From Pseudocercospora fijiensis CIRAD86 (Eukaryota; Ascomycota; Dothideomycetes; Mycosphaerellales; Mycosphaerellaceae): 64,000 bases of DNA. The notes under the pieces were generated by a model. That model was not told where the DNA came from. It did not search any database and saw only the letters and a program-made list of their open reading frames with translations. The stretch covers positions 67,782 through 131,781 of the forward strand of contig NW_006921544.1 of assembly GCF_000340215.1 (NCBI RefSeq), in the 5' to 3' direction. The position numbers were made by a program, and so were the translations under genes. Shown piece by piece: positions 1 to 64,000 of this stretch. Position 1 is the stretch's first letter, and each line of letters begins with the position of its first letter.

Positions 1-869
1 ATGTCCGCTTCTAAGGGTTTGTCCGTTTCCGAGGGTTATTGTTCTTATTGTTCGTAGTTTCGCTAGCCCTAATTAGCTAGGTTTAGTAGCCTTCAATTGT
101 TAATCTTATCTTATCTTTTCCGAAAAAACACAGCTCGTCTAGTTTCTATAGGTAAAGGCTATTATAAGTGTAGTAGTAGAGGTTCGCCTCGCTTAAAGGG
201 TTAGATAGATCGAGGAGTAACCTATTGTCCGCAAGATCGACCCCGGCTAGCTTAGCTCTATAGTTTTGCCCTTAGTTAGCTAGTCTATTAGTCGCTTAAT
301 CTTTGAGCGACTTAAAGTTTTAATCAAAGTTTTGATTAAAGGTGCCTTAGGCTCGTAGTATAGGTAAGGTTATGTCTATAGGTGTAGCGACAATAGTAAG
401 TAATGTTTAATAATAGCGGCGCTAGTCGTCTTAGCGCTAACTTTACCTTCTTCTAATTTCCCTCTTTAGCTAACAATAACTCGGTAATACCGTTACTAAT
501 ATAGCTATATCCTTCCTTTCTTAAATAGCAATACACTCCGTAACACTGTTACTAATATAGCCGCGCCGGCTGTGCCGCCCTTTAGTATAGGCGCAACGCC
601 GTTATTATTATTATCGCTACTATTTATACGCGCGCGCGCCGTCGACCGACTAGGCCTTAGGGCCTCTATAGAATAAAGGAATAAGAGGGGGCGCTAAGAG
701 AAGGGTCTTATAGGGTGCGCTAGTAAAGAGGTAGATTCTATAGTAGTATAGTCTTATTGTCTTTTGTTACTAACAATTGCTTGCCTCTAATTAGTTAGCT
801 AATAGCACCTCGGGGGTAGCATTAATCCTAGGCTTAGTAGTAACATTATAGGCATTATAAGCTCTTAGC

Positions 870-3000
870 CTTCTTCGTGTTCTTTATACTAGTCTAATAC
901 TTATCTAACAACTTAGTTATGTCTTTAAAAGAAGCTTTAGCTTCCTACGAGTCCTATTTAGGTAAATAGCCTTGCCATCTTAATAGGTACTCCTTCTTGC
1001 CTTTCCTAGTCCGGTGCTATAGGATACGTTCTATAGACTATAGCTCTTCGCTATCGGCTAGTATGTCCTCGGATTTAGTAGGTACTTTATCCCCTTCGCG
1101 TAGGTAGTACGGCTTAAGGAGGGATATATAGAAGGTGTCGTAGATAGTATAATAAGGTAGAAGCTACAACTAGTAAGCCTATATACCCTTAGCTTCTCGA
1201 ATGCGGAATAGGCTAATATATCTTAGTACGAGCTTAGGCCTTGTTTTGCTATTAGGTAATAGGTGTTTGCGGATACGGAGGTTCTTAGTGCTTAGCATAA
1301 CTAGGTCGCCTTGCTTAAAGGTTATTAGAAGGTAGTGTTTGTTATAGTAGGCCTTCTAATAGGCCTAGGCCTTTGCTAGTTTGTTAGCTATCTTAGCGTA
1401 AATTTCTCGCATCTTTTGAATCCTCTTAATAGCTGCTAGTGTCTTAGGTATTGGTACTTAACGCGCTTCCCTTTCCTTACGCTCGGCCTCGAGCGATAGG
1501 GGGTCTTGTAGCATCGTAGCGTTCTAGCCTATTATAGCTATGTATAGTAACACCTTAGTTAATAAGTAGGCACTATTATTATATACGAATTTAGCTAGTT
1601 GTAGGAGGTTGACCTAGTCGTTAGGATTCTCGTTAATATAGCTGCGTAGGTATTGCTATAGGGTAGCATTTTGCCTCTCTGTTTAACCGTTAGTCTATAG
1701 ATAGAAGGCTGTTAATAGCCGATGCTTTAGTCTTAGCTATAGGCATATTTCGCTCTAATAGTGCGATATAAATGTCGAGCCTCTATCGGAGACTATCCCC
1801 TTAGGGGTTCCCTAATAGGTATAGAAGATGTTAGTCTATAGCGCCTCTACTATATTAATAGCAGTCTAATCCTTGCGCGCCGGGATATACCGAGCGCCTT
1901 TAGTAAATCGATCTACTATAACAAGGATAGCATTATATACGTCCTTACTGCTCCTACGCTTAGTAGGCGGAAGGCCTATAATAAAGTCTATTATAAGCTC
2001 TACAAATGGCTTGTAAGGGATTAGTAAAGAGGACAACTCGCTAAAAGGCTAATACTTTAGTGCCTTAATACGTTAGCACACGGCATACGTGTTAACGTAT
2101 TCCTTTATATCCCGCTTACTATTTAGCTAGTAGTATATGCGCGATAGTAGCTCGTACGACCTCTCTATACTATAGTAACCGGCAAGCTCACTATTATAGT
2201 GTCGCTTAAGAAGTTCTTATCGGATCGAATGTTTAGCGGGGACATAGTATCTGCCCTTAAACTTTAAATAACCTTTGTTATCGATCGACTAATTACTACT
2301 CTTGCTAGATCGAGTCTTTCGTCTACTTACAAGCTTGTCTATACGTTTAGCAGCAAAGGCGTCCCTTTACTAAGCCCGTAACAGCTTATCTATAAACGAT
2401 TAACTATCCCTATTTGCAAGGTTATTTAACAGCACCCTCGCTATTAAACAAGGTACGCATTATATGCATCTAATAGTACTAGCAGCCGGATTAACTATAT
2501 TAGTGCTTTAATCGCTGTTACTGTATATTGCGATATCGACTAGGGAGTTATTATAACTTCTCCTGTCTATATCCTTAGCCCTTGCCTTAATACGTACTAT
2601 TAATATAGTAAGAGTATTAATATGCTTCAAGCCGTCGCGGAGTCCGGTAAGCCGCTTATCCTACGCTTACTTATTAATAACACAGGCTATAGCAATCTTA
2701 TGCTATAGGGTTAGAAACAAAGAATTAATATGTTAGGTCTCGCTATCGTAATTAGGTCGCCTCGATAGGCTATCGGTAGGGTTACTTACGCCTAGCCGGT
2801 ATAATATATTAAAATCAAACCCGGCGAGGTAGACGGCCTATCTAGCCTGTCGACCTATAACCCTAGTAACCTTAGTAATACTACGGAGGTTGTTATAGTC
2901 TATATAGACCTATATTGTATATTGAGCCCTATCGAGGTAGTGCCTCTAGTACTTAAAGGCCTCGACAATAGCTAGGAGCTCTTACTCGTAGGTCTCGTAG
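870..3000 (-). pseudogene. gypsy RNase H, integrase and chromodomain relic of element A
   Basis: The minus strand keeps a reading that parallels element B: the RNase H part is near 2700-3000, integrase near 1200-2250 and the chromodomain near 890-1040. The chromodomain is recognised from an interrupted reading like RTR.GKKEYLL..QGY followed by DS.EDK, which matches the KEYLVRWKGY...DSWEP core of this domain. Stops are almost all TAG or TAA. In chromoviruses integrase inserts the cDNA and the chromodomain steers insertion, often to heterochromatin. No function remains. Confidence 0.7.
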
Positions 3001-4181
3001 CGACGCTTAGCATTAATTATCTTCCTCGAGAAGAAGGCAATCGGGTGCTAGTAATTGTTATTAGCCTGTTGTAACATAATGGCTAATATAGCAAACTGTG
3101 AAGCGTTAGTCTTAATGCGGATCTGTTTACTTAGTATAAAATAGTACAATAAGGGGACTTTAGTAAAGCGCTTCTTTAAACCGTTAAAAGCGGCTTGTAC
3201 TCTGTTAGTCTATTTAAACTCTCTAGTTAGGTTAGCCTTAGTTTTAGTAAGCTTAGTTAGTAGCATTACGTGCCGCGAGTAACCTTCGATAAATCGACGG
3301 TAGAAGTTAGTAAAACCTAGGAATAATTGAAGCTCTTTAATACTAGTAGGTATTAGCTATTTAGTAATAGTCTTAATTCGATTAGGATTAGCCTTAACAC
3401 CCTTAGTTAATACGAGGAAGCCGAGGAATGACACCTCTTTAGTAGTAAAGGTTCATTTAGAAGGCTTGCAATATAAGCTATAGGCTCGTAAGCGATCGAG
3501 CACCTTACGGACTATAGCCTAGTACTCCGCAATATCGGGGGAGTGTATATAAACTAGGATGTTATCTAGGTAAACTATATAGAGGTAGTCTAATAGGCCC
3601 GAAAGGGCCCGATTAATATAGGACTAGAATGTTGTAGGGGCATTAGCTAGACTAAATAGTATAACTAAGTACTTAAAATAGCTATAGCGAGTACGAAAGG
3701 CTATCTTCTATTTATCGCCCTTACGAATGCGGATACGATAGTACGCATCCTTAATGTCTAATATAGTATAGTAGTAGGCACTAGAAAGGCGGTCGAGGGT
3801 CTTATTAATAAGCGGGAGTAGATAGCGGTCTTTAATAGTAACAGCGTTAAGCCTACGATAATTAACATATAGGCGTAGGCTACTATCCTTCTTTAGCACG
3901 AACAGGATAGGTGCACTAGTAGGGCTGTTGCTATATCGTATCCGGCTATTAGCTAGGTTTTCCTCTAGATACTTACGCAATATAGCAAGCTCTCGTTTAC
4001 TAAGGTTGTAGAGGGGGCCAAAAGGAACCTCCTTACCCTCTATAATATTAATCTTATAATCCGTCTCCTTAAATATAGGCAACGTCGATGCTAGGTAGTA
4101 TTTAAATACATTAATGTAGGTCTCTCGAATAGGCTCCGGTATACGCTTAAGCTGTTTAGGGTCTATGCTATTAGGGGGCAC
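3000..4181 (-). pseudogene. gypsy reverse transcriptase relic of element A
   Basis: A 157-codon open stretch survives at 3708-4181. It carries the N-terminal half of a Ty3/gypsy reverse transcriptase: [16 protein letters not shown], the TIKDRYLLPLI motif and LDIKDAYYRIRI, which is the LDLK..Y..I region of the fingers and palm. The catalytic YxDD region follows downstream among RIP stops. The same stretch of element B is 133 codons open (34085-34486). The enzyme copies the RNA genome into cDNA in the ancestral element. It is a relic, since the frame is closed on both sides. Confidence 0.85.
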
Positions 4182-4189
4182 AGGTTTAT

Positions 4190-6140
4190 CGTTATTACTA
4201 CCGAGTAGGTCGGCAGTTAGATTAGCTAAGGCGGAGGCTAGTATCAGGTTACTAATAAACAGGACCCTAATATTATTAGGACACTCGCTAATGTCGATAT
4301 GTTTAATATCCTCTTTCCTAGCGATTCTAAATCGCTATTGTTAACTGCCTAAGTCTATAACTATAGTATAGTACTTAAGAACAGGGTTGCTAATAACAAT
4401 AGTAGCTCCCCTATATAGGTTGTCTATATCTACTACGTAGGTAGTGAAGTCTAGTAGGCGTTTATTTCCGAGGTCGTCCTTTAGGACTATAGGAATATAG
4501 TAGGCCCTATAGGTTAAGTACCGAGCGTTATTAAACTAAGCAAGGGTTGGTAGGTTAGTCCTAGGCAGTTGTCGAAGGTCTAATTGCTTAGCTAGGCGAT
4601 AGCTAATAAGGGCACTAACTGAATTTCCTAGATCTAGTATAACCTTAGTTTAATAGGTAGTGCCCTTCGTGTCCTATACAAGGTAGGAACGTATTATAGC
4701 TAGTACAATGTCGATAGTCTTACGCCGTATAAGGCTAATAGTTAGTACGGCGCTTATTCTTTTTTCGACTAATAAGAAGGTTAGCCTATAGGGGTAGCAT
4801 TAGCGGCTAAAAGGTGCTTACGGTACTTAGCGGCAGTACAGTCGATTCGGGCCTAGTCCTTAGGTTTGTCGTATTAGCCTAGTAGATAGCTAGTGCTATT
4901 ACAATTGAAGCACTTTAGTCCGGTTAGGGGATTGCTATAGCTATTACCGCTGTTATTAGCCGAGCGATTAGTACTATAGGGATACGAGCCCCTTCTACGG
5001 CCCCTATTACGGCCTCCTCTATATAGCCGCCGGCTACGGCTTCTTCTACGGTCGTTATTACTATTCCTATTGTTAGCATTATTGTCTTAGTAGGAACCTT
5101 AGTTTCCTCCGCGGCTACGGTTGCTACGGCTGCTAGTAGGTCGAATCCTTAATTCTAGTCGTTGCTAGAGCTAGACAGCTCGTTTAGTAGTTTCGACTTC
5201 GACTATAAATTAAATGCGTATAAGATTGGCCTGTTTAAACACACGGCGGCGGTCTAATTTAAGGACCAATTCCTATCTCAATTTAGGGCGTATTTCGGAG
5301 ATCTAGATAGAATTAGTTTTAGTCGGGAGGTCGTCTTCGAGGGTCTTTAAATAGGCCTTAAATAAGCGAGCCGATTAATTAGTCTTTTGTTTAGCTCGAA
5401 GGTACTAGTCCTAAGCGTATTGTTGCCTTAGTATAGGGTTTCTAAGGGTGTCTAGTATAATAGTTTTATAGGTCTGCTACTAAATAGCAGTCTAGTTATT
5501 AAGGGAGTTAAAATAGTTATCCTAGGTGCGTTTTAGGTCGCCGTTAATGTACTATATAGTATAGACGACTAGTAAATAGTTATTTAGTAGAGCCCTTAGT
5601 GCGTTTCGTTGGTTAAGCTTATAGTTACGAATGTAGTCGTTGTATTGCTTTCGACTAGAGCTATTAAATACGGTGCAGTCCTTAAGTTTAGCATCCTTCT
5701 TCTAGACTAGGACTAATAGTAAGGAAGGTCCTACTATCGACTTAGTGTTAGTTATTAGGGCCTCCTAAAGGCGGCGAATTTCGAGGAGGTTATCCTTTAG
5801 CTATTGTTCTTAACGTAGGGTAGTAAGCCTGTTTTAGGTAGCTTCTTAGAGTCTCTCTACTAGTTAGGGGCTAAAGGCTAGCTAGCTATATCGTCGATTA
5901 ACAATATTGTTAAGAATGTCGTTAACAGGCAATTCTAGATTATTACCTAGAATTATAGGTTCTTCTTTAATAGGCTCTCCGGCAGGCTCTTTAGTAGGAG
6001 GCACTTTAGTAGGTGCTATGCTACTAGTGTTGTCATTGCTAGCGCTACTAGCGGCAGCACGGTTGTTCTTTCGTAATAAACCGGCTATTATAAGGGGCGA
6101 CACTAACGATGTATTGTTAGCCCCTAAGATACGGATATAG
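4190..6140 (-). pseudogene. gypsy Gag and protease relic of element A
   Basis: The minus strand reads through a RIP-broken Gag and protease collinear with element B 32030-33900. The N-terminal part (5882-6103) has a threonine/proline/lysine run, VPPTKEPAGEP, which is shorter than the repeated PTK array at the same place in B. A glycine/arginine/asparagine-rich segment follows (about 4970-5150), then the protease. Gag would have packaged the element's RNA. Some frames on the opposite strand here are chance openings. Confidence 0.65.
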
Positions 6141-6358
6141 CGGAATTAGTAGATATCGGCTTGGTATGCTTAACTTAGTGTAATAGGCCGTATAGAAGGC
6201 CTTGCTTGATAATTAGTACGGTTGTTTTAGTAGAATAGTACGTATAGGTCCTATTCTTTAGGCGCAATATAGTTAGATTAGTCTTGTTTGTAGCTATACC
6301 GCTAAAAGCTTGAAATAAGGACTATCTAGCTACTACCCTTAAAGGGTGGATCGAATAC

Positions 6359-6557
6359 TATATAAGAAGGGTATATTAGCAGGTAGATAGGGTAGTAGTA
6401 GGTACAGGTAGTATTCGATAGAGATCTAAGAGGAGAGGGAGGAAGGCAGGCTAGTTAGCCTAACGCTAAGCGCTAAGCCCTGCCTAAGGCATTAAGACCC
6501 TAGCTTCACTCGAGCCTAGTTACATACCAATTACGTATAACCTCTTTAGTCCTAACA
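6359..6557 (-). repeat. 5' LTR of chromovirus A (199 bp)
   Basis: Same length (199 bp) and sequence family as the two LTRs of element B. It starts TGTTAGGACT on the minus strand and ends TATA, where the usual terminal CA has become TA, a RIP-type change. The internal side begins with the same GTATTCGATC string found just inside the 5' LTR of B. I see no TGG-type primer binding site there. Confidence 0.88.
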
Positions 6558-6764
6558 GTATTGCACCGTTATACGACTTCTCGACTTAAAGGTTAACTAG
6601 TAATTGTCTATAACTTCTACGGTTTAATCTTAAAACACCCGAAACTAGGGGATAGGAACTTATCGCCTACGAACTATCTCTATTCTAAACGGTATCGGGA
6701 ATCTTAAGGAGAGAGGAGAGTTAATATAGATATAGCGTTCTAGAAAGAGGTACGTTTTCTAAAA

Positions 6765-6868
6765 TACCGGCTATAGCTGCCGGCTATAGCTACTAGCTAT
6801 AGCTACCGGCTATAGCTACTAGCTATAGCTACCGGCTATAGCTACTAGCTATAGATTCCGGCTACTTT
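6765..6868. repeat. 13-bp CCGG-centred minisatellite
   Basis: About seven tandem units of a 13-bp motif of the type TACCGGCTATAGC, alternating with versions where CCGG has become CTAG. The same motif recurs in short runs throughout D and D' (for example 7854-7880, 9250-9276, 11343-11368, 11972-11994, 12573-12608, 13422-13458, 42098-42164, 49116-49147, 50548-50570) and is not obvious in elements A, B, C or F. Confidence 0.85.
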
Positions 6869-6899
6869 AATTAACCGTAGAGATCTAGCTAATTATTAT

Positions 6900-9240
6900 A
6901 GGCTACGCTTAAGGAAGCTCTAGGATTAAAGGCTACCGATTTCTCTCCCGAAGACTTTAAGCAACTAGTAAACGAAATGCTAGCTATAAACGGTCTTCCG
7001 GAAGACTTCTACGAAAGGGAGTCTATATAGAAGATATACCTATATCTTATAAACTACCCTCCCCTATTTCTCGGCGCGACAACCTAGCGTATTATATTCG
7101 AAAAGAATAAAGAGGCTGCGTTAGACGATATTCGGGAGATCCTCCGTAATACTCGCCGAGTAGCTATTACTATCGATAGCTAGTTAAGCCGGACTATAAG
7201 AGCCTCCTTCCTTTCGATTATACTATACTTTATTAATTCGGATTAGAAACTCTAGGAACTTATAATCGGATTCCCTAAAATTCTAGGTTCCTATACTAGT
7301 AAGGATATAGCGAAGCTTATCTATACGGCAATAGATAGGGTTAGCGTAATAACGAAACTAATCTCGATTACTATAAACAACGCTAGTAATAATCGAACAT
7401 TATATAAGGCGTTATATATACAATTTACTCGTATATGTCTTTAAAATTACTAATTATATCGATAGGGTCGAGTACGTAGAGGAGATTATAAGGTCTATAA
7501 TCTAGCTTAATCTTCCGAATATTAAGCTCGCTACGATTCCGGATACGTACGATAATACGTACGACGATAACGATAAAGAGGAGCCTAGTAATAGCCCTAG
7601 CCCTATTAAATCGGAGCCGACGTCGTTGCTAGTTATATCCTTATAGAAGTTTCCCTACCTCGCTAATATAGTTTAAATCGCGATCCGAGCCCTCTTTAAG
7701 ACGCTTAAAATTGCACTATTAAACGACGACTAATAGAAGATCCTAGATAAGGATAAGGTAAAGTCGAAAGTCGAGAAACTCGTTATAGTAATAAGATAGG
7801 ATAAGGTAGAGAGCCCGCTCTCGTTTTATATAAGGTATAACTTTTGTCCGTAGCCGGTACCTATAGCCGGCAACCTAGTATAGTTCTAACTCTTTTTCTC
7901 TAGCTTCGTCGTCTAGTAATATATACGAACTCGAGCTTATAGAGATATAACCGATTCGAGGCTATTTAAAAGAACCTAATCGAGCGCCCTAAAACCGATG
8001 CCTAGAATATCGTATAGAATAAGCGATAGTAAAAGCGGCCTCCTTAGCGCCTACTCTGTTTTACCTAAGACGTTAAGACCCGGTTCGATTCGACTTTCTA
8101 TATAGTTACGAGGGGATATACTTTACGTACCGCTCTCGAGATCTATTAGAGTTCCGAAGGTATTAAGTAGCTCGGCCTTACCGCTGCCGAATAGCGCTAA
8201 GTAGAGTATCTCGTCGATATTAGTAAGTATTACGCGAAGGTTACTACTACGATTAGAAGAACCCGAGGACCGACGATCTACCTTGTCTTTACGTACTATA
8301 ACTAGCTCTTTAACGAGCTCGAGGAAACCGTAGCTAAGCTAGCTAAGAAGAGCGTTCTCTAGAAAGTAGCTATAACGAAAGCTATAGACAGCTCCTATAC
8401 TAAGTTATATAAATATTATAGTGCTACCTTTAAGTCGTTTAGGGATATCTATAGCGTTACGTACTTACTTAACCCGGTAGAAAAGGATATATACTAGTAG
8501 AGGCCGGAATAGAAGGCGGACGAGGTATAGCCGAAGCATTACTAGACTATTCTAGAAAAGATATTCTACGAGCGTCGGAAAGAAACTAGTCTAAATATAG
8601 CTCCTATAAAGAAAAAGAAGGTTTAGAGGGCTCCGATATTATACCTATTTCGTAGGTAGGAAATAGAGGTAGAAGAGGAAGCAACTACTAAAGGGAATAA
8701 AGAAGAGTTCGATCTCTATCGGCGCGCGAGTAAGTATAAATCCGTAGGCTCGGAAAGAGGGCTAATAATCTCTAGATCTTACCGGTCTTCTAGACGAATT
8801 CGGAGACGATATTCTCGCTATATAGTAGCGGTTAGAGCCTAAGTTTCTAACGATAGCGTCGGTCGCTTAGGACGTCCTCGCTATCCCGAGCGTAGGTATA
8901 GGCTATAAGAGGTCTTTTAGTATCGCTCGTTACTAGGGCCGCTTTAATCGAATATACTCGCTTACTATCTTCGAATCTATTATAGTATTCTAATACTATC
9001 TCCTCTACTAGAGTCGCTAAGGCAGGTTACTAAAGATTATACTAAAGGAGTTAATCGAGGAATTAGAAAACCTTAAGATCGAAGAAACCTAGGAGCGCGA
9101 AAAGAATACGAAATTTAGTCTAAGCGAAACCCTAATTAGCGATAACGAAGAGGAGGAGGGCGGAGGTAGAAGGCGATACTAGGTCGAGAAGCGGAAACGT
9201 ATATAGGCTTAGAGTAGCTTTAAGGAGACGAAGCGTTTAC
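6900..9240 (+). pseudogene. hAT transposase relic (D')
   Basis: Reading TAG/TAA as former Gln/Trp gives a hAT-family transposase. Around 7160-7440 is the first catalytic region: AITIDS followed by LSRTIRASFL, then LQELIIGFPKILGS and an NNASNNRTL block equal to the TDNASNN motif of the family. Near 8080 comes T.WDSTF.M (the TRWNST motif). Near 8860-9000 is the C-terminal dimerisation domain, with LAIPS.G.G...SFS.AR followed by YS..TFESI. The ancestral enzyme would cut and paste the element by binding its termini, and hAT enzymes leave 8-bp duplications. Introns may exist near 7440 and upstream of 6900, so the exact gene limits are unsure. The copy at 44150-46480 is collinear and more damaged. 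Confidence 0.85.
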
Positions 9241-9490
9241 GTATAAGGTAATATAGCCGGCGTATATAGCCGGTATATATCCGAAATGTGTTTCGAATTC
9301 CTAGGACCTAAACAGACTAGTTGCTATAGCAACCGACCCCGCTTATCTACGGACTATTTCTAATTCTCTATTCGCTCTTCCTCTCCTTCTTCCCTTTCCC
9401 TATATTCTTAAAAACAAACATACCTTAAGGATTCGGCTCTTCGGGCCTTCCTAAGCCGGCTACTTCCCCTTCCTTAAGCTACTATCCTTT

Positions 9491-10193
9491 ATACGAATCT
9501 AACGATAACCTACTAAGGCGGTTTAATAGAAGACTATTTATTCTAGAAGGCAAGAAGTATTAATATCTCCTTACGATTATATACTTATTAATTTTCTAGG
9601 TCCTACCGATATACCCTCGTCGCCTAAACGCGTAGATAAATATCTTTAGAGGCTAAAGGGCAAGGGTAAAGTAAGCTAAGTATAGGGAGACTGTAGCGAG
9701 AACGAGATATCGGAAGAGTAAGACTCTCTATAGTATATACGAAGGAAGGGGATTCCTCGGAAAACAGTACCGAAAAACAAGAAGGCTTTAGGTAGATAGG
9801 AGAAGGCTAAAAAGAGTAGGCGGACGAAGACTATTACGAAGAAAAGTTATCTTTCTATTAAAAAAAAGGGAATAAGGTAGGACTCGACGATAAAGAAGCG
9901 GCGCTTTAAACTAGGTACTATTACCCTTCGCTAGATCCGGCTTTTCTAAAACAAAAGAGGGACCGAGCTTTTAATCCCTAAGACTCCCTTCTAGCGACTT
10001 ATCCGAGAAATTATATTAGATTTTCGGTCTAGTATGCGATTTACGGCTAAGGCGATTAGTGCTCTTTAGGAAGCTACGGAGGCATTTCTCGTAACCGAGC
10101 TTAAGCTTTTAAACCTCCTTACTATCTATACGAAGCGGGTTACTCTTTAAAATAAAGATATATAGCTTCTAGCTAAAATTCGGCGTCGGTTTA
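9491..10193 (+). pseudogene. Histone H3-like gene with long divergent N-tail (D' cargo, H3-A)
   Basis: One frame, with RIP stops read as Gln, gives about 140 tail residues and then a complete H3 histone fold at 9908-10193. Visible landmarks: KKRRFKLGTITLR, TELLIPKTPF (canonical H3 has TELLIRKLPF), then .RLIREI, DFRSSMRF, AISAL.EATEAFLV, IYTKRVTL and NKDI.LLAKIRRR. The order and spacing match H3 from the alpha-N helix to the end of alpha-3, with one extra residue between alpha-N and alpha-1. The tail is lysine/arginine rich but lacks the canonical ARTKQTARKSTGG start, which is the pattern of fast-evolving H3 variants such as CENP-A; the loop-1 length is canonical. The proposed start is an ATA at 9491, probably a RIP-altered ATG. 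I see no intron. The frame may run on past 10193 as a fusion. The call on the fold is firm; the centromeric-variant reading is inference. Confidence 0.85.
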
Positions 10194-10199
10194 TAGCGG

Positions 10200-10990
10200 A
10201 TTAGTTAGAAATTGTATTTAGTCGTTAGATTAACCTAGGAGGAGGCCTATTTTCGTATCCTTTTACCGGCTATAGGTACTAGCTATATTTCTAATTTTAT
10301 CTCCGCGCCGTCCCTAAATCTAAGGTATAAAGTAGAAACCTAGCGCTCTATATTTACCCGGCTATTATAGAGACGAGCTATATTTAGATTAGTTTCTTCG
10401 TATATCGCGACCTAGCGGATAGTAAGCGAAAGGGCGATAGAACGTTTATAATATGTCTCTATTTAGACCTAAAATACAAAGGTCCTAAGGAGCCCTAGCA
10501 TCCTAACTATAAGGAGATTCTTTAGCATTAGCACTTTAATCCTCTATACTACGAGGTAGATAGTAAGCCTACGAAAGGGCGATAGAACGTTTATAATACG
10601 TCTCTATTTAGACCTAAAACACAAAGGTCCTAAGGAGCCCTAGTATCTTAACTATAAGGAGATTCTTTAGTATTAGCACTTTAATCCTCTATACTACGAG
10701 GCAGATAGTAAGCCTACGAGAGAGAAACTTTAACGAGAAATTCTCTATAATACGTAGCGCTATTGCATAGCTATAGATACGTACTAAGTCCGGCAACTCG
10801 AAGAAGAATTAAGATAGCGTATTAGCGACCGAGGAGGAGATCGATAGTATACTAGTAGAGTCGAGGTCTTATAAGCGAAGTATAAGATAATATAGGCTCT
10901 TAGTCGTATAGAGTAACGTACTATATAAATAACTAGGCGTGCTACTCTTATTTACTTACGATCTATATCCTAGAGTACTCTTCTCGTACT
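10200..10990 (+). pseudogene. Unidentified RIP-broken reading downstream of H3-A, coiled-coil-like end
   Basis: The frame after H3-A stays open apart from TAG/TAA for most of this stretch. Its last third reads as charged, heptad-like sequence (R.LEEELR.RI, then VEVL.AKYKII.AL and RIE.RTI) ending near 10980. It could be a C-terminal extension of H3-A or a separate gene. D carries the same reading (47560-48160) but with small indels. A 145-bp tandem duplication inside it (10428-10717) breaks the frame in D' only. I do not recognise the family. Confidence 0.45.
10428..10717. repeat. 145-bp tandem duplication, two copies, specific to D'
   Basis: The string GAAAGGGCGATAGAACG starts at 10428 and again at 10573, and the 145 bp following each is nearly identical. 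Element D has a single copy (about 47775-47920), so the duplication arose after the two elements separated. The copies differ mainly by C/T and G/A changes, consistent with RIP acting after the duplication. Confidence 0.85.
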
Positions 10991-11787
10991 TTTTATACTC
11001 TTTTCTAATACCTTACCTATAAGCGCTCCGCGACAACCGAGTAAATATAAGCTATAGGGTTTCCGCTCGGTACCTTAGCCTCCGAGATAGGGCGGAGTTA
11101 AATTTAGAGCGATAGCCGGCACTCGTAGCTAGTATATAGAGACGGTAGTAGGCCTTTTCTTACTAAATAACTAGCTTGTTTAGTATAGCCTACCTAATAT
11201 TTCTTATATTTACTAGTAATAGGCCTAGGTTACTTATAAGATTACTATAGCTAGTAAAGGCATTACTAAAGAATATCTATACTATAGTAGGATACTATTA
11301 TTACGCCGGCTATTTATTAAAAGGAGGCTTTCGCCTATTACTATACCGGCTATATATACCGGCTATATTTCAAAGTCTGCCGTACCTGCCTTTTTTAGCC
11401 GTACCTACCTTTTTTAGCCGTACCTGCCTTCTTTCCTTACTCTAACGTTACTATAATATAGGCTTACGCGAAGCTTACTCTATTGCCTAGCGATACCGCG
11501 ATACTACCTCTCTCGCTATATTTAACCTTCGTATCGATACCTATATCTCTACGCTCTATATCTACTACCTCCGTAATACCCTCGCTCTGCGCGCGCCTTC
11601 GTATACCTTCGTAACGCACTTTTTTCCTTAATTCGACGACTTTTATAATAGCGAGTCTACTTAACTAAGTTACGACGCCTCGCAAGAAGGGACCTACTGC
11701 TTCTACGGATTATAATAAGACCGGAAATTATAGAACGAGTCTACTGCTTCTACGGATTATAATAAGACCGGAAATAATAGAACGAGT
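10990..11787. other. Spacer between cargo genes in D'
   Basis: RIP-damaged, no gene recognised. It contains a threefold short repeat GCCGTACCTACCTTTTTTA-like (about 11378-11435), a CCGGCTATAT minisatellite run at 11343-11368 and a short duplicated stretch (CTACTGCTTCTACGGATTAT at about 11695 and 11741) just before the H3-B start. It probably holds the H3-B promoter. Confidence 0.5.
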
Positions 11788-12340
11788 ATAGTATATTAAC
11801 GTAAGAGGGCTACTACTACTACCGCTAGCTCCGGTACTAGAAAGGGCGTCGCGAGTAAGGCTCCGCGTAAGATAACGGCGGGCAAGGCTCTACGCAAGAC
11901 GATAACTAGCGCTTCTACTACTAGTAGCAATCGTACGAAGCGTCGATAGCGCCTAGGAAGTAAGTCCTATTTATAGCCGGTAGCGTAGCCGGCATTCTTA
12001 CTATCTTTTTACTAATCCTTCTTTAGCCGTAGCCCTCCGTAAGATTCGGTAGTATTAGAAGAGTTCTAAGCTCCTAATCCGTAAAGCTCCTTTCTAACGA
12101 TTTATTCGCGAAATTACCTAGGATTATAGAACGGACCTTCGCTTCTAAGCCTCCGCGATAGGCGCCCTTTAAGAGGCTATAGAAGCCTACCTAGTTCGTA
12201 TCTTCGAATATATGTTTCTCTTCTACCTCTTTTCGGACTATACTAATACTATTTTAGCGGTTAACCTTATAGCTATCTACGCGAAGCGTATAACGATTAT
12301 AGACAAGGATTTTAAAGCACTCGATTAGATTCTAAAAGGC
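11788..12340 (+). pseudogene. Histone H3 gene with two introns (D' cargo, H3-B)
   Basis: Exon 1 (11788-11959) encodes a basic tail with SKAPRK and AGKALRKT blocks resembling the GGKAPRKQLATKAARKS part of H3. Intron 1 is 11960-12026: GTAAGT donor, ACTAAT branch-like site, TTTAG acceptor. Splicing rebuilds RLGTVALRKIR, the H3 GTVALREIRRYQK motif. Exon 2 (12027-12209) reads KLLIRKAPF, RFIREIT, DYRTDLRF, ASAIGAL.EAIEAYLVRIFE. Intron 2 is 12210-12257, and its donor reads ATATGT, explained by RIP of GTATGT preceded by T; it has ACTAAT and TTTTAG. Exon 3 reads VNLIAIYAKRITIIDKDF. With introns removed, the fold aligns with H3 end to end without gaps. Start ATA at 11788 is presumably a former ATG. It is clearly a different gene from H3-A. 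Host-gene capture is the simplest origin. The copy in D is at 48929-49490. Confidence 0.92.
11960..12026 (+). other. Intron 1 of H3-B in D' with CCGG minisatellite
   Basis: 67-bp intron with GTAAGT donor, ACTAAT at 12011-12016 and TTTAG acceptor. It contains TAGCCGGTAGCGTAGCCGG. The same intron in D (49101-49179) is 79 bp; the 12-bp difference equals one extra TAGCCGGTAGCG unit. Confidence 0.85.
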
Positions 12341-12668
12341 TAGAATATCTATATTCGAGATAGTGCTAGATAGGATAGATATACTAGTAGGAAGGATGTT
12401 CGTAGTGTCGTCTATAAGCTTTTCTATATACGAAATAAGCCGCTATTATACGGCGCTGTATACCGCGCTCTAAATACTCTCTAAGCATACCTATATAGTA
12501 TAGTATACTTTATTAGCCGTATAGAATAGAAGTCTTCGAAAAACCCGTTAGTGCTTAGGAGTAAAAAGGCCGACTACGCTACCGGCTACGCTGCCGGCTA
12601 CGCTACTAGGTCTTATAAAGAACTAAAAGAAGATAGACATTCTAGTTAATTTGTATTAGTTTGGATTT

Positions 12669-13193
12669 TTATAAAAAGCAAACAAGGAAAAAAGGAGGAA
12701 GATTGAAGAACCTAATACTTATAGTTATAGGCATTATCCCTGTTCTCTAGACTATATTATATACCTGCTTTCGCAACTCTACTTAATACTCCTACTAAAT
12801 ATCCTTATACTCTACCTACTAGAAATTCAACTAGGTACCTAGACCTATAGCTACCTCTATATCTTTTACTATCTTCTATAGGTTAAAGGACTCCTCTATA
12901 GTAGCCTCTACTTCCTTATATAATACGAAGTTACTACCTACCCTATCCTTAATATCTACTAAATAACCTAGAGTTCTAAGGAACGAACTAGCATTCGGCC
13001 GTAGTATAGCGAGTAACTAGTAGAACGCCCTATAGAGCTACCTTATAGCTATTTCGTATATAGTACCGATATCGAGGGAGGAGCTATCTTAGTACTTAAT
13101 ATTAGAGTATAGTTTAGTAGGAAAGTGCTAGAACTTCTTAAGGAGAGCTTCGACGGAAATCGATAAGTTCTACCTAGATCTAGATAAAGACAT
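12669..13193 (-). pseudogene. Unidentified minus-strand cargo gene at right end of D'
   Basis: On the minus strand an ATG at 13193 opens a frame interrupted only by TAG/TAA down to about 12669, giving roughly 174 residues. It reads MSLSRSR, then SVEALLKKF, TIYEIAIR.LYRAFY, FLRTLGYLVDIKDRVGSNF and EVEATIEESFNL. Leucine spacing suggests a helical protein. The family is not recognised. The gene is conserved in D (49828-50351, with the start changed to ATA). Because it lies within about 450 bp of the right terminus in both copies, it belongs to the transposon. Histone chaperone or transposase partner are guesses only. Confidence 0.55.
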
Positions 13194-13419
13194 TCTACTA
13201 AGTAGTTAGGGAATTGAACCGTAAACGAAAGGATAAAATTTATACCTAAGGAGTGCAGTTTCCGAACTAAACTATAATGCCTTATATATATATATATATG
13301 CTTTTAATTAGTTAGTGCCCTTAGCTAATTGTCTATAGATTTAAGGTTATATAAGTACCTTTATACAACTACGTAGCCTAAGTAGGATTCGAAAATTCTA
13401 TAAGTACTAAGGACTAAAA

Positions 13420-13637
13420 ATGCCGGCTACGCTACCGGCTACGCTACCGGCTATACTGCTAAGTCTTATAAAGGGCTTGCTTAAAGCTACGTATACATTC
13501 GTACACTTCTTAAAAACCGATAAATTATATAGTTCGAACTAGCTACTTATATAGTTGCTTAGCAAACTAACCTAAACTAAACTAGAGTTTCGGCTTAGTA
13601 AACTAAACCAAACTAACCCGAACTACTACGGGGTCTA
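13420..13637. repeat. Right terminal region of D' with hAT inverted repeat
   Basis: A CCGGCTACG minisatellite at 13422-13458 is followed by a subterminal array of AAACTAA/CTAAACT motifs (13570-13620) and the terminus AACCCGAACTACTACGGGGTCTA ending at 13637. The same end occurs at 50751 and, more degraded, at 22896. Arrays of short repeats next to short inverted ends are typical of hAT transposase binding regions. Confidence 0.8.
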
Positions 13638-15880
13638 GAGCCTAATCCGAATAAGCGACAAACTCGCTAGGATATACGAGCTAAGGCGACGCGGACCTAG
13701 GCTCTTATTAACTAGTTTAACTAGCAAGGGCGTAGCGGTAATTATAGTAGTTAGGGTCGTAGAGGAAACTATAGTAGGCTAACGGCTCGTAGTAGGAAGA
13801 AATAAGTAGTAGGCCTATAGTAGCTAGCTAGCTAGGATACCTTCGTAGAATAGTTAATTTAATTTCTTTATATGTTTAAGGTTTCTTAGTCCGGGAGGTA
13901 AGGAAGCGTTAGTCTAAGGATAGACTTCTTAGTCCGGGAGAGAAAATATAGTAGGGAAACCTAGCTTAGTATAGGGGTACACTTTTGTATCTTTCCTTTT
14001 CCCTTAATATATATATATATAAGATATATAGGGAGATAGCTACGACAATATATAGAAGGATAGATATAAGGAATGTATCTTATTTAGCTATAATATAGTT
14101 CTTTCTATAATTATTCTCTTCTCTTTATTATTTACAATCCTTTAATATATATATATATATACGTAATACTACGCCGACCCCTCGTAGCTACTTAAGAGAT
14201 ATCGAATACTAGGCCTATAGCGTACAGTTCCCTATATATATACCTCTACCTACGACCTACTCGTCCCGCCTATACTATATACTGCTAATTTTAGGTAGGT
14301 CTTAGTATAATATTAGATCCGTAGGTTAGAACTAACTAGCCTTAGGCTATAGTATTTTATATACGGATTTTTACTATAGAATAAGAAGTACGAATAGACC
14401 GGAGCGTTAAAGCGCGATCGACGACTTTAATATCGAATCTATAGTAATAAGTATAGTAAAGTATAAGAGGAGAGTTATCGCTATTTCCTAGGACTAGTAC
14501 GAGAGTAATTTAAGTATATAGTTATATATATACCGAGATATTCGGCTAAGATAGTACCTTAAATATAATATCTACGCTTATACTACTTATTAAGGACTAG
14601 TCTTAGCTATCTATTACTATCTTTACTATATATAATCCCTAGCCGATAGGCGTCTCCTCTAGACTTAGTCCGAGCTAGGGCAAAGTATAACTATTAGGCG
14701 GCCTAGCTAGGCGCTCTATTTCTATACTATAGCCTAGTTAATCTAGAATAGCCCGTTATTATCCCTATCTATTTTATTAATAACATTTTTAACTTTAAAT
14801 AGCTTTAAGCGGTCTAGTATATTATTAGTAACGCCGTATTCTAGAATATTATTATATAGAGCGATATACGAGTTAGTAAGATAGACTTAGTTATATTTTT
14901 AAAGTTAGTAAATAGATACCTATATAAATAAAGCTAAATCTAATCTACCTACTACTAACGCTTCGCCTTATAGTTAAACTTATTATCTCTAATCTAGAAG
15001 CGTCCGGTCTAAGCCTATAGCTTAACCTTAAGGCTCTAGTAGTCGGCGTTCTCCTCTATAACTCTATACTAGCGAGTATATTACTACTTACGTAATTATA
15101 AAGATACGCTTCTAGATAATATTACGCTAATCCTTTTATTTAGAAGATCCTAGGCCTTAAGAAAGCTATACTAGATAGCGGTAGGATTACGAAATACCTA
15201 GTATATATTTATAAAGCTTTATACTAAAATACTATCTTCTAGTTGATACTTATTAAAGAATCGACGACTAATTAAGCTAGTTAACTCTTCGCGTATTTCT
15301 TCTACGCTTATACGAGTCTTAGAATAAAAGAGGCCTTAAATTATATAGTTCTAGTAAGTCTTAGTACTTTTATTATCTATATATATAAAGATTACCTTCT
15401 TAGATAGTAATATAAGGCTACTATAGAGATTGATAATACTAGCGTTCTTCTTCTTTAGAGTTATACGTTAGCTACGATAGCGGACGTTAGGGATAGTAAT
15501 ATTAGTTTTCTTATCTAAGTCCTTTTTATCTATCTCTTAGCGAGCTTAAGTACTAGGCTACTAGACTAGTAGATTGCCTTCTATACTACCTTCTATATTA
15601 CCTCTATAAGAAGAAGCTTCCCGACTAGTAGGACTATTTCTATCGTTATCGCCCTTATTATAATTATTATTATTATAGCGATAGTATCTACTCTAAATAT
15701 TACTTATACTAGGCGGTACCCGATAACGAAGTTCTTTATATATTTAGTATAGGATATAACCTATACTACTTAAAGTTTAGTAGTTAAGACAAGGGAGTTA
15801 TTAATAGTCTTTATCTAAACAGATATATTCTTTAATGTGCATATCTAAAGACTAGTACTACAGTGCCGGGATCCCAAATT
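13638..15880. mobile_element. Unidentified RIP-damaged repeat right of D'
   Basis: TA-rich, CA/TG-poor DNA with short (TA)n runs near 14015 and 14145. A block CTTAGTCCGGGAGG/CTTCTTAGTCCGGGAGAG is duplicated at about 13885 and 13928. On the minus strand between about 15565 and 14740 one frame is interrupted only by TAG/TAA. It reads NITIPNVRYRS, VEEIREELTSLISRRFFNKY, FRNPTAI.YSFLKA and similar. This looks like a real former protein that I cannot assign. D' appears to have inserted into this sequence, but its other side is outside the window. Confidence 0.5.
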
Positions 15881-15887
15881 GCTTACA

Positions 15888-17300
15888 TTAAAGACTATCT
15901 CGGCTTTTCCTCCTCTTCGCTATACGACTAGCGATAGTATCCTCAACCTGATCTATACCTAAATGCTCCACATGCCCCAAATCTGTAGCAGCAATGTCCG
16001 CACAAAGCCACTCTGCGTTCGGGCTCTTCCTCCGCCTTTTTCGAGTCCCGACCTGCCCCTGCTGTCCAAACCTCTGTTCTACGGGACGTAAGCTCTTACG
16101 TTTTTCTTCATCAGCCGCTGTTAGCATCGCACTCAGCTCAGCAAAGGTGATTTTTGCAAGCGTCTCGTTCAACTCTGACTGTGTGAGGAAGGTAGTAGAA
16201 GTCGGATCCTCGTTCTGGATGATTGACGGTGGCATGGCATCGCGAACTAGGAGCTGGAACTCGCCTTGTTGCGTCTGGCCTTTGTCGTTACGGAAGGGGA
16301 CCTTGTCTATGGAGATTTCAACATCACCCATTCCACTCGCGTTCAGCGCAGAGCGCCAGAGGGTGACAGTTGCTGAACGGTCCGGAGTCTTTCCCGATTT
16401 CGCCGCCTTCTGGGTCGATTTCGGTAGGTAAGGGAGTTTGAGAGCAACCACAGTCTTGATGAAATTGTCGCTGTCTAGGATGTAGGCTTCGCCAGTGAGA
16501 GAAAGTGATTCTATCGACTGTGAATTTCCGATCTCCATAACCAACGGTGGATAGTGTCTCTGCTCCTCGTGCATCAGCGCGATGTCTGGTATTCTCTGAG
16601 CTGCCTTTCCCTCCGTTTCCCGGGAGGTCGATGATCCAAAAGTTGTCGTTATGTCCACTTGGGCAGATTCTTGTAAGCTCTCAAGTTCTCCGGAGGCTCC
16701 TCTCCTATGCGCGCTCAGCTCTTCGGTGTCCCGCGCCCCCCAGTTCTTCATCCTCTGCCTGTGATCAAACGTGATGGTGGAGTTGCCCTCATCCTTAATC
16801 ATGCGCAACACCGCCGCGGCATTGGCATTGCCGCTGGCGTGCCACCTGTCTGCCAGCTCATCCCGCCTCTTCAGCACATGCGTTCGCAGCTGCTTGATAA
16901 ACGACTCGTGAAGGACATCCGGCATGCGCAAGGAGAATTCCTCGGTGTGCGGGTCCCAGTCCCAACGCAATTTGTTGCTACACCAGGTCTTGAAGTCGTC
17001 GTCGTCGGTGCCGTCGCAATCTGCGCCCGGCGCAAGGAATTCGTCGTGCAGTCGCTCGAATTCGGCGGCCGAAGTGTGAAAAGTGACGCGCGCGTGCTGC
17101 GGTGTATATTGACCCGAAAAGATAGCTCGCAGACTTCCAGTAATGGAGTGCGCGTCTGATACAAGATGAGATGGGATCGCGGAAGCCCGCGGCAGGCCTG
17201 GGTGCGATGGTGAGGCTTCGTGCGAGGCGGGCGGCGATGGTGGGAGTGTGGAGGAGAAATCGGGGCACTTCTTTTGTGGAGGGGGCGTCGACATGGACAT
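15888..17300 (-). CDS. Hypothetical protein with PD-(D/E)XK-like core
   Basis: Intact 470-codon frame with normal fungal composition. The N-terminal 50 residues are proline/serine rich. Residues about 238-316 read RIPDIAL, a short gap, YPPLVMEIGNSQS, EAYILDSDNFIKTVVAL and ATVTLWRSALN. This matches a pattern I associate with fungal proteins of restriction-nuclease-like fold (PD, then V.E...SQ, then YI..S...I..VV, then lWR), with candidate acidic residues D239 and E256. A lysine at the usual catalytic place is not obvious, so activity is doubtful. TRKRRRK and AKRRKSR near the C-terminus could be nuclear signals. I chose ATG 17300 (MSMST); an in-frame opening continues upstream without another ATG nearby. 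The gene diverges from the gene starting at 17461 across about 160 bp. The last 50 bp show mild RIP-like bias next to the repeat. Confidence 0.75.
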   Translation of the reverse strand: MSMSTPPPQKKCPDFSSTLPPSPPASHEASPSHPGLPRASAIPSHLVSDAHSITGSLRAIFSGQYTPQHARVTFHTSAAEFERLHDEFLAPGADCDGTDDDDFKTWCSNKLRWDWDPHTEEFSLRMPDVLHESFIKQLRTHVLKRRDELADRWHASGNANAAAVLRMIKDEGNSTITFDHRQRMKNWGARDTEELSAHRRGASGELESLQESAQVDITTTFGSSTSRETEGKAAQRIPDIALMHEEQRHYPPLVMEIGNSQSIESLSLTGEAYILDSDNFIKTVVALKLPYLPKSTQKAAKSGKTPDRSATVTLWRSALNASGMGDVEISIDKVPFRNDKGQTQQGEFQLLVRDAMPPSIIQNEDPTSTTFLTQSELNETLAKITFAELSAMLTAADEEKRKSLRPVEQRFGQQGQVGTRKRRRKSPNAEWLCADIAATDLGHVEHLGIDQVEDTIASRIAKRRKSRDSL

Positions 17301-17460
17301 GTAGGCGTTGGTACACGATGGAGTGGTGATGGAAGCAGGAAGTTCGTGTTCCTGAGATGGATGGGGCGGTACTCGACAAGGCCCATTCCCGAGACCGAGA
17401 CCGCGGCTGAACCTTGTGCCAGTATTAGCTGCCAACTCACCCACGAGCAGCGCAGCAACG
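17301..17460. promoter_or_regulatory. Shared divergent intergenic region
   Basis: About 160 bp separate the two divergent start codons. It must hold both promoters or part of them. I see no clear TATA box. If the plus gene starts at 17491 the spacer is 190 bp. Confidence 0.5.
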
Positions 17461-20121
17461 ATGTGCGCTGGCCTCACACACGCCTCAAATATGGCTCGCC
17501 GACGATACACTTCTTCTGATGTCCCCCCAGAAGATAATGTTGTACCACCGACTGCTGTCGAAGCCCTCGCCGCCGAAGCCGAAATCGACAAGAAGCTTGA
17601 ACTCTTCCAGCAACTCTGGCGCCAATACGCTACGTGCCCGGCGGCAACGACCTCTGCTCTCACATTTGCACTGCAAGATGAACCACATGTTGCACTCCTT
17701 CGCGAGCTTCGGCTTGCCGTGGAAGGTCGTATGGTAAACCGCCGAGTCGTAACGCAATTGAATGCCCTCAACGACCCAACCCGCAATCCATGGAGGCTTA
17801 GCGGCGAGTTCAACTTCCTCATTCTCTACGCAATTTTCGGCGACGCTGCCTGCCAGAGTCATCAGTTCCTCTCGGCCCTTCGCGACCTTTCCGCCATCCC
17901 CAATCTGTCCTTCGCCGATGCCGTCGGGCGCATTCAAGCAGCACGCAGAGCAGACCCCACAGAGACCGGCCAACAAGGCATCCAGCCACGACACGCCCGT
18001 GGCGCACTCGAATCATGTCAGGCGGACGGAATGCAGCCGACGAAGCCTCGTAGCAGACCGAAGCAGTGGACGGAGACACACGGAGGACGCTCTGGGAAAA
18101 AGGCGAGCAAGCAAGCATTATCAAAGGCCTCCACTGCCATACACGCGAGCAATTGGAATGGCCTACAAGATGTGTCTGAGCCAGAGCTACATCCTTCGCA
18201 TAAGGAGCAGAGCGATCGTAGCGCTGTACATATGGGCAGGGATGAAGCGCTGCAGGTGCCGGGAGGTGTGCAGCGAATGGGACCAAATACGCTTGATCAG
18301 ACACGACATGAAGAGCAGAATGATGAGCCAGACGAAGAGACTACCGATGGAGAGACTACTGAGCAATCAATCGAACAAGGCAGATTCCGTAGACCACTTT
18401 CCGGCGCTCACAAAGCCGACGACAGCCTTGAGATTGATGAAGATGATCAGCAGCAGCTAGACGGAATGGCCGAACAAGACACCTCTTTTCTTCAGGACGA
18501 CGACTCTTTTGGAGGCTTCGACTGTGGCCAGCAGGACTCCGACCACGAGCAGAGTCAGAGCGACCCCCAGGCTCAGAGCGTGGAGGCGAATATGCGGAAC
18601 GAGCCGTCCTCGCTTCAGAAGTCAGCCACGTCTACCTATGGCGCAGCTATCCCGACTTCTTCTTTCCCGAACCCCACCAATTCCACCAACTCCATCAACA
18701 AAACTGCAGAGCCCAGCATCGTGAAGCCCCATACCCTGCCGCTGCTGTCCACCATTGACGACAACAGTGACAGCCCGTGTTGTCGCCCGCGCCCAGGTCA
18801 CGCATCGAGCTTGCCTTTCCACATGAGCAAACGCAACAACGTCACGATGAGGGGCCAAGATGTCAATAGGCCTACCAAGCGTGTGCGCTTCAGCGACGAG
18901 ATCACGGACACCTCGCCCTTTGAATCTGCCTTCGCCGAACTCTCCACCGAGACGAACAACTTCGCTCACCTTATGCAAGGCGCTTTCGACTTTTTCCAGC
19001 CGAGCTCAGCTGATGGGCAACTTCTCGCATCCTGCCGACCTAGTGCCGATGGCGCCGATACTGCTGTTCTATCCGATGCCTCGACGCTCGGTCGTCCTCT
19101 CTGCCTTGCCCTCGCCGATGAGAACCGCCGCTGGATTCTTGCTGAGTACCACCCGCAGACCGACTCGCTTACGCTTCACTGCCCGGAAGAGATGATTACC
19201 AAGGTCGATCTGGAGAAAGATGCTTTTCAAGCTCAAGAGGAAAACAACGCTCAGGCCCGAGACAGTAATGTGGCTTCCGCTTTGATGCCGCGCATCTGTG
19301 CCCTTCTTGAAAGCGTGCGCCCGCGCCCTGCCACAACAGGCACACAGAATGAGGTTCAGCCTGCTCGCCGCTTCCTGTCCTGCACTACAGTACGTCTTCC
19401 CTCATTTCGGACATATGGCGACACTGCGAAGGGAACTCGGAACCGTCTAATCGAGATTGCTGGGTCCGCCGCTGCGTGTGCTGTCCTTCTTACACTGGGT
19501 CGAACCATCAGCGAAACCATCGACGGTCATCTGTGGCTGTTCGCCATGCATACTGCCGCCCAGATGTCCGAAGATATGGGTTTGATTGGTCGTATGCCGA
19601 CATCGCCGCCTATGCAAGTCCAAAGCAGACCGAACACCACGCTGGAGGAGCTTCGTGAAAAGGCGAATGCTATTGAGATGGCCCAGGTGGCTTCTCAGGG
19701 TGTTATGGAGGAAATTCGCCTTCATCTCGATAGAGGGATGACATCTTCTCGGTCTGTTGAACAGTTTCGGGTCCTGCGCTCCGCCATAAGCTCCGCCATC
19801 AGCTCCAAGCCACCTGCAGACCATCCCGACGACGCATACATCGCTGGCCTTCGACGCACTGCTGAGGATGCCCCGGCTCACCGTCGTGCTGCTGCTGAAG
19901 CCTTCCTCCGAGAAGAGCTTGCCAGCCGAGATACAGCCTCGAAGCCGGCCAGAGTGTGGAAGGATGTGCACAAACAGCTTGGTCTCCTTCAGGTCTCTCA
20001 TTCCGATCGCGCTGAAGCTTCGTATACGGAGGCGGAGGAGACGCACAATCGATTCAAAAAGCTGCTTGAGGCGAGTCTGTCGGAGCTGAAGAAGCTGAGT
20101 CTGGAGGCGCTAGAGCGTTAG
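17461..20121 (+). CDS. Large hypothetical protein (886 aa), acidic middle, helical C-terminus
   Basis: Intact frame, no RIP stops, stop TAG at 20119-20121. ATG 17461 (MCAGLTHASNM) has A at -3; a second ATG at 17491 (MARRRYTSSD) also has a good context and would give 876 residues. Layout: a helical N-terminal 150 residues (LELFQQLWRQYAT, RNPWRLSGEFNFLILYAIFGD); a long disordered, glutamate/aspartate/glutamine-rich middle with DSLEIDEDDQQQ and SFLQDDDSFGGFD; a basic patch RPTKRVRFSDE; a globular-looking segment with RPLCLALADENRRWILAEYHP; LSCTTVRLPSFRTYG; ETIDGHLWLFAMHTAAQMSED; and a C-terminal helix ending LLEASLSELKKLSLEALER. I do not recognise a family. The basic/acidic alternation would suit a nuclear or chromatin role, but that is speculation. 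It shares the undamaged island with the divergent nuclease-like gene. Confidence 0.7.
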   Translation: MCAGLTHASNMARRRYTSSDVPPEDNVVPPTAVEALAAEAEIDKKLELFQQLWRQYATCPAATTSALTFALQDEPHVALLRELRLAVEGRMVNRRVVTQLNALNDPTRNPWRLSGEFNFLILYAIFGDAACQSHQFLSALRDLSAIPNLSFADAVGRIQAARRADPTETGQQGIQPRHARGALESCQADGMQPTKPRSRPKQWTETHGGRSGKKASKQALSKASTAIHASNWNGLQDVSEPELHPSHKEQSDRSAVHMGRDEALQVPGGVQRMGPNTLDQTRHEEQNDEPDEETTDGETTEQSIEQGRFRRPLSGAHKADDSLEIDEDDQQQLDGMAEQDTSFLQDDDSFGGFDCGQQDSDHEQSQSDPQAQSVEANMRNEPSSLQKSATSTYGAAIPTSSFPNPTNSTNSINKTAEPSIVKPHTLPLLSTIDDNSDSPCCRPRPGHASSLPFHMSKRNNVTMRGQDVNRPTKRVRFSDEITDTSPFESAFAELSTETNNFAHLMQGAFDFFQPSSADGQLLASCRPSADGADTAVLSDASTLGRPLCLALADENRRWILAEYHPQTDSLTLHCPEEMITKVDLEKDAFQAQEENNAQARDSNVASALMPRICALLESVRPRPATTGTQNEVQPARRFLSCTTVRLPSFRTYGDTAKGTRNRLIEIAGSAAACAVLLTLGRTISETIDGHLWLFAMHTAAQMSEDMGLIGRMPTSPPMQVQSRPNTTLEELREKANAIEMAQVASQGVMEEIRLHLDRGMTSSRSVEQFRVLRSAISSAISSKPPADHPDDAYIAGLRRTAEDAPAHRRAAAEAFLREELASRDTASKPARVWKDVHKQLGLLQVSHSDRAEASYTEAEETHNRFKKLLEASLSELKKLSLEALER

Positions 20122-20740
20122 TCGAATGATGACATTCATAAGTGGCGCCGGTTTGCGGATGGCGACAGTGCAACACCATGGCAACTAGGTTGAAGGGCAT
20201 GACTTTTGAGCGATACATGATACCCCTTTGCATGTAAGATACGACAACATTGTATTTTTGGTAACGCATTCTTAGCTACCATTGTCGTAGACGCATTTTG
20301 ATGGGTTTGGTGTATTATATCAGTCAAAGAATGAACTTTTGGCAGCCATCCATGCCTGGTTCCTACCACTCAATGTCTTGAGATACCCTTGCCTAACTCG
20401 TCAAGCTCTCCTGTTGGTCTTATAGCATGCTGAAGCACGAGGACGAAAACAAACACGAGCAAGTAGAGCTGGTATCTTGAAGACTTTGCGAGTGCGATTG
20501 CGTAGGGCATAACGAGTGCTCATCGCTGGCGATGCAGGACGACTGCGTCGAGCGCACGAGTTCAAGGACACTTTTGGTCGAGCTAAAGATAGCGCCGAAG
20601 CCGATGAGATTGGGGCACCCGCAGGAGTGTCCTAGATGCTAGTAGTACGCATGTCCGCGATGAGATTGTCGGCGAAGACCTCGAGGCTACATGTCAAAGT
20701 CGCGGTCCGTCTACCTTCTCGGTAAGGATCTTTTTTATTA
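20122..20740. other. 3' flank of the gene island
   Basis: Normal base composition, CA and TG well represented, no convincing gene. The first 250 bp probably hold the 3' UTR and terminator of the preceding gene. Composition switches to the RIP-damaged type at about 20730-20760. Confidence 0.6.
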
Positions 20741-22541
20741 GGACAGAACCTGCGATATATATCCAACTATGCAGCCTCTAATATACCTGTTCTTACTATT
20801 ACAGATCTCGATTGAATTAAGAAGCTTAGTAGAATATCGGCTTTTATAACTTTGCCTTTACGTCGTTCGCGTAGAGCTAGATAAATATACTTAATCTTAT
20901 TAAATGTCGTTAACTACTAGTCTTCTTATATAAACTACTAGTAGGTATAAACCTCTAGATCTTGTACTAGTTACGGACTATACTCGATATCTAGAGTATA
21001 GATACGACGGCCCCGATACTAATATCTCTATAGCGCCTAGATTCTTAATAGTAGAGTATTAATACTATATAGTCGATATTTATACTCTTTAGAGTATACC
21101 TTTTCCCTAAGGCTAAGATAGATAATAGTAGCGATAGACGAATTAGAAAGGAGATAATTATAATTATATTCTAAAACGAGGTCTTTAATTATAGATATCT
21201 AGGCTAGTTAAGCGACTATCTAGACTATACTATATATCCTTCTCCTCTTCTATTAACCGATAGTATCCTAAACCGAGTAACGTCGCTTCCTAACTATTAA
21301 GTATATATTCGAAGAAAATACTCTCCTAGACTTTTAGATATACTCGTCTACTAGGCTCTTATATAGTCTAAAATCGGCTAGCAAAACTTAAGATCTGTAT
21401 TACCCTAATCTTATTATCTTTCTATAATTAATCGTTACGGAGTAGCTTATACTATAATACTTATTAGATTCTATAGGAGAAAATCGTATACTAGTCTTTA
21501 AAGTATTTATTAGTCCTAAGCTAGGATTATAAATACTTATTTTAAGATAGTAGTTCTTAGTCCCTTCGCTATAGGAAAATTTAAATAGGTACTACCGAGT
21601 AGATCTAAAAGAGTAGCCTTAGCGGCTAAGGAGCGTTATAATACGTCTTATTAGTATTCGCTAGATACTATAGATACTATATACTTAGTAGAGAGAGACG
21701 TCTTTATACTACGGCGATTTAAAAGTTAAATAACTCTAGTAGTAGATATACCTTACTTATAGATATTAAACTCTATATCGTATTTCTAGAACTTATAGCG
21801 CTATTCCTTTCTATTCTTCTATACTATTCGATATAATTTATTAATATAGTACTATAATATACTAAGTATATAAAATTGACGCTATTCTAAACTATATACC
21901 TACTATAAAATGCTAGAATAGCTTATTATTTAAAGTTTGTCGAGACTATATTTATCTCGAATTTCTTATTTCTCCGCTAGGTTAATAGACGGCTAAAGTC
22001 TAGCTTATCTACTTTTACGCCCTAGGCTCGAGATACTAAACGGTATATACCTACGCATTTACTATCGAATTTTGAGGTATAGTAATCCGAACTATTAAAG
22101 GCGGTAAAAATACTAAGTATTACCTTAGACTCCTAACTAATATTCGCGATATACTAAAACGATATTAAGATAAAAGCCGTAAATGTAACTAACGTTATCG
22201 ATATACTTAATAAACCTACTTAGGGCGTTACGAAAACTTTTTTACCGATCGCGACGATTCTATCGATCCTATCGATCGCGAGCAATTCCGAGTAATCCTA
22301 AGCGATCCTAAGCTACCCTAGAACGATAAATAGGTAACTTATAAAACTTTTGCCTAATACTATACTAAAAAAAGAACCTTTTTATCCTATATTACTAAGC
22401 CGTAAACCTTCTAGATAAAAAGATATAAAGAAAAGAAAATCGCTTTTCTAGATATTTTACTTCTTATTTATCTTTTTTTCTAGTAGGTTTATAACCCTAA
22501 GCGTCCTTTAAAGATATAAGTAGGCTAGCTAGCTAATAGCA
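20741..22541. mobile_element. Unclassified RIP-damaged repeat
   Basis: Strong TpA excess and few CA/TG. On the minus strand near 21350-21850 a frame with only TAG/TAA interruptions can be followed (readings such as LAAKATLLDLLGSTYLNFP), suggesting a former transposon protein. No diagnostic motif was found. Two copies of a CGATCGCG-containing inverted string lie near 22240-22285. Confidence 0.4.
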
Positions 22542-22549
22542 AGTATTAT

Positions 22550-22896
22550 TAGACCCCGAAGTAGCTCGGTTTGCGAACTATAAAACGTATATAGTTTAGT
22601 TTTCTTATAGTATCCCTCCGGTTTAGTTCCGGTTTAGTTTGCTACCCCGCTAGTCTAAACTAGTTTCTAAGAAAATCCGACTAAACTCCGACTATATATA
22701 ACGATATATAACGACCTCGGATCGAGTCCGGAACACTATAGGGATAGTATATTATATATACTCTACGATTGTATTTATATTTCGGAATGTTTTAGATCGG
22801 GTTTGTACCCGTAGCTAGTACGTAGCCGGTAAACCGGTCTATATACTAGTTTCTTAGTAAGCTAAATTAAACTAACCCGAACTACTATAGGGTCTA
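22550..22896. mobile_element. 347-bp non-autonomous hAT element (MITE) of the D family
   Basis: It starts TAGACCCCG and ends GGGTCTA. It is flanked by a perfect 8-bp direct repeat AGTATTAT at 22542-22549 and 22897-22904, the duplication size of hAT transposons. Its left 100 bp share AACTA..AAACGTATATAGTTTAGTTT and GTTCCGGTTTAGTTT with the left end of element D, and its right 50 bp share AACTAACCCGAACTACTA with the right end. It has no coding capacity. This copy proves the hAT-type termini of the family and shows that the family could move short derivatives. Confidence 0.88.
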
Positions 22897-22904
22897 AGTA
22901 TTAT

Positions 22905-24393
22905 TACCTAAATACGTACTAGAAAGATAGCGCTTAAATAATACCTATATAGTATTAGAGTAGTCGGTAGCCCTTCTATAGCCTATATAATAACGAGAAA
23001 GGATACGACTCTTAACGATAGACGCCCGCCTATATTCTACTCGAATACCTAAGACTAACTAAAGATAGAGACAATATATAAGTAGCCCTCGGGAAACGTA
23101 TTACTAATATTAACCTCCTTCTTAGCGACCTAGCGATAGTATAGTAGGCAGTCCTATTACTACTAAAGGCGAAAGTCTTACAGTAATTTAGGGCAATTAA
23201 TCCGAAGCTTGTAGAATCTAAGTATAGCGACCTAATCTAAAAGCAAGAAGTAGTATTAAATTCTAAGAAAGAAGCTAAAGACGCGAAGAAAGTAGCGAAA
23301 TAGGCCCGCTAGGCTCGGATAAAATAGCGCTATACGGAGGCTACTATATAAGTAATCATATAGCATTACTAGGTTAAAGTTAAGTAGTATATAGTATATA
23401 GTATCTATATCTAAAGAGCGTACTACTACTCTTATTTAATACTATAAAAGCGGCTAAATAATAGATATCCGCCTAGACCGTTAAGATACTGCTATTTTAG
23501 CTAAAGTATACTATAAAAAGGGGCGAATAGTTATAACTAAGTAATTAAGTCCGACGAAGCCGCTAGAGGGACTACCTTCTATTATAGGTTACGGAAGGGC
23601 TTACGTACTACGTTAGAAAGACAAGAACTTAGAGTAACGAACGACTTACTATAATACGAATTAACGTATATAGCTTTATTACCTCGTACCGCTCTAGACG
23701 CCTACTATTTTTAAATAGGTAGACTAGTCTATTAAGTCGATCCCCTAATAGCGCTACTTACGCCTTCTAGTACGTACTATACGATAACGAACATAGTAGG
23801 TACCTAAAGGCAACTACGTATCTATCGTAACGATAGTTAAATACCGCTCGTATACCTATTAGCGTAAGTTAATACTACGCGCCGTACTTATACGGCTACT
23901 TAACCGAGCGCCTCGCTAGCTAGTAAGTATACTAATAGAACTACTATTAACGACTATTAACTAACAATAGTAAGGATTTTAATACTAACTCTTTAAAGTC
24001 TATTACTATAGGGCGTATTTTCTATAGGAACGCTCTATAATACTACTACTACCGTTAGGGTCCGTATTTAAAGTAGCTTAATAAAAGGAGAAAGAAAAGC
24101 AGCGTTCCTATCGCTATAGGTAGTAGTAATATAGACCTTTATTTACAGTACGCTAGTAGTTAGGTAGCTTAAGCCTACCGCTAGTAAGCTAATACTTATA
24201 CTATACTACCTAACTAAGCGAGCAACCTCTTAGCTATATAAGAAATCGTTAGCTTATTTATTAAGATTCGTTAAGAGGTATCTATTAACGTAAGGGATAT
24301 TAAAAGGCGTACTAATTAGATATTAATAGGAGTGTCTAGAAAATTATAATAATAGTAAAGTAAAGGATTAGTATAGAGGGGGTTAGATTATAG
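22905..24393. mobile_element. RIP-damaged repeat hosting the MITE and element C
   Basis: The plus strand keeps a frame with TAG/TAA only. It reads DRDNI.VALGKRITNINLLLSDLAIV, KLVESKYSDLI and KKEAKDAKKVAK, so it was probably coding. The family is not recognised. It continues after element C at 31395 and after element B at 38794, since both inserted into it. Confidence 0.4.
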
Positions 24394-24398
24394 CCGAT

Positions 24399-24707
24399 TG
24401 TAAGAACCTAAGCAAGTGAAGTCTCCTATTATGCCTTAGCAAGCCTATATAACAATTATGTAATATTATTACGTACACTGCGATGCTGTCGCGCTAGCGC
24501 AAAGCCTGCTTAGCGTATACGCGGAAAAGCTCGGTCGCTCGTACGGACATACTCGGTTACCGGCTCGGTATATATACTATCCGTGCGTAGCCTAGTTAAT
24601 AGTAAACACTCTGCCCTGTTCTAAGAAAGGTACGGTTTAGTTCTACTTTCTACTACGGCGATTAGTAGAGGGTGTTCTATACGTTGCTATATACCTATTT
24701 TCTTATA
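24399..24707 (+). repeat. 5' LTR of chromovirus C
   Basis: Starts TGTAAGAACC and ends TCTTATA (terminal CA changed to TA). It is 309 bp, the same as the 3' copy. Internal sequence begins GTTCTAAACCGTC. Confidence 0.93.
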
Positions 24708-24799
24708 GTTCTAAACCGTCTACCCTTCGTAGCGGCCTATAGAACCCCGAAAGATAAACGCAAGCGATCCGAACGCGCCGGGCGCGGGAAACGCGTAGA

Positions 24800-26150
24800 A
24801 TAATGCCCTAGGAGCGCCGATAGCATTAGAAAACGACGCGGCGATACAATAAGACGAAGCCGAATACTAGGCGCGCTAAGAAGCGACCCGCCTACGGCTC
24901 GAACGATTTCTAGCTAAGTAAGAAGTGCTTAGGCTAGAAGTCTAGGCTTAAGAAGCTAAGCGAGAGAATACGCGTCTTCGTGCCCTTAAGGACGTAGGCG
25001 ATACGCTAGCTCCGAGTAGCGGCACTGCCGGCGAGGGTCCTACGAGGACCCTATCCCTAGACGAGGACGAGGACGAGGAAGAATTAGCTAATAAGTCGAT
25101 TTAGAGGCCTAAATCTTAGAGAGCTAAATCTATCTCGTATCGACTACCTCTTTCCGGAAGTACGCTAAGCATAGCTACTATGCCTAGTATAAGCTACGTA
25201 GTCGCTAGTCTTGCGGCTATTAAGCCTCGCCTAAAAGAACCTAAGCCCTTTAAAGGCGATACAATTAAGGAGTCGAGGCGATTCCTTAGAGAACTTTCTA
25301 TTACCTTTGCACTATCCGGAGCTACCTATTATACGGACGAAAGCAAGGTACTTTATAGTGTTATATACCTCGTAGGCGATACGTAGGAGTAATAGTATAA
25401 TAAAAACAGCCTTAAGGACCTATAGAATTACACCTACTAGGACTTTAAAACCTTCTATCGGGACTACGTTAGGGACCCTATAAACCGCATACTAGACGTA
25501 ACCCTCGAGTATAAGGCAGCCCGTTAGCGTAAGGGACAGTTAGTCTAAAGCTTTACCCTTAAGCTCGTAGTACTCGAAGATTAACTTAGGGACTATAGCG
25601 AGGAGTATAGGATCCGCTATCTCCTCTTTAAACTCTAGCCGGCGATTCGTAGCGCGATTATTAAATACTATACGGTGCTAACGACGCGTTACGAACTTAT
25701 AGAGCTTGCGACGCGCATCGAGACCCCTAATAAGCCGTCTAGTAAACGTAAGGATCGTAACTACGATAAAACCGGAGGTAGTAAAGGCAAGAAGCGTCGA
25801 TCTAATAGTTAGGCCCGTAAGTAGTAGTCAAATCGCGACCGTAGTATAGGCGGAAAGCATACGAAGGGCGATAACTCGTAAGGCGGGTATAACATTAGTA
25901 AGGTCGAATGTTATAGCTGTCGCTAGAAAGGCTATTATAAGAACGCGTACCCGAACCGCTATCTCTAGAAAGACGACAACCCTACGGTACGTAAGGTAGC
26001 CGCTAACGCTAACGAGAAGAAGAACGACTCGAAGGCTAAGGGAAAAGACAAGGCACCTCCTAAGAGCTAGGGATAGGTACGGAATCTCAACTAAGTAGCT
26101 TAGTAGTAGTAGTACCTACGGGACGCGTACGTAGAGCAATCGTTATATAA
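24800..26150 (+). pseudogene. Gag relic of chromovirus C with zinc knuckle
   Basis: The frame reads through charged coiled-coil sequence (RLERFLAK.EVLRLEV), an acidic DEDEDEEELANKS stretch, then an open 68-codon piece at 25180-25386 containing KEPKPFKGDTIKESRRFLREL, the typical Gag start of fungal gypsy elements. Near 25909-25955 a CCHC knuckle is visible as CYSC..KG.YKNA, with the last cysteine changed to tyrosine by a TG-to-TA mutation. Gag would form the virus-like particle. RIP stops interrupt it throughout. Confidence 0.85.
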
Positions 26151-29100
26151 GAAGGGGAAGTGTCCGTCGAATGCTTATTAGATAATACTACTAATATTAA
26201 TATAGTATCTTAAGAATTCGTTCTACGATACTAGCCTTAGCGGATTGTTAATACCGTGCTACCTAGTACCGACAGTTTCTAGGGCGACCGAGGATACTAC
26301 TACGGAGCGTATTATCTACGCTTACGGATCGCTAACTCTATAGGCTAAGAACGTATTACTACCGGAGTGTTCTATACTTTCGAAATGCCCCTCCCTAATA
26401 TTATTCTTAGTAGGCCTTAGAGGCGCGATTAAAAGGTAATCGTTAATAGCTCGACGGATGCCTAGACCTATAGGAACGAAACCGTAGCGCGTACGATACG
26501 CGTACGGGAACTGTAGGAATTCTAGAAGGATACACGTAACGCTCTATACGTATATACGATTAGCGTTCGCTAGCTCCGCGACATCGCTAAAGGTTCCTCC
26601 TTACTAGAAGAATTTAAAGACTTCGAAGACGTCTTTATAATAACGCCCGAAGCGAGACGTAAGCTCCCCGAAGACGTAGAGTATACGATCGACCTAATCC
26701 CTAGAACGAAGCCGCTATATAAACCTCTCTACTATTCTTTAGGAAGAGAGCTTAGCGACCTTCGTAATTACCTAAGCTTAGCCTTAGACAACGATTAGAT
26801 CTAGCTTAGTATAAGCGAGGCGGGTACGCCGATCCTATTCGCACTAAAGAAGGATAGTAGTCTAAGACTCTACGTCGATTATAGGGGGCTAAACGAGATT
26901 ACTATTAAAAATCGTTACCCCCTACCTCTTATTAGCGAAACGCTTAATAGGCTTAAGGACGCCGAATAGTATACGTCCTTAGACCTTTAGGATATATATT
27001 ACCGTATCCGTATTAAGCGAGGCGACGAGTAGAAGACTACGTTCCGTACGCGGTACGGGCACTTCGAGTATAAGGTAATGCCTTTTAGGCTTACTAATAC
27101 TCCTACTACGTTTTAAGGATATATTAATAGGGCGTTAGCTAGCCTAGTTAATATTTGCTATATCGTCTACCTTAACGATATTCTTATCTATAGCAAAACG
27201 CGAGAGGACTATATACGAGACGTACGCGCTATCCTTACGCGGCTTAGAAAGTTTGCGCTATACGCAAACAGGAAGAAATGTTCCTTCTAGAAGAAAGAAG
27301 TCGAATTCCTAGGGTTTATCGTTAGCACCGAAGGCGTGTCGATAGATTAGCGTAGGGTAAACGCTATTACCGAATAGCCTCGCCTATTAACGCTAAAGGA
27401 GGTTTAATCCTTCCTTAGATTCTATAACTTCTATCGGAGGTTTATCCTAAATTACTCCCGAATCGTTATACCGCTAACCGCCCTATTAAAAGGCGCCGTA
27501 AATAGCCGGAAGCTAGGTTAGGTCCCGTAGGGCGAAAGCGAGGAGTAAGCGTTCCGCTAGCTAAAGGCTACCTTTAGCTCGGCCTCGATATTGCGATACT
27601 ATAATCCTACGAAGCCCCTACGTATCGAGACCGATGCCTCTACGTTTGCCTTAGTAGGAATTATATTATAATAGAGCGAAGATAGGAATTAGTACCCTAT
27701 TGCCTTCTAGTTATAAAAAATAGTCCTAGCCGAGACGAATTATAAGACCTATAACTAGAAGCTCCTAGCGGTTATCGAGTCCTTTAAGCATTAGCGCCCG
27801 TACCTCGATAGCGCTTAGTATACGACCCGCGTAGTTGTCGACTACGCTAATCTTAAAGGCTTTATAAAGATAAAGTAGCTCGTCGGAAGGCAAGTAAGAT
27901 AGGCAACCTTCCTTATACCTTTTAACTTTACTATTGAACATCGGGCTAGTAAACGAAATCTAGCCGATGCGCCTTTACGATATAGCAACTACGAGAGCGA
28001 GTCGTAGGCGGTAAACAACCTTCTTCCTATATTATAGTCGAAACTAGCTCTATAGTTAAATCTGCCCGAGGATATCGAGCCGATTATAAAACGTATCTCT
28101 ATTATATATATTAGGATACGAGACGCTAGTATAGCGCTAGCGGAACGTAAGAGTTTTATTAGCAGTCCCGTAAGAGTAGCGGCTACTATCGTTAGGAATA
28201 ACGGGCCCTACTACAAGACACCTAATATAATCCTTAGTTTCGTACGCACTTTGTAATAGCTAGAGTAAGCGAGAGGAGGAGGCTTATACGAGACAAGCTC
28301 GCCGTCGGGTAGCTTAGCCTCGTTAAGTAGTTCTAACCTCCCGCCTAGCTATTCTCGTCGTAGTAACCTTATTTACTACGGCGATGCGCTATATATCCCT
28401 AAGGACTACGCCTTACGTACGTAACTAATATATATATACTACGACGACCCTTTAGCTAGATACTTTAGTATAGCTAAGACTATAGACCTAATACGCCGAA
28501 AGTACTTCTAGCCGAAGATAGCCGAGGATATTACGGCCTATATCCGTACCTATAGAATTTGTTAACGGTCGAAGGCGAAACGCTATCGCCTATATAGCGA
28601 GCTCGCTGCTCTGCCTATACCGACCCGACCTTAGCAAGAATTAACGATAGACTTTATTACCGATCTCCCGCCGAGTAAGCTCGGTACCTACGTATATACT
28701 ACGATCCTCGTAATAGTCGACCGCTATATAAAGATAAGCCTCTTTATTCTAACGACGAAGAAGTATATAGTAGTAGAACTCGCGGATATCCTTTAAAGGG
28801 AGGTAATTAGGCGTTTTAGAGTGCTATTAGGCATTATTAGCGATCGTAGATCGCTTTTTACTAGCTAGTTTTAGAGCGACTTCTACTTCGAAGCGCATAT
28901 AAAGCGTAGGCTTAGTATAGCCTTCTATCCTTAGACTAATAGGCAAACCGAACGCGCGAACTAGACCCTCGAGTAATACCTGCGATACTATTGCTCCGAG
29001 AACTAGGATAATTAGGCTAAATTGTTGCCTTAGGCGGAGTTTGCCTATAACAATAGCGTTTATCCTATATTACGTATAAGCCCCTTTAAGATGCTCTACG

Positions 29101-29760
29101 GCTTTAACCCTAATTTGATACCGAGCGCAAATAAGCTGCTAGCTCGGGACGAGCTAACTAAGGGAAGGGCACTAGTAGCTATCGACGCTACGGAGCGCCT
29201 ATAGAAAGCGTATAAAACGCTTACGGAACGCTAGTAGAAAGTAGTAGAATACTAGGCCAAGCAATACAATATATACTACACTACTAAGATATATAGTATA
29301 GGCGACCTAGTCTTGCTGTCGATAAAGAATATTAGCTTAGATATCCTAAAGAAGAAACTTAGCCCGAAGTATATAGGGCCTTTCCGTATTATTAACGTAG
29401 TTAGAGCGTAGGCGTACCGCCTAGTACTACTATTAAGTACGAAGATCTATAATGTTTTCTATATTTCCCTCCTCGAGCCTTAGTATAGGCGCGATAGCGA
29501 GGAGTATAAGATAAGCATACCTGTCGCTAAAGGTAACGAGTAGTAGGTAGAAACAATCGTAGCTAAGAAGATAAAAAAGCGGAAGGCGTACTACCTTATT
29601 AAGTAGCGAGGTTAGCCTAAAGAATATAACACTTAGGAGCTAGCTATTTATATTAAAGATTCTATAGCGTTAGACGAGTTCGAAGCTTAAGCGAAGCGTA
29701 AGCGTAGGTAGTAATTAAAACAAAAGAAAATAAAACTTAAGAAAAATAGTAGACATGTAC
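26150..29760 (+). pseudogene. Pol relic of chromovirus C: protease, RT, RNase H, integrase, chromodomain
   Basis: Reverse transcriptase at about 26650-27500 shows [24 protein letters not shown] and, near 27170, VYLNDILIYSK, where the YLDD catalytic aspartate is now asparagine. RNase H follows at about 27570-28000. Integrase begins with RKYF.PKIAEDI and a CQRSK zinc motif near 28560, then DFITDLPPS and FAYNNS. The chromodomain near 29585-29690 reads AYYLIK.RG.PKEYNT.E, matching the KEYLVKWKGYP..ENTWEP core. This domain directs integration to marked chromatin in related elements. The gene order RT, RNase H, integrase is Ty3/gypsy. It is non-functional. Confidence 0.9.
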
Positions 29761-29844
29761 TCGTTTCGCTACTAAAAAAGGCCTATTAGCCTAGTATATA
29801 TAAAGAAGGCGCCGCGTAGGCGCGCCGACGGCGAGCCGTCTACT

Positions 29845-30665
29845 CTACTTATCCTTAGACTCCTCCTCGTCCTCCTCGGCCTCGATACCTATAGCGGTAT
29901 CGATAGTAGCGACGGCGTTAGCGCCGACGCGCTAAGCGAGGTTCTAGTACGGTTAGTATACGAAGCGCAAGTAAAACGAGGCTATAGGAAAAACTATATC
30001 TAACGACCGATCTCTACTAATCTAGCTAAGTTAGTGCCGATGTTCTTAAGGGTACCTAATAGGTTAACGTCCGTAAGGGACCCGCTAGCGGCCCCCTTAC
30101 GGGCTAGGGCTTTACCGCCTAGGGTTACCTTATTCTTATTAATATAGAAGGCGTTGAGCGTAGATAGGATAACTAATAACGAGGTTAGTATACAAAGCGC
30201 AAGCGGAGCGTATAAGAAACCTACGTGCGATAACGGCGTCTAGGTTAGCCTAGAGTGCCTCTAAGGCCTCGTTAGACTCCTCGACGGAGTCGTAGCCGTC
30301 TAGATCGTAAAGGTCGCGTATAGCGCGTACGGCGCGAATGCGCGCTAGTAGCGCTACGAGCGCGCGTACTATAATAGGAGTGTAGGTATAGTAGCTACTA
30401 TAGTAGCGATCGCAGTTACGCTTAGTAGTAGGGTCTATATTGCCGCCTACGTAGAGCTTAGATAGGTTATCTAAAGCGAGTTAGTTGCGAAGCGCGTACG
30501 CGTAGCAAGGGGCGAGAAAACGTACCGTTAGCCGTTATATACCTAAAGCAACGAGTATAGCCCTCTAGGACTTTTAGTAGGCGCTAGGTAGGCGTAGTAG
30601 GTATCGAGGGCGGTACGCCTACGGCGCGCTTGCCTAAGGTACGCGAAGGGGTAGATATACTAGTA
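29845..30665 (-). pseudogene. Antisense ORF between pol and 3' LTR of chromovirus C
   Basis: The minus strand holds a frame of about 270 codons interrupted only by TAG/TAA, overlapping no pol sequence. It contains a long clean stretch, LYVGGNIDPTTKRNCDRYY, then SSYYTYTPIIVRALVALLARI and RDLYDLDGYDSVEESNEA, and ends with AEEDEEESKDK. Survival of such a long frame with RIP-type stops only indicates a former protein gene transcribed against the element. I do not recognise a domain. An unusual extra gene in the 3' part of a gypsy element could be a captured gene or a regulatory antisense protein. Confidence 0.65.
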
Positions 30666-31080
30666 ATGTTTTTTTTAGATAGATGTTTAAAAAGAAAAAT
30701 TCTTAAGTAATACTAGGGGGGCGCGAGGGCAGAGCAGGCGGGGCGTAGGCGTATAGTATTCGGAGCGCTTAGAAAAAGAAGAAGTTTTCAAGCGGGCTTC
30801 GAATGCTTTAAATACTCGCCTCGCTTTCGGATAGCTTACGTTCTCGCGTAGCTACCGCGTTCTTAGAAATTTAGGCAACCTCTAGTTAGTGCTAGAAGTA
30901 GCCGCGCTTTGAATCTACAAACAAATAAGCAACTACGAGGCAAATCATAACGTGCCTAGCAACTATAGCCTAGCGACAGGTGCGTATAAGACGCGCAAGT
31001 GCAGCGTAGAGTGTAAGAAATAGTATAATTTACTATATTACCCTATAGCTAGGACAGCTATATTAGGGGAAGGAGATAAT

Positions 31081-31389
31081 TGTAAGAACCTAAGTAAGTA
31101 AAGTCTCCTATTATGCCTTAGCAAGCCTATATAACAATTATATAATATTATTACGTATACTGCGATGCTATCGCGCTAGCGCAAAGCCTGCTTAGCGTAT
31201 ACGCGGAAAAGCTCGGTCGCTCGTATAGACATACTCGGTTGCCGGCTCGGCATATATGCTATCCGTACGTAGCCTAGTTAATAGTAAACGCTCTACCCTG
31301 TTCTAAGAAAGGTACGGTTTAGTTCTACTTTCTACTACGGCGATTAGTAGAGGGTGTTCTATACGTTGCTATATACCTATTTTCTTATA
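31081..31389 (+). repeat. 3' LTR of chromovirus C
   Basis: 309 bp, TGTAAGAACC...TCTTATA, followed by the target duplication CCGAT. It has about a dozen transitions against the 5' LTR, mostly CA/TA or TG/TA. Confidence 0.93.
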
Positions 31390-31394
31390 CCGAT

Positions 31395-31601
31395 ATAGGG
31401 GCATTAGGCTACGTATTTATAAGGCGCGTAGATTAAAGATCTTTAAATAGGCTTTAAATAATATACTAACTAACTAAGTAACTAACTAACCGGGTTAATA
31501 GACTCGATAACTAAATATACCTAAAGGATACTTTTATAGCGCTTACCCTTATACTTTTATATATATTAGCTACTATAATAGAGCGTATAATATCCTACTT
31601 A
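31395..31601. other. Fragment of the host repeat between elements C and B
   Basis: About 200 bp of RIP-damaged sequence left between two insertions. It contains an ACTAACTAA short repeat near 31468-31493. No gene seen. Confidence 0.6.
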
Positions 31602-31606
31602 TTAAT

Positions 31607-31805
31607 TGTTAGGGCCAAAGAGGCTATACGTAATTAGTATATAACTAGGCCGAGTGAAGCTAGGGTCTTAATGCCTTAGGCAGGGCTTAGCGCTTAGCGT
31701 TAGGCTAACTCTCCTACCTTCCTCCCTCTCCTCCTAGATCCTTATCGAATACTATACTAATTCACTACTACCCTATCTACCTGCTAACATAACCCTTATT
31801 ATACA
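31607..31805 (+). repeat. 5' LTR of chromovirus B
   Basis: Starts TGTTAGGGCC, ends CTTATTATACA, 199 bp. Just inside is GTATTCGATCTACCC, with no TGG-type primer binding site, so the priming tRNA is unclear. Confidence 0.93.
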
Positions 31806-32029
31806 GTATTCGATCTACCCTTTAAGGGCAGTAGCTAGATAGTTCTTATTTCAAGCTTTTAGCGGTATAGCTACGAACAAGACTAATCTAACTATATTGC
31901 GCCCGAAGAACGGGACCTATACGCACTATTCTATCGAAATAACCGTACTAATTATTAAGCAAGGCCTTCTATACGGCCTACTACACTAAGTTAAGCATAC
32001 TAGACCGATATCTACTAATTCCGCTACAT

Positions 32030-33480
32030 CCGTATCTTAGGGGCTAACGATATATTATTAGTGCTACCCCTTATTACAATAGCCGGTTTATTACGAAACA
32101 ATAACCGCGGCGCCGCTAGTAGCGCTAGCAATAACAATACTAGTAGTACAGTGCCTACCGAAGTGCCTACTAAAGTGCCTACTAAAGCACCTACTAAAGT
32201 GCCTCCTACTAAAGAGCCTACTAGAGGGCCTGCTAAAGAAGAACCTATAATTCTAGGTGATAATCTAGAATTGCCTATTAACGACATTCTTAGCAATATT
32301 GTTAATCGACGATATAGCTAGCTAGCCTTTAGCCCTTAACTAGTAGGGAGACTTTAAGAAGCTACTTAAAATAGGCTTACTGCCTTACGTTAGGAACAAT
32401 AGCTAAAGGATAATCTCCTCGAGATTCGCCGCCTATAGGAAGCCCTAACAACTAATACTAAGCCGACAATAGGGCCTTCCTTACTACCCGTCCCTATCTA
32501 AAAGAAGGATGCTAAGCTTAAGGACTATACCGTATTTAACGGCTCTAGTCGCAAGCAATATAATAATTATATACGCGATTATAAGCTCAACTAACGAAAT
32601 GCACCGAGGGCTCTTCTAGACGACTATTTACTAGTTGTCTACGCTATATAGTATATCAATAGCGACCTAAAGCGCATATAGGATAACTATTTCGACTCCC
32701 TTAACGATTAGACCGCTGTTTAGTAGAAAACCTATAAGACTATTATACTAGACACCCTTAGAAACCCTATACTAAGGCAATAATACGCTTAGGACTAGTA
32801 CCTTCGAGCTAAACAAAAGACTAATCAATCGGCTCGCTTATTTAAAGCCTATTTAAAGACCCTCGAGGACGACCTTCCGGCTAAAACTAATTCTATATAG
32901 ATCTCCGAAATACGCCCTAAATTAAGATAGGAATTAGTCCTTAAACTAGACCGCCGCCGTATATTCGAACAGACTAATCTAATACGTATTTAATTTATAG
33001 TTAAAGTAGAAACAGCTAAACGAGCTGTTTAGCTTTAATAACGGCTAGAGTCGAGGATCCGACCGACTAGTACTAACCGTAGTAACCGTAGTAGCCGCGG
33101 AGGAAATTAAGGTTCCTACTAAGATAACAATACTAATAATAGGAACAGTAACGACCGTAGAAGAGGCCGTAGCCGACAGCTATATAGAGGAGGCTATAAT
33201 AGGGGCCGTAGAAGGGGCTCGTATCCCTATAATACTAATCGCTTAACTAACAATAGTTGCAATAGCGGCTATAGCAATCCCCTAACCGGGTTGAAGTGCT
33301 TCAACTATAATAGTACTAGCTATCTCCTAGGCTAATGCGACAAACCTAAGGACTAGGCCCGAATCGACCGTACTACCGCTAAGTACCGAAAGCACCTTTT
33401 AGCCGCTAATGCTACCCCTATCGGTCCTTCCTATTAGTCGAAAAAAGAATAAGCGCCGCACTAACTATTAGCCTCGTACG
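32030..33480 (+). pseudogene. Gag relic of chromovirus B with PTK repeat array
   Basis: An open 86-codon piece at 32061-32321 carries repeated PTK units (VPTKVPTKAPTKVPPTKEPT) from a 12-bp tandem array. The following reading has a helical Gag-like part (KDYTVFNGS, DDYLLVVYAI.YI, LDTLRNPIL) and an Arg/Gly/Asn-rich segment near 33060-33240, then a knuckle-like CFNYNSTSY with damaged cysteines near 33298. The array is longer than in element A. It is broken by RIP. Confidence 0.75.
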
Positions 33481-33539
33481 GCGTAAAACTATCGACATTA
33501 TACTAGCTATAATACGCTCCTACCTCGTATAGGATACAA

Positions 33540-36500
33540 AGGGTACTAACTATTAAACTAAGGTTATACTAGACCCGGGAAATTCAGTTAGTGCCCTTAT
33601 TAGCTATCGCCTAGCTAAGCAATTAGACCTTCGACAATTGCCTAGGACTAACCTACTAACCCTTGCTTAGTTTAATAACGCTCGGCACTTAACCTATAGA
33701 GCCTACTATATTCCTATAGTTCTAAGGGACGACCTCGGCAATAAGCGCCTATTAGACTTCACTGCCTACGTAGTAGATATAGATAGCCTTCTATCCGATA
33801 TTGTTATTAGCAATCCTATTCTTAAGTACTACGCTATAGTTATAGACTTAGGCAGCTAATAGTAGCGATTTAGAATCGCTAGGAGAGAGGACATTAAGTA
33901 CATTAATATTAGCGAGTATCCTAATAATATTAGGGTCCTATTTATTAGCAACCTAATACCCGCCTTAGCTAATCTAACTACCGACCTACTCGGTAGTAAT
34001 AACGATAAACCTGTGCCCCCTAATAGTATAGACCCTAATTAGCTCGAGCGTATACTAGAGCCTATTCGAGAGACCTATATTAATGTGTTTAAACACTACC
34101 TAGCATCGACGTTGCCTATGTTTAAGGAGACGGATTATAAGATTGACATTATAGAGGATAAAGAGGTTCCTTTTAGCCCCCTCTATAACCTTAGTAAACG
34201 AGAGCTTACTGTATTACGTAAGTACCTAGAGGAAAACCTAGCTAATAGTCGAATTCGGTATAGCAACAGCCCTACTAGTATACCTATCCTATTCGTGCTA
34301 AAGAAGGATAGCGGCCTACGTTTATATATTAATTATAGAGGGCTTAATACTGTTACTATTAAAGACCGCTGTCTACTTCTACTTATTAATAAGACTCTCG
34401 ATCGCCTTTCTAGTGCCTACTACTATACTATATTAGACATTAAGGACGCCTATTACCGTATCCGTATTCGTAAGGGCGATAAATAGAAGACAGCCTTTCG
34501 CACTCGCTATAGCTATTTCGAGTACTTAGTTATACTATTTAGTCTAGCTAATGCCCCTGCAATATTCTAGTCCTATATTAATCGGGCCCTTTCGGGCCTA
34601 TTAGACTACCTCTATATAGTTTACCTAGATAACATCCTAGTTTATATATACTCCCCTAATATTGCGGAGTACTAGGCTATAGTCCGTAAGGTGCTCGATC
34701 GCCTACGAACCTATAGCTTGTATTACAAGCCTTCTAAATACACCTTTGCTACTAAAGAGGTATTATTCCTCGGCTTCCTCGTATTAACTAAGGGTATTAA
34801 GGCTAATCCTAATCGGATTAAAACCATTACTAAATAGCCTATTCCTACGTTAATTAAGGAGCTATAGTCGTTCCTCGGTTTTGCTAACTTCTATCGCCGA
34901 TTTATTAAGGGCTATTCGAGGCATATAATGCTACTAACTAAGCTTACTAAAACTAAGGCTAACCCGACTAGAGAGTTTAAATAGACTAATAGAGCATAAG
35001 CCGCTTTTAACGGTCTAAAGCGACGCTTTACTAAAGTCCCCTTATTATACTATTTCGTACTAAACAAGCAGATCCGAATTGAGACTAACGCTTTATAGTT
35101 CGCTATATCGGCTATTATATCCTAGCAATTAGATAATAACTATTACTAGTACCCGATTGCCTTCTTCTCGCGGAAGACAATTAATGCTAAGCGTCGCTAC
35201 GAGACCTACGAGTAAGAGCTCCTAGCTATTATCGAGGCCTTTAAGTACTAGAGGCACTACCTCGATAGGGCCTAATATATAATACAGGTCTATACGGACT
35301 ATAACAACCTCCGTAGTATTACTAAGGTTACTAGGGTTATAGGTCGATAGGCTAGATAGGCCGTCTACCTCGCTAGGTTTAATTTTAATATATTATATCG
35401 GCTAGGCGTAAGCAACCCTACTAATAGCCTATCGAGGCGACCTAATTATAGTAGCGAGACCTAATATATCAATTCTTTGTTTCTAACCCTATAGTATAAG
35501 ATTGCTATAGACCTTACCGTAAAGTAAACGTAGGATAAGCGGACTTCCGGACCCCGCGGCGGCAATAAATACTATAGCGGAGTTGTCGTTCTTCTAGTAT
35601 ACGTTAAAAGAAAGGACGTAGATCGCTCGAGCTATAATAACTCGATTAAGGACATTGCTATTTATAGTAATAGTCTATACAGCGATAGCACTATAGAAGA
35701 GGTTATAGTAGTTCCGGCTACTAGTACTATTAGATATATATAATGCGTACCTCGTTTAATAGCGAGGGTACTATTAAATAACCTTGCAAATAGGGATAGT
35801 CAATCGTTTATAGATAAGCTATTGCGTACTTAGTAGAGGGACGCCTTTGCTATCGAGCGTATTAATAGGCTTATAAGTAGGCGGGCGACCCGATCTAGTA
35901 AGAGTAACAACAATTAGTCGATCGACGATAAAGGTTACTTAAAGTTTAAGGGCAGATACTATATCCTCGCTAAACAATCGATTAGATAAGAGCTTTTAAA
36001 GAGGCACTATAATAGTAAGCTCGCTAGTTACTATAGTACAGAGAGGTCGTACGAGTTACTATCGCGTATATACTACTAGCTAAATAGTAAGCGGTATATA
36101 AAGGAGTATATATAGACCTATGTAGTATACTAGCGAGTTAAAGCACTAAAGCACTTACTATTTAGCGAGTTGTCTTTACTCCCTGTTCTAAAGGAGCCTT
36201 TTGCAGAGCTTATAATAGACTTTATTATAGGTCTTCCCCCTACTAAGCGAAGGGGAAGCAAAGACGTCTTTAACGCTATACTAGTTATTATAGACCGATT
36301 TACTAAGGGTGCTCGCTACATTCCTACTCGGAAGGATTAGACGGCTATTAATATAGCTAAAGCACTATAGAACAATATCTTCTATAGCTATTAGGGAACC
36401 CCTAAGGGGATAGTCTCCGACCGGGGCTCGATATTTATATCGTACTATTAGAGCGAAATATGCCTATAGCTAAGACTTAAGCATCGCCTATCTATAGCAT

Positions 36501-37370
36501 TCTATCTACAAACAGATAGCTAGACCGAGAGGCAAAATGCTACGCTATAGTAGTACCTGCGCAGCTATATTAATAAGAACCCTAACGACTAGGTTAACCT
36601 CCTATAACTAGCCGAATTCGTATATAATAACAGTGTCTACTTATCTACTAAGGTGTTACCCTATTTCGCTATAATAGGCTAGAACGCTACTATACTATAA
36701 GACCCCCTACCGCTCGAGGCCGAGCGTAAGGAAAGGGAAGCGTATTAAGTACTAACCCCTAAAACACTAGCGGCTATTAAGAGGGTTTAGAAGATACGAG
36801 AAATTCACGCTAAGATAGCTAACAAACTAGCAAAGGCCTAGGCCTATTAGAAGGCCTACTACGACAAACACTGTACGCTAATAACCTCCAAGCAAGGTAA
36901 CATAGTTGTACTTAGTATAAAGAACCTCCGTATCCGCAAACACCTATTACCTAATAGCAAAACACGCCCTAAACTAGCACTAAGGTATATTAGCCTATTC
37001 CGCATTCGGGAAGTTAAGGGCTCTTCTGTATAGGCCTATTAGTTATAGCTCCTACTATACTATACTATCTATAACACCTTCTGTATCTCCTTCCTTAAAC
37101 TATACTACTACCGCGGAGACTCTAATAAAGAAGCCCCTACTAAATATAAAGAGATACTAGCTAACGGTAAAGAGCTATAGTCTATAGAACGTATTCTAAA
37201 GCACCGGACTAGGTAAGGCAAAAAGGAGTACCTCCTAAGATAGCAAGGCTATTCGCCTAAATAGGACTCGTAGGAAGATAAAGCCTCTTTTAAAGACATA
37301 ACTAAGTTGTTAGATAAGTATTAGACTAGTGTAAAGAACAAGAAGAAGGCTAAGGGCCTATAATGTCGCC
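33540..37370 (+). pseudogene. Pol relic of chromovirus B: protease, RT, RNase H, integrase, chromodomain
   Basis: Protease region near 33570-33870 (LDPGNSVSALIS, where D-S/T-G would be expected). Reverse transcriptase: open part at 34085-34486 with LKKDSGLRLYINYRGLN and LDIKDAYYRIRI, and the catalytic site near 34618 as VYLDNILVY. RNase H near 35060-35460 (IRIETNAL.FAISAII, then YTDYNNL). Integrase near 35980-37010 with LIIDFIIGLPP, IIDRFTKGARY, VSDRGSIF and FVYNNSVY. Chromodomain near 37185-37330 (ERILKHRTR.GKKEYLLR). All frames carry TAG/TAA. Function lost. Confidence 0.9.
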
Positions 37371-37379
37371 TAGGAATAA

Positions 37380-38589
37380 TACTACCCCTAGGGTACTATT
37401 AGCTAACTAATTAGAGGCCGACAAACTAGGACAATAAGACTATACTACTATAGTAGACGCGTACCGAGTATTAACAAACGCGCTATAACTGTTAACTAAT
37501 CCTAGTAACTAATCGCCTACTCTTTCGAGGGATCTACCCCTTTACTAGCGTACCCTATAAGACCCTTCTTTTAACGCCCCCTCTTATTCCTTCCTCCTAT
37601 CGAGGCCTCGAGGCCTAGGCGATTAGCGAGGACGGCGTTACACTCGTACTAAATAGCGACACGGCCGGCGCGGCTATATTAGTAATAGTGTTACGGAGTG
37701 TATCGCTAGTTAAAGCGTCGCTAGTCGAAGAAGGAAACTAGAAGCAAGGTAAAGTTAGCGCTAAGACGGCTAGCGCCGCTATTGTTAACATTACTTGCTA
37801 TTATTACTACGCCTATAGATACAACCTTACCTATACTACGAGCCTAAGGCACCTTTAATTAAAACTTTAATTAAAACTTTAAGGCTAAGTTAAAATATTA
37901 AGGCTTAAAAGGATTGAGTAGCTTAATAGATTAACTAACTAAGGGCAAAACTATAGAGCTAAGCTAGCCGGGGTCGATCTTGCGGATAATAGGTTACTCC
38001 TCGATCTTTCTAACCCTTTAAGCGAGGCGAACCTTAACTACTATACTTATAATAGCCTTTACTTATAGAAACTAGACGAGCTGTGTTTTTTCTAAAAAGA
38101 CAAGATAAGATTAACAATTAAAGGCTACTAAACCTAACTAATTAGGGCTAGCGAAACTACGAACAATAATAGCCCTCGTAATAATAAGAACAAACCCTCG
38201 GAAGCGGACAACCCTCGGAAGCGGACATAGCTAGGTCTTTTAGAGTAGACGCAAAGAACTCGGAACGATATTACTTAGAGCGGAGGCAGTGCTATAATAC
38301 CTCGTACGTCTACCTATTATAGTAGGGAAGACGCGCCCGTATTGTAATTAGTCGATAGCTCTTAATTCTTGTAGCTTTATATCCCTTTACTTTATTATAT
38401 GTAAGGATAGCGCTGTTAGAGTTAGACATTGTATTAGAAGGTAAGGTTTGATATAGTTATATAATTAGGTAGTTAAGTGTTCAATTTAGCGCGGCTAAGC
38501 AGCTTATTAGATTTGCTAAGTTAGTAGCAATAGAGGTCGAGATTAGAATACAGACAGGCTACGAGGGCGCGGCCTTTAGAAGGGAAGCG
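37380..38589. other. Long 3' non-coding part of chromovirus B
   Basis: Between chromodomain and 3' LTR. It holds a repeated CTTTAATTAAAA motif (37852-37885) and two copies of a CCCTCGGAAGCGGACA 16-mer (about 38196-38227), both also present in element A near 300-345 and 1-40. No gene was recognised on either strand. A purine stretch AGAAGGGAAGCG directly precedes the LTR. Confidence 0.6.
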
Positions 38590-38788
38590 TGCATTAGGGC
38601 TAAAGAGGCTATACGTAATTAGCATATAACTAGGCCGAGTAAAGCTAGGGTCTTAATGCCTTAGGCAGGGCTTGGCGCTTAGCGTTAGGCTAACTCTCCT
38701 ACCTTCCTCCCTCTCCTCCTAGATCCTTATCGAATACTATACTAATTTACTACTACCCTATCTACCTGCTAACATAACCCTTATTACA
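38590..38788 (+). repeat. 3' LTR of chromovirus B
   Basis: Starts TGCATTAGGGC, ends CTTATTACA, 199 bp, followed by TTAAT. It has two compensating 2-bp indels and five RIP-type transitions against the 5' LTR. Confidence 0.93.
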
Positions 38789-38793
38789 TTAAT

Positions 38794-39740
38794 TAACGCT
38801 TAGCCTAGTAAGCCTACCGGACTCTAGATACTAATACTCTATATTATATAGACGGACTTCTCCTTCTCGACCTCCTATCGCTCTCTACGAGATAGTAACC
38901 TTCTACTTCTTTATAGTACTTAAGTATCTATAAGGTAGTAATATTAAGTTACTACGAGATAGTAGTATTAAGTTCTCGTTACTTCGCTAAATCTAGTTAC
39001 TATCTTAAAGGTTGTTTAATTTATCGTACCGCTAACGTCTCTATTACGAGCGTACCTATATCTATCTACGCCGGTTAGCTCGCCTAGCTTTATAGATTAA
39101 GACGTACTTACTAAATTAACTTTGCCGGTATCTTAGAGAAACTTATATACCTAGTCGAGATTAGTATATAGTTCTACTATACTCGATTAAAGCTTCGCCC
39201 TACTACCGGCTTACTTCTCTAGGATTTATAGAGTATAGCTATACCTAAAGCTATACGCGTATATCGTAGTAATATACCCGACGGTATACTTACTAGTTTA
39301 TTTTACTATATACGAAGGCGTACTAAGGGCTGTATTTATCTATAGTATCTACTCGCTCGCCTAAAGCCGATCGGTTTTATACTATTATAGTATAGTCCGC
39401 TAGGCTAGGAGGTTTATAGTCGTTATATATTATAGGTAGAGTAAAGCGTCGATAGTTCTATTACTTAACGCCTTGCACGTAGCGAATAGTAGAGCTATAC
39501 TACGCTAGTTATTATAATAAAGTAGATAGGTATACCGACTACTAATTACTTAACTATCTAACCTATAGACTTACTAGCTCCTTATATACCCTAGCGCTAA
39601 GAATTATAAGCGATAAGTAAACAATCTTTTAGCTTCCTTTATCTTCTCTTACTTATAAAAAATAAATCTAACTAGTCTTAGAGATTCTTCTAATACTTCT
39701 AATCCTCCCTCTACTTAGCTATTAAGTTATAAGCTAAATA
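38794..39740. mobile_element. RIP-damaged repeat right of chromovirus B
   Basis: Continuation of the repeat that B entered. It may include the 3' LTR region of the copia tail that follows on the minus strand. No intact motif seen. Confidence 0.4.
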
Positions 39741-39905
39741 GCTAAGTCCTAATCCTTCGTATCCCTAGGACTCCCTTTATATTCTTTTTTAACTTCCCCT
39801 TTATTAGTAGTTTAGTTAAGAAGTCCGCGAGTTAGTTCTTTATCGATATATACTTTCTATCGACTAGCTTATCCTTAACTAGATCTAGTATTTAATATAC
39901 TAACG
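39740..39905 (-). pseudogene. C-terminal tail of a Ty1/copia polyprotein
   Basis: The minus strand reads LVDRKYISIKN.LADFLTKLL, matching the conserved end of copia RNase H (Y+ST+EQLAD.LTK.L). It stops abruptly near 39905, where plus-strand gypsy sequence begins, so this is a junction of two broken elements. Confidence 0.55.
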
Positions 39906-41365
39906 ACGGTAAAAGAGCTCGAATTATTCCTTATTTTTACTAACTTCTACCGTTAGTTTACTAAGAGCTATTTACGGTATATAGTACCGCTAACTAAGCC
40001 TACTAAAACTAAGAATAATCCTTCGAGGGAGCTTAGATAGAGTAATAAAGTATAAGCCGCTCTTAAGATTTTAAAGAAGTAATTTACTACTACTCCTTTA
40101 CTATACTTTTTTAACCTAACTAAACTATTAAAATTAGGACAAGCGCTTTATAGTATACTATATCCGCTATCCTATTATAATAGAGTAGTAGTAAAGATAG
40201 CTACTAGTACCCGATTGCCTTCTTCTCTAGAGAGATAATTAATATAGAACGCCGGTACGAGATATATAAGTAAGAGCTATTAGCAATTATAGAGGCCGTT
40301 AAGTATTAGTAGCACTATCTAAGCGGTACGTAGTATACTATCTAGGTCTATATAGGCTATAATAACCTTCGTAGAATTACTAATATTACTAGGGTTATAG
40401 GTCGATAGGCTAGATAGGCCGTCTACCTCGCTATATTCGATTTCAATATTCTATATCGGCTCGGCGTAAGCAATCCTACTAATAGTCTATTAAGACGACC
40501 TAATTACGATAGCGAAACCTAGTCTATTAACTTATTATCTCCTACCCTATAATATAAAATTACTATAGATATTACTATATAGTATAATAAGCGGACCTCC
40601 GGATACCGCGATAGTATATAATAAAGGATATTCCTACTATACTAATAATACGCGTAAAGAAGAACAAATACGCTTATATAGACTATAGGGTCCTATAGTT
40701 AATATTGCTATTTATAGTAATAGTAACGATAGTACTAATATAGTTAATCCGGCTACTAGTACTATAGTACGTACTACGTAAGATAGCGAGGGTACTATTA
40801 AGCAACCTTATATAAGGTAATAGTTAAGCTTTTATAAGGAAGCTACTACGTACTTAGTAGAGGGACGCCTTTACTATTACCCGCCTTACTTAGCTTATAA
40901 GTAAACGCGAGACTTAATCTAGTAAGAGTAAGAATAAGTAGTTAGTCGATAGTACTAAGTACCTATACTATAAGGGCCGCTTATATCTAGCCGCTAAGCA
41001 ATCGAGTAGATAGGAGATTCTTAAGCAATACTATAATAGTAAGCTTAGGAGTTACTATAGTATAGAGAGGTCGTACGAGCTACTATTATATATATACTAC
41101 TAGCTAAATAGTAAGCGGGATATAAAGAAATACGTAAATATATATACTTTCTACTAGAGTATTAAAGTACTACGATATCTACTATTTAGCGAGCTGTCTT
41201 TACTTTCGTTTCTAAATACGCTATTCGCTAAGCTTATTCTTAATTTTATTATAGGCCTTCCTACCGCTAAGAGGCGTAGTAGTAAGGATATATTTAATAC
41301 TATTCTAGTCGTTATAGACCGCTTTACTAAGAGCGCTTAATATATTCCTACTAGAGAAGATTAGT
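39905..41365 (+). pseudogene. Fragment of a gypsy element related to A/B (RT end, RNase H, integrase)
   Basis: Plus-strand similarity to element B 34870-36350 is clear throughout: the LLIFTNFYR.FTKSY region, the RNase H segment and the integrase segment down to ATTCCTACTAGAGAAGATTAG, matching B near 36324. It is more RIP-damaged than B. It begins at a copia junction and ends at the left terminus of element D, so both sides were cut by other events. No LTR is present. Confidence 0.8.
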
Positions 41366-41520
41366 TAGACCCCGTAGTAGTTTAGTTTATAAACTACTAA
41401 ACGTATATAGTTTAGTTTCTTAGCGGCGAACTAGCTCCCTAGTTCCGGTTTAGTTTTTTTCAAACTATATAGATTCCTAGTTTAAACTAGAGACTATATT
41501 AGTTTTACTATAAGGATACT
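41366..41520. repeat. Left terminal region of D
   Basis: Inverted terminus followed by subterminal TTTAGTTT/GGTTTAGTTT motifs, mirroring the AAACTAA array at the right end. Such arrays are typical transposase binding regions in hAT elements. Confidence 0.75.
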
Positions 41521-41769
41521 CTTATTCGACTACCGGCTACGATTGCCGGCTATAATAGTAACTAGGTTACATTTACTACGCTCTATTACCGTTACTAGGG
41601 CGTAGTTGCCGTAGTTACGAAATCTTACTTATATAACGTTAAATAGGTAGCAATAATTAGGGCTTCGCGATATTCTTATACTTTTTAACTTCTTTCTCTA
41701 TACCTATCCTAATAATAACTACTATACGCTATACCCCCGCCTCCCTTCCTTAAAATAGTAAGAGAGTAG

Positions 41770-43310
41770 CGCGCCGCGCGCTAAATAGAAGATAGAACTA
41801 GAGACCGCGAGGTTATTTTACCTAAGTATCTAAGAAAAAAGCGTAAGACTAAAGAGGAGTACTCTATAAAGAAGAATTCCGTACGAGACCGCGAGAGAAA
41901 GGAGAAGATAGATAAGGATAAAAGATTAAAGGATAAGAGAAGGAAGGCGCGGAATAAAGTATTTTATCGATAGCTAGCGCCTATAGAAAAAAGTAAAGGT
42001 TAGGATAAGAAGACAACGTAAGAGAAGGCTAAGAGGAGGAAGGAATTACGTCTAGTCTTCGAGCGCAAATTTCTAGTAGCGTAAGTTAATCTAGCTAATA
42101 GCCGTAGCTAGTAGCTATAGCTAGTAGCTATAGCCGGTAGCTATAGCCGGTAGCTATAGCTAGTATTTCTTTCTTTTAGACGTTAACTAATAGTATTTAG
42201 ACCTATAGCCGCTACCTCTTTCGATACGACCGATAGTAACGGAGATATTAAGATAGCCGAGAATAAAAATACTAGAGTTTAGGATGCCGCGAAAGAGCTT
42301 AATACTACGAATAAAGAGACTAAAAAGAGCGAGGAGATACTATACGTCGATCTAGTAATAGATATCGTCTTAGGACCTAACGCTAGAGACGATAAGCGCT
42401 AGGAGTAGATCGAGTATAGTTAAAGGGACGAGGTACTAGTAAAGGGCTAAGGTATAAGTTATATTAATCTAGAAAATTATTATTAAAGCTACTACGAAAA
42501 GCTAGTAAGGATTAGACTCGAGACTAGTCGTCTTTATATCCTCGATATAGAGTAGAAATTTCTTAATTAGTATTAGAGCGAAGCCTTTACGTCTATAAAA
42601 GCAAAGTAGCTTACGATTAATATAATCGGGGCTAGGTATCTAGGGACGGCGGAAGAGTTACTAAAGGAGGAAGGGGTATAGGTAATTATTCTATACTCGG
42701 TATATATAGCCGGCGTTCGTAGCCGGCAGATACTAATAGTTAAATAGAAAGCGTTTCTCGAGGGTAGAGTGCTACTACTACATAAAATCTTTACTAAGGT
42801 AGAGAGGGCTTGTATCCGGAATCTAAGCTACTAGTAGAATAGGTTAGCGTTAGAATTCTCTAAATCTCTATATAAGCCTCCGAAGGATTACCTATTTTAG
42901 CGATACGGCTTTATCTCGACTACTCCGTAGGTACCCGACGAAGCTCGAGCGCTCTTTAAGGTCTTTACTAAGAAGCGGAAGGAGTTCGAGGATTAGGATT
43001 AGTTAATAGAGCTGTTAGTTAGTCTTAGGTTTCGTAGTTAGACTCGGCCTAAGCATTTGCTTATTAAGTGTTTTATACTAAAAGAGGATAGATTAAGACT
43101 AAAAACGAGCTTAGATTCGTTAGGTATAGTAGCTCGGTTCCGTTAGTAGGAGAGAGCCGCCGTATAGAAGGCAAAATTTAGGTAGTTAGGGTAGCTAGGA
43201 AAGAAATTCTAGTAGTTAGGCTAGCTAGGGTAGCTAGGAAAAGAAATCTAGTAGTTAGGTAGCTAGGAAATAAAAAAAAAGGTAGCTAGCTATTTACTAC
43301 CTAGCTATTC
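41770..43310 (+). pseudogene. Basic cargo protein gene with minisatellite intron (D)
   Basis: Exon 1 (to 42080) is highly charged: RERKEKIDKDKRLKDKRRKAR and KAKRRKELRLVFERKFLVA. A 99-bp intron at 42081-42179 has a GTAAGT donor and TTTTAG acceptor and contains the CCGG minisatellite. Joining the exons keeps the frame. Exon 2 continues as ATSFDTTDSNGDIKIAENKN, YINLENYY.SYYEKL, then a mixed region with RPKHLLIKCFIL and a glutamine/leucine/glycine-rich repeat end (43180-43300). The family is not recognised; the lysine/arginine content suits a nuclear nucleic-acid binding protein. In D' this part lies outside the window. Confidence 0.55.
42081..42179 (+). other. Intron with CCGG minisatellite in the basic cargo gene
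   Basis: GTAAGT donor at 42081, TTTTAG acceptor at 42179. The core 42098-42164 is a tandem array of 13-bp TAGCCGGTAGCTA-type units. The splice restores the reading frame (GC + A). Confidence 0.7.
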
Positions 43311-43319
43311 CTAACGATA

Positions 43320-43870
43320 CGATACTATAAAAGAAAGGGTATTTCCCTATAGCTACTAGTATATATCTACTACTCCTAAGTCCTTACCTTGCCGTACAAA
43401 ACTTTAAAATATACCGACCGATATTGTATATATACTAGGCGCTATACTAGGAAGAGTAATAACGAGACGATAGTCGAAATAGTCTAGTATACGAGCGAGA
43501 TTACGATAACGTTAAGAGGAGGTTATATACTCGCCTTTAAGCCTATTAAGTACTAGACGACGATTAGGGCTAGATTTATCCTCTCCGAATCCTAGTAGTA
43601 GGAATTTATTATAGGATACTACTACCTAGTCCTTACCTTTAGGGAGTCTAAGTAGAAGGTTATTCGGAGATATAAGAATATCGAGTATTAACCCGGATAT
43701 CTTCGAAAAGGCTAGCTAGGGGTATCTTTAGAAACCCGATAATTAATAGGTCTATAAGATATAGTTCCCTTTATACTTACGTTTAAAGGAGTTTAAACTA
43801 CGGAAGTACTCGATATAATAGGGTAGTAAGGAGCGACCGGATATATTCTAGAAGTTCTTTTATAAAGGGG
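43320..43870 (+). other. Unclear reading between basic gene and transposase in D
   Basis: Parts look coding on the plus strand (TTIRARFILSES then EFIIGYYYLVLTFRES near 43550-43650), but I could not follow one frame across it. It may be the first exon of the transposase or a separate gene. Confidence 0.35.
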
Positions 43871-44149
43871 GGATTATACTATTATATAACTTCTCGACTT
43901 AAAGGTTAACTAGTAATAGTCTATAACTTATTCGGTTTAATCTTAAAATACCCGAAACTAGGGGATAGGAGTTTACCGCCTACTAAATATCTCTATTCTA
44001 AACCGTATCGGGAATCTTAAGAAAAGAGGAGGGTTAATATAGATATAGCGTTCTAGAAAGGGGTACGTCTTCTAAAATACCGGCTATAGCTACCGGCTAT
44101 AGCTACTAGCTACTTTAATTAACCGTATAGATCTAGCTAATTATTATAG

Positions 44150-46480
44150 GCTACGCTTAAGGAAGCTTATAGATTAAAGGCTACTAATTTCTCCTCCGAA
44201 GACTTTAAGTAACTAGTAAACGAAATACTAGCTATAAATAGTCTTCCGGAAGACTTCTACGAAAGGGAGTCTATATAGAAGATATACCTATATCTTATAA
44301 ACTACCCCCGCCCCTATTTCTCGGCGCGATAACCTAGCGTACTATATTTAAAAAGAATAAAGAGGCTACGTTAGACGATATTTAGGAGATTCTCTATAAT
44401 ACTCGCCGAGTAGCTATTACTATTAATAGCTAGTTAAGCTAGACTATAAGAGCCTTCTTCCTCTCGATTATACTATACTTTATTTATTCGGATTAGAAAC
44501 TCTAGGAACTTATAATCGGATTCCCTAAAATTCTAGGTTCCTATACTAGTAAGGATATAGCGAAGCTTATTTATATAGTAATAGATAGGGTTAGCGTAAT
44601 AACGAGACTAATCTTAATAACTACGGATAACGCTAGTAATAATCGAATATTATATAAGGCGTTATATATATAATTTATATATATAAGTCTTTAAAATTAC
44701 TTATTATATCGATAGGGTCGAGTATATATAGGAGATTATAAGGTCTATAATCTAGCTTAGTCTTTTAAATATTAAGCTCGCTATAATTCCGGATACGTAC
44801 GATAATAAAGATAAAGAGGAGCCTAGTAATAGCCCTAGCCCTATTAAATCGGAGCCGACGTCGTTACTAGTTATATCCCTATAGAAGTTTCCCTACCTTA
44901 CTTATATAGTTTAAATCGCGATCCGAGCCCTCTTTAAGACGCTTAAAATTGCACTATCGAACGACGACTAATAGAAGATCCTAGATAAGGATAAAGCAAT
45001 GTCGAAAGTCGAGAAACTCGTTATAGTAATAAGACGGGATAAGGTAGAAAGCCTAGCTTTCGTTTTATATAAGATATAACTTTTATCCGTAGCCGGTACC
45101 TCTAGCCGGTAACCTAGTATAGTTCTAACTCTTTATCTCTAGCTTCGTCGTCTAGTAATATATATAAACTCGAGCTTATAGAGATATAACCGATTCGAGG
45201 CTATTTAAAAGCACCTAATTAAGCGCCCTAAAACCGATACCTAGAATATCGTATAGAATAAGCGATAGCAAAAGCGGCCTCTTTAGCGCCTACTCTGTTT
45301 TACCTAAGATATAAAAACTCGGTTCGATTCGACTTTCTATATAGTTACGAGGGGATATACTTTATATACTGCTCTCGAGATCTATTAGAGTTCCGAGGGT
45401 ATTAAGTAGCTCGGTCTTACTACCGCTAAATAGCGCTAAGTAGAGTATCTCGTAGATATTAGTAAGTATTACGCAAAGGTTACTACTACGATTAGTAGAA
45501 CCTAAGGACCGACAATCTACCTTATTTTTACGTACTATAACTAGCTCTTTAACGAGCTCGACGAAACCGTAGCTAAGCTAGCTAAGAAGAGCGTTCCCTA
45601 GAAAGTAGCTATAACGAAAGCTATAGATACCTCCTATACTAAGTTATATAAATATTATAGTACTACCTTTTAGTCGTTCGGGGATATCTATAGCGTTACG
45701 TACTTACTTAACCTAGTAGAAAAGGATATATACTAGTAGAAGCCGGAATAGAAAGAGGACGAGGAATAGCCTAAGTATTACTAGAGTATTCTAGAAAAGA
45801 TATTCTATTAGCGTCGGAAAGGAACTAGTCTAAATATAGCTCCTATAAAGAAAAAGAAGGTTTAGAAGGCTCCGATATTATATCTATTTCGTAAATAGGA
45901 AGTAGAGGTAGAAGAGGAAGTAACTACTAAAGTAAATAAAGAAGAGTTCGATCTCTATCGGCGCGCGAGTAAGTACTAAATCCGTAGGCTCGGAAAGAGA
46001 GCTAATAATCTCTAGATCTTACTAGTCTTCTAGACGAACTCGGAGACGATATTCTCGCTATATAGTAGCGGTTAGAGCCTAAGTTTCTAACGATAGTATC
46101 GGTCGCTCGGAATGTCCTCGCTATACTAAGCGTAGGTATAGGCTATAAGAGATCTTTTAGTATCGCTTGTTACTAGGGCCGCTTTAATCGAATATAATCG
46201 CCTACTACCTTCGAATCTATTATAGTATTCCAATACTATCTCCTCTACTAGAGTCGCTAAGATAGGATACTAAAGGTTATACTAAAGGACTTAAACGAGG
46301 GATTAGAAAACCTTAAGATTAAAGAAATCTAGTAGCGCGAAAAGAATACGAAATTTAGTCTAAGCGAAACCCTTATTAGCGATAATAAAGAGAAAGGGGG
46401 TAGAGGTAGAAGGCGATACTAGGTTAAGAAGCAGAAGCGTATATAGGCTTAGAGTAGCTTTAAGGAGACGAAGCGTTTAC
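44150..46480 (+). pseudogene. hAT transposase relic (D)
   Basis: Collinear with 6900-9240 and about 90 percent similar by eye. The same family blocks are present: LQELIIGFPKILGS near 44500, NASNNR near 44630, DSTF near 45330, and the dimerisation region with FNRI..PTTFESI near 46190. It has extra RIP changes and small indels. Non-functional. If an autonomous copy exists elsewhere in the genome, these two sequences give its consensus. Confidence 0.82.
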
Positions 46481-46833
46481 GTAGAAGATAATATAGCCGG
46501 CGTATATAGCTAGCGTAGATAGATAGCGTATATTCCTAATATATTTCGAATTCCTAAATAGACTAGTTACTATAGTAGCGAAGCGCTTATATAGAAGGTA
46601 ATATAGCCGCCGTATATAGCCGGTATATATCCCTAATATATTTCGAATTCCTAAATAGACTAGTTGCTATAGCAACCTACCCCGCTTACCTACTAACTAT
46701 TTCTAATTCTCTATTCGCTCTTCTTCTTCTATTTCCCTTTCCCTATATTCTTAAAGACAAATATACCTTAAGGATTCGGCTCTTCGGGCCTTACTAAGTT
46801 AGCCGCCTTCCCTTCCTTTAGCGACTATATTAT

Positions 46834-47560
46834 ATACAAATCTAACGAGGACCTACTAAGACGGTTTAATAGAAGACTTTTTAATCTAGAAGGTAAGAAG
46901 TATAAATATCTCTTTACGATTATAGGCTTATTACTTTTCTAGGTTCTAGTAATATACCCTCGTCGCCTAAATATATATAAAGATACCTTTAGAGGCTAAA
47001 GAGTAAGGGTAAAGCAAGCTAAGTATAAGAAGACTATAGCGAGAACGAGATATCGGAAGAGTAAGACTATCTATAGTATATATAACGGAAGGGGGTCCCT
47101 CGGAAAATAGTACTAAAAAACAAGAAGGCTTTAGGTAGATAGAAGAAGGCTAAAGTAGCTAAAAATTTAAAAGACTAGGCGGACGAAGACTATCGCGAAG
47201 AAAAGTTATTCTTCTATTAAAAAAAAGGGTAAAAGGTAGGTCTCGACGATAAAGAAGCGGCGCTTTAAACTAGGTACTCTTACTCTTCGCTAGATCCGGC
47301 TATTCTAAGATAAAAGAGGGACCGAGCTTTTAATCCCTAAAACTCCCTTCTAGCGACTCGTCCGAGGAATTATATTAGATATTTAGTCTAGTATACAATT
47401 TATAGCTAAGGCGATTAGTACTCTTTAGGAAGCTATAGGGGCATTTCTCGTAACCGAGTTTAAGCTTTTAAACCTCTTTACTATCTATACGAAGCGGGTA
47501 ATATAAAGATATATAGCTTCTAGCTAAAATTCGGCGTTAGTTTATAGCGGATTAATTAGA
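46834..47560 (+). pseudogene. Histone H3-like gene H3-A, copy in D
   Basis: Same gene as 9491-10193. Fold landmarks at 47267-47540: LGTLTLR, TELLIPKTPF, RLVRGI, AISTL.EAIGAFLV and IYTKRV. Small indels in the tail and an 8-bp loss after the KRV codons shift the frame, so this copy is more decayed. The start is ATA at 46834. Comparison with D' suggests the tail sequence is variable while the fold is kept. Confidence 0.8.
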
Positions 47561-48160
47561 ATTATTTAGTCGTTAGATTAACCTAGGAGGAGGCCTATTT
47601 TCGTATCCTTTTACGAGCTATAGGTCCTAGCTAGATTTCTAATTTTATCTTCGCGCCGTACCTAAATCTAAGGTACGAAGTAGAAACCTAGCGCACTATA
47701 TTTACTCGGCTATTATAGAGACGAGTTATATTTAGACTAGTTTCTTCGTATATCGCGACCTAGCGGATAGTAAGCGAAAGGGCGATAGGACGTTTATAAC
47801 ACGTCTCTATTTAGACCTAAAATATAAAAGTCCTAAGGAGCCCTAGTATTCTAACTATAAGGAGATTCTTTAGTTTTAGTACTCTAATTCTATATACTAC
47901 GAGGTAGATAGTAAGCCTACGAGAGAGAAACTTTAACGAGAGATTCTTTATAATAGGTAGCGCTATTATATAGCGGTAGATACGTACTAAGTCCGGTAAC
48001 TCGAAGAGGAATTAAAATAGCTACCGAGGAGGAGATCGATAGTATCTTAGTAGAGTCGAGGTCTTATAAGCGAAGTGCGAGATAATATAGGCTCTTAGTT
48101 ATTTAGAGTAACGTACTATATAAATAACTAGGCGTACTACTCTTATTTACTTACGACCTA
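47560..48160 (+). pseudogene. Coiled-coil-type reading downstream of H3-A, copy in D
   Basis: Matches 10200-10990 but with one copy of the 145-bp segment that is duplicated in D'. It reads FVYRDLADSKRKGDR, YKEIL, then R.LEEEL. Frameshifts are present in the last part. Function unknown. Confidence 0.45.
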
Positions 48161-48928
48161 CATCCTAGAATACTCTTCTCGTACTTTTTAAATACTTTCT
48201 AATACCTTACCTATAAGCGCTCCGTAGTAACCGAGTAAACATAAGCTATAGGGTTTCCGCTCGATACCTTAGCCTCCGAGATAGGGTAGAGTTAAATTTA
48301 GAGCGATAGCCGGCATACGTAGCCGGTATATAGAGACGGTAGTAGGCCTCTTCCTACTAAATAGCTAGCTTGTTTAGTATAGCCTACCGTAGTATAGATA
48401 TTTCTTATATTTCCTAGTAAAAGGCCTAGGTTACTTATAAGATTACTATAGCTAGTAAGGGAATTACTAAAGAATATCTACACTATAGTAGGATACTATT
48501 ATTACGCCGACTATTTATTAAAAGGACGCTTTCGCCTATTACTATACTAGCTATAGGTACTAGCTATATTTTAAAGTTTGCCGTACCTACCTTTTTTAGC
48601 CGTACCTACCTTCTTTCCTTACTCTAACGTTACTATAATATAGACTTACGCGACGCTTACTCTATTACCTAGCGATACCGCGATACTATCTCCCTCGCTA
48701 TATATAACCTTCGTATCGATACCTATATTTCTACGCTCTATATCTACTACCTCTATAATACCCTCGCTCCGCGCGCGCCTTCGTATATAGTATACCTTCG
48801 TAACGTACTTTTTTATTAATTCGACGACTTTTATAATACCGAGTCTACTTAACTAAGTTACGACGACTTATAAGAAGGGACCTACTACTTCTACGGCCGG
48901 TAATAAGACCCGAAGTAGTAGAATAAGT
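48160..48928. other. Spacer between cargo genes in D
   Basis: Counterpart of 10990-11787. It contains a CCGG minisatellite run at 48307-48332 and the GCCGTACCTACC repeat near 48580-48610 (two copies here). No gene recognised. Confidence 0.5.
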
Positions 48929-49490
48929 ATAGTATATTAACGTAAGAAGGCTGCTACTACTACCGCTAGCTCTAGTACTAGAAAGAGCGTCGCGGGCAAG
49001 GCTCCGCGTAAGACGATAACTAAGGCTTTATATAAGACGACGACTAGCGCTTCTACTACTAGTAGTAATAATCGTACGAAGCGTCGATAGCGCCTAGGAA
49101 GTAAGTCCTATCTATAGCCGGTAGCGTAGCCGGTAGCGTAGCCGGTATTCTTACTATTCTTTTACTAATCCTTCTTTAGCCGTAGCCCTTCGTTAGATTC
49201 GAATATATTAGAAGGATACTAAACTCCTAATCCGTAAAGCTTCGTTTTAACGACTTTTTCGCGAAATTGCCTAGTATATTATACGGGACCTTCGCTTCTA
49301 AGCCTCCGTAATAGACGCCCTTTAAGAGGCTTTAGAAGCCTATCTAGTTCGTATCTTTAGATATATATTTCTCTTCTACCTCTTTTTAAACTATACTAAT
49401 ACTATTTTAGCGGTTAACCTTATAGCTATCTACGCGAAGCGTATTACGATTATAGATAAGGATTTGAAAGCCCTTAATTAGATTCTTAAA
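48929..49490 (+). pseudogene. Histone H3 gene H3-B, copy in D
   Basis: Counterpart of 11788-12340 with the same two introns. Tail: SGKAPRK-like blocks (AGKAPRKTIT). Intron 1 is 49101-49179 (79 bp), one minisatellite unit longer than in D'. Exon 2 reads VALR.I, LLIRKA.F, REI and DLRF. Intron 2 ends at TTTTAG near 49410. Exon 3 reads VNLIAIYAKRITIIDKD. Conservation of both splice patterns in the two copies shows the gene entered the transposon with introns, or gained them before the copies split. Confidence 0.88.
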
Positions 49491-49637
49491 GGCTAGAATA
49501 TCTATATTCGAGATAGTACTAGGTAGGATAGATATTCTAGTAGGAAGGATGTTCTTAGTATTATCTATAAGCGTTTCTATATACGAAATAAGCCGCTATT
49601 ATACCGCGCTATATACCGCACTCTAAATACTCTCTTA

Positions 49638-49668
<31 letters not shown>
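49638..49668. repeat. (TA)n microsatellite
   Basis: About 15 TA units; another run of similar length lies at 50441-50471. The corresponding D' runs are shorter (13279-13292), showing length change between copies. Confidence 0.8.
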
Positions 49669-49671
<3 letters not shown>

Positions 49672-49827
49672 TAGTATACTTTATTAGCCGTACGGAATAG
49701 AAGTCTTCGAAAATCCCGTTAGTACTAAGGAGTAAAAAGGCTAGCTACGCTACCGGCTACGCTACTAGGTGTTTTAAAGAACTAAAAGAAGATAGATATT
49801 CTAGTTAATTTATATTAGTTTAAATTT

Positions 49828-50351
49828 TTATAAAAAGAAAATAGGGAAAAAGGAGGAAGGTTAAAGAACCTAATACTTATAGTTACAAGTATTACCCCTA
49901 TTTCCTAGACTATATTATATACCTACCTTCGTAACTCTACCTAATACCCCCTCTAAATATCCTTATACTCTATCTACTAGAAATTTAACTAGGTACCTAG
50001 ACCTATAGCTGCCTCTATATCTTTTACTATCTTCTATAGGTTAAAGGACTCCTTTATAGTAGCCTCTACCTCCTTATATAATACGAAGTTACTACCTACC
50101 CTACCCTTTATATCTACTAAATAACTAAGAGTTCTAAGGAACGAACTAGTATTCGGCCTTAGTATAGCGAGTAGCTAGTATAACGTAGTATAGAGCTACT
50201 TTATAGCTCTTTTATATACTATACCGATACCGAAGGAGGAGCTATCCTAGTACTTAATATTAGAGAATAGTTTAGTAGGAAAGTATAAGAACTTCTTAAG
50301 GAGGGCTTCTAGGAAAATCGATAAGTTCTACCTAGATTTAGATAAGGATAT
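49828..50351 (-). pseudogene. Minus-strand cargo gene, copy in D
   Basis: Counterpart of 12669-13193. The ATG is changed to ATA by RIP and the frame is interrupted by TAG/TAA and one length difference of 1 bp. Same position relative to the right terminus (400 bp). Function unknown. Confidence 0.5.
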
Positions 50352-50438
50352 TCTACTAAGTAGTTAGGGAATTAAATAGCGAGCGAAAGGATAATATTTA
50401 TACCTAATAAGTGTAGTTTCTAAACTAAACTATAATAG

Positions 50439-50471
<33 letters not shown>

Positions 50472-50751
50472 TTTTAATTAGTTAGTACCCTTAGCTAATT
50501 GTCTATAGATTTAGGGTTATATAAGTACCTTCCTATAACTAAAAAGTGCTAGCTACGCTACCGGCTATACTCTCGTATCTTGTAAAGGGCTTCCTTCGAG
50601 TTATATATATATTCTTATATTTCTTAGAAACCGATAAATTCTATAGTTCGAACCTACTACTCCTATAGTTGCTTAGCAAACTAACCTAAACTAAACTAGA
50701 TCTTCGGCTTAGTAAACTAAACTAAACTAACCCGAACTACTACGGGGTCTA

Positions 50752-51360
50752 CTATTTAGTATTCTAGCTATCGAACCTAGATACTATAACAATCGAAATA
50801 GCTAGAGGTAGTATAGAAGGTTATATAGATATATTACGTTATAGTTAGAGGTTTAGTTATATCGCTATAGGCGATATTAGGTAAAAGGAAGGATTAGAAG
50901 TTGTATTAGATAATATTCTTTATAAAAGTTAGTATTATTAGTAGAAAACTAGATTCTAGGGATTTACTTTCTAAAGCTATAGCTATATAATATTACGTCC
51001 TTATATTACTTTAGATACTAGGGACGACTTAATTAAGTATAAAGATAGTCGCTATTATTACTATAGTATAATAATACTAATACGTAGTTATATTATAATA
51101 GTAGATTAAGAATAGTAAGGATCCGCTTTCCTAAGATTAGTAGCTTTATCTTATAATCCGGCTTATATATAAATATAGTTAAATAATACCTAGAACTAGA
51201 TATAATTAGCCTTATTTAATAAAAAGCACTAGTCTAATAAAGGTAAGCCTATTTAATTAAAATTAGCTAAGGAACAAGGCAATTTTAATTAAATAGATCG
51301 AAATTTGCTTAAATACAAACAGGCGATAATATAGGTAGCGAAGCTAGATACCCGATGCTT
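50752..51360. mobile_element. RIP-damaged sequence right of D
   Basis: TA-rich, no coding motif recognised. It does not resemble the gypsy fragment on the other side of D. Contains a perfect inverted repeat at 51249-51296. Normal composition begins at about 51370. Confidence 0.45.
51249..51296. repeat. Perfect 16-bp inverted repeat with 16-base loop
   Basis: CTATTTAATTAAAATT at 51249-51264 and its exact reverse complement at 51281-51296. It lies at the edge between RIP-damaged and normal DNA. Could be a transposon end, a foldback remnant or chance in AT-rich DNA. Confidence 0.7.
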
Positions 51361-51370
51361 AGCTAGTCGG

Positions 51371-51430
51371 CATAACACTAGGTGCGATACCAGGTGCGAT
51401 ACCAGATGCGACACCAGGTGCAGCACCAGG
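51371..51430. repeat. 12-bp tandem array (GATACCAGGTGC type)
   Basis: Five imperfect units. The unit nearest the RIP-damaged side has CTAGG in place of CCAGG, a CA-to-TA change that looks like RIP spreading into normal DNA. On the minus strand it encodes a WYRT-like repeat at the end of the adjoining frame. Confidence 0.75.
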
Positions 51431-51716
51431 TGTCGGCAGGTCGGACAAGGAGCACCTGGTGTCGGGAGTTACGTGAAGTCCTTACCACTTGATAAACAAT
51501 GGTAGCCTCAAGGTCGAAGAGGAAGTCCTTCTCTACGCTTTCATACCACGCGTACAACCGTAGCCCACAGGCTGGATACTGTATTAACCGTACCGCAGAC
51601 AAATGACTGTGCTCCGGCAATGGCCATTCGCACTTGATGCATCCAAATTCAAAATCATAACTGAGGACCTTGGTTAGGTTGACACCAGTTCGCTCCTTTG
51701 GATGAATGACTTTCAT
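51378..51716 (-). CDS. Possible gene exon or remnant, hypothetical
   Basis: Open 112-codon minus frame of normal composition beginning at an ATG: MKVIHPKERTG, YDFEFGCIKCEWPLPEHSH, YPACGLRLYAWYES, DFLFDLEATIVYQVV, then the 12-bp repeat array. The CIKCEW and aromatic content look protein-like. It may be the second exon of a gene whose first part is 51728-52057; a 36-bp GT...CACAG segment lies between. It may also be a truncated gene cut off by the repeats on the left. No family recognised. Confidence 0.35.
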   Translation of the reverse strand: MKVIHPKERTGVNLTKVLSYDFEFGCIKCEWPLPEHSHLSAVRLIQYPACGLRLYAWYESVEKDFLFDLEATIVYQVVRTSRNSRHQVLLVRPADTWCCTWCRIWYRTWYRT

Positions 51717-51727
51717 TCACTGTGGAT

Positions 51728-52057
51728 TCATGGGAACTCCATGGGGGTGTATTGACGGCTATAGAGCACTACCACTTCCCTGCGTGCAGCCCTCAGATAC
51801 TCCTCGCCCTCCAGTACCGCTGACTGTGCACGCTGCGCCCACATAGCCTTCTCCTCCGTGTGCATCTCGAGCACCTCCGCTATGCGCCCACCCAGCCGCT
51901 GCCCCATCATCTGCTCGGGCAATTCGTGGTGTGAGGCGGCAATGTCGAGGAATAATGCTGTCGATCCATCTTTGGCGACAGCTTCTGGCTTCTGCGTGGC
52001 GAGGAGATCCAGCCCGGGCGCTTGGTCGAGGATGCCTCTCGACATCAAACCTCGCAA
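51728..52057 (-). CDS. Possible gene fragment with helical region
   Basis: Minus frame of up to 109 codons, first ATG a few codons in (MSRGILDQAPG). It reads GSTALFLDIAASHHELPEQMM, LGGRIAEVLEMHTEEKAMWAQ and AVLEGEEYLRAARREVVVLY, a plausible helical protein. It ends 11 bp before the next frame. No match to a known family. The 5' part may have been separated by element F, which sits 150 bp upstream. Confidence 0.4.
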   Translation of the reverse strand: MRGLMSRGILDQAPGLDLLATQKPEAVAKDGSTALFLDIAASHHELPEQMMGQRLGGRIAEVLEMHTEEKAMWAQRAQSAVLEGEEYLRAARREVVVLYSRQYTPMEFP

Positions 52058-52213
52058 GCGTGTCCCACCTGCGGCTGCGCGGAATCACAAGCCTGTTGCA
52101 CCTCCGGAAAGTGGCTCATCAAAAGCAAGCTGCTAGGAATAAGCTGCTCAACCAACGAGAACTGCGTATCGATATGTCCGGTTATGTTCTTGAGCTAGCC
52201 CTCTAGATTTAGC

Positions 52214-52340
52214 TATAGTTGTTGATTATTGATTACTAATAATCACTAGTTACTGTAATCACATGTAACTACGATTATAATTATAGAGTAAGTAATTAGT
52301 AACTATAATTAGTAATTAGTCGGTTATTCTAAGGCAATAC
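52214..52340. repeat. Left terminal inverted repeat region of F
   Basis: Rich in GTAATCA/TGATTAC and TAATTAGTAA motifs that recur in inverse orientation at 55745-55868. Confidence 0.8.
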
Positions 52341-52539
52341 TAGGGTATATATTATACCTATAGAAGGTATTAAATTCGCACTATTTCCTTCTATTTCTAT
52401 AGATAATAATATACCTAAGATAGGGCACGTCTATCGAGAGGTATATAAGTCGAGTATTAGTATACGAGGTCGCTAATTTAGATAGGTTGCTAAGTCTATA
52501 TCTTCTTAAGAGAAAGACCTCTTACTACCGCTAGTATAG

Positions 52540-53200
52540 ACCTCCGACTAGTTAACTAAAGCCTTCTTAGTACTATAAAGCTATTACCTATAGCTATTAC
52601 TAAAGGACGTACTAGCGACTTATCTAACTCTTAACTAAACCGACTCTTATATTACTCCTACTTAGCTACACTTCTAACAAGCCGGTATACTATCCTTTAT
52701 TAAAGAAGTAGTATAGAAGGACTTCGAGTAGTATATCGAAGAGGCGGAAAAGGAGGGCTTATAGTTACCGTATCGGAGGGTTATAAGGAAGACGATAAAG
52801 AGCCTTCGGTATACGTCGGAGATCGTTCGAAGGGCCGGGGAATACTAGGAGCGTATATTTAATAGTATTTAGCGAGTAAGTAAGGGTATCGACCGGAAAG
52901 GAAGGCATATAGCGCTAGGTTCTCGTCGCTACTTTAAGTTTAGTAGAAAACTATACCTCTACTTAGAAGAGTGCTTTCTCGGGCTAAAATCGTAGTATTC
53001 GATATAGTAGACGCTATTTAAGGATCGGATCGATAGGGTACTATACCGTCTAATCGATAGCGAAGGTACTACTAGCGATAGTAAGGTTGTTATTATTAAT
53101 TAGGTATAATTAGTCGTAGATATTAGTATTCGAGCTTGCTATCGCATCTGCCTATTACGTTATATTAGTACTTTAGGGTCTAGCTAAGGCTAATAGATAA
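52540..53200 (+). pseudogene. First reading of element F, unidentified
   Basis: Plus frame interrupted only by TAG/TAA: FLVL.SYYL, YITPTQLHF-like, AGILSFIKEVV, EEAEKEGL.LPYRRVIRKT and ALGSRRYFKFSRKLYLYLEECF. It is probably a separate small protein or an N-terminal exon upstream of the transposase. Some hAT elements have a second DNA-binding protein, but no motif here proves it. Confidence 0.45.
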
Positions 53201-53639
53201 GCTTCGCTTAGTACGGACGGCAAGGTCCGGACGGCTTAGCCGTACGCTAGCAAACTCAAATCTCGATATTTATTGTTTAGTTTAAGACAACAATATATTC
53301 GATATACGAGATAACCTACGTAAGAAGTATAAACTAACTTAGAAAGTACTAGAAAATTACATAAATACCTAAGTATCGATATAGGAAAACGAGCCGCTAG
53401 ATCGGATACTATTCTATAAAGATTCGAGCGATCTAAGCGATCTTCTATCCTCTAAAGCTAATAAAGCGCTGTCTCTAATACTAGACGAGGACACCTTGTT
53501 CCTTTAATCTTCTAATTCTATTCGGCTATCTACCTCGTAGTCCTCGAATATAGTATAGCCGATACCTACGCCTACGGTTACCGAGTTAAGGAAACGTAGA
53601 AAAGGTAGGAACTAGCTAGATCTAGCGTTATAGGCATAT

Positions 53640-55745
53640 ACGAGAGCACTAAAAGATAGAGAGCCTTTAAAGGTCGATAGAGGCAGGTATAAGGCATTCT
53701 ACTATATATACTATAACGATAACAACCCTAATTAGTACGCGTCTAATTCTAGTAACGCGCCTTAGTACCTAGCTAAGAAGCACTTTATATTCGTCGGTAT
53801 TAAGAAACGGAAGCTTAAAGGTACTTATAAGAAGTAGACGAAGATTAACCTCTTAGCGCTATAGAAGAAGTAAGGCTCTATTAAGTCGGACAAGACGACG
53901 AATATACTTAAAGGCGCCGCGGATAAGGACAAGTTTAGATACGCCCTCGCTCGCTTTGTAATAGCTAATAGTATCGCTTATACTGCGCTAGTTACGAAGG
54001 AATTTAAGGACCTTATACTAACGGTTAATCTATATATAGAGCAGGTTCTTCTTAAGAGCTATACTTTACTATTTCCTTGTATTCTATATAACTTCGAGAG
54101 CTAGCGAGAAGGGGTTAAACGAGCACTATTAGTAGCGCTTAGTTGTATTTACTTTTATACTAATATATAGAAGTCTTAGTATAGCTATAAGTTCTTCTAA
54201 GCCGTTAATTGCTAGTATATCAACTTATAGGGCCGCCTAGTCTAAATACTACTAGATTTGCTACAACTTCTACCTAGCTCTTATACTAGCGACTTCCTTA
54301 CTAAGAGTGTCCTACCTTGCTTCTTAACCTTCGAGATAGCTAGCAAACTTAGCCAGATAACGACTAATAGCGGCTCTAACAACAATACACTTAGTGCCGC
54401 TATTAAGCGCTTCCTAGACTCGTAAGGCTACTCCTAGAAGAACCGCCGCCTTCGCTATATTAGCTATATTCTTAACTATATAACTATAGCCTTTATATTT
54501 GCTAAGGACGTAGAGGCTACTAAGAGTAAGGACTTTAACTAAGTGCTTAGTAACGATAGCGATAGCGTCTTAATCTCGAGGTAGCTCGATATAGATATTA
54601 AGTCCTTTATTAAATAAGGTCTATTGTAACGGTTATTCGCACTCGCTAAGCTTCTACGTAAGAACGACAATAATAACATCTTCTAAGAGGTCTGTAAGGC
54701 CTAGCTATAACTGCTATATATAGTACTAAAGATTCCCGGTAAAACACGCTAGAATAGCTAGCTTCTAATAATAGAAGAGGCTATTTAAACTAGGCTAATC
54801 TTAAATACCTTCTTCGATAGAATGCCGTACCTACGCGAGTTTAGCTTAGCCGACGACGACTAGAAGGTCCTTACCTATATACGGAAGTTTCTTAGTCTAT
54901 TTAAAGAGGTTACTCTTCGGCTCTAAGGCTATACTATTATATTCGATATATGTTAAGAGTCTATAGAATACCTAAGAAGCTATTTCCTTCGCTTAGCTAG
55001 TAAGAATACCTACCGTAAGGTCCTTATTAGGTCTATTAATATAGCTAGAGTGCTATTCGACAAGTACTACGACCTTAACTAGAAGAGCCCTCTATATATT
55101 ACTATAGTCTTGCTATATCTAAGCCGACGACTTGCCTAGCTTAGAGGCCGCTTAGCGGTAGATATAGACACTACCTTATTATAGTCTATAGCGCTTTAGA
55201 AGGACTATAAGACACGCTTCGGACGTAGCCGTTAACTACTATCTACGCTATAGCGCTTATTTAAAGGACTATCGGACCTTAAGCGCTAGCAAATTAAGTC
55301 TTAAACTAACCTAGTTGCTACTAATTAGAACCCCTTCGAAGCCTTTATTTATACTAGTCTAATAGTACTACTACTAGTTAGCCTCGAGAAGCTAGTTATA
55401 ATAAGTGCTATTAACTAGTAGATTCAATAGCGGAAGACCTGCGATATAGCGTTATAGCAACTAGCTATTAATATATTATTAGCCTTTACTATATCCGCCG
55501 AGTTAGAGAGGACCTTTAGTATAAGCCGCCGTACTACTCGATAGGACCGTATACGTATAAGTAGTAACTATATTCGTATAAACGAGTACTCGAAGAACTA
55601 GATAAGAACAGGGGTTGCTAAGGTGCTATTAGAATTAGCCGTACTAGAAGAGGTAGAAGAGGAAGGACTATTACCGGACTTATACTTAGTCTTAGGCGCT
55701 ATCGACAGTAACGACCGCCTATAGATCTACCTCGTTTTTAACCCT
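53640..55745 (+). pseudogene. hAT transposase relic of F with BED finger
   Basis: Near 53690-53780 a BED-type zinc finger is visible in damaged form (YYNDNNPN.YASNSSNAP.YLAKKHF, where C-x2-C would be at the start). The middle reads LPCFLTFEIASKLS, IASNS-like blocks and SLYITIVLLYLSRRL. The C-terminal dimerisation domain at about 55450-55600 is clear: LAINILLAFTISAELERTFSIS, then DRIRISSN, then K..IRTGV, equal to the S.EAERVFS...DR..L....LK.W...G pattern of hAT enzymes. Stops are TAG/TAA only. Not functional. Confidence 0.85.
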
Positions 55746-55910
55746 AAGTATCACTATAGGTACTAATTATATAATTACGTGATTATAATTACTAATTACT
55801 CACTTATTATTGACTATAATTATGATCACAGCCGCTGACTAGTGAGTACTTAGTAATCAACTTCTATAGATTCAGCACATAAGTGCACTCCGTCAACGGC
55901 CGTGGTCTGC

Positions 55911-56220
55911 GGAACATGTGCTCAAGCACGCTCATCGCGAGCATAGCGAGCAACCACTAGCGAAGATGCGCGTACGCAATTATGATCGGTGTGTTATTTC
56001 GGCAGCCGCTTGTCCTTCTCGCTCTGCCGAACTCTAGCACTTTATCACCGCTGCGGAACATTTGCCCAACTACGCTTATCGCGAGCATAGCGAGAAGACC
56101 ACCGGCGAACATGCTCACGTAACGTAGACATCCCGACCATGATCGGTGTGTACTTCGGGCATCCGCTTTGCCCTGTGATTCTCCTTCTCCTTCTGCCGAA
56201 CTCCACCTCTTCATCACCGC
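55911..56220. repeat. 144-bp tandem repeat, two diverged copies
   Basis: GGAACAT...GCGAGCATAGCGAG starts at 55911 and again at 56055. Each copy holds ATGATCGGTGTGT and CTGCCGAACTC in the same order. Divergence is not RIP-biased. The minus strand reads a shared GDE..EFGR.RR...GC pattern in both copies but in different frames. Confidence 0.75.
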
Positions 56221-56520
56221 TTGAGATCAGCTGAGATCGAGGAACTGATAGCCGTTGTGTCGATTGAGAATCTTCAGGTACTGTCGTCGCTCTCGAATCT
56301 GCTCGTCCTTGGAGCGGCATTCTTTTTTCGCGCGCCGCATAGATGACGACATGCTCCTTCTGCGAATTGACAAGCTGCTGGTGATGCCGGGCCTTCTGCC
56401 AGCATTGCAGCAGAAGTTTCTTGGGGCCTTACCGACTCGACTGCGAGAATTCCCCTGCGATGGCGCGCTGCAAGACCTCGCTCCCGTCAATACGCGGCTG
56501 CGCTGCCATCGTGGAGGTAG
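56040..56520 (-). pseudogene. Possible relic of a pogo-type transposase N-terminus
   Basis: The minus strand reads EVLQRAIAGEFSQSS, a gap that could be a small GTAAGG...GCAG intron, then HHQQLVNSQKEHVVIYAAR and MPLQGRADSRA. This loosely resembles the psq-type helix-turn-helix start of fungal pogo transposases (AL.AI..GE...., ....HQQLL...EE..V.WI....G.P). Continues into the 144-bp repeats. Similarity is weak and the frame is broken. Confidence 0.3.
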
Positions 56521-56530
56521 GTGTGAGCCT

Positions 56531-56635
56531 GCGCATGTCGATTTTCGTGAGCGCATGTTGATTTTCGTGGGCGGATGTCAATTTTCGTCAGCGCATATCG
56601 CTTTTGATGAGCGGATGTCGTTTTTCGTATGGGCG
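56531..56635. repeat. 20-bp minisatellite, five units
   Basis: Units of the type GCGCATGTCGATTTTCGTGA repeat with period 20 and 1-5 differences each. The period is not a multiple of three, so it is not a protein repeat. Normal CA/TG content, hence not RIP-affected. Confidence 0.9.
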
Positions 56636-56698
56636 TGTAGAAGAATGCGCCAGACAATGACGCCGAGTACTTGCAGTTGCTGGGCGGCCAGGCTGGAC

Positions 56699-56790
56699 AC
56701 CTGGTGCTCGGCTCATCGGCTCGACACTGGGTGCTGTAGATCGCAGAGATCTGAGCACCTGGTGTTCGGCTCCTCGGCTCGGCAAGCAAC
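56699..56790. repeat. Duplicated CACCTGGTG-CTCGGCTC block
   Basis: CACCTGGTGCTCGGCTCATC at 56699 and CACCTGGTGTTCGGCTCCTC near 56757. The CACCTGGTG palindrome also appears in the array at 51371-51460 on the other side of element F. Confidence 0.65.
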
Positions 56791-58640
56791 ACTGGCACTC
56801 CAAGTGTTATGGGACAGTGGCATGGTTTGGTCGCCTCGCAACGTGTGTCACGTTGCCGACAGGCGTGTCATTAAAGGACTCGACGGCGCGCGCGTTGGAA
56901 GAATGAACATAGGTAAATGATAGTTTTGCAGGTATTCAGTGTCTATGAAAGAAAATTCAGTGCATCCACAGTCCACTATGCATTCAGATTGAGACAGCTC
57001 TATCGAGGAAGGAGATAGAGTACAGGGAAGCACTACATTCTCTTCGTCTAACACAAGCTTGATGTCCTTCAAGGCCGCTGAACTGATACGGAAAAGCGAT
57101 GAAGTATACTCGTCCGTGTGTTCATGTCATCAACGATGATGCCGTGCTTGATTGCGCCGTACGGGCGTGTGCGAGTTGGCCGTAGCTAGAAGATTCTGGC
57201 GGATGGAATTCTTTCGATTGAATGCAGGAACTGGACACTGAAGTAGCTCGGAGAGATCCCCTTGAGCGCGACTTTGCTCAAGGTTGCTCCGTTTTCCGGC
57301 AGCGCTCCGGACACGAGTGCAACTCCACCGTCAGATGAAGCAATTGCTGGAAGGCGTGCGCGATTGGCCTTGCCAGCTTCTTTGGCCTTGACGCAAGGGC
57401 ATTCCCTCTTGTCGTTGGCGCCGGCACAGTCTGACTAGTCCTGTTGCACAAGATACACCTGCCTGCGAGCTTGCGGGCTTCCTCCTCTTCCTAACGCTTC
57501 GAGGTAGTCAATGGCGCAGATGCCGATTGGAAATGGCCGGTGGTGGGGTCACGGCCGCCGCAATTCCGGAGTCGCGTTGACCGAAGCGGGTGTTTTTGCT
57601 GTTCGCGGCGCGGCAGCAGGTGCTCTAGAAGAAGTGCCGTTTCGCGTCGCGTTGATGTACGTGTCGAAGATAAAGCGGCCGACTGTTTGTGCTCCGCGAT
57701 GCGATGGTATATGGAGGCCTCCTCGTTGGCAAAGGCATCACTGATAAGTTCATCGTAGGTCAAGTCCTCAGCCTTCTTACCAACGGGCCAGCGTAATATA
57801 GCATCCTTGAGCTCGATGTTGACACGCTCGGTGGGCGCGACGGTCAGCGCGTTATCCGTGGATTCCAGATCTCCACGATACGGCTGAACTCCGCAAAGCA
57901 TCTGCCGTACGTGTCGACTTTCGAAGCTCCATCTCCGCAGGGTTGTCGCGATTCTTCTCGCCCAAGGCGCGGCGAATAGCCTTGTGGAACTTGGGCATGG
58001 TGCTAATCGATTCTGTATGCGTGATCTCGCCGCTCTTGATGAACAGTTGAAGGTCTTCTGGGCTGTAATTTCGAGGCAGCTAGTAGCGTATCCCAAGCGG
58101 CCATTCTGAGCAGGGTAGCGATCCGCATAGCGCACAAGCGTCTTCACCACCTGAGGTCCTTGATGAAAGACTCAACTTTCTCATAGATCTATCCCGCTTC
58201 GAGACTTCCACCTTTTCAGACTTTTCATGAGACGAGGAACGGCGGCGAGGGCGGCTGCGGCGATGGGATCGAGTACGAGAGACACTCCCGCCGGAGTTGG
58301 TGGCATGCAGAGATTGCTGAGCATCGAGCACTGTTCACGGATGTCGAGGTTCTCGCTTTGTGCTGACAGCAACACCAGCTCCTGACACCGTCACAATCAT
58401 TGGGAGTCGCTGCGGCGAACCGGAGGGTGTTGGTCGTATCATTCGCGGTGCGGAGGTCGTCAGAGGTGCGTTCGGCATTGCCAGTGGAGATGAAGAAGAG
58501 GTTTGGGGTGTCTGGGATACGATGGGTGAGTTCTCGCTGCTGCAAAAGGTCGGCGTGAGGGCGGGTGTCTCCACCAAAGCCGCGGATATGAGGCGAAAGC
58601 TTCCTTCGCTCACACTTTGTTGGCACACGGAGCCGCCCAG
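56790..58640 (-). pseudogene. Decayed gypsy Gag-protease relic, not RIP-damaged
   Basis: Minus-strand pieces in shifting frames. The clearest is at 56848-57072: CIVDCGCTEFSFIDTEYLQN, the shape of a retroviral-type aspartic protease site (D.G.T.FSFID), followed after a one-base frame change by RAVESFNDTPVGNVTHVAR, as in fungal gypsy proteases. Upstream (57250-57420) a CAGANDKRECPCVKAKEAGK segment may be the old Gag zinc region. The frame at 57491-58150 and the serine/proline-rich start near 58628 could be Gag. Decay here is by indels and ordinary mutation, with CA/TG retained, unlike elements A-D. The part beyond the protease is less certain. Confidence 0.5.
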
Positions 58641-59100
58641 CTTTCCCGGCTACTTTCACTCACAGGACCAATGCCAGCTTGCTTTCCGCCTACCCTCTCA
58701 AACTTGTGAGTGACAGGTTTCAGGATGCACGAACTGCCACACGCATGGCGGTTTCCTGGCTCTGGTAAGCTACAGGATCGATGCAAACATGCTTCATGCC
58801 TACCCTCTCAAACCTGTGAATTACAGCTTTCAGCATGCAGGAACTTCCACAGGTACGGCGATTTCCCAGCTCTGTTGACGTTCAGGTTCGATGCTGGGCT
58901 GCTTCACGCCTACCCTCTCGAACCTGTGAATTACAGATTTCAGCATGCAGGAACTTCCACAGGCACAGCGATTTCCTAGCGATGTTGACTTTCCGCTTCG
59001 ATGCTGGGCTGCTTCACGCCTACCCTCCCAAACCTGTAAATCACAGCTTTCAGCGGGCAAGGACTGCCACAGGCACAGTAGGTTCCCGCCTATGTTGACT
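58640..59100. repeat. 110-bp tandem repeat, four copies
   Basis: The string AACCTGTGAATTACAG recurs at 58701, 58811, 58921 and 59031, an exact 110-bp period, with 10-20 percent divergence between units. Several short frames across it on both strands are produced by the repeat and shift frame between units, so it is treated as non-coding. It lies about 190 bp upstream of the gene at 59291. Confidence 0.92.
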
Positions 59101-59146
59101 GACAAGTCGCAATCTGTGACAAGAGACTCCGTGCCCGAAGCCATCG

Positions 59147-59215
59147 ACAGCAGCACCAGCACCAGCACCAGCACCAGCACCAGCACCAGCACCAGCCCCA
59201 GCACAAGCACCCGCG
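59147..59215. repeat. (CAGCAC)n microsatellite
   Basis: About nine ACCAGC units followed by CATCACCACCACCACC, just upstream of the start codon at 59291; probably in the promoter or 5' UTR. Confidence 0.85.
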
Positions 59216-59290
59216 CCATCACCACCACCACCACCACGAGATTACGAGAAAGAAGAAATCAAGAGCCTCGCCTCGCCTCGCCCCGCCACC

Positions 59291-60628
59291 ATGTCTGCCT
59301 CTGCCTCTGCCTCCGCCTCTGCCTCCGCCGCATCCTCCTCTCGCCCGGCCGGCCCCCTCCCGCCTGTCCTGGAAGAGGACATGTTTTTTGCCCGGCTTTC
59401 AGCCACCATGAACGAGTGTCGCGACGACGAAGCTCGCATCGCCGTTTTGGAACGGCATATTTCCTCGGTTGTGCGCCCGTTGATGTAAGAGAGTGACAGC
59501 CGAAGAATGATTTCGATTGCATTGAAAGACGCTTGCTTACCTGGATCGCTGTACAGGGCCGCAGATTTAAACCTGCATGCCTATGCCAGGTACTACCAAG
59601 CTCGTTTCCCGGCGCGTTACGAGCATTTTTACAATCGTTTTGCATGGAACACGGAGCTTCGTGCTCAGTTGGATATGGTCTCGGGCCAGCTGGTGAAGCA
59701 GCAGGAGAAGGTTCCATTTCTATGCATCTGCATCACCGTCTGAGACATGCTTGTTAACATGGACATGTAGGTCGAAGCCATTAGAGAGAACTGGCCTGGT
59801 TGGGACTGGAAGCTTTCCGGTCATCAGCATGACTGGACTCCGGAGTTTTTCGGCACCAGGATGCTGGACGGTCTGCGATGGATTGCTCGTCGGACTGACG
59901 ACTATGCCGGAGTAATGACCCGGCTAATCGAGATTGGTCGCGCGAGAGTTCGGGACCGCACAAATGCTTTTGGGCAGTCGAAAGATGCCCGCCTCCAGCC
60001 GGCCGATGTGAAAGTCCTTGTGGAGGAGATGAAGCAGCTGGAGGCTGCTGAAGCCACTCCTCCTCCTCCTCCTCCTCCTCCTCCTCAGAACCGCCGCCGC
60101 CGCCACCCCAAGATCCTGACTGCCGCCAAGGAGGCATACCTGGCGCTGCATCAAAATGATCAGCCCAGATCTGAGGGCTCGATCGAGCAGGGCCGCGCCA
60201 GCGACGATGCCGGCTTGCTGGAAGAGACTCTGGGCGCTGTCTCTCCTCGCCCCTCGCCCCTCCCCTCCTCGCAGCCTCTCCCTGGATCTTCGACTTTCCG
60301 CTCCTCCTTGCGCCGCTCCTCTCCGACTCCCCGCTCTTTTCTGCCCTCCTCTCCGCCTCTCCCTCCCGCCTCCTCTCTCCGCGGGTCAAGCCCTGGCCGG
60401 CGTAGGCCTCGCCAGCCCAATGGCCCGCCTCATCTCCGCCGTCTTGGGCGCAGTTTTCTGCGTCAACTCCGACGCCAAGCGGAGCTCGAGGATGCCGCCA
60501 TCCTGGCCGAGCGCGACATTTTGGCACTTGGCGAGCTTATGCGGCAGCGGCGGAATACGGCAGCCGCCATCAACCACCACCAGCAGCTCATCAATGCTCT
60601 GGATGGTCACCTGCGCCATTGGCGTTAG
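59291..60628 (+). CDS. Three-exon gene, hypothetical protein (about 401 aa)
   Basis: Exon 1 59291-59484 starts with a serine/alanine run (MSASASASAS) and LEEDMFFARLSATMNE; the donor is GTAAGA. Exon 2 59557-59710 reads AADLNLHAYARYYQARFPAR and FYNRFAWNTEL. Exon 3 59771-60628 reads VEAIRENWPGWDWKLSG, then WTPEFFGTRMLDGLRWIAR, a run of nine prolines, an RRRRHPK patch, a long serine/proline/arginine-rich disordered part, and a helical end (LEDAAILAERDILALGELM). Joins are in frame; intron 2 (59711-59770) has a weak GTTCCA donor, so that boundary is less sure. Stop TAG at 60626-60628. The WPGWDW and RYYQARFP segments look like a conserved fungal family of unknown role; no enzyme motif is seen. Proposed nuclear location rests only on the basic patch. 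Confidence 0.75.
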
Positions 60629-62600
60629 GTCCTCTCTCTCCCCGTCCCTGAGCAAGACGCAAAACTATGCCGCTCCGCAGAGATAAACTGCGTAAACAAA
60701 GCACCTTTACGACGTGCTTACACTTTGACGAAGTGTAGAGGCTCAGTATCTTGGACTCGACTGTCCTGGAGAAGCTAAGATAAGCACAACCAACCCTGGC
60801 CACACCATTCTTGGAGATCGAACGACGAACCTTTTGCGTTGCAAAACCATTCTCGATAACAATAAAAGCCTGACTTTCCGGCATGAGACACCAGACCCAG
60901 AGCAGCGTTCACAATTTGGAATCACACACAACGACAAGGAGAGATCAGCTCATATGCGTAAGCAATCATGACACCTGGCTGCCAACAATGACCACTTCAG
61001 CTTCTGGAGTGAGAGAGAAGATAATTTGAGCTTCGAGAGAGCGAGAGCGAGTGAGAGACTACACCAAGAGCGTCTAGCATTGCAACAGCAGAAACATCGA
61101 TGCGACAGGATGAGCGTGAATCACTACCGCGCTCGAATGGCAACAAGAGCAGCCTCCAATGCCAGAGAGAGACGCTGAGTCGGAGCGTGTGGCATTCTTC
61201 TTCGGAGACAGGAGTCTGGCGGGAGTCGAGACCAACATTGCCCCAAATGCAAACTTCAATACAGCGAGGAGATGAGCTCAACTGGCAACGATGACAGCCT
61301 CCTATCGTAGATGGTGGAAGACCCTGCAGTGAAGCGTGTAGCATCATAGTCGGGAGACAACATTCTGGCGGGAGAGTTCAGATCAACATTGCGCCGAACT
61401 CCAATCTCGATACTGCGATGAGACGAGCTCAGCTTGCAAGCTCTTGCATGGAGCACACTTGGTCGATACCATCCGTACGAATCCGAATGAGGCACCACCA
61501 CAGAACTGCAGTGTCCTGAACCAAAATACCAGACCAACAGTGTCATCAAGGATTCGAGTCCTGCGACAACGACGGGATCATTGCAGCTTAGAGACTGTTG
61601 GCTGTCAAATCCAAGTTCGCATTCATTTGCCGAACAAAGCTCGCGTGGGAGGGAGGAGTGCGACACTTGCTGGCAGCGGATACAATGCGAAGTACTACTC
61701 GCTTCCGACACTCGTGGCCCATGACAGAAACTCTTCATCCAGCAGGCTTGTGCTTCGGTTCTGACTCTTGTGGCCAACGACAGACACTCTTCGTTTGGCA
61801 TGCTTGTGCTTGGTGGTGATTCAGACTCGGATGTCGGGACTGAAGAGAATGCGGAAGAGGATGGAGATGATGGTGATGGTGCATGGCTCGGTGGCAGCCT
61901 GAAAGCAGGGAGTAGCTGGCAGCTGGCGACAGGACAAACGGCCGGCGACAACGATGGGCATTCATTGATTGGCAGACCTAACGATGTTCAGCAACGCCGG
62001 TTCGCGGATCGAAGCATGATCGGGAATGGCTTTCTTCTTCAAGACCTCCAGCAAAACTTCTCGGTGGCCGTGTGCGAAACAAATCAACTCACTTGATCTC
62101 AGTCGCCGAGAGAGCATGGATTCGTGAGCGGTAGCGAAATGTCCAGTCATGCCCGAATTTCGATTCGCGATGGCATATGCTGCATTTCCACGACAGTCAA
62201 GTCAATATGCTGAATGCAAGCAAGCATACGGCACGAAAGCACCATTGGCGTTTCTCGAAGCTCTCTGAGACTTTACCGACACCAAGGCTCTATGGGAATG
62301 ATGAATGTCATTAATGACGCCGCGGAGATGACACGCGCGAGCTCCCGAATTTCGACGTACCCGCCTTCCCGCCTTCCCTCCACCGCAACCTCAATCCTGC
62401 CGCTTCCGAAGCTGCTCCAAGAGCGCACACTCCACGAACAACACTCATCGATGTTCGTATCCGCAAACGCAATCACCAACCCGACCGACCTTGCATCCCA
62501 AATCACGCGGAATCAATCACAAATCCCAAGTCCGCGCGTCATCGGCAGTCAAGGAATCCACGTCCCGATTTCCACCGCGAGCGAGCGACGACACCAAGCT
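60629..62600. other. Intergenic stretch with repeats, no firm gene
   Basis: Normal composition. It contains a 151-bp imperfect direct repeat (GATGAGCTCA at 61271 and GACGAGCTCA at 61422, with GCGGGAG and ACAACATTC-type strings in both). It also has a shorter duplicated segment near 61690-61800 (TCGTGGCCCATGACAGAAACTC / TTGTGGCCAACGACAGACACTC). Minus-strand open frames across it lack an ATG start or cross repeat units in different frames. Could hold the 3' UTR of the preceding gene, a decayed gene or a non-coding RNA. Confidence 0.5.
61180..61480. repeat. 151-bp imperfect tandem repeat, two copies
   Basis: Matching order of short blocks, including GCGTGTGGCATTC/GCGTGTAGCATCA and CAACATTGC(C/G)CC. 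Not RIP-biased. Confidence 0.6.
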
Positions 62601-62649
62601 TGCTTCGACTACGACTTCGCCTCGGCGAGCCATCCATTATCCAGCAAGC

Positions 62650-63015
62650 ATGTCGAAAGCAAAAACGCCCATCAACAACAACAACAGCAGCAGCGATATT
62701 TTCTGTAACCCGCCCACGCCAACGCCAACGCCAACGCACCTCACAAACCCCACCTCAGCAATAGCACAAGCCCAATCTCTCCAACAAGGCCCCGACCTCA
62801 CAAGCTTCTACTCCCACCTCCTCCGCGCCTACGAAGAACATCGAGATCTCTTACTTTTGATCAAGACCAATACAACCACCACCACTACCACTACACAGGT
62901 AACAACGACGAACATGGTGAGGTTCAAGAGTTTGGTGAAAGAGATGGAGGTTTGTGTGGAGCAGATGCGGGAGGAGGTGGAGGGGGTGTTTGAGAGGGTG
63001 AGGGATTTGGTTTGA
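62650..63015 (+). CDS. Small hypothetical helical protein (121 aa)
   Basis: ATG at 62650, stop TGA at 63013-63015. The N-terminus is asparagine/serine rich (TPINNNNSSSD), then a PTPTPTPT run. From residue about 45 it is helical: GPDLTSFYSHLLRAYEEHRDL, a threonine run, and a heptad-like C-terminus FKSLVKEMEVCVEQMREEVE. Size and helix content resemble small subunits of scaffold complexes, but no family is recognised. An alternative frame at 62214-62708 overlaps it. I prefer this one because the last 50 codons keep a regular heptad pattern and third-base bias. An intron near the threonine run (CAG/GTAACA) cannot be excluded. Confidence 0.55.
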   Translation: MSKAKTPINNNNSSSDIFCNPPTPTPTPTHLTNPTSAIAQAQSLQQGPDLTSFYSHLLRAYEEHRDLLLLIKTNTTTTTTTTQVTTTNMVRFKSLVKEMEVCVEQMREEVEGVFERVRDLV

Positions 63016-63621
63016 CAAGATTTCTCGATAGGGAGAAGGGATGGATGGTCGAGGAAGGGAAGGGAAGGGTAGAGAGGAGGATGTTTGTGCATGAAGAGGG
63101 CGTGAAGGAGTAAATCATAATGAAGAGACTACTTGAATTACATACCATACCAGAAGAATCGCTCTCTCCCTCTCTCTGCCAGAACGAGCATTCTCCGGTT
63201 ACCATCGACCATCCACTCGCTGGTCTTTGCTTCCTTGCCGATTCTAGAACCTTTGCCTCTTTCTTTGTCAATTCGTTACCCCGCTTCCATCTCAAATCGA
63301 GGTATCGAAGCAGTATCAAGATCGACTATTGGCAACAAGTGAACTCGGTACAGATGCCATCCCATCCCATCCCACTCCTTCTCATTTGCAGATAGAAGGA
63401 TCTTATTCTTCAAGTTCGATTCGATTCGATTCGCTACCCTACACTAGGGTCTGCAGACTTCTTCCTTCAGTTCCGAGTAGACTCGGTGTTCCAGCATCCC
63501 ATAAATCCCATCTCCCTCAAAGACAAGTAGTATCTCGGTTACTAAATTCCCCCTCGTGAAGTCTCACACACATTCTCATGTCTCAATCTCCATCCATCTC
63601 CCTATCTCCTCCCCACTCATC
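63016..63621. other. Intergenic region between convergent genes
   Basis: 600 bp of normal composition, with short CCCAT and GATTC runs near 63358-63440. No gene seen. It should contain the 3' ends of the flanking convergent genes. Confidence 0.6.
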
Positions 63622-64000
63622 TTATAAATCCAACCTCTCAATCCCCTCCAACAACCTCACCACCTCCCCGCGGCACTCTCCACTCGCATTGCGATCCTTG
63701 TAAATCGCAATCAAAAACCCCACTGCACTCTCCTTTCTCATCCTCCCACGTCCATTCCCCATCACAATCGGCATTGTCACGAAAACTCCATTCTTCTTAC
63801 CAAAACGCTCTCGTCGCCCAGAACGAGATTCAGAACTCATCAGCCATGCAGTGTTCGGTGTGATAGGTGCTGCCACTGTGTGTGGTGTTGCGGTGGGGAG
63901 TGGACAGATAGCCGAAAGGTCGAGAAAGGATTCGTGCGAGTCGGCGAGGTGGAGGGATTGGAAGTTTGGAGAGTAAGACCAGGTTTTTTCGAGGGGGATG
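63622..64000 (-). CDS. C-terminal part of a gene cut by the window edge
   Basis: Open minus frame from the window end to a TAA at 63622-63624, 125 residues visible: IPLEKTWSYSPNFQSLHLADS, SFLDLSAICPLPT, ITPNTAWLMSSESRSGRRERF, KKNGVFVTMPIVMGNG, ESAVGFLIAIYKDRNASGEC, LLEGIERLDL. The mix of hydrophobic strands and glycines looks like a folded domain. No family is recognised. The start lies beyond 64000. Composition is normal and no RIP stops are present, so it is probably a live gene. Confidence 0.6.
   Translation of the reverse strand, partial: IPLEKTWSYSPNFQSLHLADSHESFLDLSAICPLPTATPHTVAAPITPNTAWLMSSESRSGRRERFGKKNGVFVTMPIVMGNGRGRMRKESAVGFLIAIYKDRNASGECRGEVVRLLEGIERLDL

Follow-up and report, generated by a model that had tools for sequence, protein, structure and literature searches.

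A RIP-mutated hAT element of Pseudocercospora fijiensis with two histone H3 genes, one of which contains two intron-like stretches

Histone H3-like genes carried by hAT transposons have been described in two fungi. In Pyrenophora tritici-repentis, Manning et al. 2013 (PMC3538342) reported hAT elements of 5.6 and 2.3 kb with one H3-like gene (H3L), present as 26 nearly identical copies and represented by ESTs. In P. fijiensis, Dhillon et al. 2019 (PMC6710886) reported 784 H3-like sequences in 471 hAT elements, all of them RIPed. These elements carry one or two H3-like copies each, and the full-length set measures 9.5–9.9 kb with a 20-bp TIR, an 8-bp TSD and two H3-like copies. The same authors state that the Pyrenophora hAT sequence has no similarity to the Mycosphaerellaceae elements. 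They place an intact H3 gene on scaffold 6, report exon-exon junctions without an intron in the H3-like copies, and ascribe a '16 AA insertion' in the second copy to mutation, an account that was repeated in a 2026 paper (PMC13041039). The Pack-MULEs of plants, named in PMC6710886, are likewise DNA transposons with host-gene sequence. What we say of these papers refers to excerpts of each.

The stretch of 64,000 nt analysed here (the window) comes from contig 13 of the P. fijiensis genome and contains a hAT element, which we call D. The D family resembles the P. fijiensis elements as excerpted from PMC6710886 in its length of ~9.5 kb, its inverted repeats, its 8-bp TSD and its CpA-to-TpA RIP, and D itself is a RIPed unit with two H3-like sequences; the D family is therefore likely the published one, the match being one of description. 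It is unlike the shorter, single-H3L Pyrenophora elements. The element has very likely been published before, so that its discovery is not new, and the first-pass annotation was wrong to state that no H3-carrying hAT had been described, as the excerpts on P. fijiensis (PMC6710886) and Pyrenophora (PMC3538342) make clear. New here are two intron-like stretches with splice signals in the second H3 gene, kept in two subfamilies. Reading from sequence, we give a probability of about 0.6 to the view that D is a RIP-mutated hAT, likely of the published family, whose two H3 genes were probably resident, expressed genes of the element and not inert cargo.

Three members or derivatives of the family lie in the window:
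41366..50751, + strand: element D, a RIP-degraded full-length hAT-H3 member of 9386 bp (TIR TAGACCCCGTAGTAGTT at both ends; alignment to full-length copies with target duplications)
6569..13637, + strand: D', a second copy without the first ~2.7 kb (alignment to D, Pfam, phmmer)
22550..22896, + strand: a MITE-like, H3-less derivative of 347 bp whose ends are related and which is flanked by a perfect 8-bp duplication, AGTATTAT (end matches, alignment)

The termini of D, TAGACCCC...GGGGTCTA at 41366 and 50751, are where they had been placed at first: TAGACCCC occurs without mismatch four times in the window, at 13630 (−), 22550 (+), 41366 (+) and 50744 (−). A comparison of positions 41358–41365 with 50752–50759 revealed no 8-bp target duplication at D, for which reason one flank has probably been rearranged. 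RIP damage is extreme: the (CpA+TpG)/(ApC+GpT) ratio, which is 1.35 and 1.41 in two GC-rich stretches, falls to 0.17 in D' and to 0.07 in D, from which CpA and TpG are nearly absent. With stops read through, Pfam Histone (PF00125) passed its cut-off twice in D, each time in another frame (E = 1.5e-11 and 2.8e-13), and, in D', matched two stretches in a single frame (E = 5.6e-42), which identifies both products as having the histone fold. The phmmer search gave four H3 relics, at 47086–47503 and 49179–49484 in D and at 9743–10201 and 12026–12331 in D', and no convincing fifth one in the window. Two distinct H3-type genes in D, as the first-pass annotation had proposed, are thus confirmed, and so is the shared gene order of D and D', which align in three collinear pieces (84–89% identity) covering D 43882–50751. 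The sole H3-less relative seen within the window was the 347-bp derivative.

The family extends well beyond the window. A histone search of the genome (73,937,190 bases, 30 contigs) yielded 772 candidates at first look, and the 150 that were scored all exceeded the cut-off. Internal stops were found in 148 of these, and 28 of the stop-containing matches were read as H3L-1 copies (the first H3 gene of the element; see below). The two stop-free matches were a candidate centromeric H3 exon on contig 5 and an open H3 exon on contig 6, which parallels the intact H3 on scaffold 6 in the excerpts of PMC6710886. Candidate element ends numbered 490 for the 5' end and 1050 for the 3' end (40 of each scored), and two full-length members are C18 (9596 bp) and C13 (9527 bp). 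C13 is flanked by an exact 8-bp duplication (AAAAAACA) and C18 by one matching at 7/8 positions (TTTAGGAA/TTTAGAAA); together with the 347-bp derivative, they show the duplication length of the hAT superfamily. The expected duplications around the whole unit were thus seen at the full-length members C13 and C18 and not at D itself. Dispersal of the histone genes with the element, which had been inferred from D and D', is borne out by the genome-wide candidates and by the duplications at these two members, and the H3 genes also occur outside D and D', contrary to a possibility that had been raised. D and D' as a single segmental duplication was ruled out because the family is dispersed.

Two subfamilies, A and B, can be told apart, with DNA 75–86% identical. 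Copy C10 was at first put with B by the length of its H3L-1, but its H3L-2 groups with A, and it is counted as A in the 15-copy H3L-2 alignment used below. All four full or near-full copies examined (D, C18, C13 and C12) contain the same two different H3 genes, one with introns and an elaborated tail, unlike what is described for Pack-MULEs. The parts of these genes in D and D' are:
47083..47552, + strand: H3L-1, a divergent H3 gene, intronless at the host position (phmmer, Pfam; D matches in two frames)
48941..49100, + strand: H3L-2 exon 1, H3-like tail (copy alignment)
49101..49179, + strand: H3L-2 intron 1, GTAAGT...TTACTAAT...CTTCTTTAG (copy alignment; host gene)
49180..49362, + strand: H3L-2 exon 2, histone-fold core (the C18 exon matches PF00125, E = 3.4e-21)
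49363..49410, + strand: H3L-2 intron 2, 48 nt (copy alignment)
49411..49523, + strand: H3L-2 exon 3, last part of the histone fold plus C-terminus (copy alignment)
9740–10201, + strand: H3L-1 of D' (phmmer, alignment)
11800–11959, 12027–12209 and 12258–12370, + strand: H3L-2 exons of D' (alignment)

Both intron-like stretches of H3L-2 keep splice signals in the two subfamilies. Intron 1 has the 5' site GTAAGT in all 15 copies and the 3' site CTTCTTTAG in all 13 that reach it, and among the nine copies printed the 3' site is preceded by TACTAAT in eight and by TGCTAGT in the ninth. It lies 3 nt from the position of intron 2 of the host H3 gene and in the same phase, splitting a codon behind its first base. 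Where exon 1 is complete, its length varies in steps divisible by three (+15 and +27), whereas intron-1 lengths range from 67 to 116 and are not all multiples of three. For intron 2, the 3' site TTTTAG is present in 15/15 copies, and the 5' site reads GTATGT in 2/15, ATATGT in 7/15 and ATATAT in 6/15, D among the last; four rows of the alignment (A_86, A_88, A_89 and A_90) stop short, and the four of 20 short fetched stretches that covered intron 2 were used. The ATATGT and ATATAT forms are what RIP at TpG predicts and probably arose in this way. A GT in only two of the 15 copies nevertheless counts against our preferred reading, its loss elsewhere being put down to RIP.

Removal of the two stretches restores an H3 sequence. 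Against an HMM of 29 H3 proteins, H3L-2 of C18 scored 166.7 bits with both introns out, 10.0 when intron 1 stayed in and 9.8 when both did, and exons 2–3 scored 140.0 bits spliced and 122.2 with intron 2 kept. Since these 29 proteins had been found with the spliced H3L-2 as query, which is a bias, we repeated the test with the 25 proteins found by H3L-1 (140.0 with both out, 2.1 with intron 1 kept, 1.8 with both kept; exons 2–3, 124.2 spliced versus 105.9) and with the host H3 alone (122.1, −0.1 and −0.8 in the same order; exons 2–3, 120.7 spliced versus 105.3). Most of the score lost on keeping intron 1 reflects a frame shift. Among the 297 possible 48-nt deletions in exons 2–3, the one defined by the splice sites scores best against host H3; against the 25 proteins it takes second place, 0.6 bits behind a neighbouring deletion.

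As 48 nt make 16 codons, intron 2 is very likely the published '16 AA insertion'. The excerpts of PMC6710886 report no introns and a 16-residue mutation where we see two intron-like stretches, and we found no report of introns in these H3 copies in the literature searches made, the intron-specific look having been made within the excerpts of PMC6710886 alone. Dhillon et al. 2019 read the H3 copies as a transcript captured by a hAT, copied as inert cargo by passive transduplication and then RIPed, with the insertion as a mutation. The intronless junctions that they report and our own H3L-1, which has no intron at the host position, agree with this. H3L-2 does not: because it has two intron-like stretches, the account of an intronless retrocopy fails for this gene, which has to lose both before it reads as H3 along its whole length, and the presence in both subfamilies of one stretch no more than 3 nt from host intron 2 and of a second of 48 nt is not expected of it. 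Nor would a single recent duplication be expected to leave H3L-1 and H3L-2 with 47–52% core identity. We regard inert cargo as unlikely, although the published intronless reading counts against our own to the extent that the excerpts present it, and we consider H3L-2 likely to have been a resident, expressed gene. A practical corollary is that, in the annotation of RIP-mutated genes, introns can be mistaken for mutations.

When stops are counted as Q, H3L-2 shares 67% (subfamily A) and 56% (subfamily B) of its core residues with the host H3, and H3L-1 shares 58% in both subfamilies. These values bear on the idea of two independent captures without element function, in which an intron-containing genomic H3 would have given H3L-2, and a cDNA or a different H3 gene H3L-1. 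In the subfamily to which D belongs, the two genes indeed resemble one another less (52%) than either resembles host H3 (67% and 58%), and only H3L-2 has an intron near the host position; the idea nonetheless leaves the second intron, the in-frame changes of tail length and the splice sites kept in both subfamilies without explanation, and we find it improbable. Searches for related proteins gave 25 of 55 candidates for H3L-1, with 46% identity in the top match and 53% as the highest among the matches listed, and no match to phage proteins. For H3L-2, the search gave 1411 of 1477 candidates, and the best 120 of them were mostly ordinary H3 of about 60% identity, headed by a 248-aa protein of Exophiala dermatitidis (59%).

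Centromeric H3 (CenH3) is marked by a longer loop 1 and a GGLG-type C-terminus. The candidate host CenH3 exon (L034) ends in VWGGLG; H3L-1 and H3L-2 have a loop of canonical length and no such C-terminus, and a CenH3 identity was rejected for both by eye.

The tail of H3L-2 contains three KAPRKTTA-like modules in four of the six copies printed and two in the other two, compared with one in the host tail. Canonical H3 reads ARKS at Lys9-Ser10. At the place of Lys9, all six H3L-2 copies printed read ARKG or TRKG, where the host has KS. From such tails one might suppose a counter-silencing decoy, in which H3L proteins without the usual surroundings of Lys9-Ser10 would lower the density of H3K9 methylation across the element and thereby counteract heterochromatin. 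D itself, however, reads TRKS, subfamily B has another context and the tail of H3L-1 aligns without confidence, so that we give the decoy little credence. According to our preferred reading of resident, expressed genes, an active element would have made a spliced H3L-2 transcript, and the resulting H3 variant, with its extra acetylatable KAPRK modules, could have entered nucleosomes over the element's own copies. Such nucleosomes might have kept these copies accessible to the transposase and to transcription, up to the point at which RIP destroyed the histone genes and the element copies alike. The stronger form of this proposal, in which intron-bearing H3 variants evolved as working transposon genes that control the chromatin of their own copies, one of them with an expandable KAPRK array, and in which the published 'retrocopy' would be a spliced gene, we hold only tentatively, at somewhat under even odds. 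Divergent H3 genes occur in hAT lineages of two fungal orders, and the fact that at least one of these genes keeps its splice signals and has an elaborated tail speaks for a gene in use and not for an accident. If this is true, it becomes testable whether mobile elements bring histones of their own to evade silencing.

Selection was assessed between the subfamilies by counting transversions only, which RIP does not make. For H3L-1 and H3L-2 together, changes at the three codon positions numbered 15/15/27 (p = 0.08), with 40 nonsynonymous (N) and 17 synonymous (S) changes (one-sided p = 0.058, under slightly different counting rules for each gene). For the histone genes, selection at the codon level is thus only suggested, and the value of 0.058 was counted against our reading; the fact that tests on H3L alone stay below significance is compatible with the inert cargo of Dhillon et al. 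The transversion table excerpted from PMC6710886, as recomputed by us, suggestively points the same way as our counts (56/234 at non-degenerate versus 21/51 at four-fold sites, Fisher p = 0.015). Within H3L-2, introns change less than exons (1/125 versus 36/420 transversions, p = 9e-4), whereas simple purifying selection on exons would give the reverse; this, too, was weighed against our reading.

The remaining features of D and D' are reading frames and the relic of a transposase:
41798..42030, + strand, approximate limits: Lys/Arg-rich reading frame (read-through frame of C18)
42280..43197, + strand: ORF-A, a long frame absent from D' (read-through)
44168..45968, + strand: hAT transposase relic, main coding part, with frame changes inside (codon-position pattern of transversions)
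45969..46015, + strand: putative transposase intron, GTAAGT...CTCTAG (7-copy alignment; D sequence)
46016..46437, + strand: hAT C-terminal dimerisation region, next transposase exon (same region of C18 against PF05699)
~6920–9197, + strand: transposase of D' (copy alignment)

A gene proposed earlier on the minus strand gained no support. The minus strand of D gave no Pfam match at E ≤ 0.1 (DUF2244 reached 0.14), and the six frames of the 3' region contain 23–46 stops in C18 (1150 bases) and 25–43 in D (1080 bases), with a longest open run of 55 codons, although RIP puts stops into real genes too; most of this region is missing from C12. ORF-A matched nothing in Pfam, and its transversions showed no preference for a codon position (p = 0.31). 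The Lys/Arg-rich frame, which had been proposed as a gene for a basic protein, is weakly supported: its transversions favour third positions (1/0/6, p = 0.011), but there are only seven of them and their N:S ratio of 6:1 is near neutral.

As for the transposase, no hAT domain was matched by Pfam at E ≤ 1 in D, where the first-pass annotation had recognised a transposase relic, or in D'. In the less damaged copy C18, Dimer_Tnp_hAT (PF05699) gives a marginal match (E = 4.2e-4; 20.5 bits, cut-off 21.4), and in C12 it reaches E = 0.0071. This domain was not found in PMC6710886 as excerpted; the putative intron, which precedes the dimerisation exon, may help to explain why it was missed. The 5' site of that intron is GTAAGT in six of seven copies and GTAAAT in C13, and its length differs by 1 nt between copies. 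DUF659 (PF04937), reported in the excerpts of PMC6710886, had no match in D, D' or the C18 exons, a search limited by RIP damage, and of 21 DUF659 loci in the genome none of the 10 fetched shares DNA similarity with C18. TNP-like_RNaseH_N reached 0.034 in the C18 exons, below the cut-off, and none of 457 candidates in a protein search was a transposase relative at E ≤ 0.001. The third of three transposase stretches, taken alone, shows no N/S constraint (omega 1.01); the three pooled have transversions of 24/14/44 by codon position between the subfamilies, the expected third-position excess (p = 2e-4).

The hAT-H3 family, dispersed hAT transposons with two H3 genes (H3L-1 and H3L-2) between their ends, has a nonautonomous relative in the window:

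22550-22896, MITE-like element of 347 bp, with ends of the hAT-H3 kind and an 8-bp duplication

This element shares the type of ends found in the family and lacks H3, and its 8-bp duplication, AGTATTAT, is exact.

The full-length, RIP-degraded member D (41366-50751) appears to have inserted in the sequence seen at its left flank (39912-41364), which resembles a Gypsy integrase and gives 71-72% matches to 34871-36340 and 1882-3338. No matching continuation of this left-flank sequence was found in the right flank of D. The truncated start of the second copy, D' (6569-13637), adjoins the end of one copy of a 5.9-kb inverted repeat pair (738-6557 and 31607-37453, 85% identity).

Between subfamilies A and B, the two H3L-2 introns (49101-49179 and 49363-49410 in D) show lower divergence in transversions than the H3L-2 exons. 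On contig 17, the H3L-2 copy at 213580-214340 (L083) has an apparent interruption inside exon 3, and the interrupting sequence begins TAGACCCTATAGTAGTTCGG, resembling the family ends.

Elsewhere, a second open H3-type exon of the host genome (L034, contig 5, 605104-608295), whose end reads VWGGLG, is a candidate host centromeric H3.
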